Assembly (NCBI GenBank): GCA_039679385.1
Contig: JBDKVB010000066.1
Coordinates: forward strand, 1-54,194
Reading direction: 5' to 3'
Source of the DNA: Armatimonadia bacterium
GTDB taxonomy: Bacteria > Armatimonadota > Zipacnadia > Zipacnadales > JABUFB01
DNA length: 54,194 bases
Shown: positions 1 to 54,194 of the stretch, one piece after another
Layout: each line of letters begins with the position of its first letter
How positions within the stretch are numbered: the first letter of the stretch is position 1
Notes under the pieces: model-generated
Told to the model about the DNA's origin: nothing
What the model saw: only the letters and a program-made list of their open reading frames with translations
Database searches by the model: none
Position numbers and translations under genes: made by a program

Positions 1-30
1 GGGAGGTCCTTGTAGTCAGGACGACCTCCC
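1..30. repeat. Inverted repeat at window edge, possible terminator
   Basis: Bases 1-8 (GGGAGGTC) pair perfectly with 23-30 (GACCTCCC) around a 14-base loop. It lies about 60 bases past the stop of the minus-strand DUF3160 gene, so it could end that transcript. The bases that would form a T-tract on the minus strand lie outside the window. Confidence 0.4.
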
Positions 31-92
31 CGCCACCTTTGCCCGAAGAACAGGAACTACTCTCACACCTCTTCGCGGCCCGCCTTGGCCGC

Positions 93-2039
93 TCAGGGCC
101 TGTACATGTAGCTGCTGACCCAGGACGGACGGTGCTGGCGGTGTCTCCCTCCCACCAGGGCCTCTTGCTCCCACTGCGAGTCCGTGAGCCGCTGCATGTC
201 GTCCCTGGTGAACTCGTAGTAGCTGAGCACGAGCCCGCTGTACTCCTGCGTCTTTCCGTTCATCCCGGGGCCCCTCGCGACGATGAGGTTCAGCGGTCCG
301 GTCGCTGCGTGGAGGACTTTGTGGGTGTTCGCATCCGTGGCGACGTCCATGACGACGGCTGGGTGCTCCGGTGACGCGTGGGCTGAGAAGTACTCCAGCA
401 GCCACTGCCCGAAGGAGGGCAGGTAGAAGCCCCAGTTCACCTGTGGGCCAGAGAGCTTCGAGAGGGCCTCCCAGGGGTCGCGACCAGCGATCTGTGCTCG
501 CGAGAAGGCTTCCAGCGCTCGACACAGTTGGCCCAGGTCGGTCATTCCGGCGAACTGGCGCTCACCAAGACGTTCCGCCATCTCAGCCAGACGACCATAG
601 GCCTCGGGTACCGGTTCGACCATGACTTCCCGACCGGCACAGGAGGGCGTTACCGGCTGTTTCGCGTAGAGCACGAAGTCGTGCCGCATGTAGGTCCAGG
701 CTGCCAGCACCGTCGTCAGGGCCTTGTCCTGCCAGGCGTCGCTCCCGAAGAAGGCGGGGACATGCGCCGAAACGTCTGGGTGCACTGTGGCGCGAAGGGC
801 GGCCACCCATTCCGCGTAGAGGGTCGGGTGCTTTGCGTCCCCTTCGTACTTGGCGAAGCGCTGGTGCAGGCGCTGAAGCGCTGGTCGCAAGCCCGGGTAC
901 TGCTGATACTGATCGCCCAGGTGGAGGTCCGCGCGAGTGCTGTCGAAGAGCGCGTAACCGATATCAAGGCCGCTGGGGATAACCCGGTCGGACACATACG
1001 GGTAGGTTGTCTGCTGGTGGATCTCCCCGTCGGGAATGTAGCGTTCGCCCATGAACTGCACGTACTTGCCCGGAGCCTGGCCGGGGCTGCCCTGGAGCAC
1101 GGGGCAGATAGCAGAAGCCGGGTACTGGGGCTTCCCGTACTCCTCCCGCACCTTGCGAACCCAGTCGTCATCGAGCCTATCGCCGAAGCGGCGGGCGACG
1201 CTGTAGAAGTCGGGAGGCGTGATGCTGTCGGGAGCGGCTGCGAAGAAGCTGATCTCGTCGTAGAGGTGCTGCCAGTCCGGGCGGATCTCTGAGCGCTCGC
1301 ACAACCGTCCCAGGAGGTATGCCTGGCGCAGCCTAAGGTTGGCGTCAGGCTGCCGATCGCCCCAACCGAGCACGACCGGCAGCATGACTCGGCTCAGCCA
1401 CTTCATCGCTCGGAAGTAGCGCGAGAGCTCGGGGTCCTTCGCGTAGGCTCCGCGCGGCAGATACTGCGTGAAGTCCTCCGCGGGATAGGGGCCGAACCCG
1501 GACGCTGCGTTGATCTTGGCAACGAGGTCGGCGCTTTCTGTGCTCTCCACCGCGGGGGCGTTCCCGTCCAGCAGTGCCTGCGCCACCGAGAAGAGCACCA
1601 CATTGCGTCTCGCGGGCTCGCCCAGGAGAGCAACGCCGGCCAGTTGGCGATGCTCGCTGATCGCAGCCGCAAGCGCCGCCTTGGTCATGCGTCGCAGCTC
1701 CGGCAGAAGCCGCCGCTTTTCGTATTCGCTGAGACCGTCGCGGAAGAGACAGTGGAAGACGTAGAGCACCGCGTCCGAGGTGATGAAGACTGGGCGTAGC
1801 TGGTCGAGGTAGGGCGCCGTTATTTCCCAGCTCTCGGCACGCCCGAGCACAACGAAGCCGTTCTTGTCCAGCATCCTTCGAGCGCCGCCCGCCTTGCTCG
1901 CGGACGTCTTCATCTTCTGCGCATAGGGTATGCGCCGGCCGGTGTCGAGCTCTGAGCCGGATCGACGGCTGGCAGGTCCCACATAGCATCCGCAGCAGAC
2001 CAAAGGCACGAGCACACACAGCAGCAGTCGCGTCCTCAT
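93..2039 (-). CDS. DUF3160 domain lipoprotein
   Basis: 648 residues. The N-terminus is a lipoprotein-type signal: hydrophobic LLLCVLVPLV followed by Cys18 in the context CCGC, a loose lipobox. The rest matches the DUF3160 family along its length: the FITSDAVLYVFH block near the N-terminus, FMGERYIPDGE and GLDIGYALF in the middle, and the LRHDFVLYAKQ block followed by MVEPVPEAYGRL toward the C-terminus. The family is found on the surface of environmental bacteria and has no established function. The ATG at 2039 is preceded by GGGGGAT at good spacing. A hairpin lies between it and the upstream minus-strand gene, so the two may not be cotranscribed. The family call is firm; cell-surface location is inferred. 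Confidence 0.88.
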   Translation of the reverse strand: MRTRLLLCVLVPLVCCGCYVGPASRRSGSELDTGRRIPYAQKMKTSASKAGGARRMLDKNGFVVLGRAESWEITAPYLDQLRPVFITSDAVLYVFHCLFRDGLSEYEKRRLLPELRRMTKAALAAAISEHRQLAGVALLGEPARRNVVLFSVAQALLDGNAPAVESTESADLVAKINAASGFGPYPAEDFTQYLPRGAYAKDPELSRYFRAMKWLSRVMLPVVLGWGDRQPDANLRLRQAYLLGRLCERSEIRPDWQHLYDEISFFAAAPDSITPPDFYSVARRFGDRLDDDWVRKVREEYGKPQYPASAICPVLQGSPGQAPGKYVQFMGERYIPDGEIHQQTTYPYVSDRVIPSGLDIGYALFDSTRADLHLGDQYQQYPGLRPALQRLHQRFAKYEGDAKHPTLYAEWVAALRATVHPDVSAHVPAFFGSDAWQDKALTTVLAAWTYMRHDFVLYAKQPVTPSCAGREVMVEPVPEAYGRLAEMAERLGERQFAGMTDLGQLCRALEAFSRAQIAGRDPWEALSKLSGPQVNWGFYLPSFGQWLLEYFSAHASPEHPAVVMDVATDANTHKVLHAATGPLNLIVARGPGMNGKTQEYSGLVLSYYEFTRDDMQRLTDSQWEQEALVGGRHRQHRPSWVSSYMYRP

Positions 2040-2117
2040 TTTGATCCCCCGGGTACGAACTGAAGGCCGTAGGCCGGAAGCGTCATATCAAAGGGCAATC
2101 GTCCTCAGGTGGAGTGA

Positions 2118-2143
2118 AGAGGGCCAAGGGAACGGGGCCCTCT
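2118..2143 (-). terminator. Hairpin after the GH-like gene
   Basis: AGAGGGCC (2118-2125) pairs with GGCCCTCT (2136-2143), 8 bp with a 10-base loop. An outer GTGGA/TCCAC pair can add to it. It sits 20 bases past the stop of the minus-strand gene ending at 2163 and before the DUF3160 start. No T-tract follows, so a terminator role is inferred. Confidence 0.45.
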
Positions 2144-2162
2144 CCACGGTCACGGGTCGAGG

Positions 2163-4229
2163 TCAGCGCGGGCTGATGGTGACGACCGCGATGTCGTCGC
2201 CGCCAACAACGGTCTCAAGGCCCTGGCCGGCCAGTTGCTCGGCGGTCATGCTCAGCTCCGTGGCACCGATGCGCACCCTGTACTCTGCCGCAGGCGCCAG
2301 GTCGGTTGCGGACGTGTCTATACAGCAGCGCACGGGTCGCTCGTTCTCTGCGAGATTGCCGATCACCAGCAGCGCCTCATCGGTCCGATGGTAGACGGCG
2401 GCTGCGGTCTCGCTGTCGCCGGTCTGAACCGGTGCCCAGCGCGGGTCGGCGAAGCGGAACTGGCTCAGGTCACGACCGCCTAGCGGCGCGAACATCCCGG
2501 TCGCCAGCTCGTCGGCCGGCCAGGGCGGAGAGCAAGTCAGGACCGAACGCACGGTCATCTGCCGATGAACACGTTCCGGCGCGTCCTTCTCGAGGCAGCC
2601 GTAGCCGATCACTGCACGGGACCGGTGGCCCATGAAGCTCCACTCCAGGGGCAGGTCCTCCAGAGCCGGTGCGCCTGAGGACAGCCGCGAGTAGCCCCAC
2701 TCCATCGCCACGATCGAGTCGGCGTAGTTCTCGGTCGCCGCCATCGGCACCATCGTGTTGTGCAGGATCATGAGGCCGTCGGGCCCCACGCGCTGTCGGG
2801 TCCAGGCCACGAGGTCCAGCAGCTCCTCGATATCCCAGTGACCTGCCGGCGACTGCGCCCAGTCGCCCGAACCAGGCTCCGGATTCTCGTGCTCATGCCC
2901 CGGCACGTGCCGCAGGTTGTGGCAGTACAGTGCCACGTTCCAGTCGTAATAGGTGCCATCGAGCGGGTGATGACTGAGCACCTTGTCGATGTAGGCCTTG
3001 TGGAACTCCAGCCAGCCGGAACGCAGGCACATCTGCGCTCCGTACTCATCGCCGGAGTAGGCGTTGTGAAGTTGCTGATAGGAGTCGTCCGGCAGTCTCG
3101 CCCAGTCGGCCCCGTGCTGCTGATACTCCTCGACGGACGGGTGCAGTTCTTTGTTGGAGAAGTAGGTCGCTACGCGAATCCCGTGCTGCTGACAGTCCCT
3201 GATGACCCGGTCGTACTCCGCCATGTCCTCCGGGCCGAAAGGTGGGTACGAGCCATCGCGCCAGAACTGCCCGTCGCGGAAGGTGTCGCCGTCGTGGTGG
3301 AAGTGAGCGCTGGCGATCCCTCTCTCGGCCCAGCCCCTGATCTCCTCAGTGGTGGGCCAGTTCTTGCGCTTGAAGGCCGTGTGCAGGAAGAGCTTGTTGG
3401 CCTGGCCGGAGATGAGGGGCACGCCGAGGAAGTAGCGGAAGGTATAGTCGCCGGAGAGCGTCAGCCCGCCGCGCGGGATGTCCAGGACCGAGACGCTGAA
3501 GCCTACGCCCGGCTGGCGTGTATGGGGAGCAAGGCGAAAGCTCCCGTGACCTGGTTTGCCGGCGACCTGGTAATCCCACTGCGACAGGTCGGAGCCGACG
3601 AACCACTCGATACCCTCACGACCCGGATCGGCGCAGCAGACATACCGGGGCACGAAGCGGCTCTCGCAGGGGCAGTCGAAAGCCTTGCCCGGTGTGAAGC
3701 GTCCCCACTGGCAGACACCGAAGGCCCCGGTCCAGGTAGCCACCTCGGCAGGCGCTCCGGGGCGAAACCCGTAGTGGCACAGTTCCGGCTGGAGTAGCCA
3801 GGAGTGCAGGCAGAGGCGGCTGACACGGGTGCCGGGCTTGAAGGAGAAGCGCTTGTCAACGCGGACGTGTCCCCAGCGGTGCAGATAGGTGTGTACGTAG
3901 CCGACACCGCAGTCACGACCCTCGGCATCGCGCAGCATGCCCTCGAAGGTGAGCTGTACCTCAAGCCCCCGACGCTCGATAGTCAGCTTCGTCTGGTTGT
4001 CGTGCCGCTCGCTGAACACTCCACCACCGGCGAGAGCTACCTCACCCGTGCAGGCGTCGAGCAGTAGGTTGCGGTCGCTGCCCTTGTGGTAGCGAACGCC
4101 GACAATCGCCCCGCCCTGGTTGAGACTGTGCGTGATGGAGTATAAACGGTTGCGGACGGTAATGGTCCGCTCCTCGTTATTCTCGACGACCTCATGTTCT
4201 TCTGGGTACACGCCGTAGGCGGTAGCCAC
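2163..4229 (-). CDS. Predicted glycoside hydrolase, unassigned (alpha-galactosidase-like barrel)
   Basis: 688 residues, no signal peptide. The N-terminal 250 residues look like a beta-sandwich sugar-hydrolase domain. A (beta/alpha)8-type region follows, with the strand-like segment DGTYYDWN at residues 424-431; Asp429 sits where retaining alpha-galactosidase-type enzymes carry the nucleophile. A later VAMEWGYSR strand and an all-beta C-terminus complete the pattern. The layout recalls the DUF6259-type proteins at 9171 and 16263, but the sequence is only distantly similar and I cannot assign a GH family. The start is GTG at 4229, chosen because GGAGG (4236-4240) lies six bases upstream. The substrate is unknown. 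It diverges from the sugar isomerase-like gene at 4523, with which it may share a control region. Confidence 0.7.
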   Translation of the reverse strand: MATAYGVYPEEHEVVENNEERTITVRNRLYSITHSLNQGGAIVGVRYHKGSDRNLLLDACTGEVALAGGGVFSERHDNQTKLTIERRGLEVQLTFEGMLRDAEGRDCGVGYVHTYLHRWGHVRVDKRFSFKPGTRVSRLCLHSWLLQPELCHYGFRPGAPAEVATWTGAFGVCQWGRFTPGKAFDCPCESRFVPRYVCCADPGREGIEWFVGSDLSQWDYQVAGKPGHGSFRLAPHTRQPGVGFSVSVLDIPRGGLTLSGDYTFRYFLGVPLISGQANKLFLHTAFKRKNWPTTEEIRGWAERGIASAHFHHDGDTFRDGQFWRDGSYPPFGPEDMAEYDRVIRDCQQHGIRVATYFSNKELHPSVEEYQQHGADWARLPDDSYQQLHNAYSGDEYGAQMCLRSGWLEFHKAYIDKVLSHHPLDGTYYDWNVALYCHNLRHVPGHEHENPEPGSGDWAQSPAGHWDIEELLDLVAWTRQRVGPDGLMILHNTMVPMAATENYADSIVAMEWGYSRLSSGAPALEDLPLEWSFMGHRSRAVIGYGCLEKDAPERVHRQMTVRSVLTCSPPWPADELATGMFAPLGGRDLSQFRFADPRWAPVQTGDSETAAAVYHRTDEALLVIGNLAENERPVRCCIDTSATDLAPAAEYRVRIGATELSMTAEQLAGQGLETVVGGDDIAVVTISPR

Positions 4230-4522
4230 TATTGGCCTCCAGTCTCTGTATATGGTAACGCGGGCTACAACAATATGGTTCCAGATGCCATGATGCGGCT
4301 ATAGTCGTGGATGTCGTCTTGCACCAGCAGACCCGCACCTCGACCCCCGGCGCCCCCTTCGTCGCAAGTGCCTCCAGTCGAAGGCTTCTCACTTCGCCCT
4401 TCAGCGCTGTCGTCCCTCTCGGTGGCTCTGGCTACCCATATCGGTACCGCTGGAAGGGTTCTGGGCACCCTCCGGCGAAGGTCACAACCAGTACCCAAGA
4501 CATCACCTCCAGGAGCGATCCC
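4230..4522. other. Divergent intergenic region
   Basis: 293 bases between two outward-reading genes, so it should hold promoters for both. On the minus strand a TATACA-like -10 element (4248-4253) lies close to the GTG start, with only a weak TTGTTG-like -35 15 bases before it. I see no convincing operator, riboswitch or RNA gene. Confidence 0.3.
4236..4240 (-). promoter_or_regulatory. Ribosome-binding site that sets a GTG start
   Basis: GGAGG on the minus strand, six bases before the GTG at 4229. No ATG in frame has a comparable site, so it decides the start of the predicted glycoside hydrolase. Confidence 0.7.
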
Positions 4523-5290
4523 ATGGGCAAGATTCCTATCGCACTTCAGCTTTACTCCGTGCGCGGTGAGGTCCAGAAGGACCTCGCAGCGACCCTCAAG
4601 GCGGTCGCCGAACTTGGCTATGAAGGTGCCGAACCGTGGGGCTACAACGGCGAGGCCCTCGAATGGATGGGACATTCGCCGGCCGAGATCCGCCGCATGT
4701 ACGACGACACCGGCCTGACCTGCTGCGGGTTCCATCTGGCGACGTCAGCCCTGCTCGGTGACAATCTGAGCCGGACGATCGAGCTCAACCGAATCCTGGG
4801 CAACCGTTTCCTGGTCATCGCCGCCGACAAGCCTCGCATGAGCTCGCGCGAGACGATCATGGAGCTCGCGGGCATTCTCAACGACGCCTCGGAGAAGCTG
4901 GCCGCCGAGGGGATGTTCTCGGGCTATCACGCTCACGGCTTCGACTTCGCGACGGTTGACGGCGAGATCGCCTGGGACCTCCTGTTCAGCAACACTCGCA
5001 AGGAAGTCATCATGCAGATGGACATCGGCAACTGCGCCAATGGCGGTGGCGACCCCATCGGCACCTTGCGCAAGTTCCCGGGGCGCTCGCGGTCCCTGCA
5101 CCTCAAGGACTTCGGCGGACCTGAGGGCTCGGTCATCGGCGAGGGGAAGGCTGACTGGGACACCATCTTCAGGCTGTGTGATGCGGAGCAGCCGGTGGAG
5201 TGGTATGTCGTCGAGGAGGGTGGCGCTGACGGTCTGGGCTTTGAGGTGTCAGGCCGGAGCCTGAAGGCGCTGCGGGCAATGGGCAAGTAG
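4523..5290 (+). CDS. Sugar phosphate isomerase/epimerase family protein
   Basis: 255 residues, cytosolic, xylose isomerase-like TIM barrel (AP endonuclease family 2 fold). The strand-end metal-ligand pattern is visible: GYHAHGFDF (His136, His138), MQMDIGNC (Asp), HLKDFGG (His193, Asp196) and VVEEGG (Glu). The N-terminal IALQLYSVR is typical of members that interconvert keto and aldo sugars or 3-keto sugars. The start is ATG 4523, with AGGAG at 4511-4515; the reading frame extends further upstream but without support. It converges with the GH31 gene, and a long hairpin separates the two. Substrate specificity cannot be read from sequence. Isomerisation of a sugar released by the neighbouring hydrolases is the likely job. 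Confidence 0.85.
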   Translation: MGKIPIALQLYSVRGEVQKDLAATLKAVAELGYEGAEPWGYNGEALEWMGHSPAEIRRMYDDTGLTCCGFHLATSALLGDNLSRTIELNRILGNRFLVIAADKPRMSSRETIMELAGILNDASEKLAAEGMFSGYHAHGFDFATVDGEIAWDLLFSNTRKEVIMQMDIGNCANGGGDPIGTLRKFPGRSRSLHLKDFGGPEGSVIGEGKADWDTIFRLCDAEQPVEWYVVEEGGADGLGFEVSGRSLKALRAMGK

Positions 5291-5302
5291 TGTACATGCG
5301 TG

Positions 5303-5356
5303 GCACGGAGCCCGGGTGTCGCTTGCAGCCTGGATCAGCGATCCCGGGCGCCGTGC
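5303..5356. terminator. Bidirectional terminator-like hairpin
   Basis: GCACGG-A-GCCCGGG (5303-5316) pairs with CCCGGGCGCCGTGC (5343-5356): 13 of 14 positions pair, with one A/G mismatch. TCGCT/AGCGA can extend it inside the loop. It lies in the 95-base gap between convergent genes ending at 5290 (+) and 5386 (-). There is no T-tract on either strand. Confidence 0.6.
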
Positions 5357-5385
5357 TGTCGAGTGTCATGGTTGCCGGCGTCGCG

Positions 5386-7599
5386 TTAGCGCGTCTGACC
5401 CTCGGGCACGGACGTGCGCAGAACCCCGGTTGCAGCCTCGGCGGTCTCGAGTGACTGCTCCTGCCCGTTCACGAAAACGCGTGTCGCCCCCTCCGGCAGG
5501 TGCAGTGTCAGCTCCCACAACCGTCGCTCCGGCATCCCCTCATACCTACCCACTCGCGGGCCAAGGTCCACGCTGACTTCGCCGTCTCGCTCATGGCAGG
5601 TGATGTGCGTGGTTGCCACCTGTCCCTCGCGGTATGCCTCCGTGATTCCATCGTCCTCGTAGAGCGTGAACCCGCTGTCCTCGTGTGGGAAGATCTCCAG
5701 CCCCATCGTCTCCACTGAGCGCTGGCCCACGTAGTCCATCGGAGGCCAGGTCGGAAGCAGGGCTCCTGCCTTCACGAACAGTGGCCCGCCGCGGTCGGCA
5801 GGGGGCTCATAGCGCAGCTCCTGGGGCCCCTCATGGATCTCGCCCGTCCAGTAGTCAGTCCACTTCCCGGCGGGAAGGTAGATCGTGTCGGTGAAGGCGC
5901 AGGTCAGCAGCCACTCACCCAGCATGTACTGCAGGATCAGCTCGTCACTGCGCGGGTCCTCCGGCGCGACGAGGGGCATGGCCCGCAGGATCGGCATCCC
6001 GGTGCGGTGGGCAACGTGGGCTGCACTGTACAGGTATGGCAGGAGGCGGTAGCGGAGACGGGCGTAGAACTTGAACACCTCGTAGATCTCCGGGGGCAGA
6101 AACCATGGCTGGTTGTACTGGTGCCAGCACAGGATCTGCGACCACGGCTGCAGAAAACCGAAGTGGATGCCTGCCTTGTTCCAGACCTGCATGTCGCAAC
6201 TAGTGTTCGAATGCCCCGAGAGCCCGTGGTTGAGCAGCGAGACCAGCGGCTTCGCATCCCCGCCGGTGTCGCCTGCCCAGGTGGCGGCGTACTGCTGAAC
6301 GCCGGTGTAGCCACCGGCCGTGTAGATCATTGCCCGTCGTGCGGTGTGCTCCACGAAGCCCTGGCTCATCTGCTTCGCCAGCAGGACGGGATACAGGTTG
6401 TGCACTTCGGCGTCTTCCATCCCGTTGCGCCACTTGCGGTCGGGGTGGAAGCAGATCTGGTTGCTGCCATCCATCTTGAAGGCCGCTGCGCCGTTGTCCA
6501 CGAACTTCCGCAGGTGGGCGAACCAGGGCTCTCCCAGCTTCGTGATCCGGTCCTGGTAGGCGGGGTGAAAGTGCGGGTCCTTGACGATGTCCTCGTCGTA
6601 TCGGTCCTCGCTGATGGCCGTCGCGCCGGGCTTGGCGTCCTGCGGCGCGAGCAGTTGCTCCTCGTACTCGGTCACGTCATAGTCGCAACACAGCCATAGG
6701 CTGAGCTTGAACCCCATGTTGCGCAGAGCCGCCGTGAATCCGCCGGGCCTCTGATGAGGCATCCAGAAGGGCTGGTGGAATCGTTCCTTGCTCCACTCCT
6801 TGTTGACCGAGAAGTCGTAGTGGGTCTCCATCCAATCGGGCTCGAGCCCCACGATATCGAGCGGGATCCCCTCGCGCCGGAACATGTGGGCCTCGTACAG
6901 CACATCGCGTGCCCGCACACCGCGCTCATCACACACCCAGGTGAGGCCGTAACCGAACTGTGGCAGGAGCGCCGGTCGGCCGGTGAGTTCCGTGTACCGG
7001 TCCAGCAGAACGGGCAGCGTCTCGCCGACGATCAGGTAGTAGTCGAGTTCGCCCTGGTCCGCCGAGAAGACCAGACGGTCAGCGCAGGTCGCCCCGGCGT
7101 CTACTTGATGGAACCAGGTGCTATTGAGGAAGACGGCCCAGCCACCTGTGCTCATGAGGAAGGGAAGGGGCGCGTAGCTCGCAACATTGCGCACAATCAT
7201 CCGCGTCTGATGCCCGCGCTTGTTGAGCCGGTCGCGCGTCTCGTCGCCAAGACCATACAGGCGATCCTCCGCGGCGAGCGAGAACTCGGCCCGGAAGCCT
7301 TGCTGCGGGCTTGTGGCGTCCGGTTGCCGTACCAGCACGCTTCCGTCCGCGCGGCACAGCCTTGTGCTCCCCGTGTCCTTGCAGACCGTCAGGCTTGCCT
7401 GCCCGGTCGAGAGGGTGAAGGTCGTGCCCTCCTCCGTGATGCTCGCCTCCACTGCCGGCCACTCTGTCCGGAGGATCCCATACCGTACGAGGCCGGCCTC
7501 CCCAAAGCAGCCGTCACGACTCTTGCGCACTCGGAACATATGGGGTGTGATGGCCTCCAGGCGCAGGACCTCGCCATTTGGGAGGGTGATGTCAGGCAC
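5386..7599 (-). CDS. Glycoside hydrolase family 31 (alpha-glucosidase/alpha-xylosidase type)
   Basis: 737 residues from a GTG at 7599. The order is an N-terminal beta-sandwich, a (beta/alpha)8 catalytic barrel and C-terminal beta domains. The nucleophile is Asp377 in FKMDGSNQ and the acid/base is Asp444 in WAGDTGG; both are the GH31 signatures. The region TGRPALLPQFGYGLTW is also characteristic. Retaining GH31 enzymes remove alpha-linked glucose, xylose or galactose from non-reducing ends. There is no signal peptide, so it probably acts on imported oligosaccharides. The frame stays open upstream to 8022, but that extension is Arg/Pro-rich shadow overlapping the opposite-strand methyltransferase. 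AAGGAG at 7606-7611 supports the GTG. The exact substrate is not determined. Confidence 0.93.
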   Translation of the reverse strand: MPDITLPNGEVLRLEAITPHMFRVRKSRDGCFGEAGLVRYGILRTEWPAVEASITEEGTTFTLSTGQASLTVCKDTGSTRLCRADGSVLVRQPDATSPQQGFRAEFSLAAEDRLYGLGDETRDRLNKRGHQTRMIVRNVASYAPLPFLMSTGGWAVFLNSTWFHQVDAGATCADRLVFSADQGELDYYLIVGETLPVLLDRYTELTGRPALLPQFGYGLTWVCDERGVRARDVLYEAHMFRREGIPLDIVGLEPDWMETHYDFSVNKEWSKERFHQPFWMPHQRPGGFTAALRNMGFKLSLWLCCDYDVTEYEEQLLAPQDAKPGATAISEDRYDEDIVKDPHFHPAYQDRITKLGEPWFAHLRKFVDNGAAAFKMDGSNQICFHPDRKWRNGMEDAEVHNLYPVLLAKQMSQGFVEHTARRAMIYTAGGYTGVQQYAATWAGDTGGDAKPLVSLLNHGLSGHSNTSCDMQVWNKAGIHFGFLQPWSQILCWHQYNQPWFLPPEIYEVFKFYARLRYRLLPYLYSAAHVAHRTGMPILRAMPLVAPEDPRSDELILQYMLGEWLLTCAFTDTIYLPAGKWTDYWTGEIHEGPQELRYEPPADRGGPLFVKAGALLPTWPPMDYVGQRSVETMGLEIFPHEDSGFTLYEDDGITEAYREGQVATTHITCHERDGEVSVDLGPRVGRYEGMPERRLWELTLHLPEGATRVFVNGQEQSLETAEAATGVLRTSVPEGQTR

Positions 7600-7605
7600 G
7601 ATGCG

Positions 7606-7611
7606 CTCCTT
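7606..7611 (-). promoter_or_regulatory. Ribosome-binding site that sets the GH31 GTG start
   Basis: AAGGAG on the minus strand, six bases before the GTG at 7599. It rules out the upstream in-frame extension, which would overlap the divergent methyltransferase gene. Confidence 0.7.
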
Positions 7612-7805
7612 CTGGTGAGAGAGAGTTCGTGAGGCAGCAGGACCGGCGCTGAGTTCCTCCTCTCGCCTTATGGCTCCTTCGTCCTTGCACTGGCTGCACG
7701 CGAAGGGCAAGGAAGGAAGAGACCGGCGGTCAGGGCGAATAGGCACCCAGTTCGGGCCGGTACCGCCCCGGCGGAAGCCACCGCGAAGGACCGAACGGAG
7801 GCGAC

Positions 7806-8579
7806 GTGGCAGTGGGCAAGGACATGCACGAGGCGAATAGAAGGGTGTGGGACCGGATGGCACCGGACTGGGCGCAATCAGCTGAGCGTCGTGGCGTCTG
7901 GCGCCGGTGTGTCGCTGACCCCGGCCTGGCGCTTCACGAGCGGGAGTTGGCGCTGCTCCGAGACCTGCGTGACCGCTCGGTCTGCGTGCTCGGAAGCGGG
8001 GACAACGAGGTCGTCTTCGCACTCGCTGGGATGGGAGCGCAGGTCACCTCGGTTGACATCTCCGAGGAGCAACTCGATATCGCCCGACAGCGTGCCGAGT
8101 CGCTTGGTCTGCACATCGCCTTCCTGCGCGCCGACGTGACAGACCTGAGCGCGATACCTGATGGCACCTTCGACCTGGTGTACACCGGAGGGCACGTCGC
8201 GGTCTGGGTCTCAGACCTGCGCACCTACTACGCCGAGGCCACTCGGATCCTGCGCCCCGGCGGACGGCTGGTCGTGAGCGAGTACCATCCCTTCCGGAGG
8301 GTCTTCGGTTCCGCCGAGGATCGCCTGGAAGTCGAGTACAGCTACTTCGACCGGGGTCCGCATCCCTACGACAGCGGCCAGACTGACAGCGCCGGCGACG
8401 ACACGCCACTCGTCCAGTACGAGTTCCATTGGACCGTCAGCGACATGGTCACCGCAATCCTCTCGGCCGGGTGTGTGGTGGATATCCTGGAGGAGTTCGA
8501 CGACGGGCGCGAGGAGTGGGAGACCGCTCCACTCACCGGCTTGCCTCTAGTGCTGCTGATCTCCGGCACCAAGCAGTGA
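7806..8579 (+). CDS. Class I SAM-dependent methyltransferase
   Basis: 257 residues, cytosolic. Motif I is VCVLGSGDNEVVFAL (about residues 59-73). The acidic end of beta-2 is VTSVDIS, FLRADVTDL follows, and FDLVYTGGHV is the motif IV equivalent. RILRPGGRLVVSEYHPF is the motif VI region seen in UbiE-like small-molecule methyltransferases. Two GTG codons, 7806 and 7812, both follow GGAGG (7797-7801). 7806 leaves only four bases of spacing and 7812 leaves ten, so the start may be two codons later. It diverges from the GH31 gene. The substrate is unknown and nothing in the context identifies it. Confidence 0.85.
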   Translation: MAVGKDMHEANRRVWDRMAPDWAQSAERRGVWRRCVADPGLALHERELALLRDLRDRSVCVLGSGDNEVVFALAGMGAQVTSVDISEEQLDIARQRAESLGLHIAFLRADVTDLSAIPDGTFDLVYTGGHVAVWVSDLRTYYAEATRILRPGGRLVVSEYHPFRRVFGSAEDRLEVEYSYFDRGPHPYDSGQTDSAGDDTPLVQYEFHWTVSDMVTAILSAGCVVDILEEFDDGREEWETAPLTGLPLVLLISGTKQ

Positions 8580-8639
8580 CCTCCTGCACCGGGGAAGGGT
8601 ATCTGACGACCCTCGGCGAAAGCGCGTGTGGCGGTCCTT

Positions 8640-8668
8640 AGGCAAGGGTTGTGAAGGCACCCTTGCTT
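8640..8668. repeat. Inverted repeat before the DUF1284 gene
   Basis: GCAAGGGT (8642-8649) pairs perfectly with ACCCTTGC (8659-8666), and one wobble and one further A-T pair extend it to 8640/8668. The loop is nine bases. It sits eight bases before the ribosome-binding site of the next gene, so it is either the end of the methyltransferase transcript or a leader structure. Confidence 0.45.
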
Positions 8669-8686
8669 CCGGAACAGGAGGCGACC

Positions 8687-9124
8687 ATGCGCGCAAGGCC
8701 CCACCATCTGATTGACATCATCACCCAGTACGGCGCGGGACAGCCCTTTGAACCCAGCGCGTACGGCCATGCGGTCCACACTGTGGCGGCGAAGGTGATC
8801 GCTGATCCCACGGTGGCTATCGAGTTCGGCATCGGCGCCGATGACATCTGCGCTCCCTGCAAGCATCTGGTCAAGGGGCGCTGTGATGATGTCATCGGCG
8901 GCTTTGATCCGCCCGTCTCGAAGCACGATTACAACGATGCGCTGGATGTGCGCCTGCTGGAGTTCCTGGGGATGGAGGAGGGGCAGGTCATGAGCTTTGC
9001 GGAGTACCTCGGGGTGTTGCGCAGCCACCTGGAGGGGCTCGCGGAACTGTGCCACTGGCCCGGTGAGGAGCCCCAGGTGAGACAGCAGAAGCTGGAGCGT
9101 GGGCTGGAGAAGCTGGGGGCGTGA
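8687..9124 (+). CDS. DUF1284 domain-containing protein
   Basis: 145 residues, cytosolic. It opens with MRARPHHLIDII, the RPHHL motif that defines DUF1284, and continues with GADDICAPCKHLVKGRC. That is the family's Cys-x2-Cys...Cys cluster (plus HH), which suggests metal or iron-sulfur binding, and DVRLLEFLGMEEGQ follows. The family is small and its function is not established. The start is ATG 8687, with AGGAGG at 8676-8681; upstream in-frame codons precede the ribosome-binding site and are rejected. It is followed after 46 bases by the DUF6259-type gene in the same direction, so cotranscription is possible. Confidence 0.85.
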   Translation: MRARPHHLIDIITQYGAGQPFEPSAYGHAVHTVAAKVIADPTVAIEFGIGADDICAPCKHLVKGRCDDVIGGFDPPVSKHDYNDALDVRLLEFLGMEEGQVMSFAEYLGVLRSHLEGLAELCHWPGEEPQVRQQKLERGLEKLGA

Positions 9125-9170
9125 GGGCGGAGGTCGAACACCCAAAGCCAGATGAGAAGGATCGAGAGCT

Positions 9171-11312
9171 ATGGATAGCAGTGCGATGTGTGTCTGTCGG
9201 GAGAAGGGGACGGGCGAGATTCGGCTGGAGGACGCCTCCGGGCTGGTCGCTTTGTTCTCCGGCCAGGGGCAGCTCTTGGGCCTCGGACGCGAAGGCTGTG
9301 CCTGGAACTTCAACGCTCCGTGCTTCGGCTGGTCCTTGCGTACGGAGTGGGACTACAAGAAGCCTGAGACCTTGCGGCCATGCGGTGCCGCTCGGGTTGT
9401 ACAGCCCGATGCGACGCACCTGCACCTGGAGTTCGACCGTCTGCAGTACGATGACGGCCGGCAGGTCGAAGCTTCCGTGGCGTTGGAGTGGGAGTTGGTC
9501 GACGGCCTGCTCCAGGGACGCCTAGAACGCGTCGAGCTGCCGGAGGGTCTCAAGCCCGCTGCCCTCAACTTCCCGGAGGTGCGCGTACCGTACACCAGGG
9601 GCGCACAATGGGTGGTTCCGCTTGACCTTGGCATGCTCGTGGACGAGCCGCTGAGTCAGGCCCTTGACGCCGAGGACATGAGTGCCTACCGGCGCGAGTG
9701 GACCCACATGCAGATCACCGCCTGGCTGTGCGAGGGCATCGGACTGCACCTGGACGCGCGCGACGCCGACGGCTGGATGAAGGCGGTTCTTCTCCGCGTG
9801 GGACAGGGAACCGCTCAGCTCTGCATCGAGCACCTGCTTCCGCAGCCGACCTCCGGTGCCCAGGAGTTCCCCGGCTATCGCGTGTCGCTGGCTCCCTTCG
9901 TCGGCGGCTGGTATGAGTCCGCACAGATCTACCGGCCCTGGGCAATCCAGCAGCAGTGGGCCTCACGCGGGCCAGACCAGCGGCGTGGCACCTATGTGGC
10001 CGAGTTGGCCTGCTGGCTGTGGCTCCGCGGGCGCATCAGCAACGTGTGCCCGGTGGCCAAAGAGGTCGCACGACGCCTGGAGTTGCCCGTGGCCCTTGAC
10101 TGGTACTGGTGGCACAAGCATCCCTACGACACGAGTTACCCCGACTACTTCCCACCACGCGAGGGCACTGACGCCTTCCGCGGCGCCGTGGCCGACCTGC
10201 AGCAAAACAACGTCAGCGTTCAGGTCTACACCAACGGCATGTCCTGGGACCATGACGAGCCACGCTGGGAGACCGAAGGTCGCAAGTGCACGACCGTGTT
10301 GCGCGACGGCGAATACTGGGGCGTGATCTACAACACGTGGATGAACCGCCGCCTGATGCACACCTGTGGCGCCGCTGAGGGATGGCATCGCCAGGCTCTG
10401 ATCACCGCCGACGGCGGGGCCGCCCTGGGCCTCAACGGCCTGTACATGGACCAGATCGCCATCGTCGGCGGCACGACCCCGTGCTTCAGCACGGAGCACG
10501 GCCATGTGCCTGGTGGCGGCTGCTATGGTGTGCAGGGGTTCCGGGAGTTGTTCCGCAAGGTCCGGGAGCGCCATCCGAATCTGGTGCTGAGCAGCGAGAG
10601 CGTCTCCGAGGTCTACCAGGACCTGCTTGACGCCTGCATCACGCTGCAGACCAGTTTCGAGGCATCAAGGGGTGCTCGCGGCTGCAAGGGCGCAGACCTC
10701 ATCCCGCTGTTCCACGCCATCTATCATGGGCACGCCGTCGTGTTCGGCAACTACTCGCACATCGACGGCATCACACCCTACGATGAGCTGTGGCCTGAGG
10801 AGGCCCGTCCCGATCCGACCGAGGAACGTAACTGGCACGCGCTGTGCCCGGACCAGTTCGCGCTCGACATGGCCCGTACCGTCGCCTGTGGCTGCCAGCC
10901 CTTGGCCACCAATCTCACCGCTGCACACCTGAGCAACCCCGAGTTGGCCGAGGACATCGAGTTCTTCCTCGAGCTCAGCCGCTTCTACCACGCCCATCGC
11001 GAGTGGCTGCTGTGGGGCGAGATGCTGTCGCCCGACTCCCTGGATTGTGAGACCATCGACGTGAGCTGCATCCAGCGGACCATCTTCACGCGCCCCTCAA
11101 CCATCGAGCCCTTCACTGTTCAGCGCCCGGCAGTCCTCCACAGCGCCTGGCGTAGTCCCGACGGAGCTGCAGGGCTCTTCCTCGCCAACTACACGCGCTC
11201 CGAGCAGACGGTGACAATCAGCCGCAAGGACGGCCTGGTCCCAGCGGACGGCCAGTCCACCGTGACTCTGACGCCTCGGGCCCTGCGTCTCGTCCCTCTT
11301 GCTGTCGCCTGA
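9171..11312 (+). CDS. DUF6259-type glycoside hydrolase-like protein
   Basis: 713 residues with no signal peptide. Residues 1-290 are beta-rich, like the N-terminal domain of GH36/GH97-type enzymes. A TIM-barrel-like region follows, opening with ALDWYWWHKHPYDTSYPDYFPP. The most striking segment is LYMDQIAIVGG (Met426-Asp427-Gln428) followed by STEHGHVPGGG; the same MDQ...HGHxxGxG pattern recurs in the gene at 16263. LVLSSESVSEVY then supplies a candidate second carboxylate. The C-terminal 80 residues form a beta domain. DUF6259 proteins are thought to be carbohydrate-active, but no activity is established. The start is ATG 9171, with AAGG about ten bases upstream. It ends against a long hairpin shared with the convergent gene. 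Confidence 0.75.
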   Translation: MDSSAMCVCREKGTGEIRLEDASGLVALFSGQGQLLGLGREGCAWNFNAPCFGWSLRTEWDYKKPETLRPCGAARVVQPDATHLHLEFDRLQYDDGRQVEASVALEWELVDGLLQGRLERVELPEGLKPAALNFPEVRVPYTRGAQWVVPLDLGMLVDEPLSQALDAEDMSAYRREWTHMQITAWLCEGIGLHLDARDADGWMKAVLLRVGQGTAQLCIEHLLPQPTSGAQEFPGYRVSLAPFVGGWYESAQIYRPWAIQQQWASRGPDQRRGTYVAELACWLWLRGRISNVCPVAKEVARRLELPVALDWYWWHKHPYDTSYPDYFPPREGTDAFRGAVADLQQNNVSVQVYTNGMSWDHDEPRWETEGRKCTTVLRDGEYWGVIYNTWMNRRLMHTCGAAEGWHRQALITADGGAALGLNGLYMDQIAIVGGTTPCFSTEHGHVPGGGCYGVQGFRELFRKVRERHPNLVLSSESVSEVYQDLLDACITLQTSFEASRGARGCKGADLIPLFHAIYHGHAVVFGNYSHIDGITPYDELWPEEARPDPTEERNWHALCPDQFALDMARTVACGCQPLATNLTAAHLSNPELAEDIEFFLELSRFYHAHREWLLWGEMLSPDSLDCETIDVSCIQRTIFTRPSTIEPFTVQRPAVLHSAWRSPDGAAGLFLANYTRSEQTVTISRKDGLVPADGQSTVTLTPRALRLVPLAVA

Positions 11313-11336
11313 GCCCATGCCCCTGCGAAGCGACCA

Positions 11337-11377
11337 CGCCCGGACGGACAGGCAGTTGCTGTCTGTCCGTCCGGGTG
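11337..11377. terminator. Strong bidirectional hairpin between convergent genes
   Basis: A 19-bp stem (11337-11355 with 11359-11377) has only two G-T wobbles and a three-base TTG loop. The core reads CCCGGACGGACAG. It is the strongest inverted repeat in the window, lies 24 bases past the stop at 11312 (+) and 26 bases past the stop at 11404 (-), and has no T-tract on either side. Confidence 0.75.
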
Positions 11378-11403
11378 AAGCGAATCCCCGTCACGGTTCG
11401 CGT

Positions 11404-14400
11404 CTACTTGTCTTCCGCAGGCTGCCAGAGGTCGAGGTCGTCGAACCAGATCGTGCCACTACCCCCGCCCTTGGCGTCGATGTAGAAGGCCGCTGTAGCC
11501 GCGCCGGCCGGAATCGACTCCGCAGGTAGCACCGCCTCCACGAGTGTCCAGTCCGTCGTGCCGCTCGGCAAACGTCCGAGGTCTGGCAGTACCCGCCAGC
11601 CCGTCTCCAGTTCGCCCACCGGACCAGTCGCGGCCAGGCACCAACTCCCCAGCCACTTGTCGCCGAAGAAAGCCACGTTCAGGGTCACCAGACCGCCTGC
11701 AAGGTCGCGACTGCGTGCCCAGGCACGGACCTTCATCGCGCGCCCGGCCGTCGGGGTGATATGCCAGTGGACGAGCCGACGGTCGAAGGGGCCCTCCAGG
11801 CGTAGGCTGCCCAGTCCCGAGTGGCTTACTGCAGCATCCCACGAATAGGGGCTTGTGCGTTCGGGCGTCCACTGCGACAGCCCGGGCGCCTGCAGCCCGC
11901 CATCCCTGAGCAGATTCGGCGCACCGATGCTCACGGCCAGCTCGCGCTCAACCACGAGAGGTGTGAGCAGTCCCATGCTGCCCCGGGCGAAGCGGGCCCT
12001 GACGAGAACCACTCCTGACGCGCGGTCCGTCTCCGCGTCAGCCGAAAGTACGACCGTCCGCGTGCCATCCTCTGCCCTGGTCACCTGGGTAGTCACGGCA
12101 AGATCGGGTGAAGGCTCGGCGGTGACGTCGGCCTCCCTGGGAGCCTGCACGGAGACACCCGCTTTGTCTCCCGGAGACAGCGCGACCTGCGCCGTCGACA
12201 GGCTCACCGACTGCTGCACCCGAACAGCCGCCGCCATCTGTGCGCTGCCCTGTACGTACAACGGCCCATGCGAGAGGTCGAGGCGCAGATCACCGGCGAG
12301 ACCTGCTGCCACGGGATTCGTGAAGGCGTCCCGAACCTGCAGACGCTCACTGGCCAGACAGCCAAGCTCCGTTGCCGGAACCTGCGCAGCACGCTCGGGA
12401 TGATCGGCCCAGACAACCGCCACGGGGCCGGCGAAGGACACCTGGTGCAGGCCGAGGTCCTGATCTGACGCTCGTCGGCCGCCAATCTCCGCACGTCCGA
12501 GACACTCGCGACCGTCAAGCTCGTGACTCACACCTGCCAGTGCCGCGTAGGAGAGCTTCGGCAGGAAGCCCAGGTACAGCACGCCGATCCCGGCGTCCCA
12601 GGCCCAGCCCGACTCGTGGGCGGAATCGCGCGGGTCGTACGTGCAGAACCAGAAGGCCTTCATGCGCGGGTCTTCGGACAAAGACAGGGCGTAGTTGGCG
12701 GTCAGCACGCTCGCCTGCTTCAACTCCGAGCACGAGTACTTGCGCGAGTACTCCGGGCTGAAGTCATAGGCGGTCGCGCCAAGCTCATTGATCCACAGCG
12801 GCTTGTCGCCCATGCCATAGCGGGCCAGCATGTCCCGCCGTTGCTTGACGGCGGCACTGTAGCCGCTCGGCGCTGCGTAGCTGTGAATCGTCGCGATGTC
12901 GAAGTAGTCTTTCGCCCCCAGTTGCCCGACTCGTTCCAGCCACTCCATGTACCCCGCGTGCGACAGCCCCAGCACCTTGCAGTTGGGGTCGGCGGCTTTC
13001 GCCGCTTCCCAGGCAGCCTTCAGCACCGCCACATAGTGCGCGCCGGAGTGGCGCGTCTGCTCCTGCCACATGAGGTCCGGCTCGTTCCAGACCTCCCAGT
13101 ACTGGATGCGGTCCTTGTACTGGCTGACCAGTCGGCGGACGTAGCCTGACCACAGTCCCAGGCGTTCCTCCGGCGGAGCCCTCCAGCCCGCGTTCCCTGT
13201 GACCCATTGCGGCGCGTTGAACAAGATGGCCTGGTACTCCATCCGGTAGCTCTCCATCCGGCGCAGGGCCGCGTCGAGAGCCCGAGTGTCCCAGACATCG
13301 GCAGTGGGCTGTTGCACGGACCACACGTTTTCCCAGGCCAGCCACGGCCGGATCCAGTGCACGCCCGCCTGGGCCATCAGGGGCACCTGGTAGGCATACC
13401 ACCAGATCTGCTGTTGGAAGATATTCATGCCGATCGTCGAGGCATCGGGGTCAACCTGACGCGGAGTCGGGACACGACAGACTCGCAGCGTCGCGGGCTG
13501 AGGCCCTCCTTCTGCTACCAGTTCGAAGACGCCGAAACGCTCCAGGGGCAAGGTCAGCGTAGTGTCGGTGCAGGACCTTGCGTCACAGGAGAGAGTCTGC
13601 GTGCCGTGCCAGAGGGTTTTCCCCGTGGCGTAGTCCCTCAGCTTGAGGTCGAGTTGGCAGGTCTGTGCAGCGCCGGGGCAGAGCCCGGTCAGGGTAACCC
13701 TCACCGGCTCCGCCCCACTGAAGACATGCCCGACATGGTTGGTGGTCAGTCTCACCTGCAGCCCCTCACCACCCTCAGGAACCAGCTGCAGCAGGCAGGG
13801 CTTGTCGCCGACCATCAGGTACATCGCCGCCAGGTAGCGGTCGCCGGTGGTGGCCGGGCCGAGCGTGATGTCCCGAAGCTCGCACTGGTACACGCCGCCC
13901 TGGGCTTGACGTGCGACAACCGTGCAGGCGAGGTACGGCTCCTCGATGCGGAACCAGGACTGGTCGCCCTCACTCCTCAGAGGCGCCGCCACGCGCAGAG
14001 TCGCGTGCTGCAGGTCGTCGGGGAACTCGGGGTCGCAACACAGATAGGCAAGCCGCAGGGCGCCCTGAGATGCGCCCGCGAAGGCCTGCGCAGACACAGG
14101 ACCAGGCAGCTCCAGGCGCTGGCCCAGAGCATCCGGGAACCGCCACTGCCCGCGCGCAAGGTCCAGTAACTCCACCGTGAAGGGCTGCAACGGGAGCGGG
14201 ACTCGGGGTGCCTCGACGCTCTCCGGGGGCAGCGGGGTACCCAGTACCGGCAAGGCCACAGCAGTGATCGGCCCAAGGCTGACTTCCTGCGGACCGCCGG
14301 TGTTGCCCTGCCACTCGCCGAAGCAGAGGCGCACCTGCGTGGTCTCGGCCAGGACCAGGTTCCCGTCGCGGGTTCCCAGAAGCGGACCGGTCTCGCGTGG

Positions 14401-14844
14401 ACCGAGCACGACCTCTCGCCACTCGGGAGTAAGGGTCACGTCTGCTCCGTAGTTGCCCTTCGGCGTCCGGAAGACTACCTCGACCCGCTTGGTCTTCGAG
14501 CCACCCTTCAGCCACAGTCGGGCCGTGGTGAACTGCCCTTCCAGTTTCGGCACCGGGAAGCTGAAGGCGCAGGCCCTCTCGTCACGGCTCATATCCGGCA
14601 CAACCACATGCCAGGCGCCCTGGCCCTCCGGTCCCGCTGTACGGGCAGACTCCGCGGGGATCTTCGTCTCGAGTCTCACCTGCGGTGCACCGGGGCCGTC
14701 GAAGCTCACCCATTCGCGCTGTGCCGGTGCCGACGATTGCGCGTGCGCAAGCGTGACGAGCCCCAGGAGTGCAGGGATCAGCAGCGCATAGCCTCTGGCG
14801 ATCGACCTCGCCCTCTGACCGCTTCTGAGCAGTTGCGACGGCAT
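11404..14844 (-). CDS. Secreted clan GH-A glycoside hydrolase, multidomain
   Basis: 1146 residues. The signal peptide (ALLIPALLGLVTLAHAQS) is cleaved near residue 35. The next ~450 residues are beta-rich and resemble carbohydrate-binding or Ig-like modules. The (beta/alpha)8 catalytic domain runs from IGMNIFQQQIWW (about 465) to about 760. The acid/base is Glu588 in WEVWNEPD and the nucleophile is Glu687 in LWINELGA, the clan GH-A pair as in GH39 and GH5-like enzymes. A final ~140-residue jelly roll (LLRDGGLQAPGLSQW onward, ending in TIWFDDLDLWQP) looks like a CBM. ATG 14844 is chosen because it begins the signal peptide; GGAGG lies 11 bases upstream. It probably cuts beta-linked glycans outside the cytoplasm; family and substrate are open. 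Confidence 0.82.
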   Translation of the reverse strand: MPSQLLRSGQRARSIARGYALLIPALLGLVTLAHAQSSAPAQREWVSFDGPGAPQVRLETKIPAESARTAGPEGQGAWHVVVPDMSRDERACAFSFPVPKLEGQFTTARLWLKGGSKTKRVEVVFRTPKGNYGADVTLTPEWREVVLGPRETGPLLGTRDGNLVLAETTQVRLCFGEWQGNTGGPQEVSLGPITAVALPVLGTPLPPESVEAPRVPLPLQPFTVELLDLARGQWRFPDALGQRLELPGPVSAQAFAGASQGALRLAYLCCDPEFPDDLQHATLRVAAPLRSEGDQSWFRIEEPYLACTVVARQAQGGVYQCELRDITLGPATTGDRYLAAMYLMVGDKPCLLQLVPEGGEGLQVRLTTNHVGHVFSGAEPVRVTLTGLCPGAAQTCQLDLKLRDYATGKTLWHGTQTLSCDARSCTDTTLTLPLERFGVFELVAEGGPQPATLRVCRVPTPRQVDPDASTIGMNIFQQQIWWYAYQVPLMAQAGVHWIRPWLAWENVWSVQQPTADVWDTRALDAALRRMESYRMEYQAILFNAPQWVTGNAGWRAPPEERLGLWSGYVRRLVSQYKDRIQYWEVWNEPDLMWQEQTRHSGAHYVAVLKAAWEAAKAADPNCKVLGLSHAGYMEWLERVGQLGAKDYFDIATIHSYAAPSGYSAAVKQRRDMLARYGMGDKPLWINELGATAYDFSPEYSRKYSCSELKQASVLTANYALSLSEDPRMKAFWFCTYDPRDSAHESGWAWDAGIGVLYLGFLPKLSYAALAGVSHELDGRECLGRAEIGGRRASDQDLGLHQVSFAGPVAVVWADHPERAAQVPATELGCLASERLQVRDAFTNPVAAGLAGDLRLDLSHGPLYVQGSAQMAAAVRVQQSVSLSTAQVALSPGDKAGVSVQAPREADVTAEPSPDLAVTTQVTRAEDGTRTVVLSADAETDRASGVVLVRARFARGSMGLLTPLVVERELAVSIGAPNLLRDGGLQAPGLSQWTPERTSPYSWDAAVSHSGLGSLRLEGPFDRRLVHWHITPTAGRAMKVRAWARSRDLAGGLVTLNVAFFGDKWLGSWCLAATGPVGELETGWRVLPDLGRLPSGTTDWTLVEAVLPAESIPAGAATAAFYIDAKGGGSGTIWFDDLDLWQPAEDK

Positions 14845-15142
14845 CAAGAGATCAGCCTCCGAGCTTGGGGCGCAGGAGCCTTCGTCGGTCCCGCGCCGTC
14901 GTTCTGTCGCCTTGAGAAGTCTAGTGTGCGAACCACTTCCTCTCGCATCGCGGTCGTCCTCCTTGCGAAGGCGGTCATGCGCCTCTGCGCTGAGAGGATC
15001 CACCTTACCGGGAGGGAAGCGCCGACGAGGCGACGAAGGCAACGCTCCGCAGCATCCTGGCGGACAGAAGCGCCCAGCCGGTCAAGGGGTACATGCGAGC
15101 GCGTGATCACCGCCGGTACCAGTCCGATGCCTGGAGGTCGCG
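14845..15142. other. Divergent intergenic region
   Basis: 298 bases between the clan GH-A gene (-) and the mannonate dehydratase-like gene (+), presumably carrying both promoters. Reading frames here lack ribosome-binding sites and protein-like composition. I see no clear -10/-35 pair, operator or RNA. Confidence 0.3.
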
Positions 15143-16117
15143 ATGAAGCTCTGTGATGACCTACACGACTTCTCCGACGAGTTCATGCAGTTCCTGCAGC
15201 AGATCGGCGTTGAGTGCGTCAAGGTGACCGGCGCCAAGCTCATGCCGCCGAAGGGCTGTGGCGTCGTGCCCGAGGACGAGTTGCACAAGCTGCAGGACCG
15301 CCTCGCACAGCACGACCTGACGCTGGACGTGTTCCTGCTCCCGCAGGGCCGTGACACGCAGTACTGGAATGCTCGCTTCGGCCGCCCCGAACGCGACCAG
15401 GAGATCGAGGACGTGTGCCGCACGATTGAGGTCTGCGGGCGCAACGGAATCCCGGTCATCGAGTGGACCTGGAGCATCATCGACGTCTGGGGCAGTGACT
15501 TCGGGCCATGGGGGAGAGGCGGCGCGGGCGTCCGGCGGTACGACTACGACAAGATCAAGGACCTCGCGCCGGAGCCGGGCTACGGTGTTGATGCCGACAC
15601 GATGTGGGAGCGACTGGAGTACTTCCTGAAGCGGATCGTTCCGACTGCCGAGGCCGCAGGCGTCAAGCTCGCGATGCACATCCAGGACCCGCCGCAGACG
15701 CCCGTGCTCAAGGGTGAGGCGCGTATCATCAGCGACTTCGCGGGCATGAAGAAGCTGATCGAGTTGGTCGACAGCCCGGTCAACGGGCTGAACCTGTGCC
15801 AGGGAACGCTGGCCGAACAGCAGGACGCCGATGTGCTGGGGATCGTCCGCTACTTCCTCGAGCGCGACCGCATCTTCCACGTGCACTTCCGCAACGTCCG
15901 CGGCGCCTGCCCGCGGTTTGACGAGGTCTTCATCGACGAGGGCGACGTGGACATGGTCGCGGCCATGCGCCTGTATCATGAGTTCGGGTACAAGTACGCA
16001 ATGATGCCGGATCACTGGCCGAAAGTCGCGGGAGACGCGCCTCTGGGGCTGGCCTCCCGGGCCTACGCGCACGGCTACATGCGGGCCCTGATGCAGATGG
16101 TGAACGGTTGGGGCTAG
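15143..16117 (+). CDS. D-mannonate dehydratase-like protein (UxuA family)
   Basis: 324 residues, cytosolic TIM barrel. UxuA removes water from D-mannonate to give 2-keto-3-deoxy-D-gluconate in hexuronate catabolism. The metal ligands of the family (His, Cys, His, Asp) are in place: His179 in AMHIQDPP, Cys219 in LNLCQGT, His248 in VHFRNV and Asp290 in MMPDHWP. FIDEGDVDM matches the family's catalytic FxEGDxDM segment. Two differences stand out: it is shorter than the roughly 350-395 residues of classical UxuA, and the usual HPDDPP reads HIQDPP. It may be a subfamily acting on a related sugar acid. GGAGG (15133-15137) precedes ATG 15143 by five bases. A uronate pathway fits the neighbouring hydrolases and lyase. 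Confidence 0.82.
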   Translation: MKLCDDLHDFSDEFMQFLQQIGVECVKVTGAKLMPPKGCGVVPEDELHKLQDRLAQHDLTLDVFLLPQGRDTQYWNARFGRPERDQEIEDVCRTIEVCGRNGIPVIEWTWSIIDVWGSDFGPWGRGGAGVRRYDYDKIKDLAPEPGYGVDADTMWERLEYFLKRIVPTAEAAGVKLAMHIQDPPQTPVLKGEARIISDFAGMKKLIELVDSPVNGLNLCQGTLAEQQDADVLGIVRYFLERDRIFHVHFRNVRGACPRFDEVFIDEGDVDMVAAMRLYHEFGYKYAMMPDHWPKVAGDAPLGLASRAYAHGYMRALMQMVNGWG

Positions 16118-16262
16118 TCTGGCGAAATGGGAACCCGCGCAGGAAGGGCTTCCGGCAGGACTGCTCAGATACCAGGGGGAACCTCATCCAGGTTGTGCGA
16201 GGAAGGCCGCGCCGAAGCACGTGCGATCCGTCGTGCCGCTCGCCCCACAAAGGAGACCAACC

Positions 16263-18524
16263 ATGCTCTGGGCCCTGCCGCTCCTGATGACGATGAGCCT
16301 CATGGAGACGAAGGCACAGGACACAGTCCTTCAAAGCGACGCGCTGACGCTGACGTTACGATCTGCGCCTGCAGTCCATGTCGCGGGCCTGACGCACCGT
16401 GCAAGCGGCGTCAACCTTGCCGTCGACTCTGCGCCGGTGCCGCTCTTCTCGCTTTCCCTTGGGCCGGAAGGTCCTGACGCCATCACGCTCACGAGTCTCG
16501 AGGCCAAGCGCAGCGGCGTCTCTGTTGAGTCCGTGCCCGAGGGCCGGCGTGCCACGCTCACCTATGGCGACTTCCCCGTGGCCGGAATCACTGTGACTGT
16601 GCGAGTGACGGTGCCCGCAAAGGGGCCGCTCACCACCTGGAGCCTGAGTCTGCACAGTGACACGCCCCTTGAGGTGCGGTCCGTGCGCTTCCCACAGCTC
16701 GCGGCGCCGCAGGCGATCGGCGACTCTGCGGACGATGTCTTGGTGGTTCCGACCTACCCGGGTGCGCTGATCCGCAATCCTGTCGCCGCCTGGAGCGCCA
16801 ACCAGTCGCTGTCGATCCGCTATCCCGGCGAGATGTCCGCGCAGTTCGTCGCCTTCCAGGATACGAGCGCGGGGCTGTACCTGGCGAGTCAGGACTCCGG
16901 GGCCAACCTGCGCCGACTGACCATACAGCGCCAGACCACGGGCTTCGGTCTCACACAGGAATACGTGGCTTCCACGGGCAAAGTCTCCAATTGGGAGACG
17001 CCCTATCCCTGTGTGGTGGGCGTTACGCAGGGCACCTGGCACGACACCGCCGACCTGTACAAAGGCTGGGCGGTGCAGCAGGCGTGGTGCAGCCGCACCC
17101 TCGATCAGCGCGCAGACATCCCCGATTGGTGGAAGGCCGGGCCACTGGTGCACGTGTGTGAGGTCCGCACCTATAAGGACGGCGTTGAGTCGGGCTCCTA
17201 CTATCCGAAGCTTGTGGAGCACGTGAACACTCTTCGCACGAAGACCGACAGCCCCATCGTTCTGATGCTCGCAGGCTGGGAGCACTTCCGCCGGTGGTCA
17301 GCCGGCGACTACTTCCCGATCTTCGACCAGGAGGCTGCGCGCCCGGTCATCTCGCAGCTTCGCGCCGAGGGTGTGCGGCCCTTTGTCTTCCTCTCCGGCC
17401 TGTTCTGGACGCATCTCAACGAGGGCAACAATGGCAACACGCCACCCGTGCCTGAGGAGTGGAAGCCCTCCTTCGTCCGTGATCTCAAGACCGGGGAGCT
17501 CCAGAGCTTCGTGCTCAATGAGTCCCGCCCCGGCGGCACGTGGAGACGTCACTCCTACCAGTTCTGCGTCTCTGCCCCTGGAACGCGGACCTTCCTCCAC
17601 CAGGTCGTTGACCGCGCTCACGAGGAGGGCATTGACGTCGTGCAAATGGACCAGACCACCTCGGGGGGTGGGGCCGCTTGCGGCTCGCCGGACCATGGCC
17701 ATCCCGTTGGCCCAGGCGTCTACCAGACCCGCGATTTCCTCTCGCTCCTGGCGGACATGCGCGCCTACGGGAAGAGCAAGTCGCCGGACTCCGTGCTCTT
17801 CCATGAGGAGCCGCACGAGGAGCTGATCCCTGTTCTCGACGGCTTCCATGTTCGCGAGTACAAGGAGCGTTTCTGGTATCGCGGCACACCCGGCGCTGTG
17901 GGCATCCCTCTGTTTGACTATCTGTACCACGAGTACGCCATCGGTTACGGAGGCGACAGTTGCCCGATCGCCACGCGGAAGGACCCGTGGAACACCCGCT
18001 GCCATGCGGTCAACCTGATCACCGGCCGCACGCCGGGCGTCTCGGTCTGGGGTAGCCAGTCGGTCGTGGCGGACTGCGACCCGGACCCGATGACCGTCAT
18101 CCGCCAACACACCCATCTGCTGCAGCGCGGGGGAGAGCCCTTCCTGATGCTCGGGAGGATGCTGCACCCGTTGCGGCTGCAGGTGCCGGAGATGACCTAC
18201 CAGATCAGTGTGCAGGGCAAGGACGGCTGGCACCGGGAGCCCTTCGTCGAGCCTTCCGTCCTCACGAGTTCTTGGCAGGCCGCCGACGGTCGCATCGCCC
18301 ATGTGTTCGTCAATCCGACGCCGGAGGCCCGTGCCCTGACTGTGGGCCTCGATACCCGGAACCTCCCGACATGGCCTGCTGCGGAGGTACAGTTGTACAG
18401 CAGCGCCGAGGGCGAGCAGTTCCGTCAGGTTGCCGCGTCCAGTTCGCTGCCCTTCCACCTTGAGCGGCAGATCGCGCCGCTGGAGGTGCTGTGCGTGGTA
18501 CTCAAGCCGGTGCCGGCGAAGTAA
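16263..18524 (+). CDS. Secreted DUF6259-type glycoside hydrolase-like protein
   Basis: 753 residues. A short signal peptide (MLWALPLLMTMSLMETKAQ) indicates export, unlike its relative at 9171. An N-terminal beta-sandwich covers about residues 20-270. The barrel-like region then carries VVQMDQTTSGGG (Met462-Asp463-Gln464) and SPDHGHPVGPG, the motif pair shared with the 9171 gene. VLFHEEPHEELIPVLDG adds possible catalytic carboxylates, and a beta-rich C-terminal domain closes the protein. ATG 16263 follows AGGAG (16251-16255) at seven bases; codons further upstream in frame are not supported. The family is carbohydrate-related with no proven reaction. A hairpin follows the stop directly, so the next gene may be separately transcribed. 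Confidence 0.78.
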   Translation: MLWALPLLMTMSLMETKAQDTVLQSDALTLTLRSAPAVHVAGLTHRASGVNLAVDSAPVPLFSLSLGPEGPDAITLTSLEAKRSGVSVESVPEGRRATLTYGDFPVAGITVTVRVTVPAKGPLTTWSLSLHSDTPLEVRSVRFPQLAAPQAIGDSADDVLVVPTYPGALIRNPVAAWSANQSLSIRYPGEMSAQFVAFQDTSAGLYLASQDSGANLRRLTIQRQTTGFGLTQEYVASTGKVSNWETPYPCVVGVTQGTWHDTADLYKGWAVQQAWCSRTLDQRADIPDWWKAGPLVHVCEVRTYKDGVESGSYYPKLVEHVNTLRTKTDSPIVLMLAGWEHFRRWSAGDYFPIFDQEAARPVISQLRAEGVRPFVFLSGLFWTHLNEGNNGNTPPVPEEWKPSFVRDLKTGELQSFVLNESRPGGTWRRHSYQFCVSAPGTRTFLHQVVDRAHEEGIDVVQMDQTTSGGGAACGSPDHGHPVGPGVYQTRDFLSLLADMRAYGKSKSPDSVLFHEEPHEELIPVLDGFHVREYKERFWYRGTPGAVGIPLFDYLYHEYAIGYGGDSCPIATRKDPWNTRCHAVNLITGRTPGVSVWGSQSVVADCDPDPMTVIRQHTHLLQRGGEPFLMLGRMLHPLRLQVPEMTYQISVQGKDGWHREPFVEPSVLTSSWQAADGRIAHVFVNPTPEARALTVGLDTRNLPTWPAAEVQLYSSAEGEQFRQVAASSSLPFHLERQIAPLEVLCVVLKPVPAK

Positions 18525-18526
18525 GT

Positions 18527-18543
18527 GGACGTCGCTGACGTCC
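18527..18543 (+). terminator. Hairpin directly after a stop codon
   Basis: GGACGTC (18527-18533) pairs perfectly with GACGTCC (18537-18543) around a GCT loop, two bases past the stop at 18524. There is no T-tract. It lies in the 46-base gap before the next gene on the same strand. Confidence 0.5.
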
Positions 18544-18570
18544 CTGGGCGGACCACCAAGGAGCATGCGA

Positions 18571-21513
18571 ATGCGTGCTACACAACCTTCTGTCTCAGTC
18601 TTCCTGGTCACCCTCCTGCTGCTGTGCGAGGGGCATGTCCTGAGTGCTCCCGCTCCGGTGATGGAGTGGCGTCTCGATGCTACCCAGGTCACAGGCCAGA
18701 GCGTGAAGGCCTCCGTCGGCGGTCTCGACGGCACGGCAGCAAAACCTGCACGCTTGTCTCCCTCGCCCGCTTACATGGACTTCGACGGCACGGAGTCTGT
18801 ACTCGTCAGGCCAAAGGGCGAGGCAGTCAACCTGCCTGCCGAGAAGCTCACGGTCGAGGTCTGGGTGGCTCTTCGCGAGACCTGCGAATGGGGCGGCTTC
18901 ATCGGCTACTTCCAGGACAACGGGACCTTCGAGAAGGGTTGGGTGCTGGGTAACCGCAGGGGTAGCTTCTCCTTTGGGCTGTCCAGTAAGGGCGCCGACG
19001 ACGGTAATGGCGCCATGACCTACCTTCTGGCCTCCCAGCCGGTGCCGCTGCGGAAATGGTGTCATGTGGTCGGCACTTACGACGGCTCGTCGCTGCGGAT
19101 CTATGTGAACGGAGAGCTCTCGACCTCCTCGGAGGCGCAGAAGGGTGACCTCCTCTACGCGCCGGCAGACCTGATGATCGGCGCCTACAAGGACGACGAC
19201 GAGTTCAACTGCATGGATGGCGCCCTGAACCTGGTGCGCCTCTACGATACCGCGCTGACAGCGGAGGAAGTGCGGGAGCGATACGCGAGCACGCGCCAGG
19301 CCTTCGATAGTGCGCCACCACTTGCGGTCGCAAGGCCGGTTTTCGAGCCGATCCTGGTGGATGGTCCCTGGGCAAGCTTCGGCCCGCAGGGCGTGGCGAC
19401 CCTACACTGGGACACGAAGAAGCCCTGCCCCAGTGTACTGAAGTTCGGCAAGCAGGGAGACGCTCCGAAGGACATCCGCACCGAGGCGCTGACGTGCTCG
19501 CACAGTGTGCGGCTGGAAGGTCTGGAGCGGAACACGGCCTATAGCTACTCGATCTGTGTCCCCCTGGGTGACTCTCTAACGGAGACGCCGGCCTACCCGC
19601 TGGACACTCAGTTCGACTACTCGCCCTCGCCACTTCCCGCGGGGGCCGAACCGTACCCACCAGGCGCGACCGATGACCTGTTCGCCCGGGCCGCCGAGTT
19701 CATCCTGCGCGACAGTGGCATCGACCGGGGCTACTGCCTTGACCTGGGTTGTGGCGACGGGAGACTTGGCTGGGAGATCGCCCGCCGCTCCGGACTGAGG
19801 GTGATAGGCGTCTCGACCGATGCCGCAGCCGTGGCTCGTGGACGGGAGGCGCTCCTTGCGGCGGGATGCTACGGTCCGCGGTTGACTCTCCACAAGCTCG
19901 ATAGCCTCTCGAACCTCCCCTTCGCCGACTATACCTTCAACCTTGTCATATCCAACGAGGCGTTGGCCTCGGGAGCCGTTCCCGGCTCGGCTGCGGAGGT
20001 GTTCGCCAGGCTGCGTCCACTCGGTGGGAAAGCCTACGTGGGCGCTCCTGCCGCAAGTGAGACAGCGTTGCAGGCATGGTTGCGTGGGGCTGATGGGGCC
20101 GACCGAGCACCGACTCCAGCCGTGGGCACCACACCTCCACCACGCGATCCTGTCAGGCGCTTGCAGGACGGCCCGGGCGGCCGGTGGGCAATCCTTGAGC
20201 ATCGTGAGGCTCTGCCCGGGGCCGGCGAGTGGACCCACGCCTACGGGAACGCCGCTCAGACCGCCGGCAGTGGAGACTTCCTTGTCTACGGCACCACGGG
20301 CGACAACCTGGAAGTCCAGTGGTTCGGCCTGCCGGGACCCAACGCAATGGTGGATCGCTTGGCCCGCAAGCAGGGGCCCTTGTCTACCGCGGGTAGGCTC
20401 TTCACGCTCGCCAACGACCGCATCATCGCCCAGGATGCCTACAACGGAACGATCCTCTGGTCGACGGAGATGCCTGGGCTGCTGCGCAACAACCTTCCTC
20501 GCAACACGGGCAACGCCTGTGCGGACGATAGGCACCTGTTTGTCGCAATGCGCGACCGGTGCTGGCGCCTCGACACCGCCACCGGTCAGCGCGACTTCAG
20601 CTACCCGGTGACCGAGGGCCAAAGCGACGAGGAGATGTTCTGGGGCTACGTGGCGTGCACCGGCGGTGTTCTGGTGGGCAGCGCCGTCAGGAGAGGCAAC
20701 TTCGAGACCGAGTACAAGGGCCCCAGGTTCTGGTTCGATGGACAGACCGGGCGGGACGTGCTCAATGTCTGTAGCGACAGCCTGTTCGCCTGCGCCATCG
20801 ATGACGGCACCCGTCTTTGGACCTACTCCGGTGGACTTGTGATCAACTCGACCCTCGCCATGAGCGGGGGCAGACTCTACTTTCTGGAGAGCCGTGCCCC
20901 CGAGGCGCTGGAAGCTGTCAGCCGACAGCTCGGAGCCCCCTTGTGGAGCGACGTCCGCCTGGTGGCACTCGACGTGCACACCGGAAAGGTCCTCTGGACA
21001 CGCCCCTTCGAGCATCCCGAGCAGCCCATCGTGGTCTACTTGCTGTGCGACGCGGAACGGCTTGCCGTGGTGAGCTCCTTTGGGGGCAAGTACCGCCTGC
21101 GGACCTTCTCGACCAGCGACGGAGCCGCGGGCTGGCAGGCCGAGGACCCCTGGCGCACCAACAACCACGGGCACCACATACAGCACCCGGTGCTCACGAT
21201 GGGACGGCTATTCCTGGAGCCCCACGTCTACGACTGGGAGACGGGCAGCAAGCTCGACCTCACCTTCCCCGGCAGGTCGAAGTGCGGGACGATCACGGCG
21301 GCCGCCACCTTGCTGCACTACCGGGACCTCAGCGACGAGGTGTGGAACCTGACCACGAACACCCAGAGCGAGTTCAACCTGCTGCGGTCTGGGTGCTGGA
21401 TCGGGATGATCTCCGGCAACGGTCTGCTCATGTCTCCCGAGTCCGCCGGCGGCTGCACTTGCCGCTGGCCAGTCTACACGTCGCTGACCTACCGCACGAA
21501 GAACGACTACTGA
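18571..21513 (+). CDS. Secreted LamG / methyltransferase / PQQ-propeller fusion protein
   Basis: 980 residues. The N-terminal signal peptide is VSVFLVTLLLLCEGHVLSA. A LamG concanavalin-like domain follows (about 31-235; KLTVEVWV, WCHVVGTYDG, RIYVNGEL). Next is a fibronectin/purple-acid-phosphatase-N-like beta domain (about 255-345; LEGLERNTAYSYSI). Then comes a class I SAM methyltransferase domain (about 365-550) with motif I DLGCGDGRLG at Asp391-Gly397 and FADYTFNLVISNEAL. From about residue 553 a PQQ-like beta-propeller runs to the end (repeated AxDxxxGxxLW elements such as DAYNGTILW and DVHTGKVLW). Cytoplasmic-type methyltransferase chemistry behind a signal peptide is odd, since SAM is not expected outside the cell. 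ATG 18571 is preferred over 18565 because AAGGAG (18558-18563) then sits at seven bases. Confidence 0.8.
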   Translation: MRATQPSVSVFLVTLLLLCEGHVLSAPAPVMEWRLDATQVTGQSVKASVGGLDGTAAKPARLSPSPAYMDFDGTESVLVRPKGEAVNLPAEKLTVEVWVALRETCEWGGFIGYFQDNGTFEKGWVLGNRRGSFSFGLSSKGADDGNGAMTYLLASQPVPLRKWCHVVGTYDGSSLRIYVNGELSTSSEAQKGDLLYAPADLMIGAYKDDDEFNCMDGALNLVRLYDTALTAEEVRERYASTRQAFDSAPPLAVARPVFEPILVDGPWASFGPQGVATLHWDTKKPCPSVLKFGKQGDAPKDIRTEALTCSHSVRLEGLERNTAYSYSICVPLGDSLTETPAYPLDTQFDYSPSPLPAGAEPYPPGATDDLFARAAEFILRDSGIDRGYCLDLGCGDGRLGWEIARRSGLRVIGVSTDAAAVARGREALLAAGCYGPRLTLHKLDSLSNLPFADYTFNLVISNEALASGAVPGSAAEVFARLRPLGGKAYVGAPAASETALQAWLRGADGADRAPTPAVGTTPPPRDPVRRLQDGPGGRWAILEHREALPGAGEWTHAYGNAAQTAGSGDFLVYGTTGDNLEVQWFGLPGPNAMVDRLARKQGPLSTAGRLFTLANDRIIAQDAYNGTILWSTEMPGLLRNNLPRNTGNACADDRHLFVAMRDRCWRLDTATGQRDFSYPVTEGQSDEEMFWGYVACTGGVLVGSAVRRGNFETEYKGPRFWFDGQTGRDVLNVCSDSLFACAIDDGTRLWTYSGGLVINSTLAMSGGRLYFLESRAPEALEAVSRQLGAPLWSDVRLVALDVHTGKVLWTRPFEHPEQPIVVYLLCDAERLAVVSSFGGKYRLRTFSTSDGAAGWQAEDPWRTNNHGHHIQHPVLTMGRLFLEPHVYDWETGSKLDLTFPGRSKCGTITAAATLLHYRDLSDEVWNLTTNTQSEFNLLRSGCWIGMISGNGLLMSPESAGGCTCRWPVYTSLTYRTKNDY

Positions 21514-21537
21514 GCCCGCCCTCGGGAGCAAGATCCT

Positions 21538-22920
21538 GTGAGAAGAGAATCGCGGATGACAGGGAACCTACCTGGTCGCGCCCGGCCTCTGGTCTGGGGC
21601 ACCCTTGTGCTTTTCTCGGCTGCCCTGGGTTGGGCCGAGGACTGGCCGACCTACAACCACGATGCCCGGCGTAGCGGCACGACGGCCGAACGCCTCAGCG
21701 TGGCCTCGCTTGGGCTGCGCTGGACGTATGAGTCCAGCGTCCCGATTCAGCCTGCCTGGCCTGGGCCGGCCCCGAGGGACTTCTACAACTCACCCACTGT
21801 GAACAACGCGGACCGACTGGACCTCGATGCTGTGTTCCAGGTTGCAGCGGTGGGCGACTGTGTGCTATTCGGCTCGCCCTCGGAGGATACTCTCTGGTGC
21901 CTCGATGCGAAGACCGGTCGCCCGAGATGGCACTTCGTGGCCGATGGACCGGTGCGGTTCGCCCCGCACGTCGTCGACGGCAGAGTCTACTTCGGCGCCG
22001 ACGACGGAGTGGTGTACTGCCTGGCCCTGTCGGACGGTGCGTTGCTGTGGCAGACGCCCATCGCGCCCAGCGCTCACAAGGTGCCCAGCGATGGTAAGCT
22101 GGTCTCTCTCTGGCCCAACCGAAGCGGCGTCGTGGTCCGGGATGGCGTCGTCTACTGCGCTGCCGGTGTCTTCCCTGCGGAGGGCGTCTATGTCTGCGCT
22201 CTGGACGCCCGCCTGGGCTCTGATACCGGCCCGGGGCTCTATCGTGAGCGGTTCATCGACATGTCACTGCAGGGCTACGTGCTGGCCTCGCCCGAGCGAG
22301 TCTACTTCCCCGGTGGCCGCTCGGGACCCTGGGTCTTCACTCGCCTTTCGGGGGAACGCAAGGGTCAGTTGGGTGGCGGCGGCGGCACCTATGCCGTGGT
22401 CTCTGAGGACGACTCCCTGATCTACGGGCCGGGCAAGACCTCGGCAACGCTTGAGGAGTTCCGCGGGTCTACGCGCGACAACCTTGCTGCCTTCCCCGGC
22501 GGTCGTCATATCGTGGTGACACGCGACTGCAGCTACGTCGCCACCAGCGCTGAGCTGATCTGCATCGACCGGACGCGCTACCTGCAGATCGGAGCCGAGA
22601 TCGCCGCACTCGATGCTGAGCGCAGCAAACAGAAGCGCGGCACCGCCGAGTACGACGCCCTCACACAGAAGATCGCCAGGGTCGCCGAAGGGCGAGAGGC
22701 CTGCTACCGGTGGCGAGTGCCTACGGACTGCTCCGACTGCCTGATCCTGGCCGGTACGAACCTGTTCGCCGGAGGAGTTGGCAAGGTCGCCGCCTTCTCG
22801 ACCGAGGACGGTGCCCAGCTGTGGCAGGCTCCCGTCGAGGGCGTCGTGAAGGGCCTCGCAGTCGCGAACGGACGCCTGTTCGCGAGCACTGACAAGTCAC
22901 GCATCTACTGCTTCCAGTAG
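21538..22920 (+). CDS. Secreted PQQ-like beta-propeller protein
   Basis: 460 residues. The N-terminus is a signal peptide (VWGTLVLFSAALGWAED). WPTYNHDARRSGTT is the typical first PQQ-like blade, and SEDTLWCLDAKTGRPRW and ALSDGALLWQTP are later ones. About 350-390 residues in, a polar helical segment rich in Glu/Lys/Arg (IAALDAERSKQKRG) interrupts the blades; a CSDC pair follows. Such proteins resemble BamB and the propellers of quinoprotein dehydrogenases, but no dehydrogenase residues are visible. The start is GTG 21538 (GGGAG nine bases upstream); ATG 21556 is possible. Only 24 bases separate it from the fusion gene before it, so the two are probably cotranscribed and may act together at the cell surface. 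Confidence 0.8.
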   Translation: MRRESRMTGNLPGRARPLVWGTLVLFSAALGWAEDWPTYNHDARRSGTTAERLSVASLGLRWTYESSVPIQPAWPGPAPRDFYNSPTVNNADRLDLDAVFQVAAVGDCVLFGSPSEDTLWCLDAKTGRPRWHFVADGPVRFAPHVVDGRVYFGADDGVVYCLALSDGALLWQTPIAPSAHKVPSDGKLVSLWPNRSGVVVRDGVVYCAAGVFPAEGVYVCALDARLGSDTGPGLYRERFIDMSLQGYVLASPERVYFPGGRSGPWVFTRLSGERKGQLGGGGGTYAVVSEDDSLIYGPGKTSATLEEFRGSTRDNLAAFPGGRHIVVTRDCSYVATSAELICIDRTRYLQIGAEIAALDAERSKQKRGTAEYDALTQKIARVAEGREACYRWRVPTDCSDCLILAGTNLFAGGVGKVAAFSTEDGAQLWQAPVEGVVKGLAVANGRLFASTDKSRIYCFQ

Positions 22921-22977
22921 CATCTCTCGATCTGCGGTCAGCCCTCCCCTGAACACGCGAAGGACGACAGTGACAGC

Positions 22978-24516
22978 ATGCCTTTCACGATGGCCGTCAT
23001 GGCCGACAACCACTTGCCCTCAGTCTCAGGTACGGCTCAGGAAGCCTGTCTGGACTGGGCACTGGAAGCGCTAAGGACTCGCCGGCCTGACCTCCTTGTT
23101 GTGGCCGGCGACGTCACGGCAGCCGGTTCACCCGAGGCCGCCACCACCTTCCGGAGCAAGCTGGACCGAAGCGGCCTATCATATCTCATCACACCGGGTA
23201 ACTCCGACCTGCGCAACCCGCCGCAACGAAGCACGGTCCTGGCTGCCCTGGAGACAGCCTCCGTGCTGGATCACCGGGAGTGCCGGGTAGTGCTGGTGGA
23301 TACCGCCGAGGGCGGGGTGACGCCCGAGGCCCGTCTTGCCCTCACGCAAGCCGACCACGGCCTTGGCGACAGGGCGCTTGTGGTGGTGACCCACTGCCCG
23401 CCGGAGTCGCTGGTGCCTGAGAGCAGACAGTGGTTTGAGGCCTGGGCGCAGCAGGTGCGTCCGTCACTGGTCCTTGCAGCCCACACGCACCGTGACCGGC
23501 AATGCCACTGGGCCGGGACGACGCTGCATGTTGTGCGAGGGGTAGATCCCGACAAGGCGATCGGCGGACCGCCGGCCCTTGTGATGTTCGAGCTGCAGGA
23601 GGGTGCCTGGCGCCGGAGTGACCTGTGCTTCCCCGACGGGACCGCGGACGGTTGGTCATCTGCCGAGAGTGAGGACTTCGGCGCGATGCTGGGCCTGGCC
23701 TGTTCGCGAGATGTCTGCGGCGGCCTGCTGCGGGCGGCTGCGGAGAAGGTGCCCTGTATGGAGCTGCGCGCGAAGGCTGCGGCGGCTGAGCTTGAGGGCC
23801 TTTGTGATGCTCTGGAGGCATGGCGTGCGTCCGATGGCCGTTACCTCTCCTGGCACATGCCTGATGTGCCGTGGACAGAGGACGGGGCTCCGTCCGACGA
23901 GTTGGCGACCTGGCGAGACCTGCTGCGCCTTGGTCTCGAGAGAGGCCTTCAGGCCCTGACGGTTCACGTGCCACGCGCACCGGTGAGGCTCATGCAACCT
24001 GATTCACCGACGTGGCGCAGCCTGGGCGACCTCTACTGCCGTCTGCTCGAACCGGCGGTTGCCCGTGGGGTGCTTGTGCACGTCGAGAACATGCACATGA
24101 CCGCCAGGGACGCGCCCGACGATTCCCGTCGCTACGGGTACCTCCCTGAGGAGTGTCTCGCTTGGGTCGATGAGCTGCGGTCACAGTTGGGGAGGGAGAC
24201 GGTCCGGATGCTGCTTGACCTGGGCCACGCGCGCAACAACGACCCCTTCGCGAGCGAGTTCACACTCGGAGCCTGGTACGCCCTTGTCGGGCAACACACG
24301 GGCGGGTACCACCTGCACCAGGTGGTGTCGAGCGACGGGGGAATGAAGAACCATCAGCCGGTGACGGACCTCCATGGCCCCCTGGTCTCCTTCAGTTCCT
24401 TCCTCTGGGCCTGGCACGCGGGGCAACTGAACCACGCCCCCGTGTTCATTGAGGTCCCCGACGCGGAGGGGCAGAGGGTCAGCCTGCAGACCTTCCGGCG
24501 GATGCTGAAGCTCTGA
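22978..24516 (+). CDS. Metallophosphoesterase fused to xylose isomerase-like TIM barrel
   Basis: 512 residues, no signal peptide. Residues 1-225 are a calcineurin-like phosphoesterase: Asp10-x-His12 (MADNH), GDV with Asp45, Asn75 in PGNSD, His139 in VVVTHCPP, and His169/His171 in AAHTHRDR. The canonical GNH(D/E) is GNSD here, so the catalytic histidine is Ser76. Residues ~230-512 form an AP-endonuclease/xylose-isomerase-type barrel with Glu370 in VHVENMHM, Asp414 and His417 in MLLDLGHARN, His in YHLHQVV and Glu in VFIEVPD. The metal sites of the second half look intact. The start ATG 22978 has only a distant AAGGAC; ATG 22990 is an alternative. Substrates are unknown; a phosphorylated sugar is plausible but unproven. 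Confidence 0.8.
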   Translation: MPFTMAVMADNHLPSVSGTAQEACLDWALEALRTRRPDLLVVAGDVTAAGSPEAATTFRSKLDRSGLSYLITPGNSDLRNPPQRSTVLAALETASVLDHRECRVVLVDTAEGGVTPEARLALTQADHGLGDRALVVVTHCPPESLVPESRQWFEAWAQQVRPSLVLAAHTHRDRQCHWAGTTLHVVRGVDPDKAIGGPPALVMFELQEGAWRRSDLCFPDGTADGWSSAESEDFGAMLGLACSRDVCGGLLRAAAEKVPCMELRAKAAAAELEGLCDALEAWRASDGRYLSWHMPDVPWTEDGAPSDELATWRDLLRLGLERGLQALTVHVPRAPVRLMQPDSPTWRSLGDLYCRLLEPAVARGVLVHVENMHMTARDAPDDSRRYGYLPEECLAWVDELRSQLGRETVRMLLDLGHARNNDPFASEFTLGAWYALVGQHTGGYHLHQVVSSDGGMKNHQPVTDLHGPLVSFSSFLWAWHAGQLNHAPVFIEVPDAEGQRVSLQTFRRMLKL

Positions 24517-24534
24517 CCAGGGCGCATGCCCTGG
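24517..24534 (+). terminator. Hairpin abutting the stop codon
   Basis: CCAGGGC (24517-24523) pairs perfectly with GCCCTGG (24528-24534) around a GCAT loop, beginning at the base after the TGA. No T-tract follows. It probably ends or protects the transcript of the fused phosphoesterase gene, leaving the next gene to its own promoter in the remaining ~138 bases. Confidence 0.55.
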
Positions 24535-24672
24535 AGGGCTCCGGGGCACGGTTGCGCAAGACGCCTCGTCACACTGGAGAAAACGCGGCAGGAGCTCTCG
24601 GCCTTGCGGAAGCGAAGGGAGTCTGCGTCCCCCGGGCTCGGCAACCCAAGGTGCGTCAGGGGGATCCGCCCG

Positions 24673-25461
24673 ATGACCGATCAGCTCGGCACAATGCTCA
24701 CGCGCTGCAGGACCTACACTAACCTCGACGATCTCGAGGCCCGTGATACCCTCTTCGCCACGGGCGAGCGGTACGATGCCCTGGTCCGTCTCCTCCGCTT
24801 CGGTGTCGACCAACTCCAGGAGGTTCTGGCGGTCGGTCGCTATGAGTACGTGGCGGAGCACGTGGTGGGGAAGAAGGTCGTTGACTGCGCGAGTGGGGCA
24901 GGCTATGGGGCGTCGATCCTTGCTCAACGCGGCGCTGAGAGCGTGCTTGGGATCGACCTCGACCCAGCTACAGTGGGCTACGCGCAGAAGCACTACGGGA
25001 GGTCGGGGACGCTGCGCTTTGTGCAGGGCGATGCCCTGGCGCTTGGCAGCCTCCTCGTCGAGCCGCCCGACTGTGTGGTGTCCTTTGAGACGCTTGAGCA
25101 CCTCCCCGAGGCTGGGAGCTTCCTGGATGGGGTCCGTGAGGTCCTGATGCCGAGGCGCGGGACGCTATTCCTCTCGTGCCCCATCGCCAGCGCAATGGAC
25201 GGCGACAATCCCTACCACCTGCACGACTTCACCCCCGAGGCTTTCGCTTCACTGGTCCACGAGCGCTTCGCCGAGGTGACCCTCATCACCCAGTTCTACG
25301 GACTGCGGCCCGGTCTGCGGAAGGTTGGGCGTCTGTCGCGGGTCCTGCGGAACGCATGGATGGGACCGCATGCGGGGATGTTCCCGGCAGACGAGGTCGC
25401 TTGGGCTCGCAGGACGCTCTGTCATCCCTTCATCCAGATCGCGATCGCCCGGAACCCCTGA
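24673..25461 (+). CDS. Class I SAM-dependent methyltransferase
   Basis: 262 residues, cytosolic. The SAM-binding motif is VVDCASGAGYGASIL (Asp71 onward), then SVLGIDLDPATV (beta-2 acidic residue), FVQGDALAL, and CVVSFETLEHLPEAG. This last segment is the motif IV-V region typical of methyltransferases acting on sugars, lipids or nucleotides linked to the cell envelope. PRRGTLFLSCPIAS is the post-motif strand. ATG 24673 follows a purine-rich GGGGGAT. The long upstream in-frame extension overlaps a hairpin and has no family similarity. The acceptor is unknown. It converges with the heparinase-like gene. Confidence 0.85.
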   Translation: MTDQLGTMLTRCRTYTNLDDLEARDTLFATGERYDALVRLLRFGVDQLQEVLAVGRYEYVAEHVVGKKVVDCASGAGYGASILAQRGAESVLGIDLDPATVGYAQKHYGRSGTLRFVQGDALALGSLLVEPPDCVVSFETLEHLPEAGSFLDGVREVLMPRRGTLFLSCPIASAMDGDNPYHLHDFTPEAFASLVHERFAEVTLITQFYGLRPGLRKVGRLSRVLRNAWMGPHAGMFPADEVAWARRTLCHPFIQIAIARNP

Positions 25462-25530
25462 AAACTGCCTCCGAAGCGACCGCCCTGCTGCCGAATACCC
25501 CAGACGTGCCGTGTGTCTGCGACACCGTTG

Positions 25531-28407
25531 CTAGTCTTCAGCCACAGTCACCTTGTCGGCCTTCAGCAGGACCTCCTGACGTTGCCCGCCCTTCGGGTAG
25601 CGCAGGACGGCCAGAGCACCCGTCAGGGCGAACCGCCGGTGGGTCTGTGTGTCCTCGAACGCCGTTGTGCTGTTCGGGTCCAGCGCACTGAGCACGTAGT
25701 CGACGCCGCCGCCATGCTCGATGCAGAGCCCGACCGCGCCGGTCGACGAGGACGATAGCGCATGCAGAGCCGTGATGGGATCCGTACCGTCGCGGGAGAA
25801 GCCGATCGCGGCGACGAAGGCATCAGGCCGCTCCCGGTAGGCTTCAGCATCCCGTCGAGCGCACAGCAGGTTCACGCGAGCCTCCACATCGCGTGCGCCG
25901 ATGTACCGCTGACCGGGCGCCGTGCCTGCGAAGACCTGTGTGCCGGGCGCGCCGAGCAGGTGGGCGAAGGTCGCTCCCTCAAGGTCAACCTCCGGAGGGA
26001 TAGTGCGCCAGTCGGTCAGGTGACTCCAGGTGGCGGTGAAGTCTCGGTCCGTGGCACCGCTTCGCAGATCGCGAATCGCCTTGGCGCCGGTCCCCGTTCG
26101 GTAGCTGAAGTGGCTGAGGTCATAGAGCGTGGTCGCCGGCTCAGCGGCAGACAGGTCCAGGCCGGAGAAAGCGAGGGTGTCACCAAGGCTGTGCAGGTAG
26201 TACTCGTGAGTAGTGCCGCCCTGGAGCCGAAAGATGTCCACGACGTAGGGCCACGCCGGTTGTGCCCCGAGGGGTGAGAGCAGTACCACCGTGCGTCGGT
26301 AGAGCGCCTTCTGATCCGCCGGCAGACCCTCCTGCAGCTTCGCCTTGTCCTCCTCGGCCACTTCCACCGCCTTGGCGGTCGGCGTGTCGGCGAAGAACCT
26401 CTTCGCCCCGCGCCAGTTGATGCACGGGGTGAGGTTGCCGTTGGCGGTGCGGACCAGCGCTGTGTTGTGGGACTCGGCGCAGTCCATCCAGTCCTGCGTC
26501 GGGGTGACGTTGTTGAGGTACCCCTGGTCATAGAGCATCTCGTGGCCGACCGAGTAGACCAGCAGGTTGAAGGGCCCTGAGTGCGAGTGCCCCGTCGCCT
26601 TCGACCAGTCCACCGAGAGGAAGGTCGCGTCCGGCCCGCTGCCGGAGCGCACGACCGCCAGACCGTTGGCCTCCAAGACATAGCTGGGCAGCTCCGCCTT
26701 CTCCTTCAGCTTCAGCCGGAAGGCGCCTGCCTCGTCCTTGCTGACATCCAGCCAGGGCAGGAACTGCTCAGGGACCTTGCCGGCGCGTGTCGCGACTCGT
26801 GACATGAAGTCAAGAGACGGCTTCTCCGTGACCCAGGAGTCGCACCAGGGCGCGCACCTGCCGTCGGGCAAGATGCTCAGGAGCGGGCTGAAGGCCGCTG
26901 CCATCAGCGCCGGGTCGAGATAGGGTCGCAGGCACCTATCGGTGGGGCTCCAGAAGGCATCCTCCGGCCCGAAACCCTCCTGCAGCCCGTCAATAAGCGC
27001 CAGCGGCGCCGCCAGGTTATTCAGAGCCACCTGCGTGTAGTGTGGCGAGGTCTCGTAGCCGAGGCCGTCCGTGGTGAAATAGCTGCGCAGGTAGCGATGC
27101 ACAGAGGTGACCGCGGTGCGCAGTATCTCCGGATCCCTCAACATCAAGCCGACATTGAGAGCCCCAAAGGCGGCGCCACCGGCCAGGTTGCCCTGCAGGT
27201 TGACGTTGTAGGGATCCAGCCCCTCCTCCACGACCCCCGGCTTGACCTCTTGTGCCAGCGCGCCGAGACGCTGCCCATCCTCCGGGGCCGAGACCAGCAG
27301 ACGCTCCACCATCTGATCGAGTTTCAGTTCACGCTCGCGGGGCGTGAAGCTGTCCTGAATCTTGGCGTAGGACTCGAGCCACGCCAGCGCCCATTGCGAC
27401 GCCGAGCCGGGGTAGATGGTGAGTGCGTTGTTCCACCAGCTCACCGCCAGGTGGCCCAGGGGGTGTTCGCGATCACCTGCGGAATGGTCGCTGATGTTGT
27501 CCTTCTTCTCATAGCCCGGGAAAGAGCGCAGGGGCAGCGGCGTGCCGCCCGAATCGCGAGCGAGAGCCTGTGCGGCCTCAGCCATCGACGCGTCACTCAG
27601 CCCCAGCACCTCACGCAGGTAAGGATCGCCCAGGATGGACCGCGACATCATGACCATGAGGAGCTTGGCCTTGTGGGCGAACAGCGGGGCGTCTTGGCCC
27701 TCGGGACTGCCCTCCGGATACAGGCGCGAGGCGAACAGGTAGCCCTGGCAAAGCGAATCCAGGATACCGTGCCGCCAGTTCATCTCAAAGAGAATCCGCC
27801 ACTGGCAGTAACCCAGAAAGAAGTAGGCGAAGCTGTCGATGTGACCGTGGGTGTGCTTGTCCCAGCGTTCCCAGGGGATGCTGTACTTCTTCGACCAGGC
27901 CTCGTCATGTGTCTGGCGCCAGACCTCGTCGGTGGGACGGCACCCATGGCCGTCGTCCGGGTAGAGGTCGTTCGGGTAGTAGGCAGGCTTGCGTCCTTCC
28001 TGCTCACACAGCGGACACGTCAGCCGCCAGGGCTGATCGGGATCCCAGTTGAAGGGGACCCAGCCGGACATCTGCGGGTGATAGGGACAGCAGATAGTGG
28101 AGCTGCCGAAGGGCGATTCCGGGCGGAACAGCCCTTCGTAGTAGGCATCCGGACGCTGAGCCCAGGCCCGCGCTTGTCGCAGCGTGTTCTCGACCCAGGC
28201 ACGCGTCTTCGCGTCGCCGCGCCTGAAGGACTCCTCGACCTCCTGCCACAGTCGCGGGTTACCCTGAGCGTCGAAGAGGGCGGCAACCTGCAGTGACGGT
28301 GGCAGGTTCACTTTGCGCTTCGGACCATCCGCTCCATACGCGCACAGGCAGGAGGCACAAAGCAGTAGCCCCACAAGGCACACACCTGCCGGGAGAGAGG
28401 TTCGCAT
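25531..28407 (-). CDS. Secreted heparinase II/III-like polysaccharide lyase
   Basis: 958 residues. The signal peptide is AGVCLVGLLLCASCLCAYGA. The first half is an alpha/alpha toroid-type region; a cluster at about residues 106-150 (ICCPYHPQ...CPLCEQEG...HGC) looks like a structural zinc site. The C-terminal beta-sandwich opens around GHSHSGPFNLLVYSVG (His607, His609), the heparinase II/III segment that usually reads HxHxD. Such enzymes cleave uronic-acid-containing polysaccharides by beta-elimination and are active outside the cytoplasm. It is longer than typical family members (about 600-750). It starts 72 bases after the ceramidase-like gene, in the same direction, so an operon is likely. 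The exact PL family and substrate are open. Confidence 0.83.
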   Translation of the reverse strand: MRTSLPAGVCLVGLLLCASCLCAYGADGPKRKVNLPPSLQVAALFDAQGNPRLWQEVEESFRRGDAKTRAWVENTLRQARAWAQRPDAYYEGLFRPESPFGSSTICCPYHPQMSGWVPFNWDPDQPWRLTCPLCEQEGRKPAYYPNDLYPDDGHGCRPTDEVWRQTHDEAWSKKYSIPWERWDKHTHGHIDSFAYFFLGYCQWRILFEMNWRHGILDSLCQGYLFASRLYPEGSPEGQDAPLFAHKAKLLMVMMSRSILGDPYLREVLGLSDASMAEAAQALARDSGGTPLPLRSFPGYEKKDNISDHSAGDREHPLGHLAVSWWNNALTIYPGSASQWALAWLESYAKIQDSFTPRERELKLDQMVERLLVSAPEDGQRLGALAQEVKPGVVEEGLDPYNVNLQGNLAGGAAFGALNVGLMLRDPEILRTAVTSVHRYLRSYFTTDGLGYETSPHYTQVALNNLAAPLALIDGLQEGFGPEDAFWSPTDRCLRPYLDPALMAAAFSPLLSILPDGRCAPWCDSWVTEKPSLDFMSRVATRAGKVPEQFLPWLDVSKDEAGAFRLKLKEKAELPSYVLEANGLAVVRSGSGPDATFLSVDWSKATGHSHSGPFNLLVYSVGHEMLYDQGYLNNVTPTQDWMDCAESHNTALVRTANGNLTPCINWRGAKRFFADTPTAKAVEVAEEDKAKLQEGLPADQKALYRRTVVLLSPLGAQPAWPYVVDIFRLQGGTTHEYYLHSLGDTLAFSGLDLSAAEPATTLYDLSHFSYRTGTGAKAIRDLRSGATDRDFTATWSHLTDWRTIPPEVDLEGATFAHLLGAPGTQVFAGTAPGQRYIGARDVEARVNLLCARRDAEAYRERPDAFVAAIGFSRDGTDPITALHALSSSSTGAVGLCIEHGGGVDYVLSALDPNSTTAFEDTQTHRRFALTGALAVLRYPKGGQRQEVLLKADKVTVAED

Positions 28408-28479
28408 CCAGACGCCTCCTGTGATCGCTCTGAGCCCACACCGACGCCGCGTTGGCCTGTCGCTGAGTCGGGCAGTCGC

Positions 28480-29796
28480 TTAGCCTTCAGCGGTCGACTT
28501 AGCTTCGTCGCGAAGGCTACCCAGAACCGTGTGCACGGCCTCGACCAGGACGTCTTCGGCGTCCGCGGTATAGACGGCCGGGATCTCGAGGAACTTGCAC
28601 CAGTCGTACCGGGGCCTCGACCCGTCCACCACCACACTTCGCCGCGCCGGTAGGTACCCGGCATACCCATTCGCATAGCCGAGGAGACCTAGCCCGGGGT
28701 AGAAGCGCGCGAGTTCGTTCCTGAGCCGCAGTCCGATCTCCGCGAAGGCCTCCACCGGAACCGCCACCAGGGTGGCGACATCGCCCAGGCGCAGCGCCTG
28801 TACCTCTGCGCTGAAGGAACGCGGCAGTGTGCCGGCGTCCAGCTTCTCGAGCATCGCATGACCCCAGCGCGTGCCGAACTGTGGGTAGTGCGGCTTCTCG
28901 ATCTCTCGCAGCAACTCTTCGCGGCTCGGGGGCTCACCGACCGGTAGCTCGCACCACACCGATGCTACCTGCAGCTCCTCGACCGGACGCGGTCGCGCAC
29001 GCTCCATCGCAGCCTCGGCCTCTCGGCCAAGCTCATAGCCGTAGCGCCTGGCGTCCTCCAGGTCTCCGTAGGCGAACTGTCGCCCCTCCTCATCGACGAA
29101 GGCGATCTTGAGGTCGCCGGAGGCGCCGTTGGTGAACACCGCGCTCAGTCCCGGGTAGCGCTCCTCCAGGTAGTCGCGTAGGAAACCGGGGAAGTCGGCG
29201 CTGTAGCGTATGGCCTTCCCGAAACTCATGACCGAGGCATGAGCCGCGAAGTTGACCATCGCCGCACGCGGTGTGCCCTCGGGAGAAGTCACCTTCAGCA
29301 CAGTGACCGAGTTGTCTGTGGGTGCGTCCCAGGCTACGCCCCAGTAGGCTCCGGTTGGTGTCTCGACCCAGCGGTTGACGGCGAGGCCGCAGATGCCCTT
29401 CCCGACGGCCACGTGGGACGGCTGGCGCGCCTCCCAGGCCATCGCCACAGCCTCAGCAATCTGCTCGGCCACCCAGTCCAGGTAAGCGACGTCGAGGTCC
29501 TTGGTCAGCCATTCGCTTGTCGACGGGCCGCTGTGTGTGTGGGAGGCGCAGAGCATGACCTGTGCTGCGGGAATACCTGTGCGCTCCTCGACCAGGCTGC
29601 GCACCTGCTCCACGGTCTCCCTGGTCAGCAGGACGAGGTCATAACCAACCAGCGCCGCAGCCTTGCCCTGACACTCGAAGGCGAGGGCCTTGGCAAGCAG
29701 AGGACTACCCGGCCCCTGCGCGGGAGGAATCTTCGCCTCCCCCTGACGCGGGGTGAGGTCTGCGACGCCGGAACCAACCAACAGGCTCGTCTGCAT
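28480..29796 (-). CDS. Neutral/alkaline ceramidase-like hydrolase
   Basis: 438 residues with no signal peptide. The N-terminus (VGSGVADLTPRQG) and the ASHTHSGPS segment (His86, His88) match the N-terminal zinc-binding domain of the neutral/alkaline non-lysosomal ceramidase family. NFAAHASVMSFG supplies a further His, and VFTNGASGDLK and GYANGYAGYLP are also family-like. True ceramidases are about 650-750 residues with a C-terminal Ig domain, which is missing here. Short relatives are common in environmental bacteria and may hydrolyse other amides or esters. ATG 29796 is preferred over in-frame codons further upstream because the ceramidase match begins there; GGAGG lies about 12 bases upstream. 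It likely heads an operon with the heparinase-like gene. Confidence 0.8.
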   Translation of the reverse strand: MQTSLLVGSGVADLTPRQGEAKIPPAQGPGSPLLAKALAFECQGKAAALVGYDLVLLTRETVEQVRSLVEERTGIPAAQVMLCASHTHSGPSTSEWLTKDLDVAYLDWVAEQIAEAVAMAWEARQPSHVAVGKGICGLAVNRWVETPTGAYWGVAWDAPTDNSVTVLKVTSPEGTPRAAMVNFAAHASVMSFGKAIRYSADFPGFLRDYLEERYPGLSAVFTNGASGDLKIAFVDEEGRQFAYGDLEDARRYGYELGREAEAAMERARPRPVEELQVASVWCELPVGEPPSREELLREIEKPHYPQFGTRWGHAMLEKLDAGTLPRSFSAEVQALRLGDVATLVAVPVEAFAEIGLRLRNELARFYPGLGLLGYANGYAGYLPARRSVVVDGSRPRYDWCKFLEIPAVYTADAEDVLVEAVHTVLGSLRDEAKSTAEG

Positions 29797-30037
29797 CCCT
29801 TGCTTCCCTCCATGCTGTGCTGTCTGAACCGGCGTCAGGCTGTCTCGCGCCACCGATCACGCGACGACCTCCTTCCGACAACGGTGGGAGGTCTTGGACA
29901 GGCGCAACCCGGAGTCCTTCCTGGGGGAGGTCGCGTCCCAGATTCCTCACGCGGAGGGAGATTGGTCTGGTACGCGGAAGAGATGGGGGGAAAGACGCTA
30001 TCGGGACAGTGGCCCGCAACCCAGGGAGGTACAGGCC

Positions 30038-30484
30038 ATGAGACTGAGCTTCGAGCACCGCAGTCATCCGCACATCGAGGAACGCAAACAGGTCGGGCCG
30101 GCGAAAACGCGCGACACCTACGTCGGCCTCAACGGCCGGATCGCCCTGGTCCTCACCACAGCCGTCGGCACCATGTGGTGTGCCTATGTCTTCGCCTTGC
30201 TTGCCCTGGCGGTTGTCCCCCAGGCACTCAAGGGTGGCCTCCTCACCTTTGTGCAGTGGGTGAGCCAGACCTTCATCCAGCTCGTAATGCTGTCGGTGAT
30301 CATGGTCGGCCAGAGGATCCTGGGGCGAACCGCGGACAAGCGAGCCGAGATGACGTACAAGGACGCCGAAGCCACCTTCCACGAGGCCCAGCAGATCCAG
30401 ACCCACCTCAAGCTCCAGGACGACGCGATCAACACGGTCCTCGAGCGCCTGGAGAGGCTGGAGGCCGGTCTGACAAAGCCCTGA
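30038..30484 (+). CDS. Small conserved membrane protein
   Basis: 148 residues. There are two transmembrane helices (about residues 37-60 and 70-97) after a basic N-terminus. GTMWCAYVFALLAL, WVSQTFIQLVMLSVIMVGQ and the polar tail DKRAEMTYKDAEA resemble a widespread small bacterial membrane family with DUF1003-like topology. The tail is predicted helical and ends in a leucine-rich stretch (VLERLERLE) that may form a coiled coil. GGGAGG (30024-30029) precedes ATG 30038. Function is unknown. It converges with the DUF2339 gene, 16 bases away. Confidence 0.65.
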   Translation: MRLSFEHRSHPHIEERKQVGPAKTRDTYVGLNGRIALVLTTAVGTMWCAYVFALLALAVVPQALKGGLLTFVQWVSQTFIQLVMLSVIMVGQRILGRTADKRAEMTYKDAEATFHEAQQIQTHLKLQDDAINTVLERLERLEAGLTKP

Positions 30485-30500
30485 CCTGCGTGGGAACAGC

Positions 30501-33500
30501 TCACCTATCCTGCTCGCGCACAAGTCGCTGATACGCGAAGCCAACGGCGATCAGTACGATGCCCACGCAGAGCAGCGTGAGGATGCGGTAGAAGATGTCC
30601 ACCTCGCGCAGGTCGAGGAAGGAGACCTTCAGCACCGTGACCCCCAGGAGGGCCATTGCTATCCATCGCAAGGGTGGGTTGTCACGGATCAGGCCGACCG
30701 TGGCGAGTATTGCGCCATAGGCCGCCCACACCATTGAGAGGGCATACTGCTGGGCGTCCCGACCTCCGTGCAGGCCCCAATCGGCGAAGTACCAGGCTTC
30801 GGTGGTCAGAACCCACAGCAGCAGCAGCGCCCCCGCGTAGGGCAGTACACCGGCCAGCGATTCCTCGTCACCGACGTAGGTGCTCGTGCGCCGGTACCAG
30901 TGCGACAGCACAAACAGCATCCCCGCGACAAGCAGCAGGGGCAGTGCGTGGAAGTTGGCCAGGGGCACGTAGTTCCTCGCATTCAAGCCTGGATCGACCA
31001 CCAGAACCTTCACGGCCACGAGAACGAGGACCGTCAGGCCGACGCCCCGCAGGGGATAGTTGTCCTGTTTCATCCCCATCAGCAGCATCATGCAGGCGAA
31101 GATCAGCCACACCATCGACAGGCACATCTGTTGCCCGGCCAAGCCCTCCTCGGTTCGCCATCCCAGGTACATCCAGCCCTCTGAGCTTGCCACCCACAAA
31201 AGCAGACCCGCGGCGGCGATCGCCATGCATGCTCGCTGGACGTCCACAGCAGGGCTCTTCTCCTGATTGCGACCTTCCCACACGTAGGCCGCGAGCAGTA
31301 CCAGTGCCACAATCAGAAGCGGGGCAGCATGAGGGTTCACGAGAGGAAGGTAGGTCGCCGCAACCAGGGGCGGATCGAGCCCAAAGACCTTGAGCGCCGT
31401 TGCCGCGAACAGCCCGAAGGCCGTGCACCGAAGCACCGGCTCCTTCTGCCACATCCCTATCAGCAGGAGCGCGAGGCCGAAGGCAAGCCACACTCCGGAG
31501 AGCGCAGCGTGCTGCGTGACAAGGTCGTAGCCGAGCGACCAGCCTGTGAAGAGCCAGGCCTCCACGCTGAAGACCCACAGCAGCAGGCCCACACCCACGA
31601 TGAGCAACCCCGTTGCAGCCTGCTTCTCGATCTCCTCTGTCTCCTCTGATCTCCGGTACCAGACCGAGGCCGCAAAGGCGATCAGCGCAATCACCAGCAG
31701 CGGGGCGGCGTGCGCATTCACTATCGGAAGGTATGTGTCCGTCGATAGCGGCGGCTCTCCCGCGAGGATCTTCAGAACCGTGACGCCCAGCAGCCCAAGG
31801 GCCGCCCACCGGCACACCCTGTTGTGACCTGCGATCCCTACCGCCATCAGCGCCACGGAGAACGCGACCCACACACCGGACAAAGCGAAGTGCTGCACCG
31901 GCAGTCCGTAACCGAGCCACCAGCCGACGAACAGCCACGTCTCAGAACTGACAATCCACAGCAGCAGGCCGGTCGCTGAAGCGACCACGCCCATGCCAAG
32001 ATTGCACTCGGCCACGTCCTTCCGCTTGACCACCAGGTACCACGCGCCCAGCCCATACAACAGCGCCGTGATCAAGAGCAGCGGCGCCACCCGGTGGTGA
32101 ACCAGGGGCACATAGCTGTTCGCCGTCACAAGCGGGTCTACGCACAGGACCTTGAGCACGGTGACCCCGAGCACCACCAGGGCCAGGTAGCGGAAGGCCG
32201 GCGCATCCCGCACCATGCCGATCCCCATGAAGACCGCGCCGAAGGTGATCCAGACTCCCGAGAGCGCGAAATGCTGGGCCCACGTGTCCAGACCGAGTTG
32301 CCACCCAACGAGGGACCATATCTCGGCGCTGGACACCCAGAAGAGAAGTATGGTGGCTAGCGTTGCAAGGCCCTCGACGTTCTTTGTCTCAGTCGCGTCG
32401 AGGCGGTCTCGGATGCCCGCATAGAGGTAGGCGCACAGATACAGGGCTGCGGCGACGGTCAGCATCGACAGACCGCGGCTGTTCACGAGCCACTGGTAGC
32501 CCTCGCGTGTGATCTGGCTATCGACGAGTATGGTCCTCATCACGGGCAGCATGAGCACGATCAGCCCCGCATCCCGCAGGGCCTTGGAGCGGAACTGGCA
32601 ACCCAGCGCGACCACCACTACAACCTCGGCAGCCCAGAGGATGGTCATGCGATAGCCGTCCACGAGCAGCGGCATCGCCCCAGTCAGGAAGAGAACAGCC
32701 AGGCCCACGTGAACGGGCCCGAAACACTTCTGCTCGGGTCGCCGCAGGACGCCCGTCACACCGACGAAGGCGTACAGGGCTGTGAGCACCAGTGCAAGCG
32801 GTCCGGCGCCCTGGACAGGCACCAGGTCATGACACCCCATCAGGAAGAAGACAGCGGCGTTGGCACAGGCGAAGGCTGCATCGGTCTCGCGGGCGATCAC
32901 GCCATGCACTCCGTGTCGTAGCCAGGCGGCGCCGACGAAGGCAAGAAGGAAGAGCGAGGTGAAGCGCAGGTTCGTCAGGTCTGCTCCCCAGCGGTCTCCC
33001 CCAAGACGCCAGAGGAGATAGACCACCCAGGTACATCCCAGCACCGCCCACTCAAGGCCATGCCATGCTCGGCGTTCTATGGCGGCCAGACAACCCAGTG
33101 CGGCCACAACGAGATAACCGGGCACGACAAGCTGCAGGGCAGGCTCCTCAACCATCCCCGACAGCACGAGGCCCACGTACACCCCCAGCACGGAGATGAC
33201 GCCGAGGACAAGGGTGTCGGAGTAGACACTTGCCAGGAGCGCACCGGCGCCAACCAGGACCAGGTAGACCAGGGGGAGAGGGACGACCAGTCCGGGAACT
33301 CTCGCGGCCGCTACCAGACCGGTGGCCAGGAAGGCAGCGGAGATCCCCACTGCCGAGAAGTACCTCCAGGGAGAGAGCACTGTGATGACCAGCACGGCGC
33401 CCGCGAGGAGTGTGAGAAAGGCGAAGACGGCACCGCCGGAGACCGCACCCGACGGCGAGATGTACACAAGCGTATAGATGGCCGCATAGGCCGTGCCCAC

Positions 33501-34826
33501 TGCCGACAGTGCCAGAGGTTCCGCGTCAGTGCCACGACCCGCCGACACCGCAAGCGTCCCAGACACGCACATGGCGGCGTACAGCAGCATCCAGTTCCCA
33601 GTGCCCACGAGGCCGGACCTGGCAATCACCGGCAAGAGCAGCAGGAAGCCGGCGAAGGAGCCGAGTGCCCCAAGCCACCTCATCGCTCGCCAGTCCTGCG
33701 TGTGCCCCAGCCACAGAGCGCACCCCGAGAGCGCAAGCAGGTACATGTAGGGGACGAAGGGCGAGCCGCTGGCGCCGGTCATGAGCACGACGCCGGTCAC
33801 GAGGTATCCGGCGATTGCTCCCACGGCGCCGAAGTTCTCTCCCTCGCGGCCCTGGCGGCTGACCGATACCCACAGTATGCCGGCGGTCACGAGCATCAGG
33901 TACGTCAAGGTCCATGCCAGGGCACCGCCACTTACGCGGAAGATGTAGACGCCGCTGCTGTAGGCACCCAGAAGGGCCATCCCGGTGAAGGTCGGCCACG
34001 GGTATCTCTGGGCCACGACGAACACAGCAACGCTGAGCAAGGACAGGTAGGCGAAGAGCGGTCCAGGGCCGCCGGATTCTGCACTGCCACCGCCTCCGCC
34101 ACCCAGGAGCAGCGGCACAAGGTAGCCCGTGACCCACGCGAAGGTCGCCACCGTCTCGGACTCGTGCCGAATCGCCTGCGCAGCGGCAAGGAGCGTCACG
34201 ACCGCCATCAAGGGGAAGGTTGTCGCCGAACCGAGCAAGCCATAGAGGTGTTGCCCCGCCCACAGCGTCAGATAGAGCATCGCCGCTCCACCGCCGGTCA
34301 GAGCCTGACTCTGGATGACGTAGCCCTTGTGGTGCGCGTACTCACCACCGGCCAGGATCGCCAGGCCTGCGACCATGCCCACGGCGACCAGCATCTGCTC
34401 GGTGATCCATCCCTGGCTGTACGCATGCTTCAGGAGATAGGCGACCGCAAGCAGGACTGCGATCATGCCGATGCGGGTGAGCCACATCGTGCCGATCACG
34501 GTCTCGAGGTCGCGACGAGGGCGCAAGGGTGCCGGCGGTGCCGCTGAAGGTGGTGACTGTGGCGGCGATGGGGGCGAACCGGCGGCGTTGCCCGCTAAGG
34601 AGGCCGGTGTGATGGAAGGCTCGGTCGGCGGAGGCGGGCCTTCCGTGTAGTCTAGCGCCTCCCACGACACGGCCAGTGGGAGGGCCAGACTGTGGGATAG
34701 GGTCTGGACGGTCGTCTTGGTCCAGCCGTGCGCCAGGAGCGCGCGGGCGATCTCGAAGTCGCGAAGGCCCCTCTGACGCGCCTTACGAACGAACTCACGC
34801 CCCTGCGAGAGATTGCCAAGATCCAT
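30501..34826 (-). CDS. DUF2339 polytopic membrane protein with five 127-residue repeats
   Basis: 1441 residues. The N-terminal ~60 residues are soluble, and a Pro/Ser/Ala-rich linker follows (about 65-105). LETVIGTMWLTRIG begins the DUF2339 domain; ALTGGGAAMLYLTLW and TGYLVPLLLGGGGGG are hallmark segments. The rest is almost entirely transmembrane helices. From residue 780 to 1413 a unit of 126-127 residues is repeated five times (starts 780, 906, 1033, 1160, 1287), each with LLLWVxSxExW, QHxALSGVW and LLGVTVLKV elements. Typical DUF2339 proteins are 600-1000 residues, so this one has been lengthened by duplication. ATG 34826 is chosen over ATG 34868 for its GGGGGTGG site. Function is unknown. 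Confidence 0.85.
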   Translation of the reverse strand: MDLGNLSQGREFVRKARQRGLRDFEIARALLAHGWTKTTVQTLSHSLALPLAVSWEALDYTEGPPPPTEPSITPASLAGNAAGSPPSPPQSPPSAAPPAPLRPRRDLETVIGTMWLTRIGMIAVLLAVAYLLKHAYSQGWITEQMLVAVGMVAGLAILAGGEYAHHKGYVIQSQALTGGGAAMLYLTLWAGQHLYGLLGSATTFPLMAVVTLLAAAQAIRHESETVATFAWVTGYLVPLLLGGGGGGSAESGGPGPLFAYLSLLSVAVFVVAQRYPWPTFTGMALLGAYSSGVYIFRVSGGALAWTLTYLMLVTAGILWVSVSRQGREGENFGAVGAIAGYLVTGVVLMTGASGSPFVPYMYLLALSGCALWLGHTQDWRAMRWLGALGSFAGFLLLLPVIARSGLVGTGNWMLLYAAMCVSGTLAVSAGRGTDAEPLALSAVGTAYAAIYTLVYISPSGAVSGGAVFAFLTLLAGAVLVITVLSPWRYFSAVGISAAFLATGLVAAARVPGLVVPLPLVYLVLVGAGALLASVYSDTLVLGVISVLGVYVGLVLSGMVEEPALQLVVPGYLVVAALGCLAAIERRAWHGLEWAVLGCTWVVYLLWRLGGDRWGADLTNLRFTSLFLLAFVGAAWLRHGVHGVIARETDAAFACANAAVFFLMGCHDLVPVQGAGPLALVLTALYAFVGVTGVLRRPEQKCFGPVHVGLAVLFLTGAMPLLVDGYRMTILWAAEVVVVVALGCQFRSKALRDAGLIVLMLPVMRTILVDSQITREGYQWLVNSRGLSMLTVAAALYLCAYLYAGIRDRLDATETKNVEGLATLATILLFWVSSAEIWSLVGWQLGLDTWAQHFALSGVWITFGAVFMGIGMVRDAPAFRYLALVVLGVTVLKVLCVDPLVTANSYVPLVHHRVAPLLLITALLYGLGAWYLVVKRKDVAECNLGMGVVASATGLLLWIVSSETWLFVGWWLGYGLPVQHFALSGVWVAFSVALMAVGIAGHNRVCRWAALGLLGVTVLKILAGEPPLSTDTYLPIVNAHAAPLLVIALIAFAASVWYRRSEETEEIEKQAATGLLIVGVGLLLWVFSVEAWLFTGWSLGYDLVTQHAALSGVWLAFGLALLLIGMWQKEPVLRCTAFGLFAATALKVFGLDPPLVAATYLPLVNPHAAPLLIVALVLLAAYVWEGRNQEKSPAVDVQRACMAIAAAGLLLWVASSEGWMYLGWRTEEGLAGQQMCLSMVWLIFACMMLLMGMKQDNYPLRGVGLTVLVLVAVKVLVVDPGLNARNYVPLANFHALPLLLVAGMLFVLSHWYRRTSTYVGDEESLAGVLPYAGALLLLWVLTTEAWYFADWGLHGGRDAQQYALSMVWAAYGAILATVGLIRDNPPLRWIAMALLGVTVLKVSFLDLREVDIFYRILTLLCVGIVLIAVGFAYQRLVREQDR
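30588..32489 (-). repeat. Five tandem ~381-bp coding repeats in the DUF2339 gene
   Basis: The coding sequence repeats every 126-127 codons. Each unit opens with a (L/V)P(L/I)VNxHAAPLL-like segment and ends in Asp-Pro-x-Leu...Tyr. Units start at about 32489, 32111, 31730, 31349 and 30968 (minus strand). A sixth, partial unit is recognisable further upstream (ILWAAEVVVVVALG...ILVDSQIT). The repeats have diverged in DNA sequence, so duplication is old. Confidence 0.8.
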
Positions 34827-35017
34827 GCCGTGCCACCCCCTCAGTCCAAGTGCGAACCCCGCACACATGCCGACGGCAGTACCCTTCTCGCAGACGCCTG
34901 GACGACGTCACCTGCCCTTCACTATCTTGGCGGTCGATGGGTCGACTCCTGCTTCCTGCACAGGGCAACGCTCACGGCCTGGTTGGGGAACTCAGCCCGC
35001 ACCCCTCGATCGGACAG

Positions 35018-35049
35018 TGGCCCCTAAGGGTGCTGTGAGCCCGGGGCCA
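35018..35049 (-). terminator. Hairpin spanning the stop of the phosphoesterase gene
   Basis: TGGCCCC (35018-35024) pairs with GGGGCCA (35043-35049), 7 bp with an 18-base loop that contains a minor GGG/CCC stem. It includes the TAG stop (35024-35026) of the minus-strand gene. No T-tract follows, so the role is inferred from position. Confidence 0.4.
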
Positions 35050-37726
35050 TGCTGAGCTGGTCCACTACCTCCGGGTCGTCCAGTCGTACCGACGGTTCGA
35101 GCCTGGCACGCTGGTAGTCGGGGTCTTTGGGGTCCTTGGCCTTGAGTGGATCGAAGACGCGCGGGTCCACTTCGACATGGCTGTAGGGCCGGTAGTCCGG
35201 CTCCGTGGTGAAGCAGTCGGAGAAGTCGTTCGCCAGCGCGTCGAACATGTTGAGGGAGGGCAGCCCCAGGATCTGGTACAGCGTTCGGTGCATGCTCAGG
35301 ATCGTGGTATGCCGGTGCGCGACATACCCGCGCTTCGCCCACGGGCTGATGACCAGAAGCACGCTACGCTGGGCGTCCACATGGTCGGGCTCGCCGCCTG
35401 CATCATCCTCGGTCACGAAGATGACCATGTTCTTCCAGTAGGGCGTGTGGCTCAGGAAGTCCACGATGCGCCCCAGGGCGAGGTCGTTGTCGGCCATCCA
35501 CGAAGCAACGTAAGGATAGCCCTTGGCCGGCTTCGGTGCGGTACCGTGGTCGTTGCAGATCGCGATGTTCAGGAAGGACGGCAGCGGCTTCTTCTGGCTA
35601 AGGAACAGGGCCTTGATATCCTTGGTGAACCAGTCGGCGCGGTACTGGTCGGGAATGTTCATGTTGAAGATGGGGAACTCGCGGCAGGTGTTGTCGAAGA
35701 GCACCTTGGACATGGGCATGTTGATGGCTTCTCGTGCACCGGTCTTCCACTCGTCTTCGCCCTCCTTCACACCAGCGAACTCAAAGCCCTCACCGTAGTT
35801 GCGGAAGGGGACGCCAAAGCGTGCCAAGTGCTCCCACATGGCACCGGCCTCCGGGTAGTCCTCCGGCGTGATCGAGCCGTTCGAGCCGAAGGATGCCCGC
35901 CGTCCCGGGGCGCTACTCCCGGCGCTGAAGCCCCAACCGAGCGTGTAGGTCATCTGGCAGAAGTTGTTCGGCTGCACGCCCACGAGCCACCTGTGACCGA
36001 CGCCGGAGGCCTCGGGCTCCATGTAGAAGTTGTCGCTCACGGCGAACTGGCGCGCCAGGGCATTGTGGTTGGTCATCACCGGCACGTCTTCCAGCGTCGG
36101 CTGATCGGGCGCTGTGAGCCGCTGATGGTAGCCCCACCTCAGCAAGGAGGGATCGTCCTTGGCCCCCGGGACGTGGTCGAAGATGGTGTCGTAGGTGTGG
36201 TTCTCCTTGGTGATGAAGACCACGTACTTGATCTTCTCCGAGGCGGTGCCTGGAGTGGAGGGAATCAGGGGCGAGGACAGCTCTGGCCGCTGCGACTGCC
36301 GATCCACCATCCCATTGCAGGTGAGGACTGTCGCGGTGTGTTTCCGCAGGTCCTTGTCGGGTGGCACCGCAAGGACGGTCAGCACACCGCGCATGTTCAT
36401 GAAGGCGTCGGTCGGTCTGCTCGCGCCACCGCTCGGGCCGTTGCCGAAGCCCTTGAAGCAGATCACGGCCAGCGACTTGCCGTCGCGTGACACGGCCACG
36501 CGATACGGGTACCAAGCTGTCGGCAGGTGACCAAGAACCTGCAAGGTCGTCGGCTCCAGCACCGCGATGGCGTTGATGCCGGACTCCGCCACGTAGAGCC
36601 GACGCCCGTCCGGCGAGAGAGCCATGCCGCTCGGGCCCACACCGCGAAGACGCGCGGTGAGTGGCGAAGGCTGCAGCCGCATCTTCCGCACAATGCGCCC
36701 GGTCGCCAGGTCAAGGCGCTCGATGGTGTCGTTGTTGCCATTGGAGACCCACAGGCTGTCGCCCCGGGCCACAACAAAGTTGGGAGCGCTGCCTCCGACG
36801 GTCTTGCCGTTGTCGGCGGGCGCCCCCACAAGAAGCCCTGTCTTGATGCGGGAGACTACCTTCGGATGCGCCGGGTCCGACGCGTGCAGCGCCCACACTG
36901 AGAAGGACTCCGGCACATTCGGGTCGCCAAGGCCGGGAATGTGACGGCCCTCCACCTCGACACCCTCTGCTGACTCTCTGCTCGGGAACCCGAAGGGCGG
37001 GAAGGTGAGACCACGTTTGTCGAAGCCTTCAACCTCAGGCTCCGGCACGGGACTGTACTCGAACATGCCGATGTTGGCCACGTAGACGCGCTGCCCAGAC
37101 ACCGCCAGAGCATAGGGGTACCTGCCGACACGCACTGAGCCCACGACCTGAGCTGCGGCGGTGTCCACCACGACCACCCGGAAGTTGGTCACGTCAGCGC
37201 AGTACAGGTAGCGACCGTCCGGGCTGACCTGCAGATCCATGGCGTAGCTGTCGCGGAAGGTCTCGTTGCCGAGCGTGCCGTTCAGCGATATCTCCGCTCT
37301 CTTCGCCTTGGACGCCACGTCGAAGACGTAGACCGCACCCGTGTCGCCGCTGCTCCAGTAGAGCGACCGTCCGTCGGGGGAGTAAGCTGCGGCTCCACCG
37401 TTGGAGCGCTTGGTAGTTGTCCCCACCGTGGGCACAAGCTCAGCAAGGGAGGGCGCCTCGCCGAGCCAGGGCTTCACCAACTGTCCTAGGCCGCCGCTCG
37501 CCACGAACAGCTCCTCGCCGTCTGGGCTGAGCGTCAACCCGTGCGGCCACCGAGCGACGGGGATGTGCTTGCCCAGAGGACGCAGGAAGCGCCCGTTGGG
37601 CAGGATCGTGGTGCCCGCCGGGTCGTGGTGAGCGTACTCCAGGATCGCCGGTGCGCACAGGTAGGGTCGGTCTGCGGCACCTGCGGAGGCGGCAGCGAGA
37701 GTGAGAAGAAGGGCGACCAAAGGCAT
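35024..37726 (-). CDS. YncE-type propeller / alkaline phosphatase-family phosphoesterase fusion
   Basis: 900 residues. The signal peptide is MPLVALLLTLAAASAGAA. Residues ~60-480 form a YVTN/YncE-like beta-propeller (PHGLTLSPDGEELFVA, LQVSPDGRYLYCADV, SGMALSPDGRRLYVAE). Residues ~510-850 are a phosphoesterase of the PF04185 type (phospholipase C / acid phosphatase AcpA-like): VVFITKENHTYDTIFDHVPG carries the conserved Glu-Asn, TNHNALARQFAVSDN follows, and IFVTEDDAGGEPDHVD holds the C-terminal metal ligands. This two-part architecture is known in environmental bacteria; the natural substrate is not. ATG 37726 follows AAGGA at nine bases; the TTG one codon earlier is less likely. It would work in the periplasm or at the surface. 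Confidence 0.88.
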   Translation of the reverse strand: MPLVALLLTLAAASAGAADRPYLCAPAILEYAHHDPAGTTILPNGRFLRPLGKHIPVARWPHGLTLSPDGEELFVASGGLGQLVKPWLGEAPSLAELVPTVGTTTKRSNGGAAAYSPDGRSLYWSSGDTGAVYVFDVASKAKRAEISLNGTLGNETFRDSYAMDLQVSPDGRYLYCADVTNFRVVVVDTAAAQVVGSVRVGRYPYALAVSGQRVYVANIGMFEYSPVPEPEVEGFDKRGLTFPPFGFPSRESAEGVEVEGRHIPGLGDPNVPESFSVWALHASDPAHPKVVSRIKTGLLVGAPADNGKTVGGSAPNFVVARGDSLWVSNGNNDTIERLDLATGRIVRKMRLQPSPLTARLRGVGPSGMALSPDGRRLYVAESGINAIAVLEPTTLQVLGHLPTAWYPYRVAVSRDGKSLAVICFKGFGNGPSGGASRPTDAFMNMRGVLTVLAVPPDKDLRKHTATVLTCNGMVDRQSQRPELSSPLIPSTPGTASEKIKYVVFITKENHTYDTIFDHVPGAKDDPSLLRWGYHQRLTAPDQPTLEDVPVMTNHNALARQFAVSDNFYMEPEASGVGHRWLVGVQPNNFCQMTYTLGWGFSAGSSAPGRRASFGSNGSITPEDYPEAGAMWEHLARFGVPFRNYGEGFEFAGVKEGEDEWKTGAREAINMPMSKVLFDNTCREFPIFNMNIPDQYRADWFTKDIKALFLSQKKPLPSFLNIAICNDHGTAPKPAKGYPYVASWMADNDLALGRIVDFLSHTPYWKNMVIFVTEDDAGGEPDHVDAQRSVLLVISPWAKRGYVAHRHTTILSMHRTLYQILGLPSLNMFDALANDFSDCFTTEPDYRPYSHVEVDPRVFDPLKAKDPKDPDYQRARLEPSVRLDDPEVVDQLSMAPGSQHP

Positions 37727-37838
37727 CAAGATCAGTCCTTGCCGGGCCGAGGGGGCACCCAGTTATGTAGACAACCGCCCGTTCTGCCGTCGTGAGACCG
37801 CAGCGCCGGGTCGTCAGTGGCCGGCGCGTCGCCAACGT

Positions 37839-37856
37839 CCTGCGGCGCCCCGCAGG
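37839..37856 (-). terminator. Hairpin after the small beta-sandwich gene
   Basis: CCTGCGG (37839-37845) pairs with CCGCAGG (37850-37856), a perfect 7-bp stem with a CGCC loop, 24 bases past the minus-strand stop at 37881. No T-tract. Confidence 0.45.
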
Positions 37857-37880
37857 TTACTTCGCGGGAGGAAGCGAGCT

Positions 37881-38123
37881 CTACCTCGTGTGCAAGTGCA
37901 GGTTGTTCGTACCGTTACGAACGTTGCGCGCTACCTCTGTGCCATCACAGTACACAACGTCGGCCCCACAGTCGCCTGTCCAGGTCAGCAGGAAGCGCCC
38001 TTGCGAGTCGGTTCGTACCCTCTGCGTCACTCCGCCCGTGAGTCCGCCCACTGCTGCACTTACATAGGACATAGTACTCGGCTGCCCGTTCGGGTAAGTA
38101 ACGATACCACTGATGACACCCAT
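37881..38123 (-). CDS. Small beta-sandwich (carboxypeptidase-regulatory-like) protein
   Basis: 80 residues. It reads as one complete small beta-sandwich: MGVISGIVTYPNGQPS is the typical opening of carboxypeptidase-regulatory/transthyretin-like domains (SGxVxxxxGxP), VRTDSQGRFLLTW is the T-D-x-x-G-x-F strand, and GADVVYCDGTEVARNV follows. There is no signal peptide and no partner domain, which is unusual, as this fold normally decorates larger surface proteins. A GGGGGG-rich ribosome-binding site sits about eight bases before ATG 38123, and a hairpin follows the stop, supporting a real gene. Function is unknown. Confidence 0.6.
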   Translation of the reverse strand: MGVISGIVTYPNGQPSTMSYVSAAVGGLTGGVTQRVRTDSQGRFLLTWTGDCGADVVYCDGTEVARNVRNGTNNLHLHTR

Positions 38124-38279
38124 CCTGTAGTCCCCCCAAGGGCGCATGATGTGGCGACAGCCGGGGAGTTCCGCTCGGGACCTACATGGTCCTTCATGCC
38201 TCGGCCACAAAGACCGCGAGTTAGGCCGCCCTTCTCATACAGGCAGGTACGCGGGATGGTAGAGGGGAAGACCAGACCC

Positions 38280-39422
38280 ATGAGCAACCGCTCCACTTTC
38301 CGCAGCGAACGCCCCGACGGACGCTTCGGCAGCACCCTCGGGTTCCTGCATGCCTACGCAAAGGCGAACCCACCGCGACTTGCCTTCAATCCGGATTTGC
38401 CCTCCGGAGATCTACCCGCGTGGCGCGGTGCCGTCCGCGACAAGCTCTGCGAGATTCTCCGGTTCCCCGAGGTGCCGCCGCAGCCGAGTCCTGAGCTGCT
38501 GTGGGAGGAACCGCGCGATGGCTATCGCCTCCAGAAGTGGGAGGCCTACCCCGAGCCCCTCAGTGTCGTGTCCTACCTTGCGCTCATCCCAGACGGAGGT
38601 GACGCGAGGCATCCAGCCCCTGGCGTGCTCTGCTGCCCCGGCTCAGACTGGAGCAAGGAGTCGCTGGCAGGGGAGCCCGAGCTCGATGGAGCACCCCGCA
38701 AGAACCACCACTGGGCCAACAACCGGCAGGCGCTGTTCTACGCTCGGGCCGGCTTCGTGGCTGTGGCAACCGACAACCCGGGCATCGGTGAGCAATCCGA
38801 CCCGATCCATGCCGAGCGCCGGGAGATCTCCCTGAATGGCCTCTGGCTCGGTCGCGGCTACGAGAGCCTGTCGGTCTTCCATCGGCTGCCGATCCTGCAG
38901 TGGCTCAAGGACCAACCCTTCGTCGACCCGCGTCGCATCGCCACAAGCGGCCTGTCCCTTGGCGCAAAGCCCGCCCTGCTCCTAACGGTGCTCGACCCGG
39001 ACGTCGCCGCTTGCGTCTGGAACGACTTCACGTCCTTGTGGCGTGTGCGCATGATCGTCGAGAATCTGGACTGCATCGCCGTTCACCAGTACGTTCCCGA
39101 CTTGCTCGCCTGGTTGGACTATCCCGACCTGATGGCGTCTCTGGCGCCCCGCCCCTTGCTGGTCAGCGAAGGCGGCCGCACCGCCGACCTGAGGGTGGTA
39201 CGCCGGGCGTACGAGCTCGCCGGCGCGCCGGAAGCGCTGGAGGTCGTCTACTACCCGAGGTACGCTACACCCGACCTTCGGCCCTACGACGACCTTCCGC
39301 TGCCTGAGGGACTCACGAGCGAGGCGTACTTCAAGTACGCGAACGTGGACGCACCCAACCACGAGTTCAAGCCAGAGGTCTGTGTGCCCTGGTTGGCGCG
39401 GACGCTCCGAATCACTGGCTGA
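38280..39422 (+). CDS. Alpha/beta hydrolase (esterase/dienelactone hydrolase-like)
   Basis: 380 residues, no signal peptide. The nucleophile elbow is SGLSLGAKP with Ser226. GVLCCPGSDW is the oxyanion-hole strand, VAVATDNPGIGEQ the next strand, SLAPRPLLVSEGGRTADLR carries the likely acid Asp, and DAPNHEF near the C-terminus gives the His. The arrangement is close to acetyl-xylan esterase/dienelactone hydrolase-like enzymes, which would fit removal of acyl groups from glycans, though that is inference. Two starts are possible: ATG 38280 (AGGGGAAG about ten bases before) and ATG 38256. The reading frame upstream of these is spurious. It ends nine bases from the convergent VOC gene. Confidence 0.8.
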   Translation: MSNRSTFRSERPDGRFGSTLGFLHAYAKANPPRLAFNPDLPSGDLPAWRGAVRDKLCEILRFPEVPPQPSPELLWEEPRDGYRLQKWEAYPEPLSVVSYLALIPDGGDARHPAPGVLCCPGSDWSKESLAGEPELDGAPRKNHHWANNRQALFYARAGFVAVATDNPGIGEQSDPIHAERREISLNGLWLGRGYESLSVFHRLPILQWLKDQPFVDPRRIATSGLSLGAKPALLLTVLDPDVAACVWNDFTSLWRVRMIVENLDCIAVHQYVPDLLAWLDYPDLMASLAPRPLLVSEGGRTADLRVVRRAYELAGAPEALEVVYYPRYATPDLRPYDDLPLPEGLTSEAYFKYANVDAPNHEFKPEVCVPWLARTLRITG

Positions 39423-39431
39423 CGCCGGGTG

Positions 39432-39797
39432 CTACTCCTTCTGCATCACCTCGAACAGGCCGAGGCAGTTGCCCTGCGGATCCTGGAGCACTGCGATCCA
39501 GCCCATCTCGGGTATCTCCGTCTTGGACACAAGCACGGTCGCTCCGAGGCTCTGCGCCCGCTCCGCATAGGCCGCTACATCCTCGACGAGGACGTAGTTC
39601 ATGATGCCCTGTCCCGGGTGCTGGCGAGCCATCATCCCTCCAGCGAGCGCACCAGGCTCGGCGCTGGTCTGCACGAACCAGTAGTCGCTGAACCCCGGCG
39701 CCGCCGCGACCTTCCATCCGAACAACCCCGCATAGAAAGCAGCCAGAGTCTCGACGTTGTCAGCCGGAATCTCGAAGTGGCAAAGGATATGGTCCAT
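39432..39797 (-). CDS. VOC family (glyoxalase/dioxygenase superfamily) protein
   Basis: 121 residues, one VOC module of two beta-alpha-beta-beta-beta units. CHFEIPADNVETLAAFYAGLFGWKV is a typical first unit and YVLVEDVAAYAERAQSLGA followed by IAVLQDPQGNCLGLFEV is the second. The His near the N-terminus and the Glu in LFEV match metal-ligand positions. ATG 39797 is chosen because GGAGG (39807-39811) is nine bases away; ATG 39803 would leave only three. The family covers glyoxalases, dioxygenases and resistance proteins, and nothing here picks one. Confidence 0.87.
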   Translation of the reverse strand: MDHILCHFEIPADNVETLAAFYAGLFGWKVAAAPGFSDYWFVQTSAEPGALAGGMMARQHPGQGIMNYVLVEDVAAYAERAQSLGATVLVSKTEIPEMGWIAVLQDPQGNCLGLFEVMQKE

Positions 39798-40027
39798 CGA
39801 CATCAGCCTCCAGGCGATCAGTAGTGGAGGTCTGGTTCGTCGTGAGTGGCATGAAGCCTGCCTGCAACTCCGGGAGCGTGCTTGTATCTGGAACTGGAAG
39901 GAACAACCGGGGTGCTGCGGAAAGGTAGCGTGCCCTGACCGGCGCTGCGCCCTGACCTGCTGGCGGGCCTTCATGCTCGGCTCGGTTTCGTGCCGGCTGA
40001 TGCATGGCGGCCTATGGAGGAACCCTG

Positions 40028-40858
40028 ATGCACGTGACACTGCTCGTGCCCATCGTCCTGCTCCTGGCCGTGACGCTTTCCGCTGCCGAGCCACTGCCCA
40101 CTCCTCGGCGCGAGACCTTCAACTGCACCGCCGACGGGTCGAAGTGGCCCTACCTGGTGCAGGACTCCCCGGGACCTGCCGAGGGCATTCTGGTCAACCT
40201 CCATGGCCACTACTCAGACGAGACGCAGATGATGACCGAGGGTATCTACAAGGACGCCTTCGGCAAGCTCCGCCGCGAGTGCCTGCGCCGCAACTGGGTC
40301 TACGTGACCGCGTGGTATGGCGGAAACACCTGGATGGGCCCGCTCGGTGAAGCGGGCCTGGCGGATCTGATCGGGGTACTGAGGAAGCGGTGGCCGAAGG
40401 TACCCGTCTACCTGCAGGGGGGCTCGATGGGCGGCAGTTCGGTGTTGGTCTTCGCCGTGCGCCGGCCGGACCTGATCGACGGCGTCGCAGCAAGGTGCCC
40501 GGCCGGGGATATCGCCGCTTACTATGACTGGGCGCTGGCGCACGCGGCCACGAACGCCACCTTGCGCAGCATCACCGACGCGATCCGCATCCACTACACC
40601 TGTGACGGCCATGACCTGCGTCAGGAACTGGAGCTGCGCTCTGCCCTCAGACACGCAGACCGTCTCACTATGCCGGTGTCCCTTGCGCACGGCTCTGCGG
40701 ACACGCTGATCCCTGTGGACTGGACGCGACAGTTGGCCGAGCGCCTGCGTGCATTCGGCCGAAGGGTGCAGTATGAGGAGGTCGAGGGCGGCGGTCACGA
40801 CTCGACCGTCGACTCGGTCGACTGGCCGAAGGTCCTGGATTTCCTCAGCGGCAAGTAG
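40028..40858 (+). CDS. Secreted alpha/beta hydrolase
   Basis: 276 residues. The signal peptide is TLLVPIVLLLAVTLSAAE. The triad is visible: Ser133 in GGSMGGSS, Asp in HGSADTLIPVD, and His257 in EGGGHDST. LVNLHGHYSD forms the oxyanion-hole strand. It belongs to the prolyl-oligopeptidase/esterase-D type of small hydrolases. Together with the surrounding secreted glycosidases it may be an exported carbohydrate esterase. GGAGG precedes ATG 40028 by seven bases. It converges with the gene ending at 40890. Confidence 0.83.
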   Translation: MHVTLLVPIVLLLAVTLSAAEPLPTPRRETFNCTADGSKWPYLVQDSPGPAEGILVNLHGHYSDETQMMTEGIYKDAFGKLRRECLRRNWVYVTAWYGGNTWMGPLGEAGLADLIGVLRKRWPKVPVYLQGGSMGGSSVLVFAVRRPDLIDGVAARCPAGDIAAYYDWALAHAATNATLRSITDAIRIHYTCDGHDLRQELELRSALRHADRLTMPVSLAHGSADTLIPVDWTRQLAERLRAFGRRVQYEEVEGGGHDSTVDSVDWPKVLDFLSGK

Positions 40859-40889
40859 GCGCCGAGCGCGCCGATCCGTCTCCGCAGCC

Positions 40890-43520
40890 CTACCTGACCA
40901 GGTGCCACAGCCCGGCTTCCTGCGGTCCCAGAACCACCCTTGCAGCGCCGTCGGTCACCTTGAGCACGGCGTCTGCAAGAGTCCCGTCGGGCTGCAGACG
41001 GTATCCCTGTAGCTCCCCCGAACCCGTCACCCGAAGCTCGGTCTCAACCGCCTCGTTCTCCCAGTTGATGACCAGGAGCACGAGCTCCCCGCGGTCATTG
41101 GTCAGACAGGTGGCCTCGATATCCTTGCCGGGCTGCAGGGCCGCCAGAACCCCTGGCGCCTGTCCGCAGCCTTGATGAAGGACGGCGTCCAGCACTGCAA
41201 CCTGTCCCTGTGCCGGCGGATTCGGCACGATGCGCTCGGTCCGTGTCCGCTTCTCGTTGTCACGATTGGCCACGAGGTCATAGCCAAAAGCGCCCGCGAG
41301 ATAGAGGACCTCTCCCTTGCCGATCTTGTGCTGCAGGATCGCAGGCTTACCGGCCACCGTCGCACACACCCGTGCGTCGGCACCGGGCACCACTTTCTCG
41401 TAGACCTTGAAGGTCTCCGCACCGGTACTCGGCAGCCACGGCTGGGTCGTCACAAGCGCGCCTTTGGTCTCGCCCGAAGGTGGAGCCTGCAGGCCGCAGA
41501 GATCCAGCAGCGCCGGCTTCGTGCGCGGCATCCCCATCTGGTCCAGCGAGCCACACTCGGAGATGACCACCACCGTCTTGCCCTGCTGCGCGAGTTGGTT
41601 CAGAACCTCTGCCTGCCTGTCGGCAATCGCAAAGGCGAAGGGCACGACGATGACAGGATAGTCCGCCAGTTGCGCTTCCTGCACACTCTCCAGGTAGTAC
41701 AGGTCTGTCGGCACGCCCCGCCGGAAGAGGTAGTACAGCACCTCGTGCTGAGCGACGGCCGCGTAGCGCGGATCCTCGACCGCATGGGTCAGCAGAGCCG
41801 AAGGCGTCGGCCTGGTGTAGAACCGCCACAGGTCATCGGCCGCCCGTGAGTGCAGATACGCAACACGCTTGACGGGCTGCAGATGGCCCAGCCAGGGGTC
41901 GGCCTGCTTGAGCAACCCGTACACACCCCGCACGCAGGCTCGTGACACCGCCGACCGATCCGTGGTCTTCGACGCATCCGTCAGGTGGTCATAGTGCCAC
42001 CAGGCCAGCTCCCGCGCCCCATGACAGACCGCTGACAGCGCGCTGCCATACACCTCTACCGGGTCCAGTTCGCGGTCCGCTGCCCGCAGACGGCTGCCTT
42101 CCAGGACGATCCCACACTGCCGCTTTGGCGTCGCCGCGGTGAGGTGCGCTGCCGTCTCGGTCACGTACCAGTGCGTGCTGTCACCTACGTAGTTGTGCAG
42201 CAAGATGTAGGGATCGGTCGTCGGCATGTCGAGACCTGTCTCGTTGAGACGGTCCCAGGCGACGCCGGTTCCCCACCACTGGTCGCTGCAGATCGGTGAG
42301 ACGCAGATGAGACTGTCGGTGCGGACGGCCGGGTTGACCTGCCTGATCGCAGCTACGCCGCGCGCGATCCAGTTCGTCGTGCTGTCGTAGCGCTGCTGCA
42401 GGTATCGCAGGTACGCGGCGTCCTGGCTCGGCGGGAAAGCACCCGCGGAGAGGTCAGGCAGCTTCTGCCCGTAGGTCTTCTCGTAGAGCGCCTGGCACAG
42501 GGGGCAGTCGCACATCTCCGGAAGCTTGCTATAGAACTCCGCGACCCTCGGGTCGGCGTGCTTGGCGTACCGCTCCTTGAGCGAACCGTTGGACCAGTTG
42601 TACTCGTCCGGCACCAGCGAGATGCCCGCGAAGTCATAGCCCGCCGCCAATGCGAGGGTCTTGTTCCAGGCCTCTCCCCACGGACCGTTGACGCAGTTGT
42701 ACTGAGGGAAGTTGGGGTCGTCGGCGTCCTTGATTCCCGGCCTGGAGGGTTCACCCGTCGTTAGCCACACACCCAGGCCCTTCTGCTTTGCAGTCTCCAG
42801 AAAGCCACGCACCTCAGCATTGCCCTTGCCCTCCTCACCTGTCCAGAACCCGGGCTCGCCGGACAGGTAGAGGTGCATGGCATTGGCGTTCAGGTCGCCG
42901 TAGGTCTCATAGACCGCCTGCTGGGCGGCGACGTTCGTGCGATCCTCGGGCTCGAAGCCTGCGTTGTGCAGGAGGTTCGGACCCTCCGGCGAGCCCAGGA
43001 ACACGTCGTCGAAGTAGACGGTGCCGGTGCGCCAGCGCAAGAGTGCATAGAAGCGCGCCGACGCCAGCGCCTTCTGCGGTTTGACGATGGTCTCCGAGTA
43101 CTCCCAGTCATGCGTCCCCGGCTTGAAGGTCGCCAGTTGCATGCTCAGGCTGCCGCCGTCCACGTAGCTGAAGTCCACATATAGTGAGTACTCGTGCCCC
43201 GTAGCGTTCCCGCTGACGTCGACCGCCTTGCTCCAGCCCGAGATCTTCAGCGGCTCCGGGGCGGTTTGGTTGAGCTTAACGGTCTGGGAAGCGCCGGATC
43301 CCCTCGCTGCAGCATCGGTGGTCACACACCGGAGGCTGTAACGACCGCTGTGTGCGGTCTCCTCGGTGAGGCTGAACCCGTCGCCATGGCGGCTCCAGTA
43401 GCCGGTAGACAGCAACGGACCGGCGGAGCAGTAGATGCCGCGGGTGATGTTCCCCGACGGCACGAAGGCCCAGGACAGTGAAGACACAAGCAGCAAGCAG
43501 CAGGCACAGGCAGCACGCAT
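40890..43520 (-). CDS. Secreted GH-like protein with GATase/trimerisation-like domain
   Basis: 876 residues. A Cys-rich signal peptide (MRAACACCLLLVSSLSWA) leads into a CBM-like jelly roll (about 30-180; TVYFDDVFLGSPEG closes it). A TIM-barrel-like region follows (about 200-560), with GISLVPDEYNW, a Cys pair cluster MCDCPLCQALYEKTYG, and ARELAWWHYDHL. From about 575 (VKRVAYLHSRAADD) to 730 there is a Rossmann-like domain resembling the GATase-like trimerisation domain of GH42 beta-galactosidases (DYPVIVVPFAFAIADRQ, GKTVVVISECG). A small beta domain ends the chain. I cannot assign a GH family. ATG 43520 has AAGGGATGG upstream. It lies downstream of the GH2 gene on the same strand. Confidence 0.68.
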   Translation of the reverse strand: MRAACACCLLLVSSLSWAFVPSGNITRGIYCSAGPLLSTGYWSRHGDGFSLTEETAHSGRYSLRCVTTDAAARGSGASQTVKLNQTAPEPLKISGWSKAVDVSGNATGHEYSLYVDFSYVDGGSLSMQLATFKPGTHDWEYSETIVKPQKALASARFYALLRWRTGTVYFDDVFLGSPEGPNLLHNAGFEPEDRTNVAAQQAVYETYGDLNANAMHLYLSGEPGFWTGEEGKGNAEVRGFLETAKQKGLGVWLTTGEPSRPGIKDADDPNFPQYNCVNGPWGEAWNKTLALAAGYDFAGISLVPDEYNWSNGSLKERYAKHADPRVAEFYSKLPEMCDCPLCQALYEKTYGQKLPDLSAGAFPPSQDAAYLRYLQQRYDSTTNWIARGVAAIRQVNPAVRTDSLICVSPICSDQWWGTGVAWDRLNETGLDMPTTDPYILLHNYVGDSTHWYVTETAAHLTAATPKRQCGIVLEGSRLRAADRELDPVEVYGSALSAVCHGARELAWWHYDHLTDASKTTDRSAVSRACVRGVYGLLKQADPWLGHLQPVKRVAYLHSRAADDLWRFYTRPTPSALLTHAVEDPRYAAVAQHEVLYYLFRRGVPTDLYYLESVQEAQLADYPVIVVPFAFAIADRQAEVLNQLAQQGKTVVVISECGSLDQMGMPRTKPALLDLCGLQAPPSGETKGALVTTQPWLPSTGAETFKVYEKVVPGADARVCATVAGKPAILQHKIGKGEVLYLAGAFGYDLVANRDNEKRTRTERIVPNPPAQGQVAVLDAVLHQGCGQAPGVLAALQPGKDIEATCLTNDRGELVLLVINWENEAVETELRVTGSGELQGYRLQPDGTLADAVLKVTDGAARVVLGPQEAGLWHLVR

Positions 43521-43594
43521 GTGAGGCCATCCCTTCTGCGAGCGAAGTCTGTAGACCCGGCTTGTCGTACGTTCCTGGACGGCGCAACGCCAGG

Positions 43595-46336
43595 CTATCG
43601 AGTACGAATCGTGACGCTAGCCGGCTTCAGACCCGCCGACTGCGCAGTGAGCCGGATCGTCCCCGCCTGCGCGGTAGACTGCACGATCACCATGCAGTAG
43701 CCGTGGAAGGCGTGGCGACTCGTGGCCTTGTCCGGCTCGTGGCTGCTCGGGTCGCCATTGCCCACACCGAGAATCCGCCCCGGCCCTTGCACCGAGAAGA
43801 CGACGCTATTGCTAGCTGTGGGCACCACTCGCCCTGCGGAGTCGAGAATCGCCACCGGGATAATCGCCACGTCCTCGTTGTCAGCGGTGATCTCAGTTCT
43901 GTCCGGCGCGAGGCGTACCGAGGCCGGATCGCCGGTGGTCTCCGTCTTCTCGGTGGCAACGACCTTGTCGCCACTGATACCCCTGACCTCCAGGCTTCCC
44001 GGAGCATACTTCACCTTCCAGGACACGTGCCCGTACCGGGGGATGTCCTGAACGCCGACGCTCTGCCCGTTGACCAGCAGCTCCACCTTCTCGCAGTTGC
44101 TGTACGCCCACACGTTGATCTCCTGGCCCTCTTTGCCCTGCCAGTTCCAGTGCGGGAAGGCGTGGACAACGGGCCCCTCGCCCCACCAGGCCTTGTAGTA
44201 CCACCAGCTATCCTTCGGGAAGCCGCAGGTGTCCATGACGCCGAAGTGCGAGTTGATGCAGGGCCAGTCATAGGGTGACGGCTCCCCGCGGTAGTCGAAC
44301 CCGGTCCACACGAAGGAGCCGGCCACCCACTCGCGCTCGGCGACGGGCTTCCACGACCCCTCCGGGTTGCCCGAGTACTGACTTACGTAGCCTCTCGGGC
44401 GGTCGTCGCCGTACTCACCACGGCTGGAGACGTGACTCGCCGTCTCGCTGGCGAAGACCGGCACCCCTGGGTGGTCCTTGTGGAAGGGGTCGTACATGCG
44501 CGGGTTGTAGTTGAAGCCCTGCAGGTCCTGGACACCTGTGATGCCCGAGCCCCAACCACCATTCATGGCGCACGAGACCGGCCGTGTGGTGTCGAAGCGA
44601 TGCACCGTGTCCTTCATCGCCGCGAACATAGCCGCACCCTCGGGGGTGCCCTGACGCCGCTCCTCATTGCACATGGACCATATGATGATGCTTGGGTGGT
44701 TGCGGTCCCGCTTCACCATACTCTCGACCTGCGAGAGTATCTCGGGGCTGCTGCCGAGGTGCCGGTTCTCGTCCATGACGAGCATCCCCAGCTTGTCGCA
44801 GGCGTCGAGCAGCTCCGCCGCCGGCGGGTTGTGTGAGCACCGGTAGGCGTTCGACCCCATCTCCTTGAGTTTCTCTATCCGCCAGGCGTGCATTCGGTCC
44901 GGCAGGGCGATGCCGACGCCCATGAGGTCCTGGTGATTGCACGTCCCCTTGATCTTCACGGGCTTGCCGTTGAGGAAGAAGCCCTTGTCGGCGTCGAAGT
45001 GGATCGTCCGGATGCCGAAGGGCGTGACGGTACTGTCCATGACTTCCGCGCGGCGCAGGACCGTCGTTTCCAGGCGGTACAGTTGCGGTGTCTCCAGCGA
45101 CCACAGGAGCGGCTTGGCCACCTGTGCCTTCTGCGTCAGTTCGCGGCACTCGCCGGCCTTCACACGCAGCGGCGAGTCGAGCTTGCAGATCTCCCTGCCC
45201 GTGGGGTCGACCACCCTTGATACCACGTGGCAGACGGTATCGCCCTTGCTGTCGTTGGCGACGGCGGTCTTGATGGTCAGCGCCGCCTCGTCACTCGCGC
45301 CCTTGTCACCGTCGCGTACCACGGCGCTGACGAAGGTCCCCCAGTGGTCGACGTGAGTGGGGGAGAGCTTGGTCAGGTACACATGGCGGTATATGCCGCC
45401 GCCCTCATACCACCAACCCTCCGAACCGGAGGCGTCGACTCTCACCGCGAGCACGTTCCGTCCGCCGCACTTCGCCAGGCCCGTGATGTCGCAGTGGAAG
45501 CTGGTGTAGCCGCTCACATGCCGGGCGAGAGGGCGTCCATTGAGCCACAGCGTGCTGTTGCGGTAGATGCCGTCCAACTCCAGCCACAGGGTCTTGCCCG
45601 CATCCTCAGCAGGCAGGCTGAACTCCTTGCGATACCACCCAATCGTCTTGGGCAGGTACCCGTGACTGCGGTCACCCTTCTCATCGAAGGTGCCCTCGAC
45701 GACGAAGTCATGGGGGAGATCGACCTTGCGCCAGGCGCGGTCGTTGAAGGAGGGGCTCGGAGCGGAGTCGGCGGGAACGGGAGCGGTGGAGGTCGTCTGC
45801 AGGAGCGCCGGACCACGCACGCCTCCCGGACCGCCACCGGAGTTCCCAATCTGCATCACCAATACGTTGGGTCCTGCGGGTCGCCACGCGGAGCCCAGCG
45901 GAACGTCGAAGGCGTCATCCCAGCCCTCGTGGGTCATGAGCTTCTGACCGTTCAGGTAGATCGTCGCCTCGTCGTCGATGCTCTCGAAGTGCAGGCTTGG
46001 GCTGCTGCCTGTGATCAGGGGCAGCCTCGTCCGCACCCAGGCGAAGACCCTTGCGCCGCCGAACAGGTCGTCGCCGGTAGTCATGTCCTTCCAGTCCGCC
46101 CCGGCGGTATCCAGACCTTCCGCGGCCATCTTGGCCGGGTCGAGATCGCCGCGCTCATCGACCTTCCAGCGCCACTTCATGATGGGCGTCCCGGCAGCAG
46201 TCACCTGCAAATCGCCCAGGTGGAACCGCCATCCGGCGTCCATGAGTATGCGCTCACGCGAGGCGCCGCTCTCGGCGGCAACAGCAGAGACGCAGACTAC
46301 CACGACCAGCAATGCAAGAGCATAGGCGGCCTTCAT
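43595..46336 (-). CDS. Secreted GH2 beta-galactosidase-type enzyme
   Basis: 913 residues. The signal peptide is ALALLVVVVCVSAVAAES. The order is a sugar-binding jelly roll, an Ig-like domain, a TIM barrel, then a DUF4982-type and Ig-like C-terminus. The acid/base is Glu558 in WSMCNEER and the nucleophile is Glu631 in VFASETASH. GTCNHQDLMGVGIALP is the classic GH2 stretch. These retaining enzymes remove terminal beta-linked galactose, mannose or glucuronate. GGAGG lies eight bases before ATG 46336. It sits between the GH3 gene upstream and the GH-like gene downstream, all on the minus strand with short gaps, so the three may form an operon for exported glycosidases. Confidence 0.93.
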   Translation of the reverse strand: MKAAYALALLVVVVCVSAVAAESGASRERILMDAGWRFHLGDLQVTAAGTPIMKWRWKVDERGDLDPAKMAAEGLDTAGADWKDMTTGDDLFGGARVFAWVRTRLPLITGSSPSLHFESIDDEATIYLNGQKLMTHEGWDDAFDVPLGSAWRPAGPNVLVMQIGNSGGGPGGVRGPALLQTTSTAPVPADSAPSPSFNDRAWRKVDLPHDFVVEGTFDEKGDRSHGYLPKTIGWYRKEFSLPAEDAGKTLWLELDGIYRNSTLWLNGRPLARHVSGYTSFHCDITGLAKCGGRNVLAVRVDASGSEGWWYEGGGIYRHVYLTKLSPTHVDHWGTFVSAVVRDGDKGASDEAALTIKTAVANDSKGDTVCHVVSRVVDPTGREICKLDSPLRVKAGECRELTQKAQVAKPLLWSLETPQLYRLETTVLRRAEVMDSTVTPFGIRTIHFDADKGFFLNGKPVKIKGTCNHQDLMGVGIALPDRMHAWRIEKLKEMGSNAYRCSHNPPAAELLDACDKLGMLVMDENRHLGSSPEILSQVESMVKRDRNHPSIIIWSMCNEERRQGTPEGAAMFAAMKDTVHRFDTTRPVSCAMNGGWGSGITGVQDLQGFNYNPRMYDPFHKDHPGVPVFASETASHVSSRGEYGDDRPRGYVSQYSGNPEGSWKPVAEREWVAGSFVWTGFDYRGEPSPYDWPCINSHFGVMDTCGFPKDSWWYYKAWWGEGPVVHAFPHWNWQGKEGQEINVWAYSNCEKVELLVNGQSVGVQDIPRYGHVSWKVKYAPGSLEVRGISGDKVVATEKTETTGDPASVRLAPDRTEITADNEDVAIIPVAILDSAGRVVPTASNSVVFSVQGPGRILGVGNGDPSSHEPDKATSRHAFHGYCMVIVQSTAQAGTIRLTAQSAGLKPASVTIRTR

Positions 46337-46417
46337 CGCTTCACCCTCCAGACGAAATGCCCTTCAGTGAGCCCTGACCGTCTCTACCGAGCAGCCGGAT
46401 GCGCCTGACCGGCCTGA

Positions 46418-49400
46418 CTACTGCGGACCGTACACGGCGAAGTCCCACAGTGAGTAGCCATAGGTTGTCCCTCGCTTGAGACCCGTCAGCCGCACGTAAC
46501 GCGCATCGGTCGCGTCGAAGGCAACCGTCTCCTCGTCGCCCAGTCCGGTGTCCGTGGCATAGACCTCTTTCCACCCCTTGCCGTCACTGGAGACCACAAG
46601 GGCGTAGGCGCTCCCGAAGGCCGCCTCCCAGCGAAGCACGACGCGATTGACCTTCGTCACCTTGCCCAGGTCGACGGTCAGCGTCTGCGGATCGCTGAAC
46701 TTCGAGGCCCAGCGCGTCGAGAGGCTGTCGTCCACAGCGCCCTCGCCCGGAGTGTCCTCGCGCTCGACCGAGGACACGGTGACAGGCTGCTTCAGAGCCA
46801 GGTTCTTGCCCCAGGACGCCGGCGTGGGCTCCTCCATCCACTTGCCGAGGTTCGCCACCGGCTTCAGCACCGTCTCCGTTAGCATGACCTCGCCCCGCAG
46901 GCGGATATCACGCGACGAGGCTCCGATCTGCGCCTCATAGGTCCCCGCGTCGGACCGCCACTGCTTGCCGGGGACGTCGCAGTAGGCCAGCGCCGCCGCG
47001 TCGAGAGTGAAAGTCACGGCCTTGGCCTCGCCCGGCTGCAAGGCCACCCGGGCAAAGCGCTTCAGCTCGCGGACCGCCTTCTCGATCTTCGGCGCCGGGT
47101 CGTGGACGTAGAGCTGGACGACCTCTTCGCCCGGTCGCGCGCCGGTGTTGCGAACGGTCAGGCTCACCGTCACCGGCTGCTTCGCGGTCATCGTCGTGGG
47201 CTCAATCCTGAGATCGCTGTACGCGAAGGTGGTGTAGGAGAGCCCGTAGCCGAAGGGGTACAGCGGCTCCACGCCTCTCTTGTCGAAGCTGCGGTAGCCC
47301 ACGAAGGTGCCCTCGGCGTAGTTCACGACGCCGCCTCCGCCGGGATAGTTGCCGAAGTCCGGATAGTCCTCACGCCGCGCGGCGAGGGTGTCGGGAAGCT
47401 TGCCCGACGGGTTGACATCGCCAAACAGCACGTCCGTTACCGCCTGTCCGCCCTGCTCACCAAGATACCAGGCTTCCAGGACCGCCGGAATCTGCCCGAT
47501 CCAGTCGCCCATCCTCAGCGGCGTGCCATTCGTGAGCACCACCACGGTCCGGGGATTGGCTGCCGCCACTGCCTGGATCAGCGCTGCCTGATTCCCGGGC
47601 AGCTCGAGATCGTCGCGGTCGCGCCCCTCACTCTCGTAACTTGCGGAGAGCCCGGCCAGCACCACAGCAACCTCAGACTCCCGAGCTGCCCTCGCGGCCG
47701 CGGCGATCTGCGGGTCCATGTCCGGCTTGGCCCCGGGAGCGAGCATCCCCAGAACCATTCCCGCCTCGCCGGTGTTCTCGTAGAACTCCGCCCGGAGGTC
47801 ATAGGCTCGACCGGCCTCGAGTTGCAGCGTGGCCGTCGCAGACTCCATGCCGTGGTCCTTCCACGACTCGACGACCTGTTTGCCATCCAGGAACAGGCGC
47901 GAGCCGTCGTCGCTGGTGATGCACAGGCGGTACTCCCCCGCGACGGCAGGCGTGAACTTGCCCGTCCAGCGAGCAGAGAAGTGGTCGTTGGGGATCGGCC
48001 CGCCCGGACCATTGCCACCCCAGTGGAAGTCCACTGTGTTGTCGGTCCGCACCAGCGCCGGAGCGCCCTCCAGAGACTGGTTGGCGAAGTACTCGGCCTT
48101 CAGACCGTGCTCTCCGGGTTGGCCGCCGGCGGGAGTCAGCAACTCCGCCGGGATGGCCGGAAGGGCCTCGCCGGCAAGACTGCTGCCGCGGGCGTAGTTC
48201 ACCACAACGCCGTCGCCGACCCGGGCCTTGATGGCATCCAGCGCATTCACGTTGCTTCGCGAACTCACGTAGCCGCTGCCGCCCATGCTCAGGCGGTTCT
48301 CCGCGGCGTTGGGACCGATGACGGCGATGGACTTGAGCGCCTTGGCGTTGAGCGGCAGCAGGTTGCCCTCGTTCTTGAGCAGCACGATGGCGCGTGCACC
48401 GGCCTCGCGCGCAAGGTCCCGATGAGCCTGGCAGTTGACGATGCTGTTATCGGGGTGCTTGGGGCCATCCAGCAGGCCGACGCGGATGACAGTTCGGAGA
48501 ATGCGCCGCACCTTGTCGTCGATGATCTCGCGGCTCACCTTCCCCTGTTCGACCAGTGGCATCAGCCGCACGGGGTTCATGTAGGCACCGGTAGGCATCT
48601 CCAGGTCGGTGCCGCCCTTTGCTACGCCCTGAGTACTGTGCGCTCCGCCCCAGTCGGTCATCACGCAGCCGTCGAAGCCGAAGTCGCCCTTGAGCACGTC
48701 ATTATTGAGGTAGTTGTTTGCGGAGCAGTGAGGGCCATTGACCTTGTTGTAGGCGTTCATCACGCACCAGGCTCCGCCTTCCTGGACCGCAGCCTGGAAG
48801 GCCGGCAGGTAGATCTCGCGCAGCGTCCGCTCCTCCACCTGTGCATTGATGCTGCCCCGTTCCCACTCCTGATCGTTGCAGGCATAGTGCTTGACGCACG
48901 CGGCAGCGCCGGTGCCCTGAACGCCCTTCACATAAGCGACCGCCATGCGTGAAGCCAGGTACGGGTCCTCGCTGTAGCTCTCTCCATTCCGCCCGCCGAA
49001 GGGAGTGCGGTGGATGTTCACGCAAGGCCCCAGGATCACGTAAGCTCCCGTTCCCTTGTTCTGCAGCTCCCTGCCGATCGCAGCGCCAAGGCGCTCCACG
49101 ATCGCCGGGTCCCAGGTGGCGGCCATAGCGATCCCGCACGGGAAGGACGTCGCCGGGCCTTGCGTCCCGGACTCGCCGCCGCGGACGCCGATCGGTCCGT
49201 CACACATCCCCATGGCCGGGATTCCCAGCCGCTCGATGGCCTTCGTGGCGAAGCCGGTTCCGCCGAGGAGGTTCAGCTTCTCCTCCAGGGTGAGCTGCTT
49301 CAGCATGTCCTCGACGCGGGCTTCCAGAGGGGCCGTCGCATCCTTGTATACGGGCACACCGTCTGCTGCCGAAGCCGTCGGTACCGTGCTGAGGACACAC

Positions 49401-49453
49401 AGCAGAGCCGTCAGGGCAAGCAGACAGGCGAGCAGTGGCTGGGAGGTGCGCAT
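46418..49453 (-). CDS. Secreted GH3 beta-glycosidase with PA14 and F5/8 type C domains
   Basis: 1011 residues. The signal peptide is ACLLALTALLCVLSTVPTASA. The GH3 N-terminal barrel spans about 40-330, with the nucleophile Asp267 in CVMTDWGGA. The GH3 C-terminal domain is interrupted by a PA14 domain (about 465-600; SARWTGKFTPAVAGEYRLCI), as in many bacterial beta-glucosidases. A fibronectin-like FN3 domain follows (YPFGYGLSYTTFAYSDL onward), and then a C-terminal discoidin/F5-8C domain (DDSLSTRWASKFSD, ARYVRLTGLKRG) that probably binds glycans. The start is ATG 49453 with AAAGGA upstream; the extension to 49567 is not supported. Likely head of the run of three exported glycosidases ending at 40890. 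Confidence 0.93.
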   Translation of the reverse strand: MRTSQPLLACLLALTALLCVLSTVPTASAADGVPVYKDATAPLEARVEDMLKQLTLEEKLNLLGGTGFATKAIERLGIPAMGMCDGPIGVRGGESGTQGPATSFPCGIAMAATWDPAIVERLGAAIGRELQNKGTGAYVILGPCVNIHRTPFGGRNGESYSEDPYLASRMAVAYVKGVQGTGAAACVKHYACNDQEWERGSINAQVEERTLREIYLPAFQAAVQEGGAWCVMNAYNKVNGPHCSANNYLNNDVLKGDFGFDGCVMTDWGGAHSTQGVAKGGTDLEMPTGAYMNPVRLMPLVEQGKVSREIIDDKVRRILRTVIRVGLLDGPKHPDNSIVNCQAHRDLAREAGARAIVLLKNEGNLLPLNAKALKSIAVIGPNAAENRLSMGGSGYVSSRSNVNALDAIKARVGDGVVVNYARGSSLAGEALPAIPAELLTPAGGQPGEHGLKAEYFANQSLEGAPALVRTDNTVDFHWGGNGPGGPIPNDHFSARWTGKFTPAVAGEYRLCITSDDGSRLFLDGKQVVESWKDHGMESATATLQLEAGRAYDLRAEFYENTGEAGMVLGMLAPGAKPDMDPQIAAAARAARESEVAVVLAGLSASYESEGRDRDDLELPGNQAALIQAVAAANPRTVVVLTNGTPLRMGDWIGQIPAVLEAWYLGEQGGQAVTDVLFGDVNPSGKLPDTLAARREDYPDFGNYPGGGGVVNYAEGTFVGYRSFDKRGVEPLYPFGYGLSYTTFAYSDLRIEPTTMTAKQPVTVSLTVRNTGARPGEEVVQLYVHDPAPKIEKAVRELKRFARVALQPGEAKAVTFTLDAAALAYCDVPGKQWRSDAGTYEAQIGASSRDIRLRGEVMLTETVLKPVANLGKWMEEPTPASWGKNLALKQPVTVSSVEREDTPGEGAVDDSLSTRWASKFSDPQTLTVDLGKVTKVNRVVLRWEAAFGSAYALVVSSDGKGWKEVYATDTGLGDEETVAFDATDARYVRLTGLKRGTTYGYSLWDFAVYGPQ

Positions 49454-49627
49454 AGGGAGGCGTCCTTTCACGCTGTCCTGGGGAGTCGCAATGGTCAGCA
49501 ATTCGCCTCGTGCAGCGCTCAGACCTGCGCCCTGAACCCTCACACCCGGTGGGAGGTGCTCGCTCATGGCGGCGGAAAGGACGCGTCACATGCCTGCCCT
49601 ATACCGAAGCCCCAGGAGAGCGAACTC

Positions 49628-50830
49628 ATGTCTTGGCATCTGCAGGACCCTCCGGACTTCCAGCGGCACAACGAAGAGGTCGCCGCCGTCTGGCAGGCGT
49701 ATCACGAAGGTCGCCCGACGAGGGTCCCGGTATCGGTGCACGGAAGCATCCGCAACCTGCTGCAGAACCCGGCGATCAACACAACGGGGTATACCTTCGA
49801 GGACTTCTTCACCGACCCGGAGGCGCAGATCCAGTGCCAACTGGCCTACCAGGCGTGGTACCGGAACCACGTGCTCTGCGACCGTGAGATGGGACCGCCG
49901 AAAGAGGGCTGGACACTGACCGTCGACTTCCAGAACTCCTATGACGCTGGCTGGTTCGGCTGCCCGATGCACTACGACGGCAACGCCGTGCCCGATACGG
50001 TCGAGATCCTCAAGGAGGATAAGCACAAGCTCTACAACATGGAGTGCCCCGACCCCTTACGCGGTGGTCTGATGGGGCGGGCGGTGGAGTTCTACGAATA
50101 CATGCATGACCGGTGCCGCAATCTGGAGTTCCAGGGACTGCCGGTACACCCACCACGAACGCTTCCCGGCGAGGGCTCCGACGGACCACTGGATGCCGCC
50201 TACAAGCTCCGCGGCGCCGCCGAAGTGTGCTTGGACATGGTCACCGACCCCGACTACTACCACGATCTCCTGGGCTTCATCACCCACTGCCTGGTTCGCC
50301 GCATGAAGGCCCTCCGTGAGTGGCGCTGGGAGCGCTATCCCGACTCACCGGACAAGGGTGTGTTCCGTCGCCCCGGGTTCTCCTTCGCCGATGACGCGAT
50401 CGTGCTGCTGTCGGTACCCCAGTACCAGGAGTTCGTCTTGCCCTATCACCGGCTCATGGTGGAGGAGTTCAGCGACGGCGGTCGCACGGGCATCCACCTC
50501 TGCGGCGATGCCACTCGCTTCTTCCGGCTGCTCCGCGATGAGCTCAAGGTCTACAGCTTCGACACGGGCTTCCCGGTCGACCATGGTTGGCTGCGTCGAG
50601 AGCTGGGGCCTAAGGTGCAGATCTACGGCGGCCCCTCAGTGATGCTGGTCAAAGGGGGACCGGTCAGCGCCCTTCGCGACGAAGTGCGGCGGATCTGCGA
50701 ATCGGGCATCCTGGAGGGTGGCAGGTTCGTCCTGATCGCCGCCAACAACATGGCGCCCTGCACCCCGGTCGAGCACGTGGCGGCGATGTACAAAGCGGCA
50801 CGGGAGTTCGGGCGCTACCGCGCGGGCTAG
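49628..50830 (+). CDS. Uroporphyrinogen decarboxylase-family (corrinoid methyltransferase-like) protein
   Basis: 400 residues, cytosolic TIM barrel. The zinc-ligand pattern of the methyltransferase branch is present: His290-x-Cys292 in GIHLCGD and Cys378 in NNMAPCTP. True uroporphyrinogen decarboxylases lack these ligands, so a methylcobamide:acceptor methyltransferase-like role (MtaA/MtbA type) is more likely than haem synthesis. IYGGPSVMLVKGG corresponds to the conserved Gly-rich strand. AGGAG (49614-49618) supports ATG 49628. Such genes are common beside glycan genes in uncultivated bacteria; one idea is demethylation of methoxylated sugars or aromatics, but no corrinoid protein gene is visible here. 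It diverges from the GH3 gene. Confidence 0.82.
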   Translation: MSWHLQDPPDFQRHNEEVAAVWQAYHEGRPTRVPVSVHGSIRNLLQNPAINTTGYTFEDFFTDPEAQIQCQLAYQAWYRNHVLCDREMGPPKEGWTLTVDFQNSYDAGWFGCPMHYDGNAVPDTVEILKEDKHKLYNMECPDPLRGGLMGRAVEFYEYMHDRCRNLEFQGLPVHPPRTLPGEGSDGPLDAAYKLRGAAEVCLDMVTDPDYYHDLLGFITHCLVRRMKALREWRWERYPDSPDKGVFRRPGFSFADDAIVLLSVPQYQEFVLPYHRLMVEEFSDGGRTGIHLCGDATRFFRLLRDELKVYSFDTGFPVDHGWLRRELGPKVQIYGGPSVMLVKGGPVSALRDEVRRICESGILEGGRFVLIAANNMAPCTPVEHVAAMYKAAREFGRYRAG

Positions 50831-50876
50831 CGGCGCTCCTGCCCCGGCCTTTCGCGCGGAGCAGCCCTGGACATCG

Positions 50877-53843
50877 CTACCGGTACAGTCGGTCGATGCG
50901 CTTGCCCATGGCGGCGGAGATCGGCTGACTCTCGCGCTGCACGAGGCCCTGTGCGTAGCTCACCAGGTTCAGCAGCAAGCGGTCCGCTGCAGGATGGCTG
51001 TCGAGGTGCTCGACGATCCGCAGGCTGTTCAGAACGAGCCATCCAGCGCCGAAGCGGTACGCACCCAGGGTGATGCCGGACTCGTAGCCGCCTGGACAGG
51101 GATAGCCCAGGGCGAAGGCCGCGCAGAGCACCTCCTCCGGGTCGTCCAGCCCCTGGAACATCTCGTGGCCGGTCACCTGGTCGTAGTCCTCCGCGTCCAT
51201 CAGACCAGCCTCCTGCAGACCCGCGAAGACCTCATGGCGTCGAGCCACGCACTCCCTGTGGTAGAGCCAGTCCCAGAAGCTCCTGCATATCCCGCGGTTC
51301 TTGAGGGGCAAGCGGAAGGTGGTGTCGTCGTCCTTGCGCAGGGCCGCCGGCTGGAGGAAGACCGCGACGCCGCCGGCAGCAACTGACCGCAGGAGATCTC
51401 GCCAGGGCTCCGCGGCGCTCTCGCCGGGATTGCCGACGAGAACCACCTGCGGCTTCTTGCCCTGGCGACCCCTGAAGTCGCGACACCTGAGGGCCCTGGT
51501 CGCGAGCCAGTCAGTCACCTCCTGACCCAGTCCCCACGTGGCGACCGAGCCGTGCAGACGATGCCACTGGGCAGGATCGGACAGCCGGAAGGCCTTGCGG
51601 TTCCCGAAGGGATGGCCTCCCTGCTCCAGGCAAGCGGCAAACTCGTAGGCGCCCGCAGGGCCGTCCAGGACGACCTCCTCCTCCAGCACCGGCACGGCCA
51701 GCGGTGCCCAGTCCTTGCCTTGCACCTCCGGGATCGTAAGCGTCGTCCGTTTCTCCCAGGCCAGGCCCGCGGGGCCCTGGATGCGGAAGCAGACCGGGTA
51801 CTCGCCCGGCGACAGCACCTCCTCGTTGGCCAGCACCGCCTCGAATCGCAGCGGGCGTCCGGCGTACCCATGCATCGGTGTGACGAACAGGCACCAGCGC
51901 AGGGGCGCCCAGCCGTCTTGGAGAGTGTCCACGCACTCCGGCTTGAACTCCCGCCACAGCGTCCAGAGGCCTTCGCCGCTGATCGCGTGGTCCAGCATCC
52001 CGGTGAGGTTGAAGCCACAGATACGCGGGTTACTGCGGATGAGGTCGAAGCCCAGTCGTCGCTGGCGCATATGCCGACGCTGGCTGTCGAGGAGCATGTC
52101 CTCCGGGAAGGCGTAGGCGTCGGAGAAGCCCCAGCGCTCCCAGTCTGCCTGGAAGCGCTCCACCATGCTGCGCAGGAAAGCCGGGTCGGGCAGATCGGCG
52201 CGGGCTCCTGCCTGCTCGAACCTCCGTAGCTCGCCGATGACGTTCATCAAGCTGCCGATGCCGTACTCCGAGACGAACACGGGCTTTGTGTCACTGCCGA
52301 GGCGGCGGAGAAAGTCGTAGGTCGTCGCCGGATGGGGAACAGGCGGGTAGACATGGGCATCCCCTGCGCCGGGGAAGTACCCGCCGTGGATGCCGTCTCT
52401 CTTGGCCGTAGTTGGTGGGGCGTCAGGCGCCTCGGCTCCCCAGACGTGCTCCCAGGTGTCACTTCCCGGGTTGCTCACCGACCCAATCGACGGCTGGGCA
52501 TCCCACCTGCCGCTGCCCAGAAGCACGAGGCGGGTATCGTCCAGCTCCCGGACGAGCCCCAGGTCTGCCACTGCTTGCCGGAAGACCGGGCCGTCGTGCG
52601 TCTCGTTCAGCATCCCCCAGATGGTAACGCTGGGGTGGTTGCGGTCGCGCAGGATCATCTCCCGGATCGAGCGGTCGTAGCGCTCGGTCATGTGCGGGGA
52701 CTCGCCCAGACACCAGCCGGCGAGACACTCCTCGTACACCATCAGCCCGATCTCATCGCAGTAGTCCAGTTGCTCGGGCCAGGGCATGCCGGCGATGAAG
52801 CGCACCATGTTGTAGCCGCAGGTCTTGGCGTAGAGTAGATCGCGACACAGGAAGTCCGGCGTTGGTGGCACGATCTCGCCGATGGGGAAGTGGTTGCCGG
52901 TGTGCGTCGAGCGCAGGAACACCCGCTTGCCATTGAGCACGAACCACCCGTCCTGGACCCTGAAGTCGCGGAACCCGAACCGCACGGAGTAGCGGTGTCG
53001 CCAGACCCCTTCCGGGCCGGTCGTCCTCAGCATCAACTCCGTCCGGTACAGGCAGGGCTCCTCGGGACTCCAGAGGCGGTGCTCAGGCACCTGGAGGGAG
53101 AGCACGTGTGAGCCGTCGCCCGGCGCGAGTTCCACTTCCGCCTGTGCACCGACCAGAACCTCGCTCTCGCGTGCGTCACCAATCACCACCTCGACCTTTC
53201 CCGTCTGCGCTTCGGCCTCGTCACTGTGAATCGTGACGGAGAGCGTCACCTCACCCGTCGCAACGCAGGGCTGGGCGAAGACCTCGGTGATGCGCACCGG
53301 AGGCACCACCAACAGCTCCACCGGCTGGATCAGGCCGCCGAAGTTGTAGGTGCTGCCGGGGATGAAGGGCACGCGCTTGTTGCGATGTGGTACCTCGGCG
53401 AGCACGAAGTCATCGACCCGCTCGAGGCCCGGGTTGATGACGCGCACCGCCAGCAGGTTAGCCTTCCCCGGCCTGATCGTGTCGGTCACGTCGAGGGTGA
53501 AGGGCGTCTCGCCGCCTTCGTGGCTACCCACCGACCGACCGTTCAGCCACACCTCGGCGAAGTAGTCGACCGCTCGGAAACGCAGCACAGTCCGTTCGCC
53601 TGAGCGTCTCGTGGCCGGAGCTGTGAACCTGACCCAGTACCAGGCCACACCATGGTAGTCAGGGAACACCTGCTGGAGGATCCCGGGTACCGGCGCCGGC
53701 TGAGCCTCCGGACGAATCGCCCGGTACCAGCGCCCCCGGCGGCCCTCGTTCTGTGGATCGATCGCCAGTTGCCAACCGTCACTGATGCGCTGCACAATCG
53801 GCGTGTGCTCCAGGTCCCCTGCAAGGGAGCGCTGCTGTGTCAT
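50877..53843 (-). CDS. Cytoplasmic GH2-family glycosidase
   Basis: 988 residues, no signal peptide. The jelly-roll domain (DYFAEVWLNGRSVGSHEGG) and Ig-like domain are followed by a TIM barrel with acid/base Glu414 in WGMLNETHDG and nucleophile Glu526 in VFVSEYGIG. FLRSTHTGNHFPIGE replaces the usual GxxxHxxxP stretch. After the barrel, about 350 residues of beta and Rossmann-like sequence (PQVVLVGNPGESA) extend the protein beyond most GH2 enzymes. It is closest in feel to beta-glucuronidase/beta-mannosidase-like members. It would cut imported oligosaccharides, complementing the exported GH2. The ribosome-binding site is weak, and ATG 53843 is chosen on family match. Confidence 0.88.
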   Translation of the reverse strand: MTQQRSLAGDLEHTPIVQRISDGWQLAIDPQNEGRRGRWYRAIRPEAQPAPVPGILQQVFPDYHGVAWYWVRFTAPATRRSGERTVLRFRAVDYFAEVWLNGRSVGSHEGGETPFTLDVTDTIRPGKANLLAVRVINPGLERVDDFVLAEVPHRNKRVPFIPGSTYNFGGLIQPVELLVVPPVRITEVFAQPCVATGEVTLSVTIHSDEAEAQTGKVEVVIGDARESEVLVGAQAEVELAPGDGSHVLSLQVPEHRLWSPEEPCLYRTELMLRTTGPEGVWRHRYSVRFGFRDFRVQDGWFVLNGKRVFLRSTHTGNHFPIGEIVPPTPDFLCRDLLYAKTCGYNMVRFIAGMPWPEQLDYCDEIGLMVYEECLAGWCLGESPHMTERYDRSIREMILRDRNHPSVTIWGMLNETHDGPVFRQAVADLGLVRELDDTRLVLLGSGRWDAQPSIGSVSNPGSDTWEHVWGAEAPDAPPTTAKRDGIHGGYFPGAGDAHVYPPVPHPATTYDFLRRLGSDTKPVFVSEYGIGSLMNVIGELRRFEQAGARADLPDPAFLRSMVERFQADWERWGFSDAYAFPEDMLLDSQRRHMRQRRLGFDLIRSNPRICGFNLTGMLDHAISGEGLWTLWREFKPECVDTLQDGWAPLRWCLFVTPMHGYAGRPLRFEAVLANEEVLSPGEYPVCFRIQGPAGLAWEKRTTLTIPEVQGKDWAPLAVPVLEEEVVLDGPAGAYEFAACLEQGGHPFGNRKAFRLSDPAQWHRLHGSVATWGLGQEVTDWLATRALRCRDFRGRQGKKPQVVLVGNPGESAAEPWRDLLRSVAAGGVAVFLQPAALRKDDDTTFRLPLKNRGICRSFWDWLYHRECVARRHEVFAGLQEAGLMDAEDYDQVTGHEMFQGLDDPEEVLCAAFALGYPCPGGYESGITLGAYRFGAGWLVLNSLRIVEHLDSHPAADRLLLNLVSYAQGLVQRESQPISAAMGKRIDRLYR

Positions 53844-54017
53844 GAGTGGTCATGTCCCTGTTGTCGTTGTGGATGGTCTCGTCAGGCATCCCGGGGAAGC
53901 CTCACAAAGAGCCCGCTTCCCGAGCACCCGGTCTGTTCGCGTCCTCTGCCTTCGTGCCCTCCTTTGGCTCCAGTACGCGGGAACACCGACCGACAAACAC
54001 GCAGGAGGAGGGTTGGC

Positions 54018-54089
54018 ATGAAAGGAAAGGTCAACTCGTGCGGTGTGCTTTGCAGGGGCCCAGGAACCACCAGCTTCCGTGAGAGGTAG
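54018..54089 (+). CDS. Possible micro-ORF (23 residues)
   Basis: ATG to TAG, 23 residues, basic with two cysteines. It is preceded by a very strong AGGAGGAGGG (54004-54012). It ends 11 bases before the amidohydrolase start, so it could be a leader peptide or a translational coupler, or the ribosome-binding site could be chance in GC-rich DNA. No family is recognised. Confidence 0.3.
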   Translation: MKGKVNSCGVLCRGPGTTSFRER

Positions 54090-54100
54090 GAAAGCCAACC

Positions 54101-54194
54101 ATGATTGACATCCACTCGCACTGCCTCCTCTACCATGACCCGGCCCAACGGGCGAACCCCGCCTTCCTCAAGTTCATGTCTCCGCCCGAACTGG
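54101..54194 (+). CDS. Amidohydrolase-type metal-dependent hydrolase (partial, runs off the window)
   Basis: Only the first 31 codons are inside. MIDIHSHCLLYH carries the Asp-x-His-x-His metal-binding motif that opens amidohydrolase-superfamily TIM barrels, including ACMSD-like hydrolases/decarboxylases. FLKFMSPPEL follows. A GGAAAG site is about seven bases before ATG 54101. Family is suggested by the motif alone. Confidence 0.6.
   Translation, partial: MIDIHSHCLLYHDPAQRANPAFLKFMSPPEL

Follow-up and report, generated by a model that had tools for sequence, protein, structure and literature searches.

The stretch of DNA analysed here (the window, 54,194 nucleotides) carries on its forward strand a gene at 18571-21513 whose frame is open, without stops, and whose translated product has 980 residues. 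The predicted protein joins an export signal, a LamG domain, an Ig-like domain, a class I methyltransferase (MT)-like domain and a PQQ-type propeller (p2, 'WTH'), and the next gene encodes a second propeller (p1, 'DWP'). The features of both genes are collected in Table 1. The pair belongs to a tight run in which the gaps to neighbours are 46, 24, 57 and 9 bases. Other neighbours in the window encode UxuA, two DUF6259 proteins, a heparinase-like Hepar_II_III protein and GH42M. The DUF6259 genes lie at 9171-11312 and 16221-18524 (both +, E 1e-73 and 4e-38), the second of them just upstream of the MT gene, and two genes past p1 the same run includes a class I MT that stands alone and is apparently cytoplasmic (24526-25461, +). 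At related loci with the same split arrangement, only the MT-p2/p1 pair recurs, not the rest of the run.

Table 1. Features of the MT-propeller gene and of the downstream p1 gene (positions in the window)
Feature	Residues	Position	Strand	Basis
Signal peptide	1-26	18571..18648	+	Sequence; hydrophobic leaders in homologues
LamG / Laminin_G_3	86-234	18826..19272	+	Pfam E 2.6e-23
Ig/Fn3-like domain (purple acid phosphatase N-domain type)	~262-345	19354..19605	+	Weak Pfam; model strands
Class I MT-like domain	~365-550	19663..20220	+	Methyltransf_25; AlphaFold2 model; structural match
Motif I LDLGCGDGRL, intact in the window copy	390-399	19738..19767	+	Sequence
'WTH' PQQ-type propeller p2	554-967	20230..21471	+	p2 HMM E 2e-76; PQQ_2; fold match
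Cys array at the C-terminal end of p2	C905, C942, C962, C964	21283..21462	+	Conservation
'DWP' propeller p1, separate gene 24 bases downstream	35-460 (HMM match)	21538..22920	+	p1 HMM E 5e-125

A preliminary description, made from the letters alone, had proposed that all five elements stand in one 980-residue chain, and the reading frame, the Pfam searches and the structure models agree on this. The N-terminus, MRATQPSVSVFLVTLLLLCEGHVLSA followed by PAP, has the typical look of an export signal as judged by eye, and a hydrophobic leader near the N-terminus is found in almost every homologue whose start is intact. The purple acid phosphatase N-domain match is weak in the window protein (276-330, E 0.007) and clear in the homologues L034 (6e-8), L088 (1e-5) and L030 (3e-6). 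The profile search that had been suggested for residues 365-550 gave Methyltransf_25 at 390-485 (E 7.1e-10, above the curated cut-off), and PQQ_2 was matched with an E value of 1.3e-14.

When the MT domain was modelled alone with AlphaFold2 (mean pLDDT 77), all seven strands of an MT appeared in class I order, and the model is structurally closest to class I MTs (3dlc, VIA Z 15.8, rmsd 3.4, 168 residues). Prediction of the whole chain, the other structural check proposed earlier, was only partly informative: built on three sequences, the model is poor (mean pLDDT 51, too low to judge domain contacts), although the propeller is still visible over 589-975, where it matches YncE (Z 18.3), tetrathionate hydrolase (17.2) and BamB (16.8).

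The nearest relative, at 57% identity, was found in a Ca. Zipacnadia metagenome-assembled genome of the Armatimonadota (JALGSS010000122.1), and the MT-propeller core occurs three more times in the genome of the window itself (contigs C101, C118 and C177). With a threshold of E 1e-15, a profile of this core matched 40 of the 291 genomes sampled from the phylum, in some of which the match is confined to standalone MTs or to a short segment. The modules were defined by three HMMs, those of the two propellers trained on 16 fused members and that of the MT domain on the family alignment, and 51 members were searched with them. By these profiles the window gene is a member of an Armatimonadota family of predicted exported proteins composed of p1, an MT-like domain and p2; its MT domain scores E 2e-70 and is followed by the p2 match given in Table 1. 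The order p1-MT-p2 is found in 38 members and MT-p2-p1 in 8 (seven of them in G260), while the remaining 5, which form the clade of the window gene, are split, with MT-p2 lacking p1 in the chain. MT stands directly before p2 in 51/51 members, so that p1 is the mobile module. A role of the MT domain as a rigid spacer between two propellers was rejected, as it stands first in 8 members. In L030 and L032 Pfam gives no MT match although the domain is present. One further member, L038, has a 2443-residue open frame (2302-9630, +) with ~765 residues of unknown content before p1-MT-p2; the first part of this frame may be an out-of-gene reading.

Neither gene reaches the curated cut-offs for BamB (TIGR03300, 285 bits) or PQQ-dependent alcohol dehydrogenase (TIGR03075, 480 bits): the MT gene stays far below them, at 13.9 and 13.8 bits, and the p1 gene scores 48.8 and 21.4 bits, respectively. 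The fold of p2 and its DxxTGxxxW-type blade motif are those of the PQQ-type propellers (BamB, tetrathionate hydrolase, PQQ dehydrogenases), from which it differs by its own WTH start and by the C-terminal Cys array. All four cysteines of this array are present in 42/42 members of the main group, and C905, C942 and C962 also in 6/6 of the permuted group; they possibly form disulfides or a metal site.

The downstream gene carries a leader of its own, ending in AEDWPTY, and its product aligns to residues 36-483 of L030, the fused paralogue on contig C101 (E 3e-94). In 4/5 split members (the window, L034, L010 and L088) p1 is the adjacent downstream gene, and in the fifth, L033, the contig end cuts off the downstream side. 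The earlier suggestion of a surface complex formed by the two propellers is strongly supported at the level of sequence, because the next gene is p1, which is fused to MT-p2 in 46/51 relatives. The order of domains within the MT gene also recurs in related genomes, as had been proposed as a check: it is the same in L088 (genome G066), in L010 and in L009/L033, and on contig C101 p1 stands in front of that same order. A frameshift or an assembly error that fused unrelated genes is refuted by these independent loci together with the fused paralogue of the same genome, and its probability is practically negligible.

In full-length relatives the second propeller starts with DWPTY, and the leaders often end in AxA directly before a DWPTY. 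Companion domains that bind glycans are also found among the relatives: LamG, Malectin (3e-11) and CBM96 (1e-16). That the leader is uncleaved or unused, and the protein an ordinary cytoplasmic MT, is very improbable given leaders in nearly all members, these companion domains and the invariant Cys array. The neighbourhood of the split pair in L034 includes a gene (8317-12000, -) whose product combines a hydrazine synthase alpha middle domain (E 5.6e-21) with F5/8 type C domains.

An MT domain in an apparently exported protein raises the question of its chemistry, since no SAM pool is known outside the cytoplasm. The residues of the domain were compared between the 51 family members and 22 standalone MTs of the same genome. 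The motif-I acid is kept in 8/51 family members versus 21/22 controls (Fisher p 7e-11), and the β4 position holds Asp in 4/51 (Asn in 36) versus Asp or Glu in 22/22 (p 6e-15); as the sequences compared are related, these p-values treat them as more independent than they are and serve only to rank the contrast. By comparison, the ribose acid at the end of β2 (Asp/Glu) is present in 43/51 versus 22/22, and the loop glycines are found in 49/51 (first), 35/51 (middle, versus 19/22) and 47/51 (last). The family pattern is consistent with a domain that no longer transfers methyl groups but retains its fold and perhaps some of the nucleoside pocket. Two standalone MTs deserve mention on their own account. 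L107 (window 7806-8579, +), with the odd motif I VLGSGDN, is the sole control of the 22 without the motif-I acid. L115 (G000:C157:23849-24133) resembles the exported domain (ARQTQMKVYCLDID, FADLVFS), keeps the canonical acids and is possibly a close cytoplasmic relative of it.

The window copy is among the least decayed of the family. Its DLGCGDG is intact and conforms to the (D/E)xGxGxG pattern, while the FD motif of β4 has Asn457 instead of Asp. Asp444 aligns with the motif-II Asp of MitM in a phmmer alignment whose gap placement is uncertain there, and the position reads D/E/P/P/P across the split clade of the window. The ribose position is Ser415, which need not mean lost SAM binding, as the closest solved MTs (MitM and glucose O-methyltransferase) also have Ser there. 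In L088 the motif is DYGCGNG and the ribose position is Asp. Our reading of METHYLTRANSFERASE is that the family would be a pseudo-methyltransferase family and that the window member could still bind SAM, because motif I, the aligned Asp and Ser415 are kept. The proposal that the domain has lost catalysis and serves as a scaffold is supported for the family, by the motif-I acid and the β4 Asp, and is not proven for the window copy with its DLGCGDG and Ser415. The scaffold may also bind a ligand, as the same proposal had it, since 43/51 members have the ribose-contact acid.

An active methyltransferase that uses SAM outside the cytoplasm would account for the full motif I in the window copy and in L088 and for the close matches to active SAM enzymes. 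We nevertheless consider it quite improbable: the motif-I acid is missing in 43/51 members and the β4 Asp in 47/51, motif II varies even within the window's own clade, and no extracytoplasmic pool of the cosubstrate is known. Rather unlikely, too, is a repurposed Rossmann module that would serve outside the cytoplasm to sense or capture a nucleoside-type ligand (SAH, adenosine, NAD or a breakdown product). The conserved ribose acid and the first and last loop glycines speak for such a nucleoside-ligand module, as does the nature of the lost motif-I acid, the one that usually contacts the methionine part of SAM. Against it, the middle glycine is less well kept, the adenine-contact Asp is not conserved, and the β2 acid also starts a helix, so that its conservation may be structural.

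A tree of the MT-p2 core places the LamG-bearing and split members in one clade (support 100/98), in which the fused L030 (p1-LamG-Ig-MT-p2) is sister to the five split members (100/99). The next sequence outside is L035_9927, fused and without LamG. The tree is midpoint-rooted and the direction of change is therefore inferred; the MT-p2-p1 members have long branches and their exact placement is unsure. In the simplest reading, fusion came first, LamG and Ig were then inserted between p1 and MT, and p1 was finally separated and reordered. The fused p1-MT-p2 ancestor would first have acquired LamG+Ig in the position seen on contig C101; a tandem duplication that then lost its outer pieces is one way in which p1 could have been separated and ended up downstream. 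LamG is absent from L034, which we read as a later loss. L010 (JAACEL010000265.1), titled Nitrospiraceae, groups with L088 inside the Armatimonadota clade (100/99), by mis-binning or transfer.

We consider it probable that the MT gene and the p1 gene each encode one half of a three-module protein, and that this protein is exported and serves as a glycan-associated scaffold in which the MT module is a pseudo-methyltransferase. Because the next gene is the p1 module, the pair would represent a single machine that was divided and rearranged: one half the propeller p1, the other a pseudo-methyltransferase fused to p2, here with LamG and the Ig-like domain in front. Both products would reassociate outside the cytoplasm into the assembly of the fused relatives. 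In it the MT domain would persist for its fold, packed against p2; it would not methylate, but may still bind a nucleoside-like ligand. The predicted exported location, LamG, and the malectin and CBM96 domains of relatives point to extracellular glycans as the target, and the UxuA, DUF6259, heparinase-like and GH42M genes place the pair among genes of glycan metabolism. The assembly may belong to the cell's machinery for degrading glycans and bind or handle polysaccharide outside the cell; sugar binding itself is probable from the companion domains only. Conservation of the ribose acid seems to exceed what a purely structural role needs and would argue against a pure scaffold. Unlikely in our view is a widespread exported machine of two propellers and an MT fold that would act extracytoplasmically on SAM or a nucleoside-type ligand, with chain ends so close together that permutation and splitting are tolerated.

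METTL14-type pseudo-methyltransferases retain the MT fold as a scaffold after loss of catalysis. The family resembles them in this retained scaffold, and no closer homology is claimed; METTL14 differs in being an intracellular RNA-binding partner of an active MT. With the class I SAM MTs (Methyltransf_25/11; MitM, D-glucose O-methyltransferase, MMP1179 3dlc), the family domain shares the seven-strand fold and, in the window copy, motif I as well as the Ser that MitM has at the ribose position. Unlike these enzymes, it is apparently exported and joined to a propeller, shows no extra substrate-binding cap, and has eroded methyl-transfer residues. Planctomycetes proteins named 'PQQ-binding-like beta-propeller repeat' presumably have an N-terminal MT, and this MT-propeller order would resemble that of the G260 members.

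A literature search found no paper describing the p1/MT/p2 family, and the main text of the Zipacnadia paper (PMC10290634) mentions neither propellers nor methyltransferases. No relatives were found in viral contigs. A plasmid search gave none for the window protein and, for its relatives, only partial propeller or malectin/NPCBM matches. All the folds are known; as far as the searched literature goes, the combination of an exported, eroding MT joined to p2, with two permutations and a split pair, is undescribed.

MT folds are usually read as a sign of cytoplasmic SAM chemistry. In this family the fold is apparently exported throughout, always joined to p2, and is losing its SAM residues; a methyltransferase annotation would therefore mislead. 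The family is also a natural example of a three-module protein for which both two circular permutations and a split into neighbouring genes exist, and the predictions that follow for its assembly are directly testable.
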